Notes under the pieces: generated by a model | The model's input: only the letters and a program-made list of their open reading frames with translations | The model's database searches: none | What the model was told of the DNA's origin: nothing | From: Bolinopsis microptera | Lineage: Eukaryota; Ctenophora; Tentaculata; Lobata; Bolinopsidae | NCBI RefSeq assembly: GCF_026151205.1 | Contig: NC_087075.1 | Span: 15,513,628-15,577,627, forward strand | Length of the DNA stretch: 64,000 nucleotides | Direction of reading: 5' to 3' | Program-made: the position numbers and the translations under genes | Part shown: one piece after another, positions 1 to 64,000 of the stretch | Position numbering within the stretch: position 1 is the stretch's first letter | How the letters are laid out: each line of letters starts with the position of its first letter

Positions 1-1686
1 CTAGCCTCCCCCTAGATGTGACAATAAGTTACCCGGCACACCCTCCTAGCCTCCCCCTAGATGTGACAATAAGTTACCCAGCACACCCTCCTAGCCTCCC
101 CCTAGATGTGACAATAAGTTAACAGGCACACCCTCCTAGCCTCCCCCTAGATGTGACAATAAGTTACCCGGCACACCCTCCTAGCCTCCCCCTAGATGTG
201 ACAATAAGTTACCCGGCACACCCTCCTAGCCTCCCCCTAGATGTGACAATAAGTTACCCGGCACACCCTCCTAGCCTCCCCCTAGATGTGACAATAAGTT
301 ACCCGGCACACCCTCCTAGCCTCCCCCTAGATGTGACAATAAGTTACCCGGCACACCCTCCTAGCCTCCCCCTAGATGTGACAATAAGTTACCCGGCACA
401 CCCTCCTAGCCTCCCCCTAGATGTGACAATAAGTTACCCGGCACACCCTCCTAGCCTCCCCCTAGATGTGACAATAAGTTACCCAGCACACCCTCCTAGC
501 CTCCCCCTAGATGTGACAATAAGTTACCCGGCACACCCTCCTAGCCTCCCCCTAGATGTGACAATAAGTTACCCGGCACACCCTCCTAGCCTCCCCCTAG
601 ATGTGACAATAAGTTACCCGGCACACCCTCCTAGCCTCCCCCTAGATGTGACAATAAGTTACCCAGCACACCCTCCTAGCCTCCCCCTAGATGTGACAAT
701 AAGTTACCCGGCACACCCTCCTAGCCTCCCCCTAGATGTGACAATAAGTTACCCGGCACACCCTCCTAGCCTCCCCTAGATGTGACAATAAGTTACCCGG
801 CACACCCTCCTAGCCTCCCCCTAGATGTGACAATAAGTTACCCGGTACACCCTCCTAGCCTCCCCCTAGATGTGACAATAAGTTACCCGGCACACCCTCC
901 TAGCCTCCCCCTAGATGTGACAATAAGTTACCCAGCACACCCTCCTAGCCTCCCCCTAGATGTGACAATAAGTTACCCGGCACACCCTCCTAGCCTCCCC
1001 CTAGATGTGACAATAAGTTACCCGGCACACCCCCCTAGCCTCCCCCTAGATGTGACAATAAGTTACCCGGCACACCCTCCTAGCCTCCCCCTAGATGTGA
1101 CAATAAGTTACCCAGCACACCCTCCTAGCCTCCCCCTAGATGTGACAATAAGTTACCCGGCACACCCTCCTAGCCTCCCCCTAGATGTGACAATAAGTTA
1201 CCCAGCACACCCTCCTAGCCTCCCCCTAGATGTGACAATAAGTTACCCGGCACACCCTCCTAGCCTCCCCTAGATGTGACAATAAGTTACCCGGCACACC
1301 CCCCTAGCCTCCCCCTAGATGTGACAATAAGTTACCCAGCACACCCCCTAGCCTCCCCCTAGATGTGACAATAAGTTACCCAGCACACTCTCCTAGCCTC
1401 CCCCTAGATGTGACAATAAGTTAACAGGCACACACTCCTAGCCTCCCCCTAGATGTGACAATAAGTTACCCGGCACACCCTCCTAGCCTCCCCCTAGATG
1501 TGACAATAAGTTACCCAGCACACCCTCCTAGCCTCCCCCTAGATGTGACAATAAGTTTCCCAGCACACCCTCCTAGCCTCCCCCTAGATGTGACAATAAG
1601 TTACCCGGCACACCCTCCTAGCCTCCTCCTAGATGTGACAATAATTTACCCGGAACACCCTCCTAGCCTCCCCCTAGATATGACCC
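1..1686. repeat. Minisatellite, 45-bp unit, about 37 copies, open at window edge
   Basis: Units of 45 bp begin with ACAATAAGTTACCCGGCACA and repeat from the first base to about 1686 with only scattered point changes (CCCGG/CCCAG, AACAGG). Because 45 is a multiple of 3 the + strand is open for long stretches (15-residue period TISYPAHPPSLPLDV), but one-base deletions near 775 and 1270 and the lack of any flanking coding signal argue against a gene. Each unit contains a GTTACC core shared with other arrays in the window. The last units (1620-1690) are more diverged, as expected at an array edge. Confidence 0.95.
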
Positions 1687-1689
1687 AGC

Positions 1690-2338
1690 CGTTTCTCATA
1701 CTGAACTGATCATTTTCAAACTGTTAGAATGTGTGATTTCATGCAAATATCATATTCTATAATCGATCTCAATACAGTGTGTGTGATTAACAGATCACTG
1801 ACCATCACCTCCCAGCCCTGGGTTACACCATATCGTCTACAATGCAGTAGACTCCGTCTTGTTAACTGTCAGGCGACAACTTCACCAAATCAGTAGAAAT
1901 TGTACTTGTAAGGGTGGATGAAGTTATCCGTCATTCCTCGTGAAGTGAGTAATACATTGTATTATATACTGTAATACAGTCTGTATCACAAATAAGATGA
2001 ACTAGTAACCGTCTACCAAGACAATAGACTATGTTTATCTCATTACTTCATTAGTCGTTTCTTTGCGTTTCATCGCAACCTGCCTTTTGTTCGTCAGGTG
2101 GAGACTTCTGATACGCTGATTTAATTCATGTGTGGATTTTACAGAAGATCAAAGCCACACCACTAAAGATAACAAAAGGAGATACAGCTTGCAGTTTGCG
2201 CCTGTATAATATCTGTATCTGCGGTGCTGTCTTTCCTGCAAGAATTGGATTATTGGTTTCATTAAATAACAAAGCACCGGAGCACGTCTAGTCTCAGATA
2301 ATGATCCCACACTCAGCTTATGAATAATGTTCCTCGCC
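1690..2338. other. Unique spacer, no gene seen
   Basis: Non-repetitive, moderately AT-rich sequence between two arrays. No ORF with a recognisable product and no RNA gene was seen. Confidence 0.6.
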
Positions 2339-3286
2339 CTAGCTTACTGGTTACCTAGCTTACTGGTTACCTAGCTTACTGGTTACCTAGCTTACTGGTT
2401 ACCTAGCTTACTGGTTACCTAGCTTACTGGTTACCTAGCTTACTGGTTACCTAGCTTACTGGTTACCTAGCTTACTGGTTACCTAGCTTACTGGTTACCT
2501 AGCTTACTGGTTACCTAGCTTACTGGTTACCTAGCTTACTGGTTACCTAGCTTAATGGTTACCTAGCTTACTGGTTACCTAGCTTACTGGTTACCTAGCT
2601 TACTGGTTACCTAGCTTAATGGTTACCTAGCTTACTGGTTACCTAGCTTACTGGTTACCTAGCTTACTGGTTACCTAGCTTACTGGTTACCTAGCTTACT
2701 GGTTACCTAGCTTACTGGTTACCTAGCTTACTGGTTACCTAGCTTACTGGTTACCTAGCTTACTGGTTACCTAGCTTACTGGTTACCTAGCTTACTGGTT
2801 ACCTAGCTTACTGGTTACCTAGCTTACTGGTTACCTAGCTTACTGGTTACCTAGCTTACTGGTTACCTAGCTTACTGGTTACCTAGCTTACTGGTTACCT
2901 AGCTTACTGGTTACCTAGCTTACTGGTTACCTAGCTTACTGGTTACCTAGCTTACTGGTTACCTAGCTTACTGGTTACCTAGCTTACTGGTTACCTAGCT
3001 TACTGGTTACCTAGCTTACTGGTTACCTAGCTTAATGGTTACCTAGCTTACTGGTTACCTAGCTTACTGGTTACCTAGCTTACTGGTTACCTAGCTTACT
3101 GGTTACCTAGCTTACTGGTTACCTAGCTTACTGGTTACCTAGCTTTATGGTTACCTAGCTTACTGGTTACCTAGCTTACTGGTTACCTAGCTTACTGGTT
3201 ACCTAGCTTACTGGTTACCTAGCTTACTGGTTACCTAGCTTACTGGTTACCTAGCTTATTGGTTACCTAGCTTACTAGTTATGTTA
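2339..3286. repeat. Minisatellite, 16-bp unit, about 58 copies
   Basis: Unit TAGCTTACTGGTTACC repeats almost without error; the rare variants are CTTAATGG, CTTTATGG and CTTATTGG. The high homogeneity suggests recent expansion or ongoing homogenisation. Contains the GGTTACC core. The array decays at 3270-3300 into related but irregular sequence. Confidence 0.97.
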
Positions 3287-3567
3287 CCTACTTACCAGTT
3301 GCTTGCCAGACTAACTTTGTGGTTAGCATCGAAATTGTTTACAAGTAGAGTTTATAGACAGCCGTCAACGCATTAGACTTTTGGAGTGTGGGTCGCTGAG
3401 TGGCTTCCTCGTAAAGCTGCTTCAAATTCCTGTGTAGTGTTTCACCTGTTCCTGACATCCATTTCTTAATTTTGCTTCCTGGCCTGGTTTGATAGCTGCC
3501 CATGTGCCCGGTTCAGTTCACAGCTAATCTTACAAAATTGCACTTTTTTGGTTTTTGAGAGAGCCTC

Positions 3568-3614
3568 TAACCTTTTAAACTAGTAACGATCTCTGTTACT
3601 AGTTTAAAAGGTTA
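3568..3614. repeat. Perfect 20-bp inverted repeat (hairpin, 7-base loop)
   Basis: TAACCTTTTAAACTAGTAAC at 3568-3587 is followed by a 7-base loop (GATCTCT) and its exact reverse complement at 3595-3614. It lies in otherwise unique DNA between the 16-bp array and the helicase-like gene. It could be a cruciform or the relic of a small foldback element. Confidence 0.85.
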
Positions 3615-3731
3615 GTATTAACCTTTTTTCGTTAAGACGTTTACTTTATTTTTATATTCGTTACACATTTTGTATTCCATTATATTTAATTACAAAATGA
3701 TTAACCTGCTCATATCAGTGTCGTATTTTAG

Positions 3732-4104
3732 GTACTAGACTCAGGTCAGCGATCAAGCAGCCTATTCCAATTTCTTCGTCAATTAGATCAACATCGATCT
3801 TGAATCAGAATATCAAGGTAAAAATATGTATGTTTACTATAGCACTTGGCCGTTTCACAAGATTTTGATATACTAATATAAGTTTTGAATTTTAATACCA
3901 TTGATCATCCCTATTATAGAGCGACCCTTAATGATTAATTCTTCATCCTAAACAACAATTTAAAATATTCCGCCCTACACATTTGTAGTACAAGATATCT
4001 CATAAAAAAATGATCTACCTTGCTCGCAATAATTGACAGGATAATATATTTTAGGTACCAGATTCCGGTCGGAGATTAAGCTGCGTTTCAGATATTTTCG
4101 TAAG
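3732..4104 (+). other. Pair of duplicated exon-like segments upstream of the helicase gene
   Basis: Segment 3732-3817 follows TATTTTAG and is followed by GTAAAAAT; segment 4055-4104 follows TATTTTAG and is followed by GTAAAG. In one frame the two encode similar starts, TRLRSAIKQP and TRFRSEIKLR. Acceptor-like ends, donor-like ends and similarity at the peptide level suggest a duplicated small exon, possibly 5' exons of the gene at 4314, but no transcript evidence exists here and the rest of the segment is diverged. Confidence 0.3.
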
Positions 4105-4313
4105 GTAAAGATTAACATTAATTTCTTAAATATTAAGGTAATAATATGAATGTAATACTCCACTCCTCACAGCTCTGATTAATCAAAGTTCGTACTTTGT
4201 CCTGAGCACCTGCGGTGCCTCATCTCATTTACAAATTATGTTAACTACATTTAGCTTTAAACTTATATTTATAACAGTTTCATTTATCTCAGAATATCTT
4301 AATTTACTGAACA

Positions 4314-6407
4314 ATGGAGAACTATTTAAAGAACGGAGAAGAAATATTCCTCAAGTTCTGCACCTCTAATGACAAACGACCCACTGATGACAAACGACCC
4401 ACTATGTTGCCGAGAGCTCCAGATCAGACGTATATAGACAGGTACCCGGATAGTAGTAGTGACTTCGAAGATGAACGACGACGACAATCTGATTATGAGG
4501 CCGAAGTTATGGTGTATAGGGCATTGGAGAAATTACCGGACAATAAGATCATCGTTCTTCATAACTTTCAATTCACGCACTTCCAATACTATTTGTGCGA
4601 TAAAAATCATGTGAAAAAGGGTTGTCGTTCATGTAGATCTAAAGATATTGTAGGGGAGTGCGATTTTTTAATTTTATGTCCAGGCTCCATTGTTATAATC
4701 GAAGTTAAGAACATGTCTCACATTGAGATCGATGATGTTGCGATTAACAAGGAAGAGCACTATCGAGCATTATTTGGTACGTTCAAAAAGTCAGTTAAGC
4801 AGAGAAAGAAGATAGAATCTCTGATTCAATGTATGGACAAGGACACAACTATATGTCAGTTCACTGCATATCCTAATTTCAAAAAACAATTTAAAGGACA
4901 GTTCCTGGCTAGTGAAAATATAGGATTTCAGCTAAGCGATTTAGAATTATCAACAGTGATATTTCATGAGGACATATCAAGTTTTGGTTCTTGGTGGAAT
5001 AACAACGCAGCAATAGCTCAAGATACAACGTCAACAGTTAATGATGCATTTCAAAAAGTTAGAGATATCTTACTTGCTATATGGTCTACCGATAAATACT
5101 ACGATAAATCGAAATGTAGTTTAGGAAACTGCATATCAAACATTGATGAACGGCTCAGATCAGGAAAATTTATTTTTTTACCAAAAAAAGGGAAGAAGGG
5201 TGCACAGAATCCTGGAGTTGTAACAGCTCCTGCTGTTATCAAAAACTATGTCAAAGTGGATAACCTGACAGCAGAACAAAGTAAAGCGTTCGAATCAAGC
5301 GAGGATCTGTTGTGGATTAATGGACCCGCAGGAGCGGGGAAAAGTGTGATACTTTGCGGTAGAATGATACAACTTGTACAACAACTTAATGAGGACAATA
5401 AAGTTGTGTTATTCAAATTCGGCGGTGAAGGTAATAACTGTGAGCTGTATCAGAGTGCATTAAAGAATGCTGATGTCGACTGTCGAGAGACCAGCATGTC
5501 TGACGTCACAGAACTAGTTACTCTAATATCAGAGAGTGAGTGTAAAGTTATCATTGTAGAGATAACACATGGGGATATACAGAAGTTAACAGACACAATC
5601 AGTGCTGTGACCAACTGTCACATATTTATTGATGATATACAGGAGTTATTATATTACAGCTCAACTAAGAAGTGTAGTGTGCTGATGGACAAGTTGTTAT
5701 TATTAAAGTGCACTGTCATGGTTGCATGTGACATGGCACAGGGTTTTTGGAGTTTGAATAAAAAGGGAATTATTGACGACCTGAGAAGGATATCTGACAA
5801 ACTATCATCCACTCAGTTGGTACGCTTATCAATGAGCCTTAGGAACACATGTGATTTATCTGACATCTTATGTGTAATACGAGAACAATTAAGAGAATTT
5901 TCAGAAATACCTGATGTATTAGATATGATTTTACCTACACAATTGCAAGGACACTTCATACACGGTACATTGCCTGTCATGCATGTGTTTAATGATTTCA
6001 ATGTTACTAGTATTATGCATGTATTTAATAATGAATTAGATAGATTGTGTGATGAATTAAATTATTCTGATATAGGTATAGTACATACTGATGTCACTAG
6101 TAGTGTAGAGTCACTAGTTAAGAACAGTGTTAATATGAGATGTGATAACACTGATAGTAAGATTGCAGTGTGTGACAGTGCGGATAGTTCCTCTGCAGAG
6201 TGGCCAGCTGTAATAGTACTGCTCACAGTGAGGTGGTACAGTAGTGAGGAGCTGGACCTGACTCACCTTTACTTAGCGTTATCCAGAGCACGTGTTTACT
6301 GCTCTGTTGTTATATTCCCATTGGAGGGTAGAACATTAGACGATGCACCTCACATGTTACCTTTGTTAGATAAACTGAGTAACTTTGCTCGTATTATACG
6401 GCATTAA
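4314..6407 (+). CDS. NERD-domain nuclease / superfamily-1-like helicase protein, 697 aa
   Basis: Intact single-exon reading frame. Residues about 60-135 fit a NERD (nuclease-related, PD-(D/E)XK-like) domain: an acidic ExD pair (GECDFLIL, about 115-117) then IIEVKN (about 129-133). A P-loop ATPase follows: Walker A GPAGAGKS at about 337-344, Walker B-like IFIDDIQE at about 437-444, an RLSMSLRNT motif near 508 and a C-terminal LYLALSRAR (motif VI-like) near 655. This NERD plus DUF2075/UvrD-type helicase order is known from bacterial and some animal proteins and implies DNA or RNA processing, perhaps defence; substrate is not knowable from sequence. The N-terminus has a direct repeat (DDKRPT twice). 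The start Met at 4314 is the first in frame; a possible 3' splice site (TTTATCTCAG) lies about 30 bases before it, so upstream exons are possible. Intronless structure may mean a retrogene or horizontal origin. Confidence 0.8.
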   Translation: MENYLKNGEEIFLKFCTSNDKRPTDDKRPTMLPRAPDQTYIDRYPDSSSDFEDERRRQSDYEAEVMVYRALEKLPDNKIIVLHNFQFTHFQYYLCDKNHVKKGCRSCRSKDIVGECDFLILCPGSIVIIEVKNMSHIEIDDVAINKEEHYRALFGTFKKSVKQRKKIESLIQCMDKDTTICQFTAYPNFKKQFKGQFLASENIGFQLSDLELSTVIFHEDISSFGSWWNNNAAIAQDTTSTVNDAFQKVRDILLAIWSTDKYYDKSKCSLGNCISNIDERLRSGKFIFLPKKGKKGAQNPGVVTAPAVIKNYVKVDNLTAEQSKAFESSEDLLWINGPAGAGKSVILCGRMIQLVQQLNEDNKVVLFKFGGEGNNCELYQSALKNADVDCRETSMSDVTELVTLISESECKVIIVEITHGDIQKLTDTISAVTNCHIFIDDIQELLYYSSTKKCSVLMDKLLLLKCTVMVACDMAQGFWSLNKKGIIDDLRRISDKLSSTQLVRLSMSLRNTCDLSDILCVIREQLREFSEIPDVLDMILPTQLQGHFIHGTLPVMHVFNDFNVTSIMHVFNNELDRLCDELNYSDIGIVHTDVTSSVESLVKNSVNMRCDNTDSKIAVCDSADSSSAEWPAVIVLLTVRWYSSEELDLTHLYLALSRARVYCSVVIFPLEGRTLDDAPHMLPLLDKLSNFARIIRH

Positions 6408-6515
6408 ATTATATATTACTGTGTAATAACGTTGGTGGGTGACTAGTTCAATTTTTCAGAAACATGTATACACAAGCCTTCAATGCGTTGATTAATTGAC
6501 GATTTTTGAAATTTT

Positions 6516-6601
6516 GACCCAGCCGGGATTCGAACTCGCAACCTCCGGGTTAAAGGGCCAAGGCTAACCAATTGTACTAACCAATTACGCCACTGAGGCG
6601 A
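6516..6601 (-). ncRNA. tRNA-like sequence (tRNA pseudogene or SINE head)
   Basis: On the minus strand an A-box-like stretch (CAGTGGCGTAATTGG) and a good B box (GAGTTCGAATCCC) are spaced as in a tRNA. The segment AATTGGTTAG is duplicated in the D-arm region and the acceptor ends do not pair, so it is not a functional tRNA. Flanks are AT-rich and no clear SINE tail is seen. Confidence 0.6.
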
Positions 6602-7910
6602 CATTTGTACAAATATATTAGGCTAGCAATTATGACTTGTAGATAATTTCACCCACTAACCTAAGTATTGTTATTATTTAATTGTGTTTCCTTTTTGATT
6701 TATTGCTAAATATTACAGTGTTTTGTATCGAAATGTTTTATACAATAATATGAATGGGCCTGAATAAACATAGTAATTACATTACTGTCATTCGTGGTTT
6801 GGAAACAGAAAAATTACTCCAATTATGAAAAATGTCAAAAAGTAAAAAAGGTACTAGTCTGCCTAATAATCTATTAGCTATTGGTTATTAATATAATTCA
6901 CTTACAGTTATAATAGCAGAAAATAGATTCTAAAATGGATTCTAAAATAGATTCTAAAATAGATTCTAAAATAGATTCTAAAATAGATTCTATTTTTTTT
7001 TCTATAAAGTACAGAACTTGAAACTAGATTTTGAGAAAAGCAAAACATTTGTCCGGAAAACGTAGCCATCTTAGAAAAGCGATAAAATTAATTCACAATT
7101 GTCCACTGAAAAACATCGTAGATAACAGGTCAACGCAACGTCGCGTTGCCCATGATATGAACGGTTATCAAACTGTCAACCAAAGCAAAGAGAACAGATG
7201 GCAACTAAATTGTCCGATTATATGCGCGCGCGAATTTTATAAAAACTGCACGGGTCGAATTACTGCAATGCGCGCAATTTGTTGAGCGTGCTAAATCCCT
7301 TTAATTTACAGTCGATTTGCGATTGGGTTACGGTTGGAATCAGATTGGAGGGTTAAAGTTTCGAAATTCGAATAATAGTCAATCAAGGCCACATAAAGAA
7401 CGTTTTACAAATATTACGTAATAAATGAGTAAAGAGTTTTGTTTATTTGGGGACCAGCTTTTGGCTTTGCTTTCTGGCCAATGTTTACTTCAAATATATG
7501 TAATATATTAAGACTTACTGGGCCGCGCTCATGGCCTGTCATTCCGCCGAATCTTTATTATTTTTATGAACATAATAGCCTGAGGTCCCCAGGTAAATTA
7601 GGACGCAATGAAACTACCGGACCACGATGTATGGGGACTTGCCACCCCATGGCAACATCAAAATATATCGACTCTGTTATTACATCGCTTCCTGTTAATA
7701 TAAAACTCCGTTATATTTATATTACAAATTAATTATGCTAATTAGGCTCTCGAGAACTGTTTAGTCCTGCATTATCACTTTAAAAAGCAAAAAACTGTGC
7801 GCTAAAACATGTTGCAAACACTCGACAAATCAATTAATTCACCACAAAATATATTTGACCCATATTATCCATCGGCCTCAGTTTCAATTTTATCTCTACA
7901 AAGGATTTTA
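6602..7910. other. AT-rich intergenic region with a short 14-bp repeat
   Basis: No gene recognised. At about 6925-6990 the unit TTCTAAAATAGA repeats about five times and ends in a T-run. The ORFs here are short and without recognisable motifs. Confidence 0.6.
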
Positions 7911-8375
7911 TCAGCTCTTTATGAAAAAGACTTTATCCTTCTCTTTTGCCTCACCTCCTAGCTTGACTAAGAGTAAGTCTCTTTGAATTTGGCGTTTTTC
8001 AGTAGATCGATCTGGACAGACGAAAACAGTTTTCTTCTCAGTTATCTTCTCTGTTATTCTCAGATTCTTAGTGTTGGCGACAAGCTGATCAACAACTATT
8101 GAGCTTACTACTTTTACTTTGACGGGCCGCGCAGTAACTGAATTGCCTTTAAATGTCCTGCCAATTCTGCACGCTTCAACTATCTTCGGTTTCTGTCCAA
8201 TGTTTTGGAAAATCTCGCTAACTGTGTCAATAAGATCGCTATCGCTCCCTTCTGACAGACCAAATACAATGACGTTGCGACTGCGGTCCTCTTCCTCAAC
8301 AACACGTTTGACTACGCTTTTAAGCGTTTCCGAACTGATGACTTGCTTAGTTGGCCGTGAGTGTGAATTCTTCAC
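7911..8375 (-). pseudogene. Non-LTR retrotransposon ORF1-like fragment (RRM-type nucleic-acid-binding)
   Basis: The 154-residue frame carries the layout of LINE ORF1 proteins of the CR1/L2/RTE-like groups: RSRNVIVFGLSE, then an acidic loop, VEACRIG, ARPVKVKV and a basic C-terminal part (STEKRQIQRDLL). In complete relatives this follows a coiled coil or zinc finger and is followed by ORF2; neither is joined here. The frame stops soon after VFFIKS, where full-length proteins continue with a short FxxxG motif, so it looks truncated at both ends. It points away from the LINE ORF2 at 11905 and need not belong to the same copy. Confidence 0.65.
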
Positions 8376-8559
8376 GATTGAGCTGTACGTTTTGAATTCG
8401 GTATTAACTGGAATTCGGTTTTAACAGGTAAAATTTATAATGTATTAAAAAATAATTGTATACAACTATCACATTACATCCTATTTATTGCCAGAGTTAG
8501 GAGTAATGACATTAAAAGCAACAAATAACAAAATTTAAAACTCACGATTTCACGGCCTC

Positions 8560-8690
8560 TCATATCTGGTTCCTGATTGGCCAGGTCCTCTCATAGTGAT
8601 GCACGTGACCGTTAAGGACCAGGTTCACTCCGTGTTCCACCAGTAAAGTCTCGTAATACTCCCGCCACCAGGTACACTCCGTGTTCCACC
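8560..8690 (-). pseudogene. Purple acid phosphatase-like (metallophosphoesterase) exon fragment
   Basis: The minus strand encodes YYETLLVEHGVNLVLNGHVH then HYERTWPI before a stop at 8560. The GHxHxYER block (GHVHHYER) is the last metal-binding motif of purple acid phosphatases (acid phosphatase type 7), whose usual form is VDLxxxGHxHxYERxxP. The upstream part of this peptide (YYETLLVEHGV) is the seed of the 49-bp array next door. No other phosphatase motif is found nearby and the TGA shortly after WPIRNQI is not preceded by a clear donor, so I treat it as an exon fragment or pseudogene. Confidence 0.7.
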
Positions 8691-11600
8691 AGTAAAGTCT
8701 CGTAATACTCCCACCACCAGGTCCACTCCGTGTTCCACCAGTAAAGTCTCGTAATACTCCCACCACCAGGTACACTCCGTGTTCCACCAGTAAAGTCTCG
8801 TAATACTCCCACCACCAGGTCCACTCCGTGTTCCACCAGTAAAGTCTCGTAATACTCCCACCACCAGGTCCACTGCGTGTTCCACCAGTAAAGTCTCGTA
8901 ATACTCCCACCACCAGGTACACTCCGTGTTCCACCAGTAAAGTCTCGTAATACTCCCACCACCAGGTCCACTCCGTGTTCCACCAGTAAAGTCTCGTAAT
9001 ACTCCCACCACCAGGTACACTCCGTGTTCCACCAGTAAAGTCTCGTAATACTCCCACCACCAGGTACACTCCGTGTTCCACCAGTAAAGTCTCGTAATAC
9101 TCCCACCGCCAGGTACACTCCGTGTTCCACCAGTAAAGTCTCGTAATACTCCCACCACCAGGTCCACTCGTAATACTCCCACCACCAGGTCCACTCCGTG
9201 TTCCACCAGTAAAGTCTCGTAATACTCCCACCACCAGGTCCACTCCGTGTTCCACCAGTAAAGTCTCGTAATACTCCCACCACCAGGTCCACTCCGTGTT
9301 CCACCAGTAAAGTCTCGTAATACTCCCACCACCAGGTCCACTCCGTGTTCCACCAGTAAAGTCTCGTAATACTCCCACCACCAGGTCCACTCCGTGTTCC
9401 ACCAGTAAAGTCTCGTAATACTCCCACCACCAGGTCCACTCCGTGTTCCACCAGTAAAGACTCGTAATACTCCCACCACCAGGTACACTCCGTGTTCCAC
9501 CAGTAAAGTCTCGTAATACTCCCACCACCAGGTCCACTCCGTGTTCCACCAGTAAAGTCTCGTAATACTCCCACCACCAGGTACACTCCGTGTTCCACCA
9601 GTAAAGTCTCGTAATACTCCCACCGCCAGGTACACTCCGTGTTCCACCAGTAAAGTCTCGTAATACTCCCACCACCAGGTCCACTCCGTGTTCCACCAGT
9701 AAAGTCTCGTAATACTCCCACCACCAGGTACACTCCGTGTTCCACCAGTAAAGTCTCGTAATACTCCCACCACCAGGTACACTCCGTGTTCCACCAGTAA
9801 AGTCTCGTAATACTCCCACCGCCAGGTACACTCCGTGTTCCACCAGTAAAGTCTCGTAATACTCCCACCACCAGGTACACTCCGTGTTCCACCAGTAAAG
9901 TCTCGTAATACTCCCACCACCAGGTACACTCCGTGTTCCACCAGTAAAGTCTCGTAATACTCCCACCACCAGGTCCACTCCGTGTTCCACCAGTAAAGTC
10001 TCTTAATACTCCCACCACCAGGTCCACTCCGTGTTCCACCAGTAAAGTCTCGTAATACTCCAACCACCAGGTCCACTCCGTGTTCCACCAGTAAAGTCTC
10101 GTAATACTCCCACCACCAGGTACACTCCGTGTTCCACCAGTAAAGTCTCGTAATACTCCCACCACCAGGTCCACTCCGTGTTCCACCAGTAAAGTCTCGT
10201 AATACTCCCACCACCAGGTCCACTCCGTGTTCCACCAGTAAAGTCTCGTAATACTTCCACCACCAGGTCCACTCCGTGTTCCACCAGTAAAGTCTCGTAG
10301 TACTCCCACCACCAGGTCCACTCCGTGTTCCACCAGTAAAGTCTCGTAATACTCCCACCACCAGGTACACTCCGTGTTCCACCAGTAAAGTCTCGTAATA
10401 CTCCCACCACCAGGTACACTCCGTGTTCCACCAGTAAAGTCTCGTAATACTCCCACCACCAGGTACACTCCGTGTTCCACCAGTAAAGTCTCGTAATACT
10501 CCCACCACCAGGTACACTCCGTGTTCCACCAGTAAAGTCTCGTAATACTCCCACCACCAGGTCCACTCCGTGTTCCACCAGTAAAGTCTCGTAATACTCC
10601 CACCACCAGGTCCACTCCGTGTTCCACCAGTAAAGTCTCGTAATACTCCCACAACCAGGTCCACTCCGTGTTCCACCAGTAAAGTCTCGTAATACTCCCA
10701 CCACCAGGTCCACTCCGTGTTCCACCAGTAAAGTCTCGTAATACTCCCACCACCAGGTCCACTCCGTGTTCCACCAGTAAAGTCTCGTAATACTCCCACC
10801 ACCAGGTACACTCCGTGTTCCACCAGTAAAGTCTCGTAATACTCCCACCACCAGGTACACTCCGTGTTCCACCAGTAAAGTCTCGTAATACTCCCACCAC
10901 CAGGTCCACTCCGTGTTCCACCAGTAAAGTCTCGTAATACTCCCACCACCAGGTACACTCCGTGTTCCACCAGTAAAGTTTCGTAATACTCCCACCACCA
11001 GGTCCACTCCGTGTTCCACCAGTAAAGTCTCGTAATACTCCCACCACCAGGTACACTCCGTGTTCCACCAGTAAAGTCTCGTAATACTCCCACCACCAGG
11101 TCCACTCCGTGTTCCACCAGTAAAGTCTCGTAATACTCCCACCACCAGGTACACTCCGTGTTCCACCAGTAAAGTCTCGTAATACTCCCACCACCAGGTA
11201 CACTCCGTGTTCCACCAGTAAAGTCTCGTAATACTCCCACCACCAGGTACACTCCGTGTTCCACCAGTAAAGTCTCGTAATACTCCCACCACCAGGTACA
11301 CTCCGTGTTCCACCAGTAAAGTCTCGTAATACTCCCACCACCAGGTCCACTCCGTGTTCCACCAGTAAAGTCTCGTAATACTCCCACCACCAGGTCCACT
11401 CCGTGTTCCACCAGTAAAGTCTCGTAATACTCCCACCACCAGGTCCACCAGTAAAGTCTCGTAATACTCCCACCACCAGGTCGACTCCATGTTCCACCAG
11501 TAAAGTCTCGTAATACTCCCACCACCAGGTACACTCCGTGTTCCACCAGTAAAGTTGCGTAATACTCCCACCACCAGGTCCACTCCGTGTTCCACCAGTA

Positions 11601-11900
11601 AAGTCTCGTAATACTCCCACCACCAGGTCCACTCCGTGTTCCACCAGTAAAGTCTCGTAATACTCCCACCACCAGGTCCACTCCGTGTTCCACCAGTAAA
11701 GTCTCGTAATACTCCCACCACCAGGTCCACTCCGTGTTCCACCAGTAAAGTCTCGTATTACTCCCACCACCAGGTCCACTCCGTGTTCCACCAGTAAAGT
11801 CTCGTAATACTCCCACCACCAGGTACACTCCGTGTTCCACCAGTAAAGTCTCGTAATACTCCCACCACCAGGTACACTCCGTGTTCCACCAGTAAAGTCT
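8630..11900. repeat. Minisatellite, 49-bp unit, about 66 copies, derived from phosphatase coding sequence
   Basis: The unit on the minus strand reads as ...EYYETLLVEHGV(D/Y)LV..., i.e. the same bases as the acid-phosphatase fragment at its low-coordinate end. As 49 is not a multiple of 3, the three frames rotate and no stop falls in the unit, so three overlapping minus-strand ORFs of 476-1113 residues arise; these are by-products. The main variation is a G/T switch giving D or Y. A few units are short (near 9165, 11450) and a few carry private changes. The array ends abruptly at LINE ORF2. Confidence 0.95.
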
Positions 11901-11904
11901 CTTT

Positions 11905-14255
11905 ATGCCGATGTCTTCGACTCTGAACATTTCAAGTTGGAACCTCAATGGTATTAAAGGTAACATTCTTAGGAGAGAACATTTAGTAAGTGACGCTAAA
12001 CGTTATCATTTCGATGTAGTGTGTCTCCAAGAGACAAAATGCCGAGACTTCGAGGAAACAATTATTGACGGTCACAAACTTGTAACACTAGCCCAATCAG
12101 ACAATTGGTATCATTATGGTCTCGGTTTTCTAATCTGCCCAGCCCTTGTACCTTCTATTGTTGCATGGAGATCACTTAGTAACAGAGTGGCTTTCATTGA
12201 TATAAGACTCACAGAACACAACGGATCTCATCGTATGATCAGGATCGTTAACGTGTACGGACCATCCAAGAAGATTGTCGATGATGACATCAGTAGGGTC
12301 ACAGTTAACTCCCCATTGTTACAATCATATTTCAATGATCTGAAAACTGCTATCAATATCCCAGCTCGATTCGATTTGTTTGTTGCTGGAGATTTTAACG
12401 CCCGCCTTGGGAGATGCAGTAGGAAAGAGTATGATGCTGGCCTTAATAATCATATTGGTCAGTTCGGTAATGGTCTGAGAAACAGGAACGGTTAGTTTCT
12501 ACTGGACTTTATTGTTGATAATGGTCTGTTTGCGTGCAATACTGCGTTCCAACACAGAGCGAAGTATATTACCACCTGGAAGGCTAGATGTGTTCCCAAG
12601 GGCAGACCCAAGGGTTCAAAAGACACTGTAAACTATTTTAAACAAATTGATTATATTTTATGTCGTACTAACTTTAAAGTCTGTTTAACAGACTCCCGCT
12701 CTTTTTGCGGTGATTTTGTGAAATCTGACAATAAACCTGTGGTCGCACGTTTTAAACTTGGTTGTGAATACATTGTACATTACATAAGCGGCCCAGGTCT
12801 GACGAAATAAGGTTTGATGTCAATCGCCTTAATGATTCTGATATTAAGTCTAAATTTTTTGATTCATTTAAAAGTAATATTGATTGTAGAGTTTTAACTA
12901 ATAATGCCATTTCTGAAAATTCTGATATATTTGGTATATTGAGTAAATGTGCCGTCCAGGTGGTTGGTAAAGTGCCCCCGGGGAAGCCTCATCAGTACAG
13001 CGACGATCCAACTGTCGTTAAACTTTCAGCAGAGAGAAAGTCCCTTCAGCAAGAATGTAGCCTCACAGGGATAAGTGACAGGAGTGACCTCAGAAAAAGA
13101 ATCAACCATCTCAAACGTACCATCAAAAAGAGGTTGAAATCCATCAACGAGGCCACTGCTAACGCCCTTGTAGATGTCATCAACAACACCGACAGCTGCA
13201 GAAGCATGTTTGAAGCGAATAGAACATTGGCCCAGTGTAGGATGAAGAAAGATGGAGTGACTGTCCACGACGCAGACGGCAACACCTTAGGTTCTGACTC
13301 ATTAAAAGCAGAAGCTATTAAAGAATACTTTAATAATGATTCAATGACAAAGATGAACCCCACCTCCCAGCATTCATAGACCCTCCTGGAAGCCTCCTCT
13401 GTCCCATAACACCTGAAGAAGTTGGCCGTGCTGTTATGAAGCTGAAATCCGGTAGAGCGTGTGGCCCTGACGGTATACCTAATGAGCTAATGAAAGCTGC
13501 TGGATATCCCCTCCACTGTGAGTTGGCTAGGATCTACAATCTCTCCTTTGAGACCAACACATACATCCCAGCTATTGGAGAAGGTATCCTGACACCCCTT
13601 CAGAAGCCAGGAAAACCCCGAGGTCCGATAAAGTCTATCCGGCCCCTCACATTACTAAATGGAACTAGAAAAGTCCTATCCCTCGTAGCCTTGAACAGAA
13701 TCAATTACCACGTTGATATGTACACTGGACCTTGGCAGGCGGCATACAAGCAGGGTCGCAGTTGTGCTGACCTGGTATGGTCTCAGAGAATGTTGACATC
13801 AGTGGTTACCAGGCGCGAGTTTGAGTATAGTAAAATCAACATTGACATGACCGCTGCGTTTAATACTATCCGCAGACAGACCATCATCAACCTCCTCATT
13901 GATGCAGGTTGCTCTAGAGACGATATTCGCCTAGTTCAGTACCTCCTCTCAAATACAAAGCTCAAGGTGACGGTCAACAGATCTGAGTCTGGTGAATTTG
14001 TGATTAATATTGGCGCTTACTAGGGAGACAGTCTGGCAGGTAAAGTGTTTACATTGACCCTTGCCGGTGCCCTGAATCACATCAGAGCCGTGATCAGTGT
14101 CACAATTCCTAGACCGAACCCCCCAGTCTCTGATAGAGGCCTCCCGTTAGAGTCCGCCTATGCTGACGATGCTGAGCTTCTGAGTGAAGATGGTCAGAGC
14201 CTGGTGAAGATACTAGAGATTGCCAGTGATATACTAAAGGATTGGAGTCTCTTTG
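11905..14255 (+). pseudogene. LINE ORF2, 5' part: AP-type endonuclease and reverse transcriptase, decayed
   Basis: The endonuclease begins with ISSWNLNGIKGN and has LQETKC and AGDFNARLG; after an in-frame TAG at about 12493 the frame continues (LLDFIVDNGLFACNT ... YFKQIDYIL ... SDNKPVVARF), so the TAG probably replaced CAG. Frameshifts follow near 12800 and 13355. The RT domain runs from GRACGPDGIPNELM through RPLTLLN, AYKQGRSCADL, a TAG near 14021 (again where Q is expected, before GDSLAGKVFTL) and the catalytic YADD (14159-14170). The element is broken at 14255 by a 7.96-kb insertion and resumes at 22223. Family is RTE/CR1-like at a guess. Two nonsense changes and at least two frameshifts show it is dead. 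Confidence 0.85.
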
Positions 14256-15385
14256 TTAAAGGATGAGGGGACCTTAGAAAAAGTTTTTTTCTCGTGCAAA
14301 TCCTTTTATTACATTAATCGTATAAACCACTTTAGTGAAATCCGCAAAGTTGTATTTCATTCGCGCGCCGAGATATCCAGCCAAAACAATTTGAACCTGT
14401 GACGTCAATTATGTGAGTTGCTCTGATCCGCGCATATAGAAATACAGGTAAAATGAGCGTGCGGGCCGACTAAATTACTAATTAAGAATAAATTAACAAT
14501 TTACGATACTAACGAGCCTATAACCAATGGAGAGGAGACTTTTTATGACCGGTTGAAAAAAGAATTATCACCCTACGATAACCATGAGCCGAGATACACC
14601 TGGAATAAGATTGAAGTCACACAGAAAGGCATGTAAATTATGTATATTTATAACTCCCAACGTAACACCTAGCAACTCCCTGTTTCGTACCACAGTTGAT
14701 ATATCAACATGTCATATCAACACAACACGGAGTAGAAGGGAATGTATGAAGGCCAGTCATCAAGTGACTCCCAGCCACTCACAGCACGCCCTCAGGTCAC
14801 ATGACAACACGTCACAAGGGTCACGTGACAGATCACATGTCATGTAACCACGTGACAAGCTCGTTAATTAAATGTCAAGGTCACGTGACAAGATAATCGA
14901 CCAATGAGGAGCCAGAACGTCATGACAAATCAATCAATAATCCCGACTAAAGGATCTAAAGTCTGATTAAACGGTCGCCAAGCAGGTTCCTGTTACTTGA
15001 TCACTGGTCACGTGTTTAGCTTAAGCATCATGTGACATGAATGTTATTTGAACCTCGAGATCACGTGACAGGAGTCACTTGATTACCCGTCAGAACGTCA
15101 TGATGAATAATTCAATAATCCTGTCTAAAGGATCTAAAGTCAGATTAAACGGTTGCCAATCACTTGGCTCCTGTCACTTGATTACCGGTCAAATGATTTT
15201 TCACGATTTACCCCGGTCCAGTCACCACTCCAAATAAGTAGAGGGTGACATAACGAAATGTGGTGTAGGGTTACCATCGCTCGACCTCCTGGAAATTACA
15301 AGGCTTATCATCAATTTTCTGACATTTAAGCAATAGCCACAGTATCTGAACCACATTTTTACCCTTTAAGATATAACAACTGTTA

Positions 15386-15450
15386 GGTAGCCTAGTGGTT
15401 AGAGCATCCGCCTTCTGCATAAAAGGTTCAGGGCGAATCCCATTGTCACC
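15386..15450 (+). ncRNA. tRNA-like sequence in left arm
   Basis: GGTAGCCTAGTGGTTAGAGC gives a perfect A box (TAGCCTAGTGG); the B box is split (GGTTCAGGGCGAATCCC, with extra bases). The ends GGTAGCC and GTCACC do not form a full acceptor stem. It is tRNA-derived, perhaps a pol III promoter or SINE relic. The mirror copy is at 20709-20773. Confidence 0.55.
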
Positions 15451-15686
15451 CTGCAGTCTAGGGAGTAGCAAAGGCTCCATACCATTGACTATTATTAACT
15501 ACTAAATTTGCGTGTTATAAATTTGGTGAATTTCAAGAGACGAATAAAACTACCGTTTTATGATAATTTTTTTTGTTATCACCATAATCATAAATTGAAA
15601 TCATCAAGAGTAAGATTGGGTACATAAATCAATCTATAACAGTTGTACGTTAATGGGGTTCTAGTACAGGTAGCTAGTTCCACCAA

Positions 15687-16376
15687 CTACTTATTCAGAT
15701 AAAGTTTGAGAATCTTATCGACAATAGTTGTGTTTTCGTTCATCAGTTTGTTTACATCAGATAGACTTGTAGTGTTGATAACTGCATCCAATAGAGCTCG
15801 TTCTTCCAAACTTAAAATACCTGTTATGTCTTTTCCGTTGTCAATGAAACGCTGCTTCAAGTCCACAAACAATTCGGTTTTCATCATGTATGAGAATAAC
15901 ATGTCAAAACATTTATCTTGCTCTTTACACAATTTACTTTGTAACATGACGTCTATAGATTTAAGTAATTTCGATATCTTTTTCTTGTTTGGTTGTTTGA
16001 TTGGTACTCCTTTCCGCTTGCCTACGTGTTTCCAGTCAGTATCAGATTCTAACTCTTTAGCACTATATTCTTTGTTGGACTCATCATCGCTACTTGTTAC
16101 ACCACTAAATTCATCATCACCACTACCTGGTACATCAGAGTTAGAACCACCTTGCTGAGATTCTTCAGAAACTATTGTATCAGCATCTGAACATACAGAA
16201 TCAGGACCCTCCATTTTGACATCAGTCGCATCTGAGTTAGCTTTTGACAGTGGCTGTAGAATTGCAGAACTTTGATCTAACTCTCGGTTCTCTCGATGAT
16301 ACCTACTAATGTGTGAGGACAGACTATATTTATTGGCAAAAGACTTGTCACAGAATGAGCAGGTTACAGAATTCAT
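15687..16376 (-). CDS. C2H2 zinc-finger protein, left-arm copy, 229 aa
   Basis: Intact frame starting MNSVTCSFCDKSFANKYSLS. One classical C2H2 finger at residues 6-27 (C-x2-C-x12-H-x4-H), then an acidic/serine-rich stretch (about 35-115), a basic patch (KRKGVPIKQPNKKK, about 120-135) and a helical C-terminal domain. The protein is identical to the copy in the right arm. The family is not recognised. It is the only protein-coding gene in the nested element, so it may be a DNA-binding or regulatory protein of that element, or a captured host gene. Upstream sequence (above 16376) consists of short GCATATAATN repeats. Confidence 0.75.
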   Translation of the reverse strand: MNSVTCSFCDKSFANKYSLSSHISRYHRENRELDQSSAILQPLSKANSDATDVKMEGPDSVCSDADTIVSEESQQGGSNSDVPGSGDDEFSGVTSSDDESNKEYSAKELESDTDWKHVGKRKGVPIKQPNKKKISKLLKSIDVMLQSKLCKEQDKCFDMLFSYMMKTELFVDLKQRFIDNGKDITGILSLEERALLDAVINTTSLSDVNKLMNENTTIVDKILKLYLNK

Positions 16377-16394
16377 AACTGCAGTACAAACGTT

Positions 16395-18000
16395 TTATAA
16401 TGCTATGCAACAACCATTATATAGCAATAATCGCATAAAATCGCAAATAATCGCAAAATAATCGCATATAATCGCATATATTAGCATATAATTGCATATA
16501 ATAGCATAAAATTGCAAATAATCGCATATAATTGCAAAATAATTGCATAAAATAGCATATAATAGCATATAATCGCATATAATCGCATATAATAGCATAT
16601 AATAATAGCATATAATCGCATCTAATCATATATAATCACGTATATTATCTCTTAAAATCACATTTTATTATTTATACTCGCAAATAATTGCATATAATTG
16701 CAAATAATCGCATATAGTAGCAGGGAGAATATGATTCAACTTATACATTCAACATATTAAAGATCTTTTCAAAGATTTATTAATTATTTTCATGCTGATT
16801 GCCAAGCATCATCCTGGAGATGAAACTGTAACTCTTGAGTCTACCAAAGACTGCACCCAACATGTAGGAATACTTCCTAGTGGGGACATTAAAGAACCAC
16901 ACCAGACAGGACAAGGAGATCATGGTGAATTCTACGTCAACTAGCCAGACGGAGATCATCTTCGAGATCTATCACTTTCTGGATTATCATTCATAACCAG
17001 TAGTCAGCGCACCATTGATTTCTGCTTTCAAATGATAACTGCTAATACTCTTGTCGATTTTAATGCACAGAAACCAGCATTTGACCGGGACCGGGGCCGG
17101 GATAGCTCAAAAATTGCCAAACCCGGTACCGGGAATCCCGGTCGATTACTGGTGCATGCAACTGACCAGGTTTAGGTATCAGGTGATTCTGCAATTTGGT
17201 AGTTGTGAAACATCACCTTGGATTTCTGTTGTCACAAAACATACCTTTTTAGACCTTTTCTCAAAGCATATAAAAGCATATATTAGCATATAATAGCATA
17301 TAATCGCATGACCAGGTTTAGGTATCGGGTGATTTTTCCTGCAATTTGGTAGTTGTGGAACATCACCTTGGATTTCCGTTGTTACAAAACGTACCTTTTT
17401 AGACCTTTTCTCAAAGCATATAATAGCATATAATAGCATATAATCGCATATAATAGCATATAATAGCATATAATAGCATATAATCGCATATAATCGCATT
17501 TAATAGCATTCAATCACATATATGATCCATTGGGTGGGCGAAAATTGTCCCCCGACAATTGACCCCCGACAATTGACCCCCCCGACAATTGACCCCTCGA
17601 CAATTGACCCCCCGACAATGTAACTCAATACAACATCACCTCATACCATACTCCTCACGGTTCTCTTGATCTAGGAAGAATGCACCTTTGTTGTGGTGTG
17701 CCACACTCCACATGGACAAATCTCACGATACTCTTGATTTAAGAAGTAGGTACTTTTGTTGTGATGTGCCACACTCCACATGAACAAATCCGCTAAATAC
17801 TGAATAAATGCCGAATACTGAATGAATACTGAATAAATACTAAATGAATACTTAATGGATACTGAATGAATACTGAATGAATACTGAATGAATACTGAAT
17901 GAATACTGAATGAATACTGAATGAATACTGAATGAATACTGAATTGCAGTTCAATCGCCAGCATATAATCGCATATAATAGCATATGATAGCATATAATT
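16395..18000. repeat. Short tandem repeats inside left arm
   Basis: Three families are packed here: a 10-bp unit GCATATAATN (16430-16630, 17270-17510, 17955-18000), a 10-bp unit AATACTGAAT (17800-17945) and GACAATTGACCCCCC (17545-17625). A 115-bp direct repeat starts at about 17165 and again at about 17310 (CAGGTTTAGGTATC ...). A CCGGGACCGGGGCCGGG stretch at about 17086 resembles the subrepeats of the hAT-type MITE at 30562. No gene. Confidence 0.85.
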
Positions 18001-18159
18001 GCATTATATGCGATTATATGAATACATGTTGGAGATGGAACTATAACTCTTGAGTCTACCGAATGCGATTATATATGAGTATTAGTGAGTATGAGTATAA
18101 TAATATGCTATTACATGCTATTATATGCTATTATATGCGATTATATGCAATTATATGCA

Positions 18160-19765
18160 ATTATATGCTATCATATGCTATTATATGCGATTATATGCTG
18201 GCGATTGAACTGCAATTCAGTATTCATTCAGTATTCATTCAGTATTCATTCAGTATTCATTCAGTATTCATTCAGTATTCATTCAGTATTCATTCAGTAT
18301 CCATTAAGTATTCATTTAGTATTTATTCAGTATTCATTCAGTATTCGGCATTTATTCAGTATTTAGCGGATTTGTTCATGTGGAGTGTGGCACATCACAA
18401 CAAAAGTACCTACTTCTTAAATCAAGAGTATCGTGAGATTTGTCCATGTGGAGTGTGGCACACCACAACAAAGGTGCATTCTTCCTAGATCAAGAGAACC
18501 GTGAGGAGTATGGTATGAGGTGATGTTGTATTGAGTTACATTGTCGGGGGGGTCAATTGTCGAGGGGTCAATTGTCGGGGGGTCAATTGTCGGGGGTCAA
18601 TTGTCGGGGGACAATTTTCGCCCACCCAATGGATTATATATGTGATTGAATGCTATTAAATGCGATTATATGCGATTATATGCTATTATATGCTATTATA
18701 TGCTATTATATGCGATTATATGCTATTATATGCTATTATATGCTTTGAGAAAAGGTCTAAAAAGGTACGTTTTGTAACAACGGAAATCCAAGGTGATGTT
18801 CCACAACTACCAAATTGCAGGAAAAATCACCCGATACCTAAACCTGGTCATGCGATTATATGCTATTATATGCTAATATATGCTTTTATATGCTTTGAGA
18901 AAAGGTCTAAAAAGGTATGTTTTGTGACAACAGAAATCCAAGGTGATGTTTCACAACTACCAAATTGCAGAATCACCTGATACCTAAACCTGGTCAGTTG
19001 CATGCACCAGTAATCGACCGGGATTCCCGGTACCGGGTTTGGCAATTTTTGAGCTATCCCGGCCCCGGTCCCGGTCAAATGCTGGTTTCTGTGCATTAAA
19101 ATCGACAAGAGTATTAGCAGTTATCATTTGAAAGCAGAAATCAATGGTGCGCTGACTACTGGTTATGAATGATAATCCAGAAAGTGATAGATCTCGAAGA
19201 TGATCTCCGTCTGGCTAGTTGACGTAGAATTCACCATGATCTCCTTGTCCTGTCTGGTGTGGTTCTTTAATGTCCCCACTAGGAAGTATTCCTACATGTT
19301 GGGTGCAGTCTTTGGTAGACTCAAGAGTTACAGTTTCATCTCCAGGATGATGCTTGGCAATCAGCATGAAAATAATTAATAAATCTTTGAAAAGATCTTT
19401 AATATGTTGAATGTATAAGTTGAATCATATTCTCCCTGCTACTATATGCGATTATTTGCAATTATATGCAATTATTTGCGAGTATAAATAATAAAATGTG
19501 ATTTTAAGAGATAATATACGTGATTATATATGATTAGATGCGATTATATGCTATTATTATATGCTATTATATGCGATTATATGCGATTATATGCTATTAT
19601 ATGCTATTTTATGCAATTATTTTGCAATTATATGCGATTATTTGCAATTTTATGCTATTATATGCAATTATATGCTAATATATGCGATTATATGCGATTA
19701 TTTTGCGATTATTTGCGATTTTATGCGATTATTGCTATATAATGGTTGTTGCATAGCATTATAAA
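18160..19765. repeat. Short tandem repeats inside right arm (mirror image)
   Basis: Reverse-complement copy of the left-arm repeats, same order mirrored about position 18079. Confidence 0.85.
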
Positions 19766-19782
19766 ACGTTTGTACTGCAGTT

Positions 19783-20472
19783 ATGAATTCTGTAACCTGC
19801 TCATTCTGTGACAAGTCTTTTGCCAATAAATATAGTCTGTCCTCACACATTAGTAGGTATCATCGAGAGAACCGAGAGTTAGATCAAAGTTCTGCAATTC
19901 TACAGCCACTGTCAAAAGCTAACTCAGATGCGACTGATGTCAAAATGGAGGGTCCTGATTCTGTATGTTCAGATGCTGATACAATAGTTTCTGAAGAATC
20001 TCAGCAAGGTGGTTCTAACTCTGATGTACCAGGTAGTGGTGATGATGAATTTAGTGGTGTAACAAGTAGCGATGATGAGTCCAACAAAGAATATAGTGCT
20101 AAAGAGTTAGAATCTGATACTGACTGGAAACACGTAGGCAAGCGGAAAGGAGTACCAATCAAACAACCAAACAAGAAAAAGATATCGAAATTACTTAAAT
20201 CTATAGACGTCATGTTACAAAGTAAATTGTGTAAAGAGCAAGATAAATGTTTTGACATGTTATTCTCATACATGATGAAAACCGAATTGTTTGTGGACTT
20301 GAAGCAGCGTTTCATTGACAACGGAAAAGACATAACAGGTATTTTAAGTTTGGAAGAACGAGCTCTATTGGATGCAGTTATCAACACTACAAGTCTATCT
20401 GATGTAAACAAACTGATGAACGAAAACACAACTATTGTCGATAAGATTCTCAAACTTTATCTGAATAAGTAG
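19783..20472 (+). CDS. C2H2 zinc-finger protein, right-arm copy, 229 aa
   Basis: Same product as the left-arm gene, residue for residue, in opposite orientation so that the two genes are divergent with their starts facing the centre of the palindrome. Conservation of both copies indicates a young element or gene conversion between arms. Confidence 0.75.
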   Translation: MNSVTCSFCDKSFANKYSLSSHISRYHRENRELDQSSAILQPLSKANSDATDVKMEGPDSVCSDADTIVSEESQQGGSNSDVPGSGDDEFSGVTSSDDESNKEYSAKELESDTDWKHVGKRKGVPIKQPNKKKISKLLKSIDVMLQSKLCKEQDKCFDMLFSYMMKTELFVDLKQRFIDNGKDITGILSLEERALLDAVINTTSLSDVNKLMNENTTIVDKILKLYLNK

Positions 20473-20708
20473 TTGGTGGAACTAGCTACCTGTACTAGAA
20501 CCCCATTAACGTACAACTGTTATAGATTGATTTATGTACCCAATCTTACTCTTGATGATTTCAATTTATGATTATGGTGATAACAAAAAAATTATCATAA
20601 AACGGTAGTTTTATTCGTCTCTTGAAATACACCAAATTTATAACACGCAAATTTAGTAGTTAATAATAGTCAATGGTATGGAGCCTTTGCTACTCCCTAG
20701 ACTGCAGG

Positions 20709-20773
20709 GTGACAATGGGATTCGCCCTGAACCTTTTATGCAGAAGGCGGATGCTCTAACCACTAGGCTACCT
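20709..20773 (-). ncRNA. tRNA-like sequence in right arm
   Basis: Mirror copy of the tRNA-like sequence at 15386-15450, with the same intact A box and split B box. Confidence 0.55.
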
Positions 20774-21411
20774 AACAGTTGTTATATCTTAAAGGGTAAA
20801 AATGTGGTTCAGATACTGTGGCTATTGCTTAAATGTCAGAAAATTGATGATAAGCCTTGTAATTTCCAGGAGGTCGAGCGATGGTAACCCTACACCACAT
20901 TTCGTTATGTCACCCTCTACTTATTTGGAGTGGTGACTGGACCGGGGTAAATCGTGAAAAATCATTTGACCGGTAATCAAGTGACAGGAGCCAAGTGATT
21001 GGCAACCGTTTAATCTGACTTTAGATCCTTTAGACAGGATTATTGAATTATTCATCATGACGTTCTGACGGGTAATCAAGTGACTCCTGTCACGTGATCT
21101 CGAGGTTCAATAACATTCATGTCACATGATTACATTCAAGTAACAGGAACCTGCTTGGCGACCGTTTAATCAGACTTTAGATCCTTTAGTCGGGATTATT
21201 GATTGATTTGTCATGACGTTCTGGCTCCTCATTGGTCGATTATCTTGTCACGTGACCTTGACATTTAATTAACGAGCTTGTCACGTGGTTACATGACATG
21301 TGATCTGTCACGTGACCCTTGTGACGTGTTGTCATGTGACCTGAGGGCGTGCTGTGAGTGGCTGGGAGTCACTTGATGACTGGCCTTCATACATTCCCAT
21401 CTACTACACGG

Positions 21412-22198
21412 TCCTAATAAAAATGGATCGGGTAGGTATGAAATGCATGTCTTCATTCCAGTTGGACAAGCACCAAGCTTTTAAGTTCTAACTCACTATG
21501 TGACACTACTTATAACGTAAGCAAGATTTGCAACTATTACACCAAGCAATATTATACCAAGCATAGCAGACGAACACATCCACATTCGTTACGCTTTACA
21601 CTCAAGTCACAGCAAACTAAAACGGTAAATTATAAATGAGTTTACAACTAAAGGCCGGTACAGCGCAGTGTCAAACCGCACGTGCGTACTCAGATAGGAC
21701 TAGAGGCGCCAAGGGCCAGCTAGTAAAATGTCTTCTACTACATCATACATTCTTTTTAATTGTGTCCATATCGGGTTTCAAACAAGTCAAAACAAAATAG
21801 CAGTTTGTGGTTTAGTTACCGGATGCTACTTATCTTAGCTATTTATAAATAGAAATACCTACTACAACTACAAGAAAGCCTTTCTGAGTTACATTTAACT
21901 ATTATTATTAAAGAGAATTATTCGTAACTTAGACTAATTCAGTGCAACCAAAGATACCGCTCTCGCAAACGCCAAAGGTAACACGACGTAATTAAAACAG
22001 AACAGAACAAAATGTTGACACGAGCAAAGGGTGCGCGCGCACGTTGGTCTTAACACATAAGTGACGTCACAGCCCAAAATTGCTATCAGCCAATAGGAGC
22101 GCGGCGTGATATTGCACGAATTATCGATTTCACAGTCCGGCGTATTTTTTGATTCTACACACTTTCACAGGACTTAAACGCGAATATTTGGAAGTAAA
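21412..22198. other. Body of the TTAA element right of the nested insertion
   Basis: About 790 bp without an ORF of note. It contains GC-rich CpG patches (GTGCGCGCGCACGTTGG near 22030) and GTGACGTCAC near 22060, a CRE-like palindrome. No transposase motif is visible. Confidence 0.6.
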
Positions 22199-22222
22199 TT
22201 CTAAGGTCCCCTCATCCTTTAA

Positions 22223-22930
22223 CGAATCAAAGACGGTGTTTACAAGAGTGTATTTGGCAGATACAGATGCTTTAGATGCCCATGGCAATAAAATTAGAGG
22301 AGATGAAGAGTGGCGAGAGTCAGTGCTATTAGGATCAAAGCTCTGTTCAGAAAGAGATATTGTCAACAGACGCAACAAAGCCAATGTTGCCTTCTACACC
22401 TACAAGAAAGTCTGGTTGAATAGTTCTGTTCAGATCAGTGAGAGTAGAAAGCTGAAGCTGTACGAAGCTCTTGTCACTTCAGTGTTGTTGTATAACTGTA
22501 GCAGCTGGGCTGCTCCTGAAACCGTAATGGCATCTGTCGACGTTCTTCAAAGGAAGCATCTGAGACAGATAATCAACACCTATTGGCCTACGGTTATCAG
22601 TAACGAGAATTTATATAAGAGATGTAACGTCAGACCCCTTACTGAAAGGATCAAGAAAGCAAAATGGAAGATGCTTGGGCACGTTCTCAGAAGCAGTGAT
22701 GACACTCCGATCCCGCCTTCTTATCTTTCAGATTTGCATGTTTAGGATGTCTTGACTACAAAGGAAAAAGGGGCAGACCTCGTTCAAATTTATTTGATTT
22801 ATTATTGAAAGACATTATGACAAAGAACATTATTGTGATTGTAAATAAAAGATTTAGTTTAAGTAATTTCAACGATTTAGTGTACAAACTCAAAGCTCAT
22901 GATAGACGCTTATGGAGAAGCTATGGGTGA
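22223..22930 (+). pseudogene. LINE ORF2, 3' part: RT thumb and C-terminal region
   Basis: Continues the frame broken at 14255: NESKTVFTRVYLADTDALDA, then KLYEALVTSVLLYNCSSWA, LRQIINTYWP and KMLGHVLRSSDDTP. A frameshift near 22740 moves the end to another frame, where KGKRGRPRSNLFDLLLKD and HDRRLWRSYG precede a TGA at 22928-22930. LGHVLR followed by RGRPR is typical for the C-terminus of RTE-like LINE proteins. Confidence 0.85.
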
Positions 22931-25360
22931 GTCGAGACTACTCGGCCACTCGATTTTATGATTTATTTTCTATTATCTTGTGTTTGCTGTATATAGTTGA
23001 TTAATATAATATGAGTACAGAAGTGGAACAGTGAGTTCCGGTCTGGCTAGGTCTGGCGAGCTGGGAGGAACTTTCGAGATCGTCTGGAATGGCTGATCTA
23101 AAAGCAAGCTCTGCTCAGTATTTATTCTTTATATCTAATCTAACTATATCAAGCTAGTTAACGAATATATGACATCTAACTTTGCTCTGCAAATACATTA
23201 TATTTCGTCGCGATTTTTAAAATTTTCGCTGTGATTTTGCCTTGGAGGACTTCGCCGCTTCCCAACGCGAGCTGACTACTCAGAATGCGCGAGCACGTCA
23301 ACATAAAATTTTTCGCGCCCTACAAACTTCGGTAGACCTTATAATTTGCAACTGAACGCTTGCGTATGTCGTAGTTCAAGCTGCGCGCGCGGTATGAGTA
23401 TTTTCATTGCATCATACAACACAAATTATCGGATTATAAGTAAAAGCTATTTGTACAGGGATTTTCTCATCGATACTTTAAATGACTAATCTTTAAAAAA
23501 CAAGGTCGATTCTTATACAATTACAATATATTTTGCATATGCGCGTTAAATCAATTCGTTATCATGTAATAATGTGTGTCATACTTAAAGCTAGGAATAT
23601 TTGTGTAATATGGATTTTCATTCTAAAACATGGAAAGATTTCATCAATTAATGTAACTTGGTACCATATGGTTTATTTGATCTTATATGTTATCGATTTA
23701 TATAGTTTTACGTTATCGTGTATCATGTATTGATAGTTATACATTATTATTATACAACGAGTCCAACCCAGCGCGCGTTTTGGTAGTTTATAAACCTACA
23801 AATAATTTTATCCCCTGATAAACTCCAAGATATTATACATCAACGGATTATAATCTCATTGTATAGTCACATAACATGATACCATGACCTAAATTTTGAC
23901 AAATGGCTAAGCTCTTGACAAAAATTATAACCTGTAAAAGTCATAAAAATGATAACTTCACATAATCGGGTGGAAATCATGCTTTTTAAAATTTTTCACG
24001 AAAGTTTTTAACAGCATATTGTTTATCACATTTTTTTACACAAGATTTGAATCATGTTGTAATTTTGTTTTCCAATATTTTGATCAAAAATAATTTTTAT
24101 TTGGATTTCAAAGTACGCACTACGCCGCGCAGTTAAAAATCGTAATTGTTCTGAACAAGTGAGATTTGAGATTTAATCATTATTTTCACAAGTGAGTCGA
24201 TATATTGCAATCCCATCTCTTTTCGTTGCTGCTCACAGCATAGAGCTTCAATGCTCAAACCGTATATCTAGTTGATAGTAAAGTAGTATAGAAGTAGTAA
24301 AGTAGTATAGAAGCCGTTTCGTTGAACATTGAAATACAGATATTACTAAATGATCTTGAGAGGTTATTTAATGTAATCGATTTAGTGTTACTGCCTTTAA
24401 GCTGTGATGTGCTGGAGACTACTAAAACTTGTTCTAGTATAGAAAAGCACAGCGGATTTTGCTATCATGTTACACTTTTGTAGATCAGGATCGAATTTGA
24501 ACGTATTACTCCTAAACAGATTATTTCAATCCTGCATTATATGGAAATATCGATAACCTATTCGAGCCTTTTTTTAAATGTGTATGTTTTTGAAAAAGTA
24601 TATTATTGTGATACTTCCATGTATTAAATCGTTTAAATGGTATGGTAAAGAACAGTACACAGATACTTATTCTTTGATGCCCCGAAACACATTCCTAGCT
24701 CTAGATCTGCCTTACATTTCAATAATGGCTCTTTCATCACATTTGCTTGATAACTGCTGATTTGTAATGCTTAAAATTGATCCCACTCAGTTTGACTATC
24801 TTAGGTTAGCTGTAATATCGAACTCGACAGTAGCTTCCTCTGTCATGTCGGAGATCTCAGGAGACGACTTGGTATTTTGTGTCAAGAAGAGGTTAACCTC
24901 CCACTTAACAAGATAAACATCAAATTCATAGGTTTGTCTCTATTTTGATGGTTACTGATACAGCAGTTCATGTGTTTAAAATGTATGGGTTAAATTCTAA
25001 TTAAATTCGGTAATAAATATTACTGCAAATGTTGTAAACGGTAAAACCATTGTGTATAAGACAGTCAATTATCTCAGGAGTGCCAAAAAGGTACCGTTTA
25101 ATCGAGAGGACTTCACTGATGACAGAGATGTGGAAAAGACTACGTCCTTCTCTGGAAAACTACAAGGATAAAATACCCACCTTCTTCGGGAAAAAGTCCA
25201 TCATATGCGAAAGGTAAATCGTTTATTTTTGAAAACCCGATCACGATCAAAGCATATACAATTTGGGCATGTCCCAGCCAACTTAAGCCGAAAATCTGGC
25301 TTTGAAATCTTTAATTTGAAAACACCCAAAGTAGTTAATATACCCCAAATGTAGTTAATA
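22931..25360. other. AT-rich non-coding region
   Basis: No gene recognised; short ORFs only. Contains a brief repeat (AGTAAAGTAGTATAGAAG, near 24280) and CpG-rich spots near 23280-23400. Confidence 0.55.
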
Positions 25361-25363
25361 TAC

Positions 25364-28250
25364 CCCTCCACCATACCAGATCGATTTTAAGTCAGCCAAG
25401 GCATAATTACTGCCCAAAAAGCCTGTTCCAAATTTGTCTCAATTCTGTTCCAGAATCCCAACTTCTCTGAAACCAAAATGGAACATTGCCCACAAAGCCT
25501 TTTCTGAGGATGCTAGGGCCACCAAACTTTTCAAGGACACTCCTGGTATCGATACCAATCGATTCTGATCGCCTTCAACTCAGTTTAGGCGATTTTAGGG
25601 TAAAGTTCATTTTTGTTCATTTCATGAACCAGGGGATCATTTTGCACTAAAAAGGTTTTTTTAAAGTTGAACAAAAAATGTCACAATTTGATGTGTGAAA
25701 ATAGTGCTTTCGATGTGAAACTGGATGATTCTTGACGCACCCTATCCCTTCGGTGGAGTATTAAATTTCAAAGAAAAAAACTTCTGAGTTGCTGAACATG
25801 TTAGTAAACAATATGCCCCTCTACCATACAATATCGATTCCATGCCAGTCCAGGCATAATTACCGCTAAAAAGCATGTTTCTAAATTTGTGTCAATTGTT
25901 TCCACCATCTCAACTACTCTGAAACCAAAATAGAAACATTGCCCCAGAGCCCTTTTTGAACATGCTAGGCACACCAAACTTCTCAGGGACACTCCTGGTA
26001 TCAATACCGACCGATTCCAATTGGTTTTAGCCCAATTCAGGGGATTCTAGGAAAATGTTCATTTTGTGTTCATTTCATTCATTCCATGAACCAGGGGAGT
26101 ATTTTGCAAGTCTAAGTGGCTGGAAATGTTAGTACATGTGTCCTTCTACCATACCAGATAGATTCCAAGTGGACACGTTCAAAAAAAGGTGGCACTAGAG
26201 ATTGATTTTTTTTAAATGAGTTTTAAAAATGGTCATTGCTCTTTGTTGGTTGATATATCTATCTATACCTTTAGAAATTCGATTAAATTTCATGATCCTG
26301 AAATCACGGAGTCTGTAGTGCTTATATCACAGGAGTTATCGTTATTTGTGTGCCAATGATTCAAAAATCACACAATTAGAAATGCAAGATGAATCAACAC
26401 TAGATAATCTGAAAAGTACTATTCACAAAGACGCCAAAATTGATATGGTGACTATAATGCATGTAAGGAATAAAATGTCTTATCTGAAATTGTTATTGGT
26501 GCCAAAATGATTCAAAAATCACAACTTAAACATTGGAAATGAGCCTATTTTGAGCAGTGATTATTGAATCATCTTACGTTTTTATTGGCTTTCTATCATT
26601 TTTTAGGGTACAAAATAGTATTAAATAGTATTAAAACCAGTTAATATGATTCAAAAATCACATTTTCGTTATTGGTGCGCTATTAAGTCTCACTATAGTA
26701 AGCCTTAAATTAAGTGCACAATATGACAACATATATCCATTCTATGGTTCTTATTATGTGATTTTTGAATCCATGTCTAAGCTTATACCATATTGAAGGC
26801 CTTTGAGCGATAATTTTTGATCTGGGTGGTTAAATGATTCAAAAATCACACAAATCTGGCTACCAACTATGTAATTTTCTTTAAAGTATGACAATTGAAT
26901 CATATGTAATGTTCAATTTGTAATGACATTTTGAAAAGAAAGGTAATGAATCGATAATCACATTTCAAAAATTCAATTAAGTATTATACGTAACTGATTG
27001 ATTCATTTGTCACAGTATGGAGACAAAATTATCATGGCTTGAGTAGTAAAAGTACTTGCCTAGTTTAATCAGTTTAAAATCAGTGTTTTGTGATTATTGA
27101 TTCCACTATTACTCTAATAACGAACTTCTCCATGACCATAAACAAGTGCAGTGTCACAACAAATCACTGCAGATTTACTATGAATACCAACCTGATATAG
27201 AGCCAAAAAGTGATGTTGTTGTTGTGAAACCAGTATTTCTGGTACCCATAGGGGATTTGAAATCAACTTATAAATCAAATGTCATTCCTCAAAGTATCAT
27301 AATCAAACCCCGGGCGAGTCCAAAATTAGAAACCTGAGTATTGATTCATATGAAATATGAATATCTCTTTAACGATAAAATTTCCTGAACCAGATCTGAC
27401 TGTTCAGACATGTTTGTCTGCCAGATCGTGGTACCTGAGTCCCTTCATTGCCGTGCATTGAAATCACACAATAACACACAAAGCTAGAATCACGGCAAAT
27501 CGACATTCATCGCTTTTTCATCGGAGTACTAATGGACAGTGTTCAAATGGACAGTGTACATTCCCCTGATACAGCATAATTTCAATACATGCTCATTTAT
27601 GTGATTTTTGACTCATTATGGCACTTTTAACCATCTAAATTCTCTAAATATTAGTTAGCATGATATAATTGACATTGATAGAGTTCATTGTTACAATCAT
27701 TCCGTTGATATTCATATCACATTCATCATTCTAAAATACTTAGTCAGAATTAACCCTGTATGTGATAATTGCATCGTAACTCCACATTTAACCGGTGATT
27801 CTTTGCACTTTTAAAACTCAGCTATCTCAAAAAGGTTCAATAATCACATTGAGAAGCAGGACACACTCACAGAATGTAAATTCATGATTAGAGGTGCAAG
27901 AAATGAATATTTTGTGATTTCTGGCTCATATCTGCACAATTAACAGATATAAAGAGATGAATGACTTTATTATGTGACATTTGGATCTTTTTGGACCACA
28001 TTAAAATTTGGTTAACTTTCATAGCATACTCCTTGAGATACAAGTATTTTAAAATGCTTCACACAATTTTGGCAGTGAAAAATCAATCTCTAGTGCCACC
28101 TTTTTATGAACATGTCCAAGTCAGTACAAGCATAAATACGGCTGTAAAAGCATGTTTCCAAAATTGTATCAAATGTTTCCACCATCTCAACTACTATTTT
28201 CATTTTTGTTCATTTTCCATACATTCCATGAACCTGGGTAATGTTATTTG
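25364..28250. repeat. Three diverged direct copies of a 330-440 bp repeat
   Basis: Copies start near 25364, 25801 and 26125 with CTACCATACCAGATNGATT-like words and share the blocks GGACACTCCTGGTATC and TTCATTTCATGAACCAGG. The third copy is split by the TIR element at 26171-28117 and resumes with CAGTACAAGCATAAATAC. A separate 325-bp direct repeat follows (about 28262 and 28587). Confidence 0.75.
26167..28121. mobile_element. 1.95-kb TIR element with AAGT target duplication, non-autonomous
   Basis: The ends of 26171-28117 form about 38-bp imperfect inverted repeats: GGACACGTTCAAAAAAAGGT then GGCACTAGAGATTGATTTTT at the left, and the matching complement (GGTGGCACTAGAGATTGA) at 28080-28117. AAGT occurs at both borders (26167-26170, 28118-28121), and removing the element restores a third copy of the surrounding direct repeat. 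No transposase; interior is AT-rich and filled with a GATTCAAAAATCACA-like motif in both orientations. Superfamily unassigned. Confidence 0.75.
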
Positions 28251-28699
28251 AGTTTTGATGGCTCTTAGGCCTAGTTTTTACCTACATCCATCTTAGAAAA
28301 CCGAATTGAGGCTTCCCAGCACTTAAATACAGCCAATACTTCGATGTGCCCATGTTCCAAAAATCTGGATTCTCAGGAGGATTATTGTGCCAAAATTGGG
28401 ACATTTTGGAACATTGGTAACATCGGTTCTAGACATGTAATGATTCTCAAACTTGGTTTGAGTGGTCCTAGGACTAATATAAACACTTTCCGACCCATTT
28501 TAAACCATTCTGAGCACTTTGAGAAGAATGTTCATTTTCGTTCATTTCTGGTCATTCCATGGGTAGTTTTATACGACTTTTTATGGTTCCTAGGCCTAGC
28601 TTACGGCTATATCCATCTTAGAAATCCGAACTGAGCCTTCCCAGCACTCAAATACGGCCAATACTGTGATGTGCCCATGTTCCAAATTTATGAATTCAT

Positions 28700-30550
28700 C
28701 TACTGCATTTTCTGATGGCGGCTGGCGCGAATTCGATTTTCGGTAAAAACCACATCAGTTTTCAAATTTGAGATATTTTTAGCGCGCGGCGCGCGCACTG
28801 CGTGTTAAATTTTAAATTTACGCCAGCTAGCAGGTGTCAGATTTACTGGTTATAATTGTGGGAAGTCCATCTATGTTTATTATTAATAATTTTTGGTTGA
28901 CTATTTATTTTCCCCAGGAAACTTACTCACGTGCGAAAGACGAACTCTAAGAATTGGAGAATAACGGCAGTAGACAGCAGCTAACTTCCCCTGTACTCAA
29001 CGACATTGAACAATAGACATGAAATGACTCGCTGACCCCCTACAAAGTACTTGTGCTCGGAGGCAGAATTTGGCATCGTTTGGGTCGAGAGATTTCCAAG
29101 GGTAATGATACAGTTAAACTGTATAAAAATACCTCTCTAAAACAACCTTCTCCTGGTCGGCCATGTCCCTCATCCTGCACTTGACCCCTGCAGAGGTCAC
29201 AAGAACGTCGGAGCACAAATGAGCGAGAAACGGGGAAGCCTTAACTTCCGGGTCAAGGACTGCTTCACTAGCACCTACCTATTGAACCTATTGATAGGTT
29301 CAAAAGTAGGCATCTTCACGCAATCTGCGGACCACCTCCTAGCAGCGAAATACGGATATACCCTCCCTATTACATGCGTTCAACCGGCACCCGAACCACA
29401 CGCTGTTTCTTAGACACAACTTCCCACTTAAATCAGTGTCCTGTCGCATCAACTGGCATCGGCAAGTGGCGACACTGTGTAGACTCAACCCTGAGCTTGA
29501 TCAGAATCTTCAGTCACAAACCTGACACCGTTTCGGGGCTTGCAATACGGTTTTCTGTCAGGCTCCCAGCAGTTTCTTTTGGACCACCATCTCATCTGAC
29601 AATCACCCGAGGATACCTGCCAGAGCTCGCAATTTACGACGAGTTAGCTTATGGCACCTCTGGCTGTTAAGTGAAGTCATAAAGCTCAAACAGCTCTCAT
29701 CTCCCATTCTCTCTTCCTAGACAGCAGACCTGGGAGAAACTCCTTCTAGCCGGACGTCACGCGTGATGTACGAGAAACTACGGACAGGTGTGTACCTATA
29801 CTTTTTAAAATTACACATTTCGTCTGGATTGTGATTCACTGCAAAACAAGTCGCAGGTTCCAATTGTAGAACTATAAAATTTTAATAATTCATGGTTGAT
29901 TATACGGCCTAAGCGGTATACAAATAAAGCGTTATTATTATTATTGCCTCTAATCCTCAGGGTACTCCTACTTGCGTGCGAAAGACAAAGGCAGCAAGAA
30001 TCGAAGAACAGAACCCCGACCACACTGCTTGTGAGAAATGAGCAGCTCTTGATCTAGGACAAAAAACTTTCTTCTGTTTAATATCTAAAACGTGTTACGT
30101 GTGATATTACACCAACTTTTGATTAATAATACGAAACTTTATACCTTATAAAGTATGATATTTAAACACGAAAATTTACATTCTGAAATTGGTATAGTGT
30201 TCCTTTAACTGTTCCTTCAACTTTCATCGTAGCTTTTTTCAAAATATTCTTCAGTGCCATCAACAAACAGATTTTTTCATTTGACTGAACTGTGCCATAT
30301 TTGATATTGCCTCTGTATTTTATAGGGAAAATTTTTTAAATCATGCAAGTTGATGTAATTAAGTTTTAAGTTAACGTATTATAGATATGTTAACACTAGT
30401 TTATGTTTCAGTATTTAAATTGTTTCCATTTATAGTTTAACCGCTCCCTGTTGTAGAGTTATCAGATCTTTACTTAGGATAAACAATATAATATGAAGTT
30501 CGATAATAATATTAATAAACATTAATTGTATTCACTGTTTTCTAGTCATC
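28700..30550. other. Non-coding region with a GC-richer segment ending in a SINE/LINE-like tail
   Basis: 28917-29945 is richer in GC than its surroundings and ends with CGGCCTAAGCGGTATACAAA followed by TAAAGCG and (TTA)n at 29910-29945, the kind of tail seen on L2/CR1-mobilised SINEs. A 40-bp diverged direct repeat around GTGCGAAAGAC occurs at about 28937 and 29977. No protein match recognised. Confidence 0.4.
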
Positions 30551-30553
30551 AAA

Positions 30554-31349
30554 CTTCAGATCAGGAGGTGACCGGGACATGATTTTAGGCCTGACCGGGA
30601 CCGGGACCGGGATACAAAATGTGACTTGACCGGGACCGGGACTGAGATTATCAATTTACCGGGACCGGGACCAATAATTTCTGGGATTTCTATCTTACCG
30701 GGACCGGGACCAACAATACAATTTTTTCGGGATGACCGGGATGACCGGGACCAAAACTGGTATTCTCATATTGAAAGCTGCAACTTTCATTTACATTATA
30801 ATTGAACAATTTGAATAAGTAATAACTAGAATATTAAATTAGAAAAAACTAGAAAAAACCCGTCAATATGGGGCATGGGCCTAATGTACTACACCAATAA
30901 TGTTCATGTACTGATTACTCAAGTTCATCCTCATTCCTCAGTCAATGATCCCTCATTATTCAACAGTTTCATTCTCCAATTGACAATTGGGCGTAGCCCG
31001 AGTTGAAAACTTGATGTTAGTTTGCACTTATGAGTTATGTAACGATATTAGTTACCTAAACTTGTTTAGCAATTTTAAACATTGTTTTATTTGGCTCAGA
31101 GGTTGTTTTAAGATGAAATTCACAATGAATGAAAGTAAAAACTTAAAATCACAGTGAATGAAATTATGTAAAAGATCCCGGTCAAAATCCCGGCAAATTT
31201 GAGTGATTGACCGGGACCAAGAATCCTGAATTGACCGGGATCATAAATCAGCATTTGACCGCGACCGGGATGAAAAATGTGACTTGACCCGGTTGACCGG
31301 GACCGGGATAACTCAAAATAGCCAATCCCGGTCACCTCCTGCTTCAGAT
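30554..31349. mobile_element. 0.78-kb hAT-type MITE
   Basis: CTTCAGAT at 30554-30561 and 31342-31349 (8-bp duplication) flanks 30562-31341, which has perfect 16-bp inverted ends CAGGAGGTGACCGGGA / TCCCGGTCACCTCCTG. An 8-bp duplication with CAGG-type ends is diagnostic of hAT elements. The interior has GACCGGGACCGGGA-type subrepeats at both sides, in opposite orientation, and no transposase. Confidence 0.85.
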
Positions 31350-33060
31350 CGGGGTAATATATTTATAATGTACAAAATGATACGCTCTCGAATGCACGCT
31401 TCCTTTTCCTCACCTTCGCATCTTTGATCTTGTTAAGTAAAACACATAGTAAGGTTCCCCAGAAATGTCCTGTAAACTTGACTTTTTATTTAGGCCGGTA
31501 AAAACCCACAACTGACTGAGGTTTCGAAATACAGCCAAGAACTCAGATATGACACAATCAATTTTATGTGTATGAAACAAATTTTCAACTGTCTGGCGGC
31601 GATCAGCATGTCATACTGACTAAACTCTAATCGGTTTATGAAAATTACATCCCGGTTAATGAAAAGCGTAGCCTGGAGTTCCCGCTCCCAGGTAAAATAC
31701 ATACATAAATGAGGACCGCCAAGCAAGGAATGAAGAACGAAATTAAATATTATCTAATCGATTACAAATCTTGCAGATTCCTGAAATTAAATGTAAAATG
31801 CAGCTAAACTCGTGCATCTAATAATAATATGACAATATGATAGAATTGTAATAATGCTACATGCTACGCGCGCTAAAACGATGAATCTAATCTAAATCTA
31901 GTAACCATATCAACGCGCAGTAACCATAGTAACGCGCTCGATTCAATTCCAGTATATTGCGACGAGTGTTTACATCACTAAATTAGCTGTAACTTTGTGT
32001 GATTATGGACGATCGTGCTAAATTTAAGGCGCTGTGGCTAAAATCGTCCACTGAACCAACAGGTAAAATTTCAGAGAGATCGTCCCCAGCGCTCATTTTC
32101 ACCTCGCGAATGATCAGCTCGCAGTGGGTTCGACGCGCCGCGCGAACTACCATTCTTGCTCGTCGATCGTTGCTCTTCGCAGAGCAACGATGTCGATGGG
32201 TTGACATCGTCAACCAAGATTTTGCCTAGTTTGGCATGTCGCAGCACTGTGATTTTTGGCCTAAATAATGGATGATGATTAATCACTCTACACTGGCTTT
32301 TACTAATTCGCTCGCCCAAAAATTTCATGTGACTTTGGTTTTTATGGTTTTGCATAAACCCTAACCATAACCCCGAAGCTATCCATAACCCTTACCACAA
32401 CGTACCCTAACCCTAACCCTAACCCTAAACAATCGAATTCATGTTTTACTAGCCTGTCACGTGACCAATTAAACGGTTTTTTGCCCATAACTCTCCAGGG
32501 AAGCATTTTTACCCTACGTCATGGGCGGTGATTTGGAATCAGCGTCCAAAAATACACCGAATCAGATCAATTTCATACCAAAAGGGCCTTTTCTCAAGAA
32601 TTTTTAAAAAATTTGGGCGAGCGATTTAGTAGGAGCGCTCTACACTCGACTGTCACGTGACTTTTTCAACCAGTTCTCTAGCTGGTCCTGAACGACTTTT
32701 CGAAACCCTAACCCTTTAATCTGATCCAAACTCTAACCCTAACCCAATCCTTAACAAAAGCATATAATATTAATGCTGAAACCTTAACCCTAACGAGAAA
32801 TTAGACTAACTTCCTTATACGGTCATATCACGTGATCTGGACAGTTTTCGTCAATATTTCGTCAGGGAGCATTTTAAGTTAAACCCTATGTCATGGGGGG
32901 TGATTCGGAATCAGCGTCCAAAAATACATCGATTGAAGTTGGTTTCAACTGTCGGGGGTCCTTTTAGAACGATCTCGAAGATTGACTGTAGAGTGATTTA
33001 GCACGCTCGCTGTCGAACGGCGCCACACAGGGTACTGAATTCAATCCCGATCAAAATATT
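31350..33060. other. Non-coding region with interstitial telomere-like repeats and a 370-bp direct repeat
   Basis: (CCCTAA)n-like runs occur at about 32390-32428, 32705-32745 and 32785. A block with GGAATCAGCGTCCAAAAATA is duplicated at about 32530 and 32900. A 10-bp-arm hairpin lies at 32166-32191 (ATCGTTGCTC / GAGCAACGAT). A G-run (about 15) ends the region at 33064-33078. No gene seen. Confidence 0.65.
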
Positions 33061-33589
33061 CAAGGGGGGGGGGGGGGGTTTTCGAATGAAGGTTCGTTAT
33101 CGCATTTATTTGATAGTTCCACCGTAGTCAACGGCCAAGTTTTCAGGAGCAGTTTGGGACAAGCTTTAAAAATAAAGCGATCTACTATTACCGAGGATAT
33201 ATGAGTCAGTTTGTTATTAATAATACGAATTAGGTTCGTTTTTTGAACAAAATAACAGTTACGATATTTTGGAAAATTTAAATAGTAGGTAAAAAGTTTC
33301 ATTAACAATAAGAAAATTAATCAAAACAGAAATCAAAATTATTGGCTGCATTGGGAATTTATAACGGATTGAAATGTACGTAAAATGTACGTTTATGCGC
33401 TGATGTAATAGACGGATGTATTATTAGTCAATCGACATAAAGTAACGGAAGGCCTCAGGGCAGTCACAAAACCGAACATGGAGCAAACCTATATTGCAAT
33501 TCAAAAATAAATACAACATAATAATTAATATACGCAATATATCTCAAAACACTGAAAGCAACCCTTACACAGTTCTTGACTCGTGATCA

Positions 33590-33824
33590 CCATAGTAACA
33601 CTACTAGTTACCATAGTAACACTACTAGTTACCATAGTAACACTACTAGTTACCATAGTAACACTACTAGTTACCATAGTAACACTACTAGTTACCATAG
33701 TAACACTACTAGTTACCATAGTAACAATACTAGTTACCATAGTAACACTACTAGTTACCATAGTAACACTACTAGTTACCATAGTAACACTACTATTTAC
33801 CATAGTAACACTACTAGTTACCAT
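33590..33824. repeat. Minisatellite, 21-bp unit, about 11 copies, directly after the GPCR stop codon
   Basis: Unit AGTTACCATAGTAACACTACT on the + strand, starting within 15 bases of the GPCR stop (33837), so it lies in the 3' UTR of that gene. The same unit, same or opposite orientation, recurs in intron 1 (51890-52075, 52490-52672) and at 53965-54015 and 54445-54485. Confidence 0.95.
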
Positions 33825-33836
33825 AAAATATCACAC

Positions 33837-34444
33837 TCACAAAGTCACCGGAGTGACCTCTTTTGGAGCCAGGGAATCCACACGGAAATGGTTGTTATGT
33901 AAATTGTTAATCAGATTGTTTTTACTTTTGTTCTCGTCTAGCTGGTCGTTAACAGAACCGCTCATAATATCCCCGTTATAGTCAGATCTCCCTACTGTCC
34001 TCATGGTGGCCCCTCTTTTAGAATCGGTTATTGCTACGGTTTTCTTGCTGCCCGTTAGTCTCAGCGTTCTAATTATCTTACTTTGGATGTTTTTAAGCTG
34101 TCTCTTGAAGCCGGCGGACCGGGAAAAGTGGACCATGGGAAGAAAGGTAGAGTTTATAAAAGTACAGTAATCTACCACGAGGAAGATCCAGAGGTTGTTG
34201 TTACCTTTAGCCATGTCGTAGATACCCGGCACTATGAAACAAATGAAACTCGGCGTATAGGTGATGATAAAAAACGCTATCACCGTCACCATGGTGATGA
34301 TGGCATGACGCTCAGCTTGACGTTTCTTCCTGCCTACTTTTTTGGTGTTTTGGCCCGAATCCAGACTGTCGTCCATGTCGTTGCCGATTGTTTTCTCCTC
34401 GTCTCTAATGGTAACTGAGAGGTCTCCTGCTGCAGAGTTGTCAT
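33837..34444 (-). CDS. GPCR exon 7: loop 3, TM6, TM7, C-terminal tail, stop
   Basis: Frame includes GRKKRQAERHAIITMVTVIA (end of loop 3 into TM6), PSFICFIVPGIYDM, LWIFLVVDYCTFINSTFLP (TM7) and a Ser/Asn-rich tail ending EVTPVTL. Candidate acceptors are CGCCAG before 34444 (phase 1) or CGGCAG before 34494 (phase 2); neither agrees with the phase-0 end of exon 6, so either exon 6 uses a second donor (GTTATT four bases on) or an exon is missing. The stop is TGA at 33837-33839. Confidence 0.8.
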
Positions 34445-37400
34445 CTGGCGAAGGGTGGAAGTGGCGGACCCCTCCTCTTTTTACACTTGATTTCCTGCCG
34501 GAGATTGGGTTAGTAACTTTGGTTACTGAGGGTTAGTTACTATGGTTACTATGGAAGTGGCGGACCCCTCCTCTTTTTTCACTTGATTTCCTGCCGGAGA
34601 TTGGGTTAGTTACTATGGTTACTGAGGGTTAGTTAGTATGGTTACTATAGTAAGTATGGAAGTGGCGGACCCCCCCCCTCTTTTTACACTTGATTTCCTG
34701 CCGGAGATTGGGTTAGTTACTATGGTTACTATGGTTACTATGGTTATTATGGTTACTATGGAAGTGGCGGACCCCCCCTCTTTTTACACTTGATTTCCTG
34801 CCGGAGATTGGGTTAGTTACTATGGTTACTATGGTTACTATGGAAGTGGCGGACCCCCCTTTCTTCTTACACTTGATTTCCTGCCGGAGATTGGGTTAGT
34901 TATTATGGTTACTGAGGGTTAGTTACTATGGTTACTAGGTTACTATGGAAGTGGCGGACCCCCCCCCCTCTTTTTACACTTGATTTCCTGCCGGAGATTG
35001 GGTAAGTTACTATGGTTACTATGGTTACAATGGTTACTATGGAAGTGGCGGACCCCCCTCTTCTTTCACTTGATTTCCTGCCGGAGATTGGGTTAGTTAC
35101 TATGGTTACTGAGAGTCAAGGACAAAAGAAAATCGCGATTATTTTGCCCAAAAATCGCGATACCGCGATTTTTAACAGACTATACATAAGACTATACACT
35201 TATAAATGTGTCGCAAATAATGGGAAAAATCGCAATTCCGCACATGTTGCGGTTTCCTTTTGACCCTGCTGAGGGTTAGTTACTATGGTTACTATGGTTA
35301 CTATGGAAGTGGCGGACCCCCTTTTTTTACACTTGATTCCCTGCCGGAGGTTGGGTTAGTTACTATGGTTACTGAGGGTTAGTCACTATGGTAACTATGG
35401 TTACTATGGAAGTGGCGGACCCCCTTTTTTTACACTTGATTCCCTGCCGGAGGTTGGATTCGTTATATTTTATTCTCTACTGTTTTTACGCTACTTTAAG
35501 GCTATAAGTGTATTGCTGATAATTTGATTATTCCTGATAATTTGGTTGTAAGACTCAGACTCTGTAGGATTGCCTTAATGTGTAAAAATCAGCAGCCTTA
35601 ATGTGTAAAAATCAGCCGCCCTAATGTGTAAAAATCGGCAACCTTTATGTGTAAAAATCAGCAGCCTTAATGTGTAAAAATCAGCAGCCTTTATGTGTAA
35701 AAATCAGCAGCCTTAATCTGTAAAAATCAGCTGCCTTATTGTGTAAAAATCAGCAGCTTTAATCTGTAAAAATCAGCAGCCTTAATGTGCAAAAAATCAG
35801 CAGCCTTAATGTGTAAAAATCAGCCGCCCTAATGTGTAAAAATCGGTGGCCTTTATGTGTAAAAATCAGCCGCCCTAATGTGTAAAAATCGGCAGCCTTT
35901 ATGTGTAAAAATCAGCAGCCTTAATCTGTAAAAATCAGCTGCCTTATTGTGTAAAAATCAGCAGCTTTAATGTGTAAAAATCAGCAGCCTTAATGTGCAA
36001 AAAATCAGCAGCCTTAATGTGTAAAAATCAGCCGCCCTAATGTGTAAAAATCGGCGGCCTTTATGTGTAAAAATCAGCCGCCCTAATGTGTAAAAATCGG
36101 CAGCCTTTATGTGTAACAAGAATTGCGCCCGTTGTTTCGTTTTGGCGGACGCTAGATTTCCATTTCACATTTACTATAAAGTATAAGCTCCAATCAGCTC
36201 ACTTCTGTCTTCATGATAATAATATTGATAAATTATGCATTAAGTACAGGAAACACTTGAAATTCAGTTCAATTGCCAAAGAACTTAACTTGTAAAGCAA
36301 AGAACTTAAATTGTAAGCAAAGGTAAACTATACTCGTGTACACATCAATACACTACGCGTGCCACGTACAAATTGGGCTTATAACCTAATATTATACATT
36401 ACATCGTATACATTAAAACACAGGTGCGCCGCGCATTCATAGATCACAGGCTATCTATACATCACATCTCCGCAAGCAATCCTCGCGCGCGCAACTTTTT
36501 CGTTGACATGGTTACTAACGTAAGGACTGACGACATATTCAGACCCACCTACTGCAATCTCCAAAATCCACGTTTTTCTGCAAAAACGTCCATTCGTAAC
36601 CTTTCACTATTGCCTTTTTTCAAAAGGGTGAAAAGGAAAAAATCAGCAGACTTAATCTGTAAAAATCAGCTGCCTTAATGTGTAAAAATCAGCAGCCTTA
36701 ATGTGTAAAAATCAGCCGCCCTAATGTGTAAAATTAGGCAGCCTTTATGTGTAAAAATCAGCAGCCTTAATCTGTAAAAATCAGCTGCCTTAATGTGTAA
36801 AAATCAGCAGCTTTAATGTGTAAAAAACAGCAGCCCTAATGTACAAAAATTGCGCGCTGCAAGCGGCTAGTTGACATGGTAACTAACGAAAGGAAGGAAG
36901 GAATCACAACATATTCAGACCCACCTACCGCTATCGCCAAAATCAACGTTTTTCTGCAAAAACGACCATTCGTAACCTTTCACTATTGCTTTTTTACAAA
37001 AGGGTGTGAATGGAAAAATTCAGTAGCCTCACTAACCCTGATACGGAGGTCATGTTGGTGGTATCTTTAGTTGATTTCCTCAAGGTTGACTGTCGTTTTG
37101 CTCCATTTTCACTCGTCTTCTTCAGATGAAGACGATGAGACAACTGAACAGGTAGGTATGAGTGTCAGTTTATAAACTGGCTATAGCCAGGATGGTAATT
37201 CTACACTGTCCAGCAAGTATTGTGGATCAAGACAACCAAATTTAGATAATTTGTCATGTCATGTCTGGGCTAAGTCTTAACAAGCGCCAATGTATGTACC
37301 ACTTTATGTACAGGGTGTACCACTTTATGTACAGGGTGTACCGCTTTATGCGGTCTATATTTATCAAAGAGTACCTACAAAACATTTTAAGAAGCTAACG

Positions 37401-40400
37401 TAACTGCGCAATGTTTCTGGGGCAAAATTTTCGTTTATTTTCGTTTATTCCGACAAGAAAAAGGCTCTCATCCTTGTCGCAATAAACGTGGACATTACAT
37501 GTGTGCCCCAGAAACATTACAACAATGCGGCTAATAAATAACGTACCCGGGCAACAACGAGAATAGAGCTGATGAGGGTTGTGAGCTAATAAATAACGTA
37601 CCCGCGCAACAACGAGAATAGAGCTGATGAGGGTTGTGAGCTAATAAACAACGTACCCGCGCTACAACGAGAATAGAGCTGATGAGGGTTGTGAGCTAAT
37701 AAATAACGTACCCGCGCTACAACGAGAATAGAGCTGATGAGGGTTGTGAGCTAATAAATAACGTACCCGCGCTACAACGAGAATAGAGCTGATGAGGGTT
37801 GTGAGCTAATAAATAACGTACCCGCGCTACAACGAGAATAGAGCTGATGAGGGTTGTGAGCTAATAAATAACGTACCCGCGCTACAACGAGAATAGAGCT
37901 GATGAGGGTTGTGAGCTAATAAATAACGTACCCGCACTACAACGAGAATAGAGCTGATGAGGGTTGTGAGCTAATAAATAACGTACCCGCGCAACAACGA
38001 GAATAGAGCTGATGAGGGTTGTGAGCTAATAAATAACGTACCCGCGCAACAACGAGAATAGAGCTGATGAGGGTTGTGAGCTAATAAATAACGTACCCGC
38101 GCAACAACGAGAATAGAGCTGATGAGGGTTGTGAGCTAATAAATAACGTACCCGCGCAACAACGACAATAGAGCTGATGAGGGTTGTGAGCTAATAAATA
38201 ACGTACCCGCGCAACAACGAGAATAGAGCTGATGAGGGTTGTGAGCTAATAAATAACGTACCCGCGCAACAACGAGAATAGAGCTGATGAGGGTTGTGAG
38301 CTGATAAATAACGTACCCGCGCAACAACGAGAATAGAGCTGATGAGGGTTGTGAGCTAATAAATAACGTACCCGCGCAACAACGAGAATAGAGCTGATGA
38401 GGGTTGTGAGCTAATAAATAACGTACCCGCGCTACAACGAGAATAGAGCTGATGAGGGTTGTGAGCTAATAAATAACGTACCCGCGCAACAACGAGAATA
38501 GAGCTGATGAGGGTTGTGAGCTAATAAATAACGTACCCGCGCAACAAAGAGAATAGAGCTGATGAGGGTTGTGAGCTAATAAATAACGTACCCGCGCTAC
38601 AACGAGAATAGAGCTGATGAGGGTTGTGAGCTAATAAATAACGTACCCGCGCAACAACGAGAATAGAGCTGATGAGGGTTGTGAGCTAATAAATAACGTA
38701 CCCGCGCAACAACGAGAATAGAGCTGATGAGGGTTGTGAGCTAATAAATAACGTACCCGCGCTACAACGAGAATAGAGCTGATGAGGGTTGTGAGCTAAT
38801 AAATAACGTACCCGCGCTACAACGAGAATAGAGCTGATGAGGGTTGTGAGCTAATAAATAACGTACCCGCGCCACAACGAGAATAGAGCTGATGAGGGTT
38901 GTGAGCTAATAAATAACGTACCCGCGCAACAACGAGAATAGAGCTGATGAGGGTTGTGAGCTAATAAATAACGTACCCGCGCAACAACGAGAATAGAGCT
39001 GATGAGGGTTGTGAGCTAATAAATAACGTACCCGCGCTACAACGAGAATAGAGCTGATGAGGGTTGTGAGCTAATAAATAACGTACCCGCGCTACAACGA
39101 GAATAGAGCTGATGAGGGTTGTGAGCTAATAAATAACGTACCCGCGCTACAACGAGAATAGAGCTGATGAGGGTTGTGAGCTAATAAATAACGTACCCGC
39201 GCTACAACGAGAATAGAGCTGATGAGGGTTGTGAGCTAATAAATAACGTACCCGCGCTACAACGAGAATAGAGCTGATGAGGGTTGTGAGCTAATAAATA
39301 ACGTACCCGCGCTACAACGAGAATAGAGCTGATGAGGGTTGTGAGCTAATAAATAACGTACCCGCGCTACAACGAGAATAGAGCTGATGAGGGTTGTGAG
39401 CTAATAAATAACGTACCCGCGCTACAACGAGAATAGAGCTGATGAGGGTTGTGAGCTAATAAATAACGTACCCGCGCAACAACGAGAATAGAGCTGATGA
39501 GGGTTGTGAGCTAATAAATAACGTACCCGCGCTACAACGAGAATAGAGCTGATGAGGGTTGTGAGCTAATAAATAACGTACCCGCGCTACAACGAGAATA
39601 GAGCTGATGAGGGTTGTGAGCTAATAAATAACGTACCCGCGCAACAACGAGAATAGAGCTGATGAGGGTTGTGAGCTAATAAATAACGTACCCGCGCTAC
39701 AACGAGAATAGAGCTGATGAGGGTTGTGAGCTAATAAATAACGTACCCGCGCAACAACGAGAATAGAGCTGATGAGGGTTGTGAGCTAATAAATAACGTA
39801 CCCGCGCTACAACGAGAATAGAGCTGATGAGGGTTGTGAGCTAATAAATAACGTACCCGCGCTACAACGAGAATAGAGCTGATGAGGGTTGTGAGCTAAT
39901 AAATAACGTACCCGCGCTACAACGAGAATAGAGCTGATGAGGGTTGTGAGCTAATAAATAACGTACCCGCGCTACAACGAGAATAGAGCTGATGAGGGTT
40001 GTGAGCTAATAAATAACGTACCCGCGCAACAACGAGAATAGAGCTGATGAGGGTTGTGAGCTGGCACACCACCACCACTATGCACATGTCAATCATCGGG
40101 AAGAAACTGTTGTCTGCGTTCTGAGAGTTTGGTAACATTAAGTTAAATTTAGTTAAATTTAGAAACATTTAGCTAAATTTTGTACAAATTTTCTGTTATT
40201 GTTGTTATGAATTAGGTTCATTTTTGAACAAAATAACAATTATCATGTTTTAGAACATTTGAATAGTAGGTACAATGTACTGTCGGGTCCCCAGGTAATG
40301 AACAATATACTGGGGGGGTCCCCAGGTAATGAACAATATACTGGGGGGTCCCCAGGTAATGAACAATATACTGGGGGGTCCCCAGGTAATGAACAATATA

Positions 40401-43400
40401 CTGGGGGGTCCCCAGGTAATGAACAATATACTGGGGGGTCCCCAGGTAATGAACAATGTACTGGGGGGTCCCCAGGTAATGAACAATATACTGGAGGGTC
40501 CCCAGGTAATGAACAATATACTGGGGGTCCCCCAGGTAATGAACAATATATTGGAGGGTCCCCAGGTAATGAACAATATACTGGGGGGTCCCCAGGTAAT
40601 GAACAATATACTGGGGGGTCCCCAGGTAATGAACAATATACTGGGGGGTCCCCAGGTAATGAACAATATACTGGGGGGTCCCCAGGTAATGAACAATGTA
40701 CTGGGGGGTCCCCAGGTAATGAACAATATACTGGAGGGTCCCCAGGTAATGAACAATATACTGGGGGTCCCCCAGGTAATGAACAATATATTGGAGGGTC
40801 CCCAGGTAATGAACAATATACTGGGGGGTCCCCAGGTAATGAACAATATACTGGGGGTCCCCAGGTAATGAACAATATATTGGGGGGTCCCCAGGTAATG
40901 AACAATGTTATAATGTGATGTTATTAACTGTTATCATTCAGGATGTTTTGACTTGGTTACTTTGGAACTTGGAATCACTGTTTTACTTTGTACTAAATGG
41001 CGACGAGGATTATAGAACCCATGCAACTGGACAACGTAGAGGATTGGCTTGAGCGGTTGGACCAAGCAATTTCATGTTGCATAGTCCAAGAAAAACTGAC
41101 AGAAGAAGAGGCCAAAAACAGTTACTCAGTATCGTTGTTGTTGTCGAACATTGGACAAATGGGGTACAAGGTGTTGAAATCATATTGTGCACCGGACAAA
41201 CCTGCCAAGAAAACATACAATGATCTTGTAAAACTGCTGACCGAAAATCTGGCTCCAGCGTTAGATGCAGTATCAGAAGGGTATCGTTTTAACCTGATGA
41301 AGCAGGAATCTGGAGAGGGGCTAAGCCTTTACATGTCACGAGTCAAGGAAAAGGCAAATGTGTGCAACTTCGGAACTTTTTACGACCGTATGGTCAAGGA
41401 CCGTTTTCTGTATGGATTGAGAGATTCGAATATCAGATCTTATTTGCTAACTAAAGCAAACTTGGACACATCTGCAAAAGTCCTAACAGCAGCTATAGCA
41501 AAAGAAAACGCGATGACAGCTAATTCAGCCATGTCAGGTTACGGGTCAGCACCATCTGCTCATTTTGTCCATAAAAAACACCATTATGGGGGACAATCGG
41601 AACAAGGTCAGATGAAAGGTTATCGCCCTGGTGATAAAGGACTGGTTTGCTCAAAATGTACATTGAAGGGCCATAAGGCTCCGGATTGCAAAGTGAAATG
41701 TAGAAACTGTCACCAGACCGGTCATATCAGAGCAAACTGTTTAAAGGGGAAACGCCCAAAACAGAACAATGTGGGTGAAGCAGATGATGATGATGTTTAC
41801 GGGGATCAGGAACATGTTTACGGGGATCAGGAACATGAGTATATGATGAAAGTGGATGTTTTATCGGAGGATTCTCCAGTTATATGTAATCCTGATCTGT
41901 CACCTGAACCTTGCATCTATCTACCTGTTGATCCAGTCAACTATCCCCTCAAGGGGAACTCTGCTCCTGATTTCCAACATTCTCATGACGAGAATGACTC
42001 ATCCAACTCCATGGGGAGTTCGAGTTTGAGTGAAGCTGAATCTGCTGTAAGTTATGATTGTACAGTAGAATGTATGTCGACTGTGTCGAGTAGAGTTTGT
42101 TCTGAAAATCAAATTTCTGTTTGTGAATCCCGTGATATGGTTTGTCATTTTCGAAGTAGAAAACCCATGATTTTGTTATTACTAAATGGGAAACCAGTCG
42201 AGTTTGAATTAGACACTGGTGCTGCTTTAACATGTATTTCTAAACCTAAGTTTTCACAGCTAAATTTGAATGATTGCAAGTTGATAGATAGTGTTAAAAC
42301 TCTTTGTGTAGCCAATGGTCAAACAGTTAACGTTTGCATGATTGCCAAAACATCCGTCAAATTTAATGGCACATCTCATGGAGAGATGAATTTGCATGTG
42401 GTGGACTCTTGCTTTCCTACCTTGCTGGGTCGGGACTGGATCGAGAGACTTTTCGGGCCAGAGTGGTTCGGTAGGCTGGTTAATGCGGCAACTGTATCTA
42501 CTAGTGAATGTCATGAGAAATTTGCAGAAGAGATGAAGAAAAGTCCCATTTTCATGCCTGGAGTAGGAGTTGTGAAAGGGTACGAGGCCCGTTTAAACCT
42601 GAAAGAAGGAGCTAGGCCGAAGTTCTGCAAAGCTAGAGTGACAGCTTTCTCGATTAGGGGGAAAACAGAAGATACATTGAAACAGATGATAGCAGAGGGC
42701 CTGCTGGTTCCTGTTGACAATTCAGAGTGGGCTTCTCCCATTGTGCCGGTGGCCAAGCCAGATAAAACGATCAGTGTGTGTGGAGACTACAAGTCCACAC
42801 TCAACCCTGCACTAGATACCAAGACTTACCCTCTTCCGACAGTTGATGAATGCTTTGCTGGCATGGTTGGAGGAAAACTGTTCTCGAAGATTGATATTAA
42901 GAGTGCCTACAACAGCTTACTCTTAAGGAAATGTGATCAAGCTCTGACGACTCTGAATACTCAGCTTGGTTTACTAATGTGGACACGCCTTCCTTTTGGC
43001 ATCAACTCAGCTGGAGCTCAATTTCAAGCTACAATCGATGAAGTACTGACAGGGATTCGTCAAACCTGTTGCCGGGTGGATGACATTCTGATAACGGGAT
43101 TTAATGACGAGGAACACATGTCAAATGTCAGACAGGTGATAAAGAGACTGGAGGACGCTGGATTTCGCTGCCGATTAGACAAATCTGAATTCATGCAACC
43201 TTCGGTGATTTACTTGGGTCACGTGGTGTCTGCCCAAGGGATAAAGCCTGTCAGCTCAAAAGTGGAGACTCTGGTGAAAGCTCCATTTCCCGAAACGAGA
43301 GAACAGCTGGTTTCGTTCCTCGGAGCCGTGCAGTACTACGCCAGGTATCTACCTAACATGTCGACTGTAATTGAACCTCTCAACCAGCTCAGATCGGCAC

Positions 43401-46400
43401 AGACAAAGTGGGTATTTGGGAAAGAACAGAAAGAAGCGTTCAACAAATTGAAGGAAATGCTAACGTCTGAGAGAGTACTTGCGTTTTACGATCCTTCTGT
43501 TCCTCTAAAAGTAGATTGTGATGCAAGTTCAGTTGGTCTTGGTGGGGTGATATCGCATAAGTATTCTGATGGTACAGAAAAACCGATTGAATTCGTGAGT
43601 AGGACATTGACTGATGCGGAGAGGAGGTATTCTCAATTGGACAGAGAGGCGTTAGCGATTATTTGGTCCCTAAAGAAGTTCCACAAGTATGTTTACGCGG
43701 TCCACTTCCAGTTGGTGACGGACAATAAACCTCTCCAATATATTCTGCATCAAAACAAGGGTATTCCAGAGATGGTGATTAGCCGATTACAAAGATGGGC
43801 TTTGATTCTAGCTAATTATGATTACACCATATCATACCGTCCGACTGGAAAGCATGCAAATGCTGATGTATGCTCTCGTTTCCCATTGAAAATCAAAGAC
43901 ACACCTGCTAGTACACACCCGGACAGTCTAGTTTGTGACGGTGTAAATGAGTGTGAAACGTGTAAAGATGAAATTTACACTGTCTTTGTTGGAGAGGATA
44001 AGCCGTTGTTGAACTCTGCACTGATCTCTAAGATGTCGAGAACAGATCCGTTACTTGCTAAAGTTATAATGTTTACTCTGGAGGGATGGACTAAAAGACC
44101 GAAAGTTGTTAAGAACAAGACAATTTCGGGAGATTCTTTCGAGGCTGCTTTTAAACCGTATTATGAGAAACAGACGGAACTCTCTGTGGATAAAGGATGC
44201 TTGATGTGGGGTGGACGGGTTATCATTCCAACTAAAATGAGACCGGACGTTCTGGAGCTATTACACAGCACCCACATGGGTTCATCAGCTATGAAGAACA
44301 TGGCCAGGAGGTACATGTGGTGGCCGCTGATGGATGCTGAGATAGAGAAAGTGTCTAAGACGTGTAAGAGTTGCCAAAGTGTACAGCCACTGCCGAAGAA
44401 AGCTCTTCCACACCCGTGGGACGTTCCAGATCAACCATGGCAACGACTGCATTTGGATTTTGCTGGTCCCTTCCAGGGTTCTATGTGGTTAATTGTCGTG
44501 TGTGCGTATTCCAAGTGGTTGGAAGTGAAAGACATGAAGCAAAATACGACGGCTGCAAATCTGATTAAGAAATTGAGGGAGTTATTTGCCTGTTTTGGAC
44601 TCCCAAAGGTTTGTGTAATGGATAATGGTCCGCAGTTATCTCGCTCTACGGAGTTTGTAACGTTTCTGTCGAAGAACGGAATCAAGTGCGTCCCTATTCC
44701 CAGTTACCATCCCAGTAGTAATGGCCAAGCTGAGAATCAGGTACTTCAATTTAAACGTGCTATTAAGAAAATGACAGCTGATCATCCGGGGGATATCACA
44801 ACCAAACTCTCACAATGGTTGTTTCAGTACCGAAACACTCCGCACAGCACCACCGGGATAGAGCCTGCCGTTCTTATGTTTGGACGTCGACCTAGAACTG
44901 CGTTAAGTTTGTTGAATCCGTGCACAAACGATTCTAAATATGAGGAAAAAGTTGCTGAACAGCGAGAGAAACTCCGGAGTCAACCCTTAAGATCTTTTGA
45001 CGTCGGAGATAAAGTGTATTATCGGGATGTTCGCCACAATAAGTGGAATGAAGGTGTCGTTCAGTCACTTGAAGGATCAAAGATTGTGATTATTGAAGCA
45101 GAAGGACAGGGGTCTTTAGTCCGAAAGCATCTCGACCATGTGGTAAAGCGGGTAGAAAGCGAGAGTAAACCCGTACAGCCTCCTATAGTTGCATTAAATA
45201 ATGGTAAACCTGACAGTTTAGAAATGGCATTACATAATGGCAAGCCTGATAGTGTAGACCACAGTCTGGGACAGACTAGTACTGAAGTAGTTGAACAAGA
45301 GCAAACTAAACCTGACGGTATTGCAGTAGAGCATGAACCACGTCCCAGACGCCACGTTACTGCACCTGACCGGCTAAGTTATGATAAGTTAGGAGGGAAA
45401 TAACCTTTAAGGTTATATTGTAATGTCACAGAATCACTATAAATTTTAAGACTGAACGTTGTAAGAGACAGGACTCACATCATATTTTACTTGTAATGTA
45501 TTGCCGATTTTAACTATTGAATTAATGTTGTAAGAGACAGGACTGAAAACTGATTTACCGTATGTTATTTAATTTATACCGTGAATGAATTTTTACTACC
45601 AAATCGAATTGAACAAAGGAAACGTGTTTTTTGAGGATGTTTTATTATTACATTTCAGATTTATTTATTTGTATCAGTAGTACTAAGATTTTAGAACGTT
45701 GACAAATTGGAATTTTCCGATAATTTATGGTTCGACTCGAATTTTGGAGTCAAGTGAGGCACTTTGCGCCATGTGTGGGACAAATTACTGTAACGTATCT
45801 TTTTCTACTAGCAAAATGAAAGTTAATTTTATAGAAAGTTTTTCGCGCTGCAGTATGCATAGATTTTAAGCGTGCCATGCCGCGCATTGAGCACGTATGT
45901 TTATTTATTATTTATTGAATTTCAATGTTTGACGAGTTCATATTTTAAATAGGGGGATGTTATAATGTGATGTTATTAACTGTTATCATTCAGGATGTTT
46001 TGACTTGGTTACTTTGGAACTTGGAATCACTGTTTTACTTTGTACTAAACAATATACTGGGGGGTCCCCAGGTAATGAACAATATACTGGGGGGTCCCCA
46101 GGTAATGAACAATATACTGGGGGGTCCCCAGGTAATGAACAATATACTGGGGGGTCCCCAGGTAATGAACAATATACTGGGGGTCCCCAGGTAATGAACA
46201 ATATACTGGGGGGTCCCCAGGTAATGAACAATATACTGGGGGGTCCCCAGGTAATGAACAATATACTGGGGGGTCCCCAGGTAATGAACAATATACTGGG
46301 GGGTCCCCAGGTAATGAACAATATACTGGGGGGTCCCCAGGTAATGAACAATGTACTGGGGGGTCCCCAGGTAATGAACAATATACTGGAGGGTCCCCAG

Positions 46401-49400
46401 GTAATGAACAATATACTGGGGGTCCCCAGGTAATGAACAATATATTGGGGGGTCCCCAGGTAATGAACAATATACTGGGGGGTCCCCAGGTAATGAACAA
46501 TATACTGGGGGGTCCCCAGGTAATGAACAATATATTGGGGGGTCCCCAGGTAATGAACAATATACTGGGGGGTCCCCAGGTAATGAACAATATATTGGGG
46601 GGTCCCCAGGTAATGAACAATATACTGGGGGGTCCCCAGGTAATGAACAATATACTGGGGGTCCCCCAGGTAATGAACAATATATTGGGGGGTCCCGATC
46701 CCCAGGTAATGAACAATATACTGGGGGGTCCCCAGATAATGAACAATATACTGGGGGGTCCCCAGGTGATGAACAATATACTGGGGGTCCCCAGGTAATG
46801 AACAATATATTGGGGGGTCCCTAGGTACTGCTCCTTTATAAATTAATACCTTGGCAAAATTAATGTAGTCCGTGTTGTAGCAGACCATGAGGTACTTGTC
46901 ATTAGAATACCCATACTTTTGAGGAAGCCCATCATTCGTCCATAACGAGTGGCCGAAGACTCTGAAAGTAAGATGGAGTCAACATTTTATTAATTAATAA
47001 CATTAATTAATAACATTAATTAATAACATTAATTAATAACATTAATTAATAACATTAATTAATAGCATTAATTAATAACATTAAATAATAACATTAATGA
47101 ATAATATTGATACTTCCTAGGTAAGCTTTATCATGAGTTTGTAGTGATATCATACAGTGGTTAGTACTGAAGGTTTAGTTTCCTCCTGGTAATGCTTCCA
47201 GCTATAATATGAGGGCTGGGGTACCCTAAAAACCACCCCCCCCCCCCCCCATATTATAGGGGTACATTACCCCCCCATATTATAGGGGAACACTACCCCC
47301 CCCCCATATTATAGGGGTACGCTACCCCCTCCCAAAATGGAGTCCTATTTATTAAACGCTTAGTCAAATAAATTGAGAACAATAGAAGTTTTATTAAAAT
47401 CTGCTCCTTTAAGCGGGTTGGTTTTCTTATAAACATTTCTCTAACTTGTAATTAGGGGGGGGGGGGGGTAACTAACTTGTAATTAGGGGGGGGGGGGGGG
47501 GGGGGGTAACTAACTTGTAATTAGGGGGGGGGGGGGGGGGGGGGGGGTAACTAACTTGTAATTAGGGGGGGGGGGGGGGTAACTAACTTGTAATTAGGGG
47601 GGGGTAACTAACTTGTAATTAGGGGGGGGGGGGTAACTAACTTGTAATTAGGGGGGGGGTAACTAACTTGTAATTAGGGGGGGGGGGGTAACTAACTTGT
47701 AATTAGGGGGGGGGGGGGGTAACTAACTTGTAATTAGGGGGGGGGGGTAACTAACTTGTAATTAGGGGGGGGGGTAACTAACTTGTAATTAGGGGGGGGG
47801 GTAACTAACTTGTAATTAGGGGGGGGGGGGGGTAACTAACTTGTAATTAGGGGGGGGGGTAACTAACTTGTAATTAGGGGGGGGGGGTAACTAACTTGTA
47901 ATTAGGGGGGGGGGGGGTAACTAACTTGTAATTAGGGGGGGGGGGGTAACTAACTTGTAATTAGGGGGGGGGGTAACTAACTTGTAATTAGGGGGGGGGG
48001 GGGGTAACTAACTTGTAATTAGGGGGGGGGGTAACTAACTTGTAATTAGGGGGGGGGGGGGTAACTAACTTGTAATTAGGGGGGGGGGGGTAACTAACTT
48101 GTAATTAGGGGGGGGGTAACTAACTTGTAATTAGGGGGGGGGGGTAACTAACTTGTAATTAGGGGGGGGGGGGTAACTAACTTGTAATTAGGGGGGGGGG
48201 GTAACTAACTTGTAATTAGGGGGGGGGGGGGGGTAACTAACTTGTAATTAGGGGGGGGTAACTAACTTGTAATTAGGGGGGGGGGGGGGGACTAACTTGT
48301 AAGAAACAATTGTCCTAGATCTTGTTCCGTGACCATGCTAATTATGTCACCCCCGCTAATTGCTAATTCCATAATTATACCTCAGTTGATTATGAACGAG
48401 AGCGAAATAACCAGGTAACTATGGTAACTGGTATATCTAACCCTGTCTAAATATGAGACAAGGCATTGACTTGTTATTATGGTTACTATGGTTACTATGG
48501 TTACTATGGTTACTACATTGCTTTGTCTGGTTTACGAAGGGCAGTGGCAAGATCACTTCAAATTTTGATCTATGATATGCGATGAATTGGCGAAGATTAC
48601 TGAATCATGAATTATTACGATTAAAAGGTTTCAAATTCTGAGAGGGATTATATTTTGACGTTTCAAACAGACATCACAGGACGCAGTAATTAAATTTATA
48701 CGATTTAAAATAGACCAGCAAGTTGTAGACTGAGGCCGTGCTACTATCAGTTGACAAAGTTCAACTGGTAACCAGGTAACCAGGTAACTATGGTTACTGG
48801 TAACTGGTAACCAGGTAACTATGGTCACTGGTAACCAGGTAACCAGGTAACCAGGTAACCAGGTAACTATGGTAACTGGTAACCAGGTAACCAGGTAACC
48901 AGGTAACCAGGTAACTATGGTAACTGGTAACCAGGTAACCAGGTAACCAGGTAACTATGGTAACTGGTAACCAGGTAACCAGGTAACCAGGTAACCAGGT
49001 AACTATGGTAACTGGTAACCAGGTAACCAGGTAACTATGGTAACTGGTAACCAGGTAACCAGGTAACTATGGTTACTGGTAACTTGGGTATGAACAACCG
49101 GACATGAGACCATACAAGCAAAGCGCGTCAATCCAAAACTAGTTTTAAACTCGAACTGTAACTAATTCTAGAAATTTCCAGTAAAGTTCTGAACAGTTCT
49201 GGCGACTAATTCCACGGACCTATGATTACGTGTTACAAAACTACTACTATTACTAATTATAGTCGCAAAACTAGCGATAGAACAGTGTTCCGTACGCTGG
49301 AAACTTCTAGATAATGGGCATCCAATGTATAATGGGCATCCAACGTTGCTAAGGGGACAGTTGCAAATGTTAACCAAAGTAATGATCATTATGTTTTACT

Positions 49401-52400
49401 GCATTTTTTGTACTACTGATTATCAATAATGGACCTTAATACTTATTAAAGTAGCAGTCATAATTAGAAATTGATAATTAGTCATAATTAGCAATTAATA
49501 ATTAGTCATAATTAGCAATTACTTACCTCATGATGTATCGAATGATTGGTCTGATCACAGGAACAATCCAAGTTCCGATGTTAATCCAGAACACAGCACG
49601 TGCCGACATGAGCTCCTTGTACTTTAGCGGCCTGGAACAACACAACATCATTAAAATTTCAAACTGAAATATTTCTCAGTTCCTCAGTTTTAAATAAACA
49701 GGTGCTTGCGTACTTTTATGTAAGTTAGGATAACAAAAAGCACAGAAATAACTCACTGATAAAGAGCGAGAAGCCTATCCAGACTGATGTAAGTTAGGAT
49801 GAAGAGGGTGGTAGTGTAACTGGTTACCTGGTTACCTGGTTACCTGGTTACCCTGGTTACCTGGTTACCTGGTTACCTGGTTACCCTGGTTACCTGGTTA
49901 CCTGGTTACCTGAATAACTCACTGATAAAGAGCGAGCAGCCTATCCAGACTGATGTAAGTTAGGATGAAGAGGGTGGTAGTGTAACTGGTTACCTGGTTA
50001 CCTGGTTACCTGGTTACCTGGTTACCTGGTTACCCTGGTTACCTGGTTACCTGGTTACCTGGTTACCCTGGTTACCTGGTTACCCTGGTTACCTGAATAA
50101 CTCACTGATAAAGAGCGAGCAGCCTATCCAGACTGATGTAAGTTAGGATGAAGAGGGTGGTAGTGTAACTGGTTACCTGGTTACCCTGGTTACCTGGTTA
50201 CCTGGTTAACTCACTGATAAAGAGCGAGCAGCCTATCCAGACTGATGTAAGTTAGGATAAAGAGGGTGGTAGTGTAACTGGTTACCTGGTTACCTGGTTA
50301 CCCTGGTTACCCTGGTTACCTGGTTACCTGAATAACTCACTGATAAAGAGCGAGCAGCCTATCCAGACTGATGTAAGTTAGGATGAAGAGGGTGGTAGTG
50401 TAACTGGTTACCTGGTTACCTGGTTACCTGGTTAACTCACTGATAAAGAGCGAGCAGCCTATCCATACTGATGTAAGTTAGGATGAAGAGGGTGGTAGTG
50501 TAACTGGTTACCTGGTTACCTGGTTACCCTGGTTACCTGGTTACCTGGTTACCTGGTTACCTGGTTAACTCACTGATAAAGAGCGAGCAGCCTATCCAGA
50601 CTGATGTAAGTTAGGATAAAGAGGGTGGTAGTGTAACTGGTTACCTGGTTACCTGGTTACCCTGGTTACCTGGTTACCTGGTTACCTGGTTAACTCACTG
50701 ATAAAGAGCGAGCAGCCTATCCAGACTGATGTAAGTTAGGATGAAGAGGGTGGTAGTGTAACTGATCTCGAACATGATCCCCTGTAGTATGCAGTACACA
50801 TCGTTCTTGGCTTCAAGACCCTGGGAGGTGTGTATTTGCTGGGGGGGGGGGGGGGGGGGGGGGGATTGTACCCGGTACCTGGTTACCTGGTTACCTAGTT
50901 ACCTGGTTACCTAGTTACCTGGTTACCTGGTTACCTGGTTACCTGGTTACCTGGTTACCTGGTACCTGGTTACCTGGTTACCTGGTTACCTGGTTACCCT
51001 GGGAGGTGTGTATATGCTGGGGTATTGTAAGCTTTCAAACTTTTCCTTGTGTTTGAAAATTATAATGGTTTTTGTTGTGCTTTAATTATAAGTAGCAAGT
51101 TTTAGCTACATCACAGCAAGACTTTTTTGGCTTCCTCGTTCATTTTTCTGAGTTACTCTGAAATCCCAAAAAAAAAGATTTTGAAATGCTTTTGAGCGTT
51201 TATTTTAATGTCCGTTCACGCATTGTCCGATAAGGTTGTCATATAAAGGTTATATAATATATGTTTTCTTGGGTAAATCTCTATTGATCCGTTTGATGCG
51301 ACATATATGGTAGATTGCGATATATATGGTAAATTGAATGTAACAGTATATGATATAATTGATAATAGCTTTAACCACATCCTTATTAACTAGTGTATTA
51401 CTCCTGCTCACTAGTGTTACTATGGTAACTAGTAGTGTTCACTAATAACGCGATAAAATAAAATGTGTGTCCTTTAAGGAACCCCCCCCCCCCCCCCTTT
51501 AAGGATTCTAAATGCCACCTACACTATAATATGGCGATCAGAACTTTAGTATAACTATTTATAATATTATATAATCCCATTACAGTAACTTCACTTCACT
51601 CCATTAGTAATGCGATACAATTTGATTTGACGACATCGGTACCTTACAGTGAGGCAACAGATAAAACCAATACAAGTCTGAAGAAAAAGATAAACAGAAA
51701 ATATAAAAAGAAAGTTAAACAGATATTAATAGGGGTAATTTCAATTATTAACCTGCATAAGAATGACAATGCTGTAAGGAGTGACGAAGAGGCCCACTAT
51801 GAGGTCTGTTACGCAGAGGTGGAGATACACGAGGTTTGAAGGGGTGCGGGGTAGCCTCATGAACACATAGATCCCTGAAAATATACCGTTACTAGTAGTG
51901 TTACTATGGTAACTAGTAGTGTTACTATGGTAACTAGTAGTGTTACTATGGTAACTAGTAGTGTTACTATGGTAACTAGTAGTGTTACTATGGTAACTAG
52001 TAGTGTTACTATGGTAACTAGTAGTGTTACTATGGTAACTAGTAGTGTTACTATGGTAACTAGTAGTGTTACTATGAAGACATAGATCCATTAAACTATA
52101 CCGATATTATTATTTCACTTTCACTTTCAATTTCTTTCAATTTCACCCAGTGTTTCACTCACAATATCAGTTCCACGTTTGACAGACGTCTTGTGAGTTG
52201 CAGACAAGAACTGTCACCTGGTTACCTGGTTACCCGGTTACCCGGTTACCTGGTTACCCGGTTACCTGGTTACCCGGTTACCTGGTTACCAGACAAGAAC
52301 TGTTTCATTGCGAACTACTGAGCAGTTAGGGGCTACCAATAACGCAAAAACAAAGACTCTTCCTCCATCAAGACAGTGATATTAATGACACTGAATTGTC

Positions 52401-55400
52401 CCTATTTTCCAGTTGCCCGACTACCTTTTCTCACCCCATAATTATAATTAATTATATCTGGTGTTCAACTAAACGTAATGACCCTATACCAGGTGTTACT
52501 ATGGTAACTAGTAGTGTTACTATGGTAACTAGTAGTGCTACTATGGTAACTAGTAGTGTTACTATGGTAACTAGTAGTGTTACTATGGTAACTAGTAGTG
52601 TTACTATGGTAACTAGTAGTGTTACTATGGTAACTAGTAGTGTTACTATGGTAACTAGTAGTGTTACTATACCTATACCAGGTACAATTAAAGGTCTGTA
52701 GTCTGTGAAGAGAGCTAATATTTAAAGCTGAGAACCATTAAGAAGGGGTTTAGGGCGTGTGCGGTAACAATAGTAACCTGGTTACCTGGTTACCCGATTA
52801 CCCGGTTACCTGGTTAACTGGTTACCTGGTTACCTGGTTACCTGGTTACCCGATTACCCGGTTACCTGGTTACCCGGTTACCTGGTAACCCGGTTACCCG
52901 GTTACCCGGTTACCTGGTTACCTGGTTACAATATAATAGTTATATGTTCACTGTCTACATATTATGTCAGTTACCCGGTTACCTGGTTACCTGGTTACAA
53001 TATAATAGTTATATGTTCACTGTCTACATAATATGTCAGTTACCCGGTTACCTGGTTACCTGGTTACAATATAATAGTTATATGTTCACTGTCTACATAT
53101 TATGTCAGTAAAAACAGCGGGCAAACTTATCAGTATCACGTGACTAACTTAAATACGTTTCACAAACACTCTCCTCCCTCATTAACATTGTGACTAATGT
53201 TAGAAACTGTCGCTCTCTGTCTCCCTCCTACGACTTAAACCGCGCAATGAAACAGCATTTCCAGTACTAGTTACCATGGTAACACTACATACCAAGTACT
53301 AATTACCATGGTAACACTACATTCCAAGTACTAGTTACCATGGTAACACTACATTCCAAGTACTAGTTACCATGGTAACACTACATTCCAAGTACTAGTT
53401 ACCATGGTAACACTACATTCCAAGTACTAGTTACCATGGTAACACTACATTCCAAGTACTAGTTACCATGGTGACACTACATTCCAAGTACTAGTTACCA
53501 TGGTAACACTACATTCCAAGTACTAGTTACCATGGTAACACTACATTCCAAGTACTAGTTACCATGGTAACACTACATTCCAAGTACTACTTACCATGGT
53601 AACACTACATTCCAAGTACTAGTTACCATGGTAACACTACATTCCAAGTACTAGTTACCATGGTAACACTACATTCCCAGTACTAATTACCATGGTAACA
53701 CTACATTCCAAGACTTACAACCCGCACTCTTGAAAAGGTTTGTCAGAGAGCCGCCCTCCCTCCCTCTCTCTCCCTCTCTCGCCCGACATAGGGTTTGATT
53801 CAAAGCCTGATATTTCCTCCCCCGCCGCTGAATCAGACCTAAAGTCATGTGACAAAGTATTGACTGGTCTAGTGGCTGCTCTCCACGAGTATAAATGAGG
53901 AATCCCGCAAGATTTGGACACTTTAAGTCATGAAAGTTAATTAGGACCTAGCATTCGGCGAGCTGGTGTTACTATGGTAACTAGTAGTGTTACTATGGTA
54001 ACTAGTAGTGTTACTATGGTGATATTTGACGTTGTTAAAAGAATTCAATCGTAAATTAAGAGACAATCCTGGCATAGTTGAAACAAAATTGAGCCGACCT
54101 CTTTGAGGCTGAGGTGGGGGAGACGTCAACTATCTGAGGCTAATGACGTTACTATGGTAACAACTTCTGAGGCTAATGACGTTACTATGGTAACAACTTC
54201 TGACCCGAGATCACCAGCTAGACTATGGTATCCTTCAATTTGTTAGTCTATAAATCCCGATATGGGCCCCTCTGACAAGGCCACAAAAGTATTTCCAAAC
54301 AATGTGTGTTTAAAGGTTAAACAGGGATCAGATAGAAGAAGGGAACTTTATAGGCTTGTGGCAAGGCGCGGGAAGAATTTTGTTAGAAATAATTTACTAC
54401 GGCCGTAACGGCCCAATGACTTTGGAGTTATTTTTTATTTTTTTGGGGTTACTATGGTAACTAGTAGTGTTACTATGGTAACTAGTGGCTTCCTATTCAT
54501 CTAAAAATTATTTACGAACTTTGGCGAATTTTATGCCGCCGCCCAAGTCTCTATACAAACGTTTTGGAAACGTTTTCTACTCAGCTGGATGTACATATTT
54601 GAGGAATAATACCTAATATAAACAATTCTTTCGATAACATTTTAAGGGATATATGGACAAATTCAGGGAGAGGAAGAGGATAGGAAGAGGGAGGTTACCT
54701 GGTTACCTGTCTACTTGGTTACCTGGTTACCTCCACAGGGATCATCAGATTCAGGGGAGAGGAAGAGGATTTGAAGAGGGAGGTTACCTGGTTACCTGGC
54801 TACCTGGTTACCTGGTTACCTGGTTACCTGGTTACCTAGCTACCTGGTTACCTGGTTACCTGGTTACCTGGTTACCTGGTTACCTGGTTACCTGGTTACC
54901 TGGTTACCTGGTTACCTGGTTACCTGGTTACCTGGTTACCTGGTTACCTGGTTACCTGGTTACCTGGTTACCTGGTTGTAAGGGTGAGTGATATTAGATA
55001 TTAGGAAGAGGGAGGTTTCTTAAAAGAGGTTGTAAGGGTGAGTGACCACTTTGGATACTGAAAGTTGAGTTGCCATAGTGACACATGAGTTGCCATAGTG
55101 ACACATGGCTGACAGGGCGGATGATAAAGGGACGTATAAAGGAGAAAGTAGAGTACTCTCTGTTTTTAGTTTTGACACTGTCCACAGGTGTAAAATATAT
55201 ACCTGAGTCTGCTATATTTAGAGTACCAGATGTGACATTGTTAATTGATAATTTAAGTGATTAATTGCGGATCTGGAACATTGTTTGATCTCATTAAGTC
55301 CCACCTACCTGATAACTAAAGCCTGCCTGATGAACTGTTTAACTAAAGCTGACAACGTTTGGGTGCAGTGTTACCATGGTTACACCACTGCAGTTTGGGT

Positions 55401-56870
55401 GCAGTGGCGTAACGAAAAATCGTCGTTTGAATGTGGGACAAATTTGAAAAACTTAACTGAGGTACTAGCAAAACTGCGCGTTTTGCTCTAGAAACACACT
55501 TTTTTAGAGATTTTACCGGCGTATCACCTAATTTGTTCAATTTTAGGGAAGGGCGCCAAAAGGGGGGCAAACAGGCATCGTTACGCCACTGTTTGGGTGT
55601 ATAATGGTAGGTGGAATTCAGCAGGGACTTGTGACCACAGAGTTATGCTACTAAGTGCGCCATGTTACCATAGCTACCCCACTAGTTACCATAGTAACAC
55701 TACTAGTTACCATGAAACAGTGGAATCGAGCGTTATGTTATATGCTACTAACGTTTAACAACGAGACCATGTTTTAGTTGTAACTTTCCAACAGTTATAT
55801 TGTTTTAGCATTATTTTAACACTTACACCGTTTTTATTCAGGGTGTTTAGATCATTGCCTACCGGTTTGATACCCACTTTGAAATTTCTTAGTCTCATGT
55901 GTTGAGTTTAAAATATGAGAGCCAAAAATTCAACAACAAATGCCGATGTATGACGGATACGGAATACCGTTGTGAGGCTCATTCCGCGACTAATAGTTAC
56001 CTGGTAACCTGGTAACCTGGTAACCTGGTTACCTGGTTACCTGGTTACCTGGTTACCCGATGTATGACGGATACGAAATACCCTTGTGAGGCTCATTCCG
56101 CGACTAATAGTTACCTGGTAACCTGGTAACCTGGTAACCTGGTAACCTGGTTACCTGGTTACCTGGTTACCTGGTTACCTGGTTACCTGGTTATCTGGTT
56201 ACCCGATGTATGACGGATACGGAATACCCTTGTGAGGCTCATTCCGCGACTAAACGAACGTTCATGATACAATATATTATGCAATTGCAATATGGTAAAG
56301 AAATGTGTTTATTTCCCCGATGACCAAGTCCCTTATCAGCAGGCTCTATATTCAATCAATTTTAAAAGTGTGTAGGGGACTAGGGACTAGGGAATTGCTT
56401 GGCGTGAAAAATCAATCGTGTCCACTATTGTCCATGTCCATTTGGCGAAAAACTCCAGACTATTAATGATAAGATAACAAACTGACCCAAACTTTAATTA
56501 AGATTACTAAATATAAGATAACAAACTGACCCATACTTTAATTAAGATTACTAAATATAAGATAACAAACTGACCCAAACTTCCAGGTAACCAGGTAACC
56601 AGGTAACCAGGTAACCTGGTAACCAGGTAACCAGGTAACCAGGTAACCAGGTAACCAGGTAACCAGGTAACCAGGTAACCAGGTAACCAGGTAACCAGGT
56701 AACCAGGTAACCAGGTAACCAGGTAACCAGGTAACCAGGTAACCAGGTAACCAGGTAACTAAATATAAGATAAGAAACTGACCCATGGCGTTGAGGAGGA
56801 TGCAGAGGACTGTGATGATTCCGACGAGCACAGTGAACAAGCTCCTCTCCCAGGAAGAGTTATCGTCCAT
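33837..56870 (-). CDS. Class A (rhodopsin-like) GPCR, seven-exon model
   Basis: Exons (minus strand, 5' to 3'): 56870-56783, 51874-51753, 50820-50699, 49631-49527, 46961-46850, 40120-40022, then exon 7 ending at the stop 33837. Exons 1-6 are bounded by AG/GT and their phases match exactly (648 nt, 216 codons). Together they give TM1 to TM5; exon 7 gives TM6, TM7 and tail, for about 415 residues. Diagnostic residues: N in LLNAMG (TM1), D in VTDLIVG (TM2), the TM3 cysteine (VYCILQG), DRL in place of DRY, W in GTWIVPVIRP (TM4), the extracellular-loop-2 cysteine (MVCYNTD), P in ITYTPSF (TM6) and NSTFLPMVHF in place of NPxxY (TM7). It should be a plasma-membrane receptor; ligand unknown, amine-like/orphan group by general look. 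The exon 6-7 junction is not resolved and a small extra exon may be missing. Introns carry most of the minisatellites and a retrotransposon. Confidence 0.85.
34445..35465. repeat. About 100-bp repeats made from the exon 7 acceptor side
   Basis: Each of about nine units contains, on the minus strand, CTCCGGCAGGAAATCAAGTG (a possible acceptor and exon start), then AAAAAGAGGAGGGGTCCGCC, and a linker of GTTACTATGGTTAC-type words of variable length. The unit nearest exon 7 runs straight into its coding frame, so the array was seeded by the 5' side of this exon. A 152-bp MITE interrupts the array at 35117-35268. Confidence 0.85.
35109..35276. mobile_element. 152-bp hAT-type MITE nested in the array
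   Basis: 8-bp flanks CTGAGAGT (35109-35116) and CTGAGGGT (35269-35276) border 35117-35268. Ends are imperfect inverted repeats, CAAGGACAAAAGAAAATCGC against CAGGGTCAAAAGGAAACCGC. Interior has ATCGCGAT words. No coding capacity. Confidence 0.75.
35575..36115. repeat. Minisatellite, 22-23 bp unit (AAAAATCAGCAGCCTTAATG), about 24 copies
   Basis: Variants include CCGCCCTAATG and CGGCAGCCTTTATG, arranged in a higher-order pattern (the block 35580-35800 recurs at 35800-36060). A second piece of the same array is at 36640-36845. Confidence 0.92.
36116..37020. repeat. Segment duplicated around the 22-bp array
   Basis: A block starting GTTGACATGGTTACTAACGT (36503) and ending near 36640 recurs at about 36871-37015 with about 10-15 percent change, each copy next to AAAAATCAGCAGCC units. 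Each copy contains the small hairpin CGTTTTTCTGCAAAAACG. No gene. Confidence 0.7.
37404..37518. repeat. Hairpin-forming MITE-like sequence
   Basis: Outer 15-bp perfect arms AATGTTTCTGGGGCA (37410-37424) and complement (37504-37518), inner 16-bp arms at 37441-37456 and 37473-37488 with one mismatch. No clear target duplication. It sits just before the 55-bp array. Confidence 0.7.
37534..40062. repeat. Minisatellite, 55-bp unit, about 46 copies of the exon 6 end plus its splice donor
   Basis: On the minus strand each unit starts CTCACAACCCTCATCAGCTC and runs through TATTCTCGTTGT, (T/A)GCGCGG, then GTACGTTATTTATTAG. The first 38 bases are the last 13 codons of GPCR exon 6 and the rest is the start of intron 6, so every unit keeps the exon end and its GTACGT donor. 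Variation is almost only GCGC(T/A)AC. The genuine exon 6 is the unit at the high-coordinate end, where the array joins unique coding sequence at about 40062. Confidence 0.95.
40022..40120 (-). CDS. GPCR exon 6: TM5
   Basis: 99 nt, phase 0 at both ends, after CTCTCAG and before GTACGT. Encodes NADNSFFPMI then DMCIVVVVCQLTTLISSILV and VAR, a TM5 helix without the usual proline. Its last 38 bases are the first copy of the 55-bp array. Confidence 0.85.
40283..40905. repeat. Minisatellite, 30-bp unit (CCCCAGGTAATGAACAATAT), left part
   Basis: About 20 units of CCCCAGGTAATGAACAATAT plus ACTGGGGGGT. Two of the blocks (40320-40560 and 40560-40800) are almost identical, a higher-order duplication of eight units. 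The array is cut at 40905 by the retrotransposon and resumes at 46048. Both strands show long open frames because the unit is a multiple of 3 with few stops; these are not genes. Confidence 0.95.
40906..40995 (+). repeat. 5' long terminal repeat (90 bp)
   Basis: Very short for an LTR. Identical over its length to the 3' copy, implying recent insertion. Confidence 0.85.
40997..45403 (+). CDS. Gag-Pol polyprotein of the retrotransposon, 1468 aa
   Basis: Single open frame. Gag at about 1-200, then two CCHC zinc knuckles at about 218-231 and 235-248, aspartic protease DTGA at about 406, RT at about 540-720 (LPFGINSAGAQFQ; catalytic block CRVDDIL near 694), RNase H (VDCDASSVGLGGV, about 838), integrase zinc region (HMGSS ... 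CKSCQ, about 1094-1130) and DDE core (LDFAG about 1151, MDNGPQ about 1207, NGQAENQ about 1244). The first ATG (40997) overlaps the primer-binding site; the next Met is codon 9. An in-frame repeat VYGDQEH lies near 267-282. The aromatic residue usual before xDD in RT is Arg here. No chromodomain was seen. The frame is uninterrupted and repeats identical, so the copy may be active. Confidence 0.92.
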   Translation: MATRIIEPMQLDNVEDWLERLDQAISCCIVQEKLTEEEAKNSYSVSLLLSNIGQMGYKVLKSYCAPDKPAKKTYNDLVKLLTENLAPALDAVSEGYRFNLMKQESGEGLSLYMSRVKEKANVCNFGTFYDRMVKDRFLYGLRDSNIRSYLLTKANLDTSAKVLTAAIAKENAMTANSAMSGYGSAPSAHFVHKKHHYGGQSEQGQMKGYRPGDKGLVCSKCTLKGHKAPDCKVKCRNCHQTGHIRANCLKGKRPKQNNVGEADDDDVYGDQEHVYGDQEHEYMMKVDVLSEDSPVICNPDLSPEPCIYLPVDPVNYPLKGNSAPDFQHSHDENDSSNSMGSSSLSEAESAVSYDCTVECMSTVSSRVCSENQISVCESRDMVCHFRSRKPMILLLLNGKPVEFELDTGAALTCISKPKFSQLNLNDCKLIDSVKTLCVANGQTVNVCMIAKTSVKFNGTSHGEMNLHVVDSCFPTLLGRDWIERLFGPEWFGRLVNAATVSTSECHEKFAEEMKKSPIFMPGVGVVKGYEARLNLKEGARPKFCKARVTAFSIRGKTEDTLKQMIAEGLLVPVDNSEWASPIVPVAKPDKTISVCGDYKSTLNPALDTKTYPLPTVDECFAGMVGGKLFSKIDIKSAYNSLLLRKCDQALTTLNTQLGLLMWTRLPFGINSAGAQFQATIDEVLTGIRQTCCRVDDILITGFNDEEHMSNVRQVIKRLEDAGFRCRLDKSEFMQPSVIYLGHVVSAQGIKPVSSKVETLVKAPFPETREQLVSFLGAVQYYARYLPNMSTVIEPLNQLRSAQTKWVFGKEQKEAFNKLKEMLTSERVLAFYDPSVPLKVDCDASSVGLGGVISHKYSDGTEKPIEFVSRTLTDAERRYSQLDREALAIIWSLKKFHKYVYAVHFQLVTDNKPLQYILHQNKGIPEMVISRLQRWALILANYDYTISYRPTGKHANADVCSRFPLKIKDTPASTHPDSLVCDGVNECETCKDEIYTVFVGEDKPLLNSALISKMSRTDPLLAKVIMFTLEGWTKRPKVVKNKTISGDSFEAAFKPYYEKQTELSVDKGCLMWGGRVIIPTKMRPDVLELLHSTHMGSSAMKNMARRYMWWPLMDAEIEKVSKTCKSCQSVQPLPKKALPHPWDVPDQPWQRLHLDFAGPFQGSMWLIVVCAYSKWLEVKDMKQNTTAANLIKKLRELFACFGLPKVCVMDNGPQLSRSTEFVTFLSKNGIKCVPIPSYHPSSNGQAENQVLQFKRAIKKMTADHPGDITTKLSQWLFQYRNTPHSTTGIEPAVLMFGRRPRTALSLLNPCTNDSKYEEKVAEQREKLRSQPLRSFDVGDKVYYRDVRHNKWNEGVVQSLEGSKIVIIEAEGQGSLVRKHLDHVVKRVESESKPVQPPIVALNNGKPDSLEMALHNGKPDSVDHSLGQTSTEVVEQEQTKPDGIAVEHEPRPRRHVTAPDRLSYDKLGGK
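45404..45957 (+). other. Retrotransposon 3' untranslated region and purine tract
   Basis: AT-rich, with TTGTAAGAGACAGGACT repeated at about 45459 and 45528. Ends in AGGGGGA before the 3' repeat. No ORF. Confidence 0.8.
45958..46047 (+). repeat. 3' long terminal repeat (90 bp)
   Basis: Identical to the 5' copy; followed by target duplication AACAA and the continuation of the interrupted minisatellite. Confidence 0.85.
46048..46825. repeat. Minisatellite, 30-bp unit, right part
   Basis: Continuation of the array at 40283, about 26 units. It ends about 25 bases from the donor of GPCR exon 5. Confidence 0.95.
46850..46961 (-). CDS. GPCR exon 5: extracellular loop 2
   Basis: 112 nt after TACTTTCAG, before GTATTAAT; phase 2 to phase 0. 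Encodes VFGHSLWTNDGLPQKYG, then YSNDKYLMVCYNTDYINFAK. The cysteine in MVCYN is the expected partner of the TM3 cysteine. Confidence 0.85.
46985..47100. repeat. Short repeat ATTAATTAATAAC, about 8 copies
   Basis: AT-rich 13-bp repeat immediately upstream (on the gene strand) of exon 5. Confidence 0.85.
47449..48300. repeat. G-run minisatellite: TAACTAACTTGTAATTA plus 8-24 G, about 30 copies
   Basis: The constant 17-bp part is nearly invariant while the G-run varies widely from unit to unit. The C-runs at 47235-47250 and 47265-47330 are separate. G-runs of this length are prone to slippage and G-quadruplex formation, and to assembly error. Confidence 0.95.
48770..49090. repeat. CCAGGTAA / CTATGGTAACTGGTAA array
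   Basis: 8-bp units AACCAGGT grouped by inserted AACTATGGTAACTGGT, giving a two-level repeat. In intron 4 of the GPCR gene. Confidence 0.93.
49527..49631 (-). CDS. GPCR exon 4: intracellular loop 2 and TM4
   Basis: 105 nt after GTTGTTCCAG, before GTAAGTAA; phase 2 at both ends. Encodes PLKYKELMSARAVFWINIGT and WIVPVIRPIIRYIM, with the conserved TM4 tryptophan. Confidence 0.88.
49755..50763. repeat. Eight copies of the exon 3 end plus splice donor, separated by GGTTACCT arrays
   Basis: A 70-bp core with CACTGATAAAGAGCGAGCAG and GCCTATCCAGACTGATGTAA occurs at about 49755, 49916, 50097, 50207, 50334, 50429, 50567 and 50693. On the minus strand it is the last 23 codons of exon 3 (...TYISLDRLLALY) plus CA and GTGAGTT. 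Only the copy at 50693-50763 continues into the rest of exon 3. Copies differ by a few bases (GATAAAG/GATGAAG, CCATACTG). Confidence 0.93.
50699..50820 (-). CDS. GPCR exon 3: TM3 and DRL motif
   Basis: 122 nt after ACACCTCCCAG, before GTGAGTT; phase 0 to 2. Encodes GLEAKNDVYCILQGIMFEIS, then YTTTLFILTYISLDRLLALY. The acceptor region (CCCTGGGAGGTGTGTAT on +) is itself duplicated at about 50998. Confidence 0.9.
50841..51000. repeat. G-run and GGTTACCT array in intron 2
   Basis: About 24 G at 50840-50864, then about 15 units of CTGGTTAC, ending in a second copy of the exon 3 acceptor region. Confidence 0.9.
51753..51874 (-). CDS. GPCR exon 2: end of TM1, loop 1, TM2
   Basis: 122 nt after GTATATTTTCAG, before GTTAATAA; phase 1 to 0. 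Encodes IYVFMRLPRTPSNLVYLHLC and VTDLIVGLFVTPYSIVILMQ. The aspartate of VTDL is the conserved TM2 residue. Confidence 0.9.
51890..52075. repeat. 21-bp minisatellite in intron 1, about 9 copies
   Basis: GTTACTATGGTAACTAGTAGT. Lies between the exon 2 acceptor and a degenerate second copy of it (ACATAGATCC, 52081-52090). Confidence 0.95.
52215..52290. repeat. Short GGTTACCT/GGTTACCC array
   Basis: About nine 8-bp units, flanked by a direct repeat CAGACAAGAACTGT at 52202 and 52290. Confidence 0.9.
52490..52672. repeat. 21-bp minisatellite, second intron 1 array
   Basis: Same unit as at 51890, about 9 copies, flanked by ACCTATACCAGGT-like direct repeats (CCTATACCAGGT at about 52482 and 52671). 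Confidence 0.95.
52770..53110. repeat. GGTTACCC/T array and three 66-bp units
   Basis: 52770-52930 is a run of 8-bp units; then ATATAATAGTTATATGTTCA with CTGTCTACAT(A/T)TTATGTCAG repeats three times, each followed by GGTTACC units. Confidence 0.92.
53262..53712. repeat. 32-bp minisatellite with perfect X-box-like palindromes, about 14 copies
   Basis: Each unit holds GTTACCATGGTAAC, a 14-bp perfect palindrome that fits the RFX X-box consensus (GTNRCC, 0-3 bases, RGYAAC), followed by ACTACATTCCAAGTACTA. The first 20 bases are the same as the 21-bp family, so the two share ancestry. Confidence 0.95.
53965..54490. repeat. Dispersed short pieces of the GTTACTATGGTAAC families
   Basis: 53968-54020: 2.5 units of the 21-bp family. 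54146-54200: two units of GACGTTACTATGGTAACAAC. 54445-54485: two more 21-bp units. Other sequence between them is unique. Confidence 0.85.
54672..54975. repeat. GGTTACCT array, about 27 units after a 66-bp direct repeat
   Basis: AGAGGAAGAGGAT...GGGAGGTTACC occurs at 54668 and 54758. The array ends in GGTTGTAAGGGTGAGTGA, which recurs at 55029. Confidence 0.92.
55000..55985. other. Unique intron 1 sequence
   Basis: No exon or gene recognised. Contains GTTTGGGTGCAGTG direct repeats near 55357 and 55392 and a lone GTTACCATGGTTAC at 55369. Confidence 0.5.
55985..56260. repeat. Three-part repeat: ATGTATGACGGATACGGAAT blocks joined by GGTAACCT/GGTTACCT arrays
   Basis: A 60-bp unique-looking block (GATGTATGACGGATACG ... 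CATTCCGCGACTAA) occurs at about 55943, 56058 and 56206, separated by arrays that switch from GGTAACCT to GGTTACCT. Confidence 0.9.
56583..56758. repeat. AGGTAACC array, about 22 units
   Basis: Almost perfect 8-bp repeat just downstream of exon 1 on the gene strand; flanked by ATATAAGATAACAAACTGAC repeats (56513, 56553 and a variant at 56762), the last of which contains the exon 1 donor. Confidence 0.93.
56783..56870 (-). CDS. GPCR exon 1: N-terminus and TM1
   Basis: Start ATG at 56870, MDDNSSWERSLFTVLVGIIT then VLCILLNAMG, donor GTCAGT at 56782. The NSS sequon fits an extracellular N-terminus. The reading frame is open upstream (through the 45-bp array), but this is the first Met with receptor-like context. 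Confidence 0.82.
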
Positions 56871-56919
56871 AGTGACTGGGTTACTATGGTTACCTACTGG
56901 GTTATCGATCATAATACCT

Positions 56920-57510
56920 ATAAACAAGATGGCGGTTATAATTCTGTTATTACTTGTGGTACCTATAAACAAGATGGCGGTTATAATTCTGTTATTACTT
57001 GTGGTGCCTATAAACAAGATGGCGGTTATAATTCTGTTATTACTTGTGGTGCCTATAAACAAGATGGCGGTTATAATTCTGTTATTACTTGTGGTACCTA
57101 TAAACAAGATGGCGGTTATAATTCTGTTATTACTTGTGGTACCTATAAACAAGATGGCGGTTATAATTCTGTTATTACTTGTGGTACCTATAAACAAGAT
57201 GGCGGTTATAATTCTGTTATTACTTGTGGTACCTATAAACAAGATGGCGGTTATGTTATAATTCTGTTATTACTTGTGGTGCCTATAAACAAGATGGCGG
57301 TTATAATTTTGTTATTACTTGTGGTACCTATAAACAAGATGGCGGTTATAATTCTGTTATTACTTGTGGTGCCTATAAACAAGATGGCGGTTATAATTCT
57401 GTTATTACTTGTGGTACCTATAAACAAGATGGCAGTTATAATTCTGTTATTACTTGTGGTACCTATAAACAAGATGGCGGTTATAATTCTGTTATTACTT
57501 GTGGTGCCTT
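56920..57510. repeat. 45-bp minisatellite with YY1-like sites, 13 copies, upstream of GPCR exon 1
   Basis: Each unit holds AACAAGATGGCGGTTATAAT and TTGTGGT(A/G)CCTAT. CAAGATGGCGG is a strong match to the YY1 site (CAAGATGGCGGC), occurring 13 times, one mutated (ATGGCAG at about 57428). The last unit merges into the sequence just before the exon 1 start codon, so the array was seeded by the 5' region of the gene. Both strands show long ORFs that are by-products. Confidence 0.93.
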
Positions 57511-57684
57511 CAAATATAAATGTTTATAAACTACGTTTATGAGCTTTTATATATCTTGATAATAATAATTAAATTATACAAGCTTAATCAGAACTGAAAA
57601 CTGGACAATGTATCGTACCAAAGTACCCTCAAAGATTACAAAAGCTTTCAGATCTGATTACTATCCGGAGAGTTTCCCAAGATG

Positions 57685-57860
57685 GTGAGTAAATATAACT
57701 TTGCAGAGTAAATATAACTTTGCAGAGTAAATATAACTTTGCAGAGTAAATATAACTTTGCAGAGTTAATATAACTTTGCAGAGTTAATATAACTTTGCA
57801 GAGTAAATACAACTTTGCAGAGTTAATATAACTTTGCAGAGTAAATACAACTTTGCAGTG
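57685..57860. repeat. 19-bp repeat GTAAATATAACTTTGCAGA, about 9 copies
   Basis: Simple tandem array with A/T and T/C changes in the second half. Confidence 0.93.
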
Positions 57861-58144
57861 GGAGCATAACGAATACATATGTCTTATAATAACTATGAAA
57901 TAGCTTTATAGAGTTTAAACTCCAAAGTTAATGCTACTAAAATAACTGACAACTAGCTGGGAATATTGAACCACCGCGGTTAGTAACTATTAGTAACGAT
58001 TAGTAACTATGACCTCTCTAACTTTACAATTACCAATATAAACATTATTAGATTATTCTGCCATACTGCATACACTATTCGCTATACAGTTAGACGTCAT
58101 GTTGAGAGTGACAGCACAAGTACAAAGTTAGGTGAGACTGGTAT

Positions 58145-58790
58145 ACGGATCTATTACTGATCTATTGCTGATCTATTGCTGATCTATTGCTGATCTATTA
58201 CTGATCTATTACTGATCTATTACTGATCTATTACTGATATATTACTGATCTATTACTGATCTATTACTGATCTATTACTGATCTATTGCTGATCTATTAC
58301 TGATCTATTACTGATCTATTACTGATCTATTGCTGATCTATTACTGATCTATTAATGATATATTACTGATCTATTGCTGATCTATTACTGATCTATTACT
58401 GATCTATTACTGATCTTTTGCTGATCTATTACTGATCTATTACTGATCTATTGCTGATCTATTACTGATCTATTAATGATATATTACTGATCTATTACTG
58501 ATCTATTGCTGATCTATTGCTGATCTATTACGGATCTATTACTGATCTATTATTGATCTATTAATGATCTATTACTGATCAGTAATAGATCAGTAATAGA
58601 TCAGTAATAGATCAGTAATAGATCAGTAATAGATCAGTAATAAACCAGTAATAGATCAGTAATAGATCAGCAATAGATCAGTAATAGATCAGTAATAGAT
58701 CAGTAATAGATCAGTAATAGATCAGCAATAGATCAGTAATAGATCAGTAATAGATCAGTAATAGATCAGTAATAGATCAGTAATAGTTTG
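58145..58790. repeat. Inverted 11-bp minisatellite (CTGATCTATTA then its complement)
   Basis: About 38 units of CTGATCTATTA up to about 58578, then about 19 units of the reverse complement. The junction ATTACTGATCAGTAAT is a perfect palindrome. The result is a potential hairpin with arms of about 210 bp. Confidence 0.95.
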
Positions 58791-59229
58791 GAGTTCTGGA
58801 CATAATCTATAAGTTAGTGTTCCCTGTTATATATTGGTGTCGAATATCATGCCCAGTAATGCTCACACATTATAGACATTGAAAAACTTTAATACCTGAT
58901 AAAGGCACAAATTATATAACACAACTGTGTTAAATTTCATTGATTAATAGATTAATGACGATGGATGTAAAAAAGTAAAAACAGGAAACAAATTCTTTAA
59001 AAATACCGTAAAGAGGTAAAGGTAACAGGTAAAAGGTAATAAAACAGTCAAAAAGAATTACCGCACATACCATCCTTTAACGCTAAAACGACAGCAGAGA
59101 ATTTAAAACATTTCCTCTACTGCAGATAGGGACAGATCAAAGGAAAAACTGCAAATTGTTAAAAGAAGATGCGCCTTGTTGCCATGGTTACAGTTACTTG
59201 TTCCGTTCAACTAGGAAACACTAATAATA

Positions 59230-59705
59230 ATTATCGGGCTCTTCATCACCGGGATTAAATAACTCAATAAATTAAATAACTCAATCACCGGGATTAAATA
59301 ACTCAATAAATTAAATAACTCAATAAATGGACTCATGATAAATAAACAGAACGGTAGAGTCGTGGTCCCCTTATATATACACGGGGGGTTAATCTGTCGC
59401 AAGAGTCGGGGCTGTTGATGTCGCGTGTTGGCGTTGCTACGCAACATAAAACATTGCTGCAGCACTCTTGTTAGGCACTTCGTAGGGGTTCCGTGATTTA
59501 TGGAGGGTTTTAGGGGCTTCCCTCAACAATTGAGGGTAGATTATCTTTTAGTGCTCATGTAGAGCTGAATGGTAGGTGATTCTGGAAGTGCATTGTTGGG
59601 GTGGTGTTGCTAGGGTGTTACTAGGGAGTAGGGAGTGGTGTTGCTAGGGTGTTACTAGGGAGTAGGGAGTGGTGTTGCTAGGGTGTTACTAGGGAGTGGT
59701 GTTGA
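59230..59705. repeat. Small tandem repeats
   Basis: ATTAAATAACTCAATAAATT-type repeats at 59250-59325, and GTGGTGTTGCTAGGGTGTTA about three times at 59601-59705. Otherwise unique, no gene. Confidence 0.8.
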
Positions 59706-59954
59706 GCTGTGTTTCACAGTTCCGGGATAATTTGAGATACCAAAACTATCCAGTTTTAAGTAGGTGCATTAGGTAAAGTTAACACGGAAGTTAACATGAA
59801 ACTGATATCTTCAGTTGTCCTGGAATGAAACCCTGTAGAGGAGATAGATGAGACATACTTTATCCGGATTTTAGGCCGCACCTATCACCTCGACACGTAC
59901 AACACAAATAACAATCCCGCTTCCGCCATTGACCAATCAAATCCCAGAATCAAT

Positions 59955-60200
59955 GTCACGTGTCATGGCAAAACATGTCACGTGTCATGACAAAACATGC
60001 CACGTGTCATGACAAAACATGCCACGTGTCATGACAAAACATGCCACGTGTCATGACAAAACATGCCACGTGTCATGACAAAACATGCCACGTGTCATGG
60101 CAAAACATGCCACGTGTCATGGCAAAACATGCCACGTGTCATGACAAAACATGCCACGTGTCAAAACAAAACATGTCACGTGTCATGACAAAACATGCCT
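59955..60200. repeat. 22-bp minisatellite with CACGTG, about 11 copies
   Basis: Unit CATGCCACGTGTCATGACAA plus AA. CACGTG is an E-box (bHLH site). Variation TCATGAC/TCATGGC. Confidence 0.95.
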
Positions 60201-60639
60201 CACAGTCACAGCTCACCACCAGAATCCACAGCTATTGTCACTAACTAGTAACTACTAGCTAGGTGTTGAGTGTTCACGCTATAACTGTTAATAAACTATT
60301 ACTTTTGTAATAAGAGGAACGTATTTGAACCTGTCTCCGTTATAGTTCGTCATTATCAAAGTATGATGACGAAACTGCATATATATATATAATATGTATG
60401 TATATATAATATTCATATATATTTGGTCGCTTTGTAATGGTATCTCAGTATTTTTAATAGCCGCTGAAAGCTTTCAAATTATGTCAAAAACGTTTTCCGT
60501 TGTCTCATCGACAACTATTTGACAACTATAAAAGATATTTTTAGTGATGTAAAGGAAAAGTTGATAGACTTAAATATTTCCGTTTGAAGACTGAGCTTAC
60601 TCAGGTTTATAGACCAGGATTACTTGATGTCGCGGTTGT

Positions 60640-61135
60640 CATGGCAACAAGAGGCTTGTTACTGTAACCATGGCAACATGAGGCTTGTTACTGTAACCAT
60701 GGCAACATGAGGCTCGTTACTGTAACCATGGCAACATGAGGCTCGTTACTGTAACCATGGCAACATGAGGCTTGTTACTGTAACCATGGCAACATGAGGC
60801 TTCTTACTGTAACCATGGCAACATGAGGCTTTTTACTGTAACCATGGCAACATGAGGCTCGTTACTGTAACCATGGCAACATGAGGCTCGTTACTGTAAC
60901 CATGGCAACATTAGGCTCGTTACTGTAACCATGGCAACATAGGGGCTCGTAACTGTAACCATGGCAACAAGAGGCTCGTTACTGCAACCATGGCAACATA
61001 GGGGCTCGTAACTGTAACCATGGCAACAAGAGGCTCGTTACTGTAACCATGGCAACATGAGGCTTGTTACTGTAACCATGGCAACATGAGGCTCGTTACT
61101 GTAACCATGGCAACATGAGGCTCGTTACTGTAAAC
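60640..61135. repeat. 29-bp minisatellite with GTAACCATGGCAAC, about 17 copies
   Basis: Unit GTTACTGTAACCATGGCAAC plus ATGAGGCTC. GTAACCATGGCAAC fits the RFX X-box consensus. Isolated reverse-orientation copies of the core, TGTTGCCATGGTTACAGT, are present at about 59177 and 62463. Confidence 0.95.
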
Positions 61136-61289
61136 CTGGTAAGTAAATAAACTTCAGGAAATTAAGTCGTTTAGAAAACCGTGAATTTGTCCTGGCGGCG
61201 GTTAGACGATAGTTGCGGTTGGACAAGGCAGTGCAACCCTCAGCAATATACCTACTCACAGTGACCTACTCAATCCCCCAACTGAATTT

Positions 61290-62010
61290 ATTTTAGAAAC
61301 TATGGGGTGCCCCACAAATTCATATTTATAGAAACCATGGGGTGCCCCACATATTTATAGAAACTATGGGTTGCCCAACAAATTCATATTTATAGAAACC
61401 ATGGGTTGCCCCACAAATTCATATTTATAGAAACCATGGGGTGCCCCACATATTTATAGAAACTATGGGGTGCCCCACAAATTCATATTTATAGAAACCA
61501 TGGGGTGCCCCACATATTTATGGAAACTATGGGTTGCTCCACAAATTCATATTTATAGAAACCATGGGGTGCCCCACATATTTATAGAAACTATGGGTTG
61601 CCCCACAAATTCATATTTATAGAAACCATGGGGTGCCCCACATATTTATAGAAACTATGGGTTGCCCCACATATTTATAGAAACTATGGGTTGCCCCACA
61701 AATTCATATTTATAGAAACCATGGGTTGCCCCACAAATTCATATTTATAGAAACCATGGGGTGCCCCTCATATTTATAGAAACTATGGGGTGCCCCACAA
61801 ATTCATATTTATAGAAACCATGGGGTGCCCCACATATTTATGGAAACTATGGGTTGCTCCACAAATTCATATTTATAGAAACCATGGGGTGCCCCACATA
61901 TTTATAGAAACTATGGGTTGCTCCACAAATTCATATTTATAGAAACTATGGGGTGCCCCACATATTTATAGAAACTATGGGTTGCCCCACATATGTATAG
62001 AAACTATAGA
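61290..62010. repeat. Two-part minisatellite with TGGGGTGCCCCA palindrome
   Basis: AAACCATGGGGTGCCCCACA alternates with AAACTATGGGTTGCCCCACA, spaced by TATTTATAG or AATTCATATTTATAG, giving a higher-order unit of about 60 bp, about 12 copies. Confidence 0.93.
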
Positions 62011-62590
62011 TTGCTATAGAAACCACACATTTTCTCGTCTATCTGGTTACTGCAGTGGTAGACTCTAAAGCCACATCATACCTTAAACTAAGGTAACTCC
62101 AGTAACTGTTATTAACAACTATAAGTTCAATAAAGTAGAACAGCCGAGTTGGGGAAAAACTTAAAAGCTTCCTAAAGAATTTTAGGTCAGATATTTTCCG
62201 GCCCATTGATTCCAGTGAATGAGGAACAGTCTTGAAAATATATCATACGAATTAAGAAGGAGTAGAAATATGTCTAGTTATAAATTAATCAAACCTTAGA
62301 TGTAACCCAGCACATATTAAGCGCATATTATGCACCCGATCACTTGGAATACCGAGTGTTATTAACCTTTATAATTGTTACCTTTTATCTCCAGTTTATA
62401 AAAGTATGGTTTCAACTTAACAAAAGGGGTATGGGGTATCAGCTGCGCTTCAAACACCGACTGTTGCCATGGTTACAGTAACTGTGAAATACAAAAACGA
62501 TAAATAAATCCGCCCGTGCTAAAATCGACAAACTTAACATCAAATCCAAGCTGATCCAACAAGCAATAATCATACAAAAATGTTAACGAC
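62010..62590. other. Unique spacer
   Basis: No gene recognised. Contains a single X-box-like GTTGCCATGGTTAC at 62464-62477. Confidence 0.5.
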
Positions 62591-62594
62591 AACC

Positions 62595-63085
62595 ACTCCC
62601 CAATACCCCCACTACCCCCACTACGCCCCCTCCCCACTACCCCCACTACCCCCACTACCCCCAATACGCCCCCTCCCCACTACCCCCAATACCCCCACTA
62701 CCACCAATACGCCCCCTCCCCACTACCCCCAATACCCCAACTACCCCCACTACGCCCCCTCCCCACTACCCCCAATACCCCAACTACCCCCAATACGCCC
62801 CCTCCCCACTACCCCCAATACCCCCAATACCCCCAATACCCCCACTACGCCCCCTCCCCACTACCCCCAATACCCCAACTACCCCAATACGCCCCCTCCC
62901 CACTACCCCCAATACCCCCAATACCCCCAATACGCCCCTCCCCACTACCCCCAATACCCCCACTACCCCCACTACCACCACTACCCCCAATACGCCCCTC
63001 CCCACTACCCCCGATACCCCAACTACGCCTCCTCCCCTCTCCCCCCACTCCCCCCACTACGCCCCCTCCCCTCTCCCCCCCCCCT
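62595..63085. repeat. C-rich low-complexity repeat (CCCCACTAC / CCCCAATACG)
   Basis: Irregular 9-bp repeats. The proline-rich + strand frame and glycine-rich - strand frames are composition artefacts. Confidence 0.93.
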
Positions 63086-63256
63086 ATCACTCATTGAGAT
63101 TTAGCCAGATCTAACCCAGGCCTTGTCGCCAATATAACCAGATCAAGTTAACATTTTAACACCTAAACACTACCCCTGGATCAAACCAATAAAAACCTAA
63201 CAGCACATTAATGCAAATAACTAAACATATGTAGGATCATAGCATACTAGAGAGAG

Positions 63257-64000
<744 letters not shown>

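Follow-up and report, generated by a model that had tools for sequence, protein, structure and literature searches.

Polintons (Mavericks) are regarded as viruses that have integrated into the genomes of animals and protists; to our knowledge, hardly anything is known of their replication cycle. Their core set is taken here to comprise integrase, PolB, ATPase, protease, and capsid. Viruses with adenovirus-type protein-primed replication give rise to palindromic defective genomes, in which one end has been duplicated in inverted orientation by a turn-round during replication. Tlr was once proposed as a non-autonomous Polinton derivative (PMC4028283, excerpt), and transpovirons measure ~7 kb, most of them with internal tandem repeats, and have zinc-finger proteins (PMC11788076, excerpt). 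A literature search found the phrase “non-autonomous (or nonautonomous) Polinton (or Maverick)” in no paper, and no comparable palindromic element is mentioned in the titles and abstract beginnings listed by combined-term searches. The locus described here contains a near-perfect palindrome; judging from related copies in this genome, it may be a pared-down passenger that uses Polinton machinery.

The palindrome is the innermost of three levels of insertion in the window, i.e., the whole 64,000-nt stretch of DNA that was analyzed; coordinates without a contig prefix are positions in this window. A non-LTR element (LINE) is interrupted by a TTAA element, which is interrupted in turn by the palindrome, and the coordinates of all three are exact:

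13340 to 14259, plus strand: LINE reverse-transcriptase frame, left part, up to the first TTAA (RVT_1; frame over the joined flanks)
14256 to 14259, no strand: TTAA target duplication, left copy (exact repeat)
14260 to 22218, plus strand: outer TTAA element, 7959 bp (1278 bp without the insert)
14725 to 14730, no strand: ACACGG 6-bp target duplication, left copy (present once in L063 and L064)
21406 to 21411, no strand: ACACGG 6-bp target duplication, right copy (exact repeat)
22219 to 22222, no strand: TTAA target duplication, right copy (exact repeat)
22223 to 22745, plus strand: LINE frame, right part (in frame after joining of the flanks; DUF6451)

Profile searches match positions 13340-14020 to RVT_1 (E = 2.2e-7) and the right LINE part to DUF6451 (E = 5.8e-4, below the cut-off for that profile). 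Joining the LINE flanks with a single TTAA produces one reading frame across the site; the in-frame stop at 14021-14023 is an independent defect. The outer TTAA element has terminal repeats that are perfect over 20 bp and, in the two copies examined, no long open frame, the longest stop-free stretch being 101 aa. Its left part is 98 to 100% identical in the 40 copies scored out of 115 candidates, the window copy included. L063 and L064, two further copies of the outer element, carry ACACGG once at the position of the palindrome and represent the empty site. The three-level nest, both exact duplications, and the restoration of the LINE frame upon removal of the insert had all been proposed in a preliminary description of this DNA, and they are borne out by these coordinates, by both copies of each repeat, by the frame across the joined flanks, and by the empty site.

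The palindrome consists of two arms that meet at an unpaired center:

14731 to 21405, no strand: inner palindromic element with Polinton-type ends, 6675 bp (C4:15528358-15535032)
14731 to 18004, no strand: left arm (arm complementarity, BLAST)
18005 to 18154, no strand: unpaired center (turning point) of the window copy, ~150 nt
18155 to 21405, no strand: right arm (arm complementarity, BLAST)
14731 to 15092, plus strand: left end common to two Polintons (both ends of the C7 Polinton match at 92.0% across 362 bp)
21136 to 21405, minus strand: right end common to Polintons (the C7 Polinton matches at 93.3% across 270 bp)
17728 to 17907, minus strand: center block C900, left copy (block map)
18252 to 18431, plus strand: center block C900, right copy (block map)
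15687 to 16376, minus strand: zinc-finger gene, left arm (open frame, 229 aa)
19783 to 20472, plus strand: zinc-finger gene, right arm (229 aa, same protein as in the left arm)

The arm pairing of the window copy was taken from BLAST, which gives 99.63% for the outermost 270 nt and 99.80% for the remainder; arm blocks of 2015, 526, 397, and 270 nt are listed as 100% complementary. The BLAST block map shows C900 as single-sided in the four canonical copies and two-sided in the window copy. Apart from repeat-derived frames, the only frames of >100 aa in the arms are the zinc-finger frame and the one antisense to it. Searches for integrase, ATPase, presumed capsid, and PolB returned no match at C4:15528358-15535032, so the element is not classed as a full Polinton. 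Like a Polinton, it has AG..CT ends, and its terminal inverted repeats run to hundreds of base pairs.

The end motif AGTAGAWGGGAATG has 33 matches in the genome versus 1 for the reversed control, with ~4 expected by chance. These matches form 14 pairs and leave 5 unpaired, of which L024 runs on as the terminal repeat and L023, L025, L026, and L027 do not. Exact 6-bp duplications, diverse in sequence among copies, flank 17 of the 18 family 1 copies in which both ends were read; that of L009 is imperfect. In 19 of 20 elements the terminal 18 nt are the same at both ends, against a mean of 3.85 after shuffling, and none of 100,000 shuffles reached this count; together with the exact duplications, this rules out chance pairing of ends. 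The palindromic copies read are 5.6 to 9.6 kb long. A diverged second family is also palindromic, with exact 6-bp duplications in all nine elements of this type that were read. The end pattern of the second family has 22 matches versus 33 in the reversed control, owing to a T run, and paired ends alone were therefore used; no integrase locus was found inside the listed pairs, and the search yielded no helper for this family. L061 (C1:3741000-3745300) carries the zinc-finger gene in two arms of ~950 bp and was left out of the duplication count because Polinton-type ends were not recognized in it.

Two integrase-bearing Polintons have the same ends as the palindrome: C1:8045654-8064101 (18.4 kb) and C7:16159956-16172003 (12.0 kb), both flanked by exact 6-bp duplications. 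The C7 Polinton shows an rve match (3.6e-5), weak AAA/FtsK/A32-type matches, and matches to Peptidase_C48 (0.016) and DNA_pol_B_2 (0.0048); its presumed capsid protein has no profile match. The C1 Polinton contains an integrase, an ATPase, and a presumed capsid that match those of the C7 copy, together with a PolB piece, the capsid and PolB labels being partly a matter of our own interpretation. A search of IMG/VR found no relatives of the PolB-like piece or of the presumed capsid protein. PolB itself occurs in at least five inverted pairs in the genome, including those at C7:6691366-6704713, C9:6595419-6607843, C9:663217-673329, C13:13625156-13631358, and C8:6279907-6285860. The left end of the palindrome is 93% identical over 456 bp to both ends of the C1 Polinton. 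The palindrome thus has a terminal repeat in common with integrase-bearing Polintons of its own genome, as a non-autonomous Polinton derivative would. Its movement in trans by Polintons is well supported and very probable, judging from the 362 bp of shared end (92.0%) and the 6-bp duplications.

Movement in trans, Polinton-like termini, and a 6-bp duplication (ACACGG) had been part of the preliminary description, which also pointed to a genome search for further copies and for full Polintons with these ends. Nothing that would have spoken against this description turned up: further copies exist, 17 of 18 with exact duplications, and the larger same-ended elements found, one on C1 and one on C7, are Polintons with integrase. 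Its picture of two arms devoid of core genes is accurate as far as the core genes go, none having been found, but it overlooked the intact zinc-finger gene in both arms.

The right-arm copy of this gene matches zf-C2H2 with E = 1e-4, below the cut-off. This C2H2-type gene is the sole part of the palindrome that can be aligned with two diverged relatives. It is free of stops in 34 of 35 full-length copies and, judged by a dN/dS of 0.38 to 0.48, is under purifying selection between families, for which reason a gene-less deletion derivative can be rejected. Within family 1, the dN/dS is 1.45 between groups A and B, where no selection on the gene is demonstrated, and 3.6 within group A, a value derived from six pooled synonymous differences; the comparison of the window copy with L010 gives p = 0.44. 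Distant homologs of the gene lie directly downstream of PolB matches in five of six cases, and because of this neighborhood the protein may, tentatively, be assigned a role in replication, such as end binding or priming. The single-sequence structural model of the protein has a mean pLDDT of 44.6, and no relatives of it were found in IMG/VR. Searches of solved structures gave no useful match. A tRNA gene in the window copy was considered and rejected: ARAGORN predicts 0 in the window and Rfam searches give 0 at 14200-22300. ARAGORN likewise predicts 0 tRNA genes in 16 other loci. The Rfam tRNA model scores above the gathering score in three of the four loci searched (L016, L019, and L022, not L062); matches below the gathering score are MIR7723 in L062 and tmRNA in L022.

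Within an element, one arm is a copy of the other. The left and right arms are mutual nearest relatives in 14 of 15 testable copies, and in two copies opposite halves have been copied across the center, making C900 two-sided in the window copy and C0 two-sided in L014. The same asymmetric center is common to the four canonical copies. Slight arm-to-arm differences are seen in many copies; L012, L015, and L021 retain one-sided insertions or losses, and in L012 most of one arm is missing (25% paired). The arms of L014 come from two groups and are 95.7% alike, which indicates that arm copying is incomplete in some copies; L014 is chimeric, and its duplication, TGGGCC, is exact.

On balance, we lean toward the reading that the inner element is a palindromic Polinton satellite that replicates via a hairpin and carries a zinc-finger gene in each arm. 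The polymerase of a helper Polinton would begin protein-primed replication at the ends common to both, and the displaced strand would fold back on itself over its full length. In this hairpin, synthesis or mismatch repair would template one arm from the other; occasionally the turn would fall inside the center, so that one half would be copied across, as in the window copy. Finally, insertion of the linear DNA by the integrase of the helper would give the 6-bp duplication. The hairpin step, taken by itself, is an even call on the sequence data. A wider scenario, which we consider rather unlikely, is that of long-lived hairpin-replicating Polinton satellites that inherit a palindrome rebuilt from one half, carry a replication-linked zinc-finger gene related to the PolB neighbor, and are possibly packaged in particles of the helper, in the way that giant viruses are exploited by virophages or transpovirons; the inverted pairs of PolB would then be palindromic relatives with a polymerase of their own.

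The main rival explanation for the arm identity is host gene conversion. Inverted arms that are nearly perfect lend themselves to it, and the element could be an ordinary non-autonomous Polinton in which the inverted repeats have expanded and conversion in the chromosome, preceding or following transposition, has kept the arms alike, a process put forward for the fly transposon Galileo. Such an account does without hairpin replication. According to an excerpt of PMC3573991, Galileo includes copies made of long repeats alone that are 98 to 100% alike within a copy, chimeric copies, and repeats lengthened by copying tracts; the same excerpt mentions expansion of Polinton inverted repeats as an earlier report. 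The flanks of chimeric Galileo copies, however, do not match (PMC3573991, excerpt), whereas the duplication of L014 is exact. This difference and the one-sided insertions or losses that persist in L012, L015, and L021 argue mildly against conversion, which is a possible but not a likely account.

It is highly improbable that the mover was another integrase-type transposon, such as Ginger, and that the likeness to Polintons is borrowed or accidental. As described in an excerpt of PMC2836005, the integrase of Ginger is Gypsy-like and the target sites of Ginger2 are 6 bp long, but Ginger ends are TGTNR, as opposed to AGTAG in the palindrome, and the targets of Ginger1 (4-bp CCGG/CCGT) and Ginger2 (RTATAY) differ from the diverse duplications seen here. 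Moreover, 362 bp of the palindrome end are common to integrase-bearing Polintons. Long perfect palindromes are a known type of artefact, but misassembly or missequencing of fold-back reads is scarcely credible here, given the exact 6-bp duplications around 17 of 18 copies, the asymmetric center common to the four canonical copies, the slight arm differences in many copies, and the empty site elsewhere in the genome.

Copying of arms within an element records the Polinton cycle, or its repair by the host, in sequence and opens the folding step to testing. Should the palindrome prove to be a satellite, it would be a parasite of virus-like transposons with its own conserved gene, and it would show a route by which palindromes of nearly whole-element length spread as mobile elements.

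Among known systems, Polintons share with the palindrome the 6-bp duplications and, in two such elements of this genome, the terminal repeat; its AG..CT ends also match the AGT-AGT type of vertebrate Mavericks (PMC8097293, excerpt). The palindrome differs in its length (5.6 to 9.6 kb among copies), in the core genes, which were not found, in its near whole-length palindromic form, and in the zinc-finger gene of each arm. In the defective genomes of adenovirus-type viruses, too, one end is present a second time in inverted orientation, but those genomes arise anew, whereas the palindromic form described here is common to insertion families. The Foldback-like Galileo, of the P superfamily, also has two long, internally repetitive arms that are nearly identical within a copy, and chimeric and extended-repeat copies are found in both (PMC3573991, excerpt). 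Galileo differs in its 7-bp duplications and P-type transposase; the duplications of the palindrome are 6 bp long, its ends are of Polinton type, and its arms carry a conserved gene. No helicase gene is present among the arm frames of >100 aa, Pfam having been run on the zinc-finger frame alone. Transpovirons and virophages work much as is proposed for the palindrome, as small linear DNAs with terminal repeats that rely on a larger virus-type element (PMC11788076, excerpt). However, transpovirons are helicase-encoding episomes that travel with giant viruses, whereas the palindromes are chromosomal and tied to Polintons.

The three-level nesting proposed in the preliminary description is borne out: a non-LTR (LINE) reverse-transcriptase frame (Pfam RVT_1, E = 2.2e-7) is cut at TTAA by an outer element, which is itself cut by the ACACGG-flanked inner element (the window copy).

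14256-14259 and 22219-22222, TTAA duplication around the outer element
14725-14730 and 21406-21411, ACACGG duplication around the inner element
14731-21405, inner element, between the ACACGG copies

As had been claimed, the joined flanks form a single LINE frame across the TTAA site; the frame also has, as a separate lesion, a stop at 14021-14023. The outer element measures 7,959 bp with the inner element and 1,278 bp without it, and both of the other copies compared have an empty site, with a single ACACGG and no insert. In the 264.65-Mb genome searched, where the window lies on contig C4, the left part of the outer element has 115 candidate copies, and the 40 that were scored, the window's own included, are 98 to 100% identical, from which the outer element looks young.

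The end motif of the window copy, AGTAGAWGGGAATG, has 33 genome matches, against 1 for the reversed control and about 4 expected by chance. These comprise 14 end pairs, a single end at C7:5418217 that runs on as terminal repeat, and four unpaired matches that do not. The pairs represent 13 members of the palindrome family and one Polinton (C7:16159956-16172003), and 13 of the 14 have exact 6-bp duplications, the sole exception being ATCATC/ATCAGC at C1:24844786-24851176. Five added family copies with slightly different ends, drawn from zinc-finger gene matches, all have exact duplications (judged by eye), so that the 6-bp duplication, first noted for the window copy, is exact in 17 of the 18 family 1 copies read for it. 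Terminal-repeat matches occur at other places too, e.g., C4:8123868-8130590. Some copies have decayed as palindromes: L012 is just 25% paired, and in L021 one arm gene is partly lost. In L010 (300-9913), an arm/centre unit of ~1.4 kb occurs in three tandem copies on one side of the palindrome.

Full Polintons with the same ends, suggested as a source of functions in trans, were found twice, at C7:16159956-16172003 by the end motif and at C1:8045654-8064101 by the terminal repeat. The latter (18,448 bp) has the duplication ATGGGT and both ends 93% like the first 456 bp of the window copy.

C1:8050772, integrase match, 99% amino acid identity to the C7 Polinton's integrase
C1:8051396, ATPase match
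C1:8053722, 435-aa frame where the capsid gene is presumed to lie
C1:8056114, minus strand, PolB piece, 260-aa open frame

The C7 Polinton is shorter (12,048 bp); Pfam matches include rve (3.6e-5), Peptidase_C48 (0.016), DNA_pol_B_2 (0.0048), and weak AAA/FtsK/A32-type hits, with none for the presumed capsid protein, and its gene labels rest partly on our judgement of gene order and motifs. None of the 127 zinc-finger gene matches listed (150 of 165 candidates scored) lies in either Polinton, and the Polinton pieces tested gave no match to it (best E, 0.34). We count 28 more integrase loci in the genome, all with a nearby ATPase match.

Both arms of the window copy encode an identical frame of 229 aa that includes a C2H2-type finger (zf-C2H2, E = 1e-4, under the curated cut-off). 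At ≥91% identity this gene has 35 full-length matches, 34 of them stop-free; two more near-complete copies (C4:8124814 and C7:5416376) have one stop each. Diverged relatives at two loci (L061 and L062) keep the frame at 65 to 71% amino acid identity, and the gene is the sole part of them that aligns with the window element. Between families, dN/dS is 0.38 to 0.48 (p = 3.1e-5, 1.4e-6, and 0.0015 in three pairs). Within family 1, where pairs are non-independent and groups A and B were defined after identities were seen, dN/dS is 0.30 among the 16 group B frames, 1.45 between A and B, 0.82 over all pairs, and 3.6, from six pooled synonymous differences, in group A, which includes the window copy. 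Over long times selection on the gene is thus evident; in group A, these frames give no apparent signal of it in recent time.

Six distant matches to the gene show 30 to 35% identity. A PolB match lies 2.0 to 3.0 kb upstream on the same strand in five (proximity by itself would give 0.014). The sixth, C6:20829709, which scores lowest and contains four stops, is not near any PolB match.

C9:2284277, homologue downstream of PolB
C3:11680977, homologue downstream of PolB
C7:1352503, homologue downstream of PolB
C1:15213112, homologue downstream of PolB
C3:8644893, homologue downstream of PolB

PolB genes occur as single copies and as inverted pairs 5 to 13 kb across, several with 1,261-aa open frames in both arms. 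Such pairs may be palindromic elements with their own polymerase.

C7:6691366-6704713, PolB matches at 6691366 and 6704135
C9:6595419-6607843, PolB matches at 6595419 and 6607265
C9:663217-673329, PolB matches at 663217 and 672751
C13:13625156-13631358, PolB matches at 13625156 and 13630777
C8:6279907-6285860, PolB matches at 6279907 and 6285291

The presumed capsid gene is also found in inverted pairs (C9:8585060-8592588 and C1:336443-357308), with integrase and ATPase matches between the paired genes in the former.

The second palindromic family is typified by L062 (C5:1787045-1792726), with ends AGTAGTGTAAGAGG, duplication CTGACC, arms 99.9% identical over 2,390 bp, and the gene in both. 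Exact duplications flank all eight additional end pairs of this or a similar type that were read, and at least four other end pairs occur. Among the eight is C7:14206006-14219758 (13.75 kb), which contains a single zinc-finger gene and a 761-aa frame; from its motifs (L082, L083) we take this frame to be the exonuclease portion of a family-B polymerase, although Pfam finds no polymerase in it. At five loci (C9:6.18M, C1:5.57M, C10:15.69M, C2:17.19M, and C10:13.49M), homologues of this frame have integrase, ATPase, and presumed capsid matches nearby. The zinc-finger gene is found within ~8 kb of four of its five close (≥87%) homologues (on C7, C12, C13, and C4), and none within that distance of the fifth (C11:19.99M). 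None of the integrase or ATPase matches falls inside these elements, so the searches point to no helper for this family.

Elsewhere in the window, an open frame of 698 aa at 4311-6404 shows a NERD nuclease-related domain (E = 3.2e-8) along with weak helicase-like matches. A stop-free 1,468-aa Gypsy-type pol frame (40997-45400; RT_RNaseH, 5.9e-33; RVT_1; integrase domains) has 30-bp tandem-repeat arrays on either side (40272-40906 and 46048-46827). Large arrays of 45-, 49-, 55-, and 6-bp units, 97 to 98% alike, occupy 1-1684, 8618-11901, 37530-40062, and 63278-64000; long frames in 8560-12002 are repeat-derived, and the one tested has no Pfam match.

In family 1, arms are copied within an element. 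Their first 2,000 bp could be compared in 15 of 18 copies; one-sided insertions or losses ruled out both L012 arms and the right arm of L015 and of L021. Left and right arms are 99.4 to 100% alike in 14 of the 15, against 96.7 to 99.2% for the best match to another element; L014 is the one that departs from this. The last 18 nt are identical at both ends in 19 of 20 elements (18 family copies and two Polintons), compared with a mean of 3.85 after shuffling and no value of 19 in 100,000 shuffles. The window copy alone differs there (A versus T, position 7); elsewhere its arms are set apart by one change each at 799 and 2794, by a short replaced stretch at ~271-296, and by changes near the turning point.

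In the four canonical copies (L011, L016, L019, and L020), matching arm blocks enclose an asymmetric centre, which is ~1 kb long (1.8 kb in L020) and mostly missing from the window copy. Block C900, on one side in canonical copies, is on both sides in the window copy, 123 versus 124 bp from the next block; in L014, the opposite-side block C0 is present on both sides, each spaced 96 bp. These two centres look like half-copying events in opposite directions. A partial second C900 is found in L022. Rfam detects a tRNA-like sequence (37.2 bits; gathering score, 29) in the centre of three of four loci searched and none in the centre of the window copy; ARAGORN finds no tRNA at these loci.

L016:3582-3646, tRNA-like sequence
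L019:3407-3471, tRNA-like sequence
L022:3783-3847, tRNA-like sequence

By eye, window positions 15386-15446 and their right-arm mirror resemble a tRNA-derived SINE head with promoter-box-like words; ARAGORN and Rfam give nothing there.

The palindromes combine Polinton-type ends, 6-bp duplications, terminal repeats shared with Polintons, within-element arm copying, and a conserved gene. Helper replication would start from the element's ends, the replicated DNA might fold into a hairpin in which one arm is copied from the other through synthesis or mismatch repair, and the helper integrase would insert the product. The original Polinton paper reportedly proposed that excised Polinton DNA folds via its terminal repeats. 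For the arm identity, the chief rival explanation is gene conversion in the chromosome, of the kind argued for Galileo (PMC3573991). The chimeric L014, with arms from two groups (95.7% alike) and a nonetheless exact duplication, is mild evidence against it, as are the one-sided insertions still retained. A literature search, covering few subscription papers and no repeat databases, found no description of a palindromic, gene-bearing Polinton satellite. Already in print are an expansion of Polinton inverted repeats (cited in PMC3573991) and the suggestion, made for Tlr, of a nonautonomous Polinton (PMC4028283).
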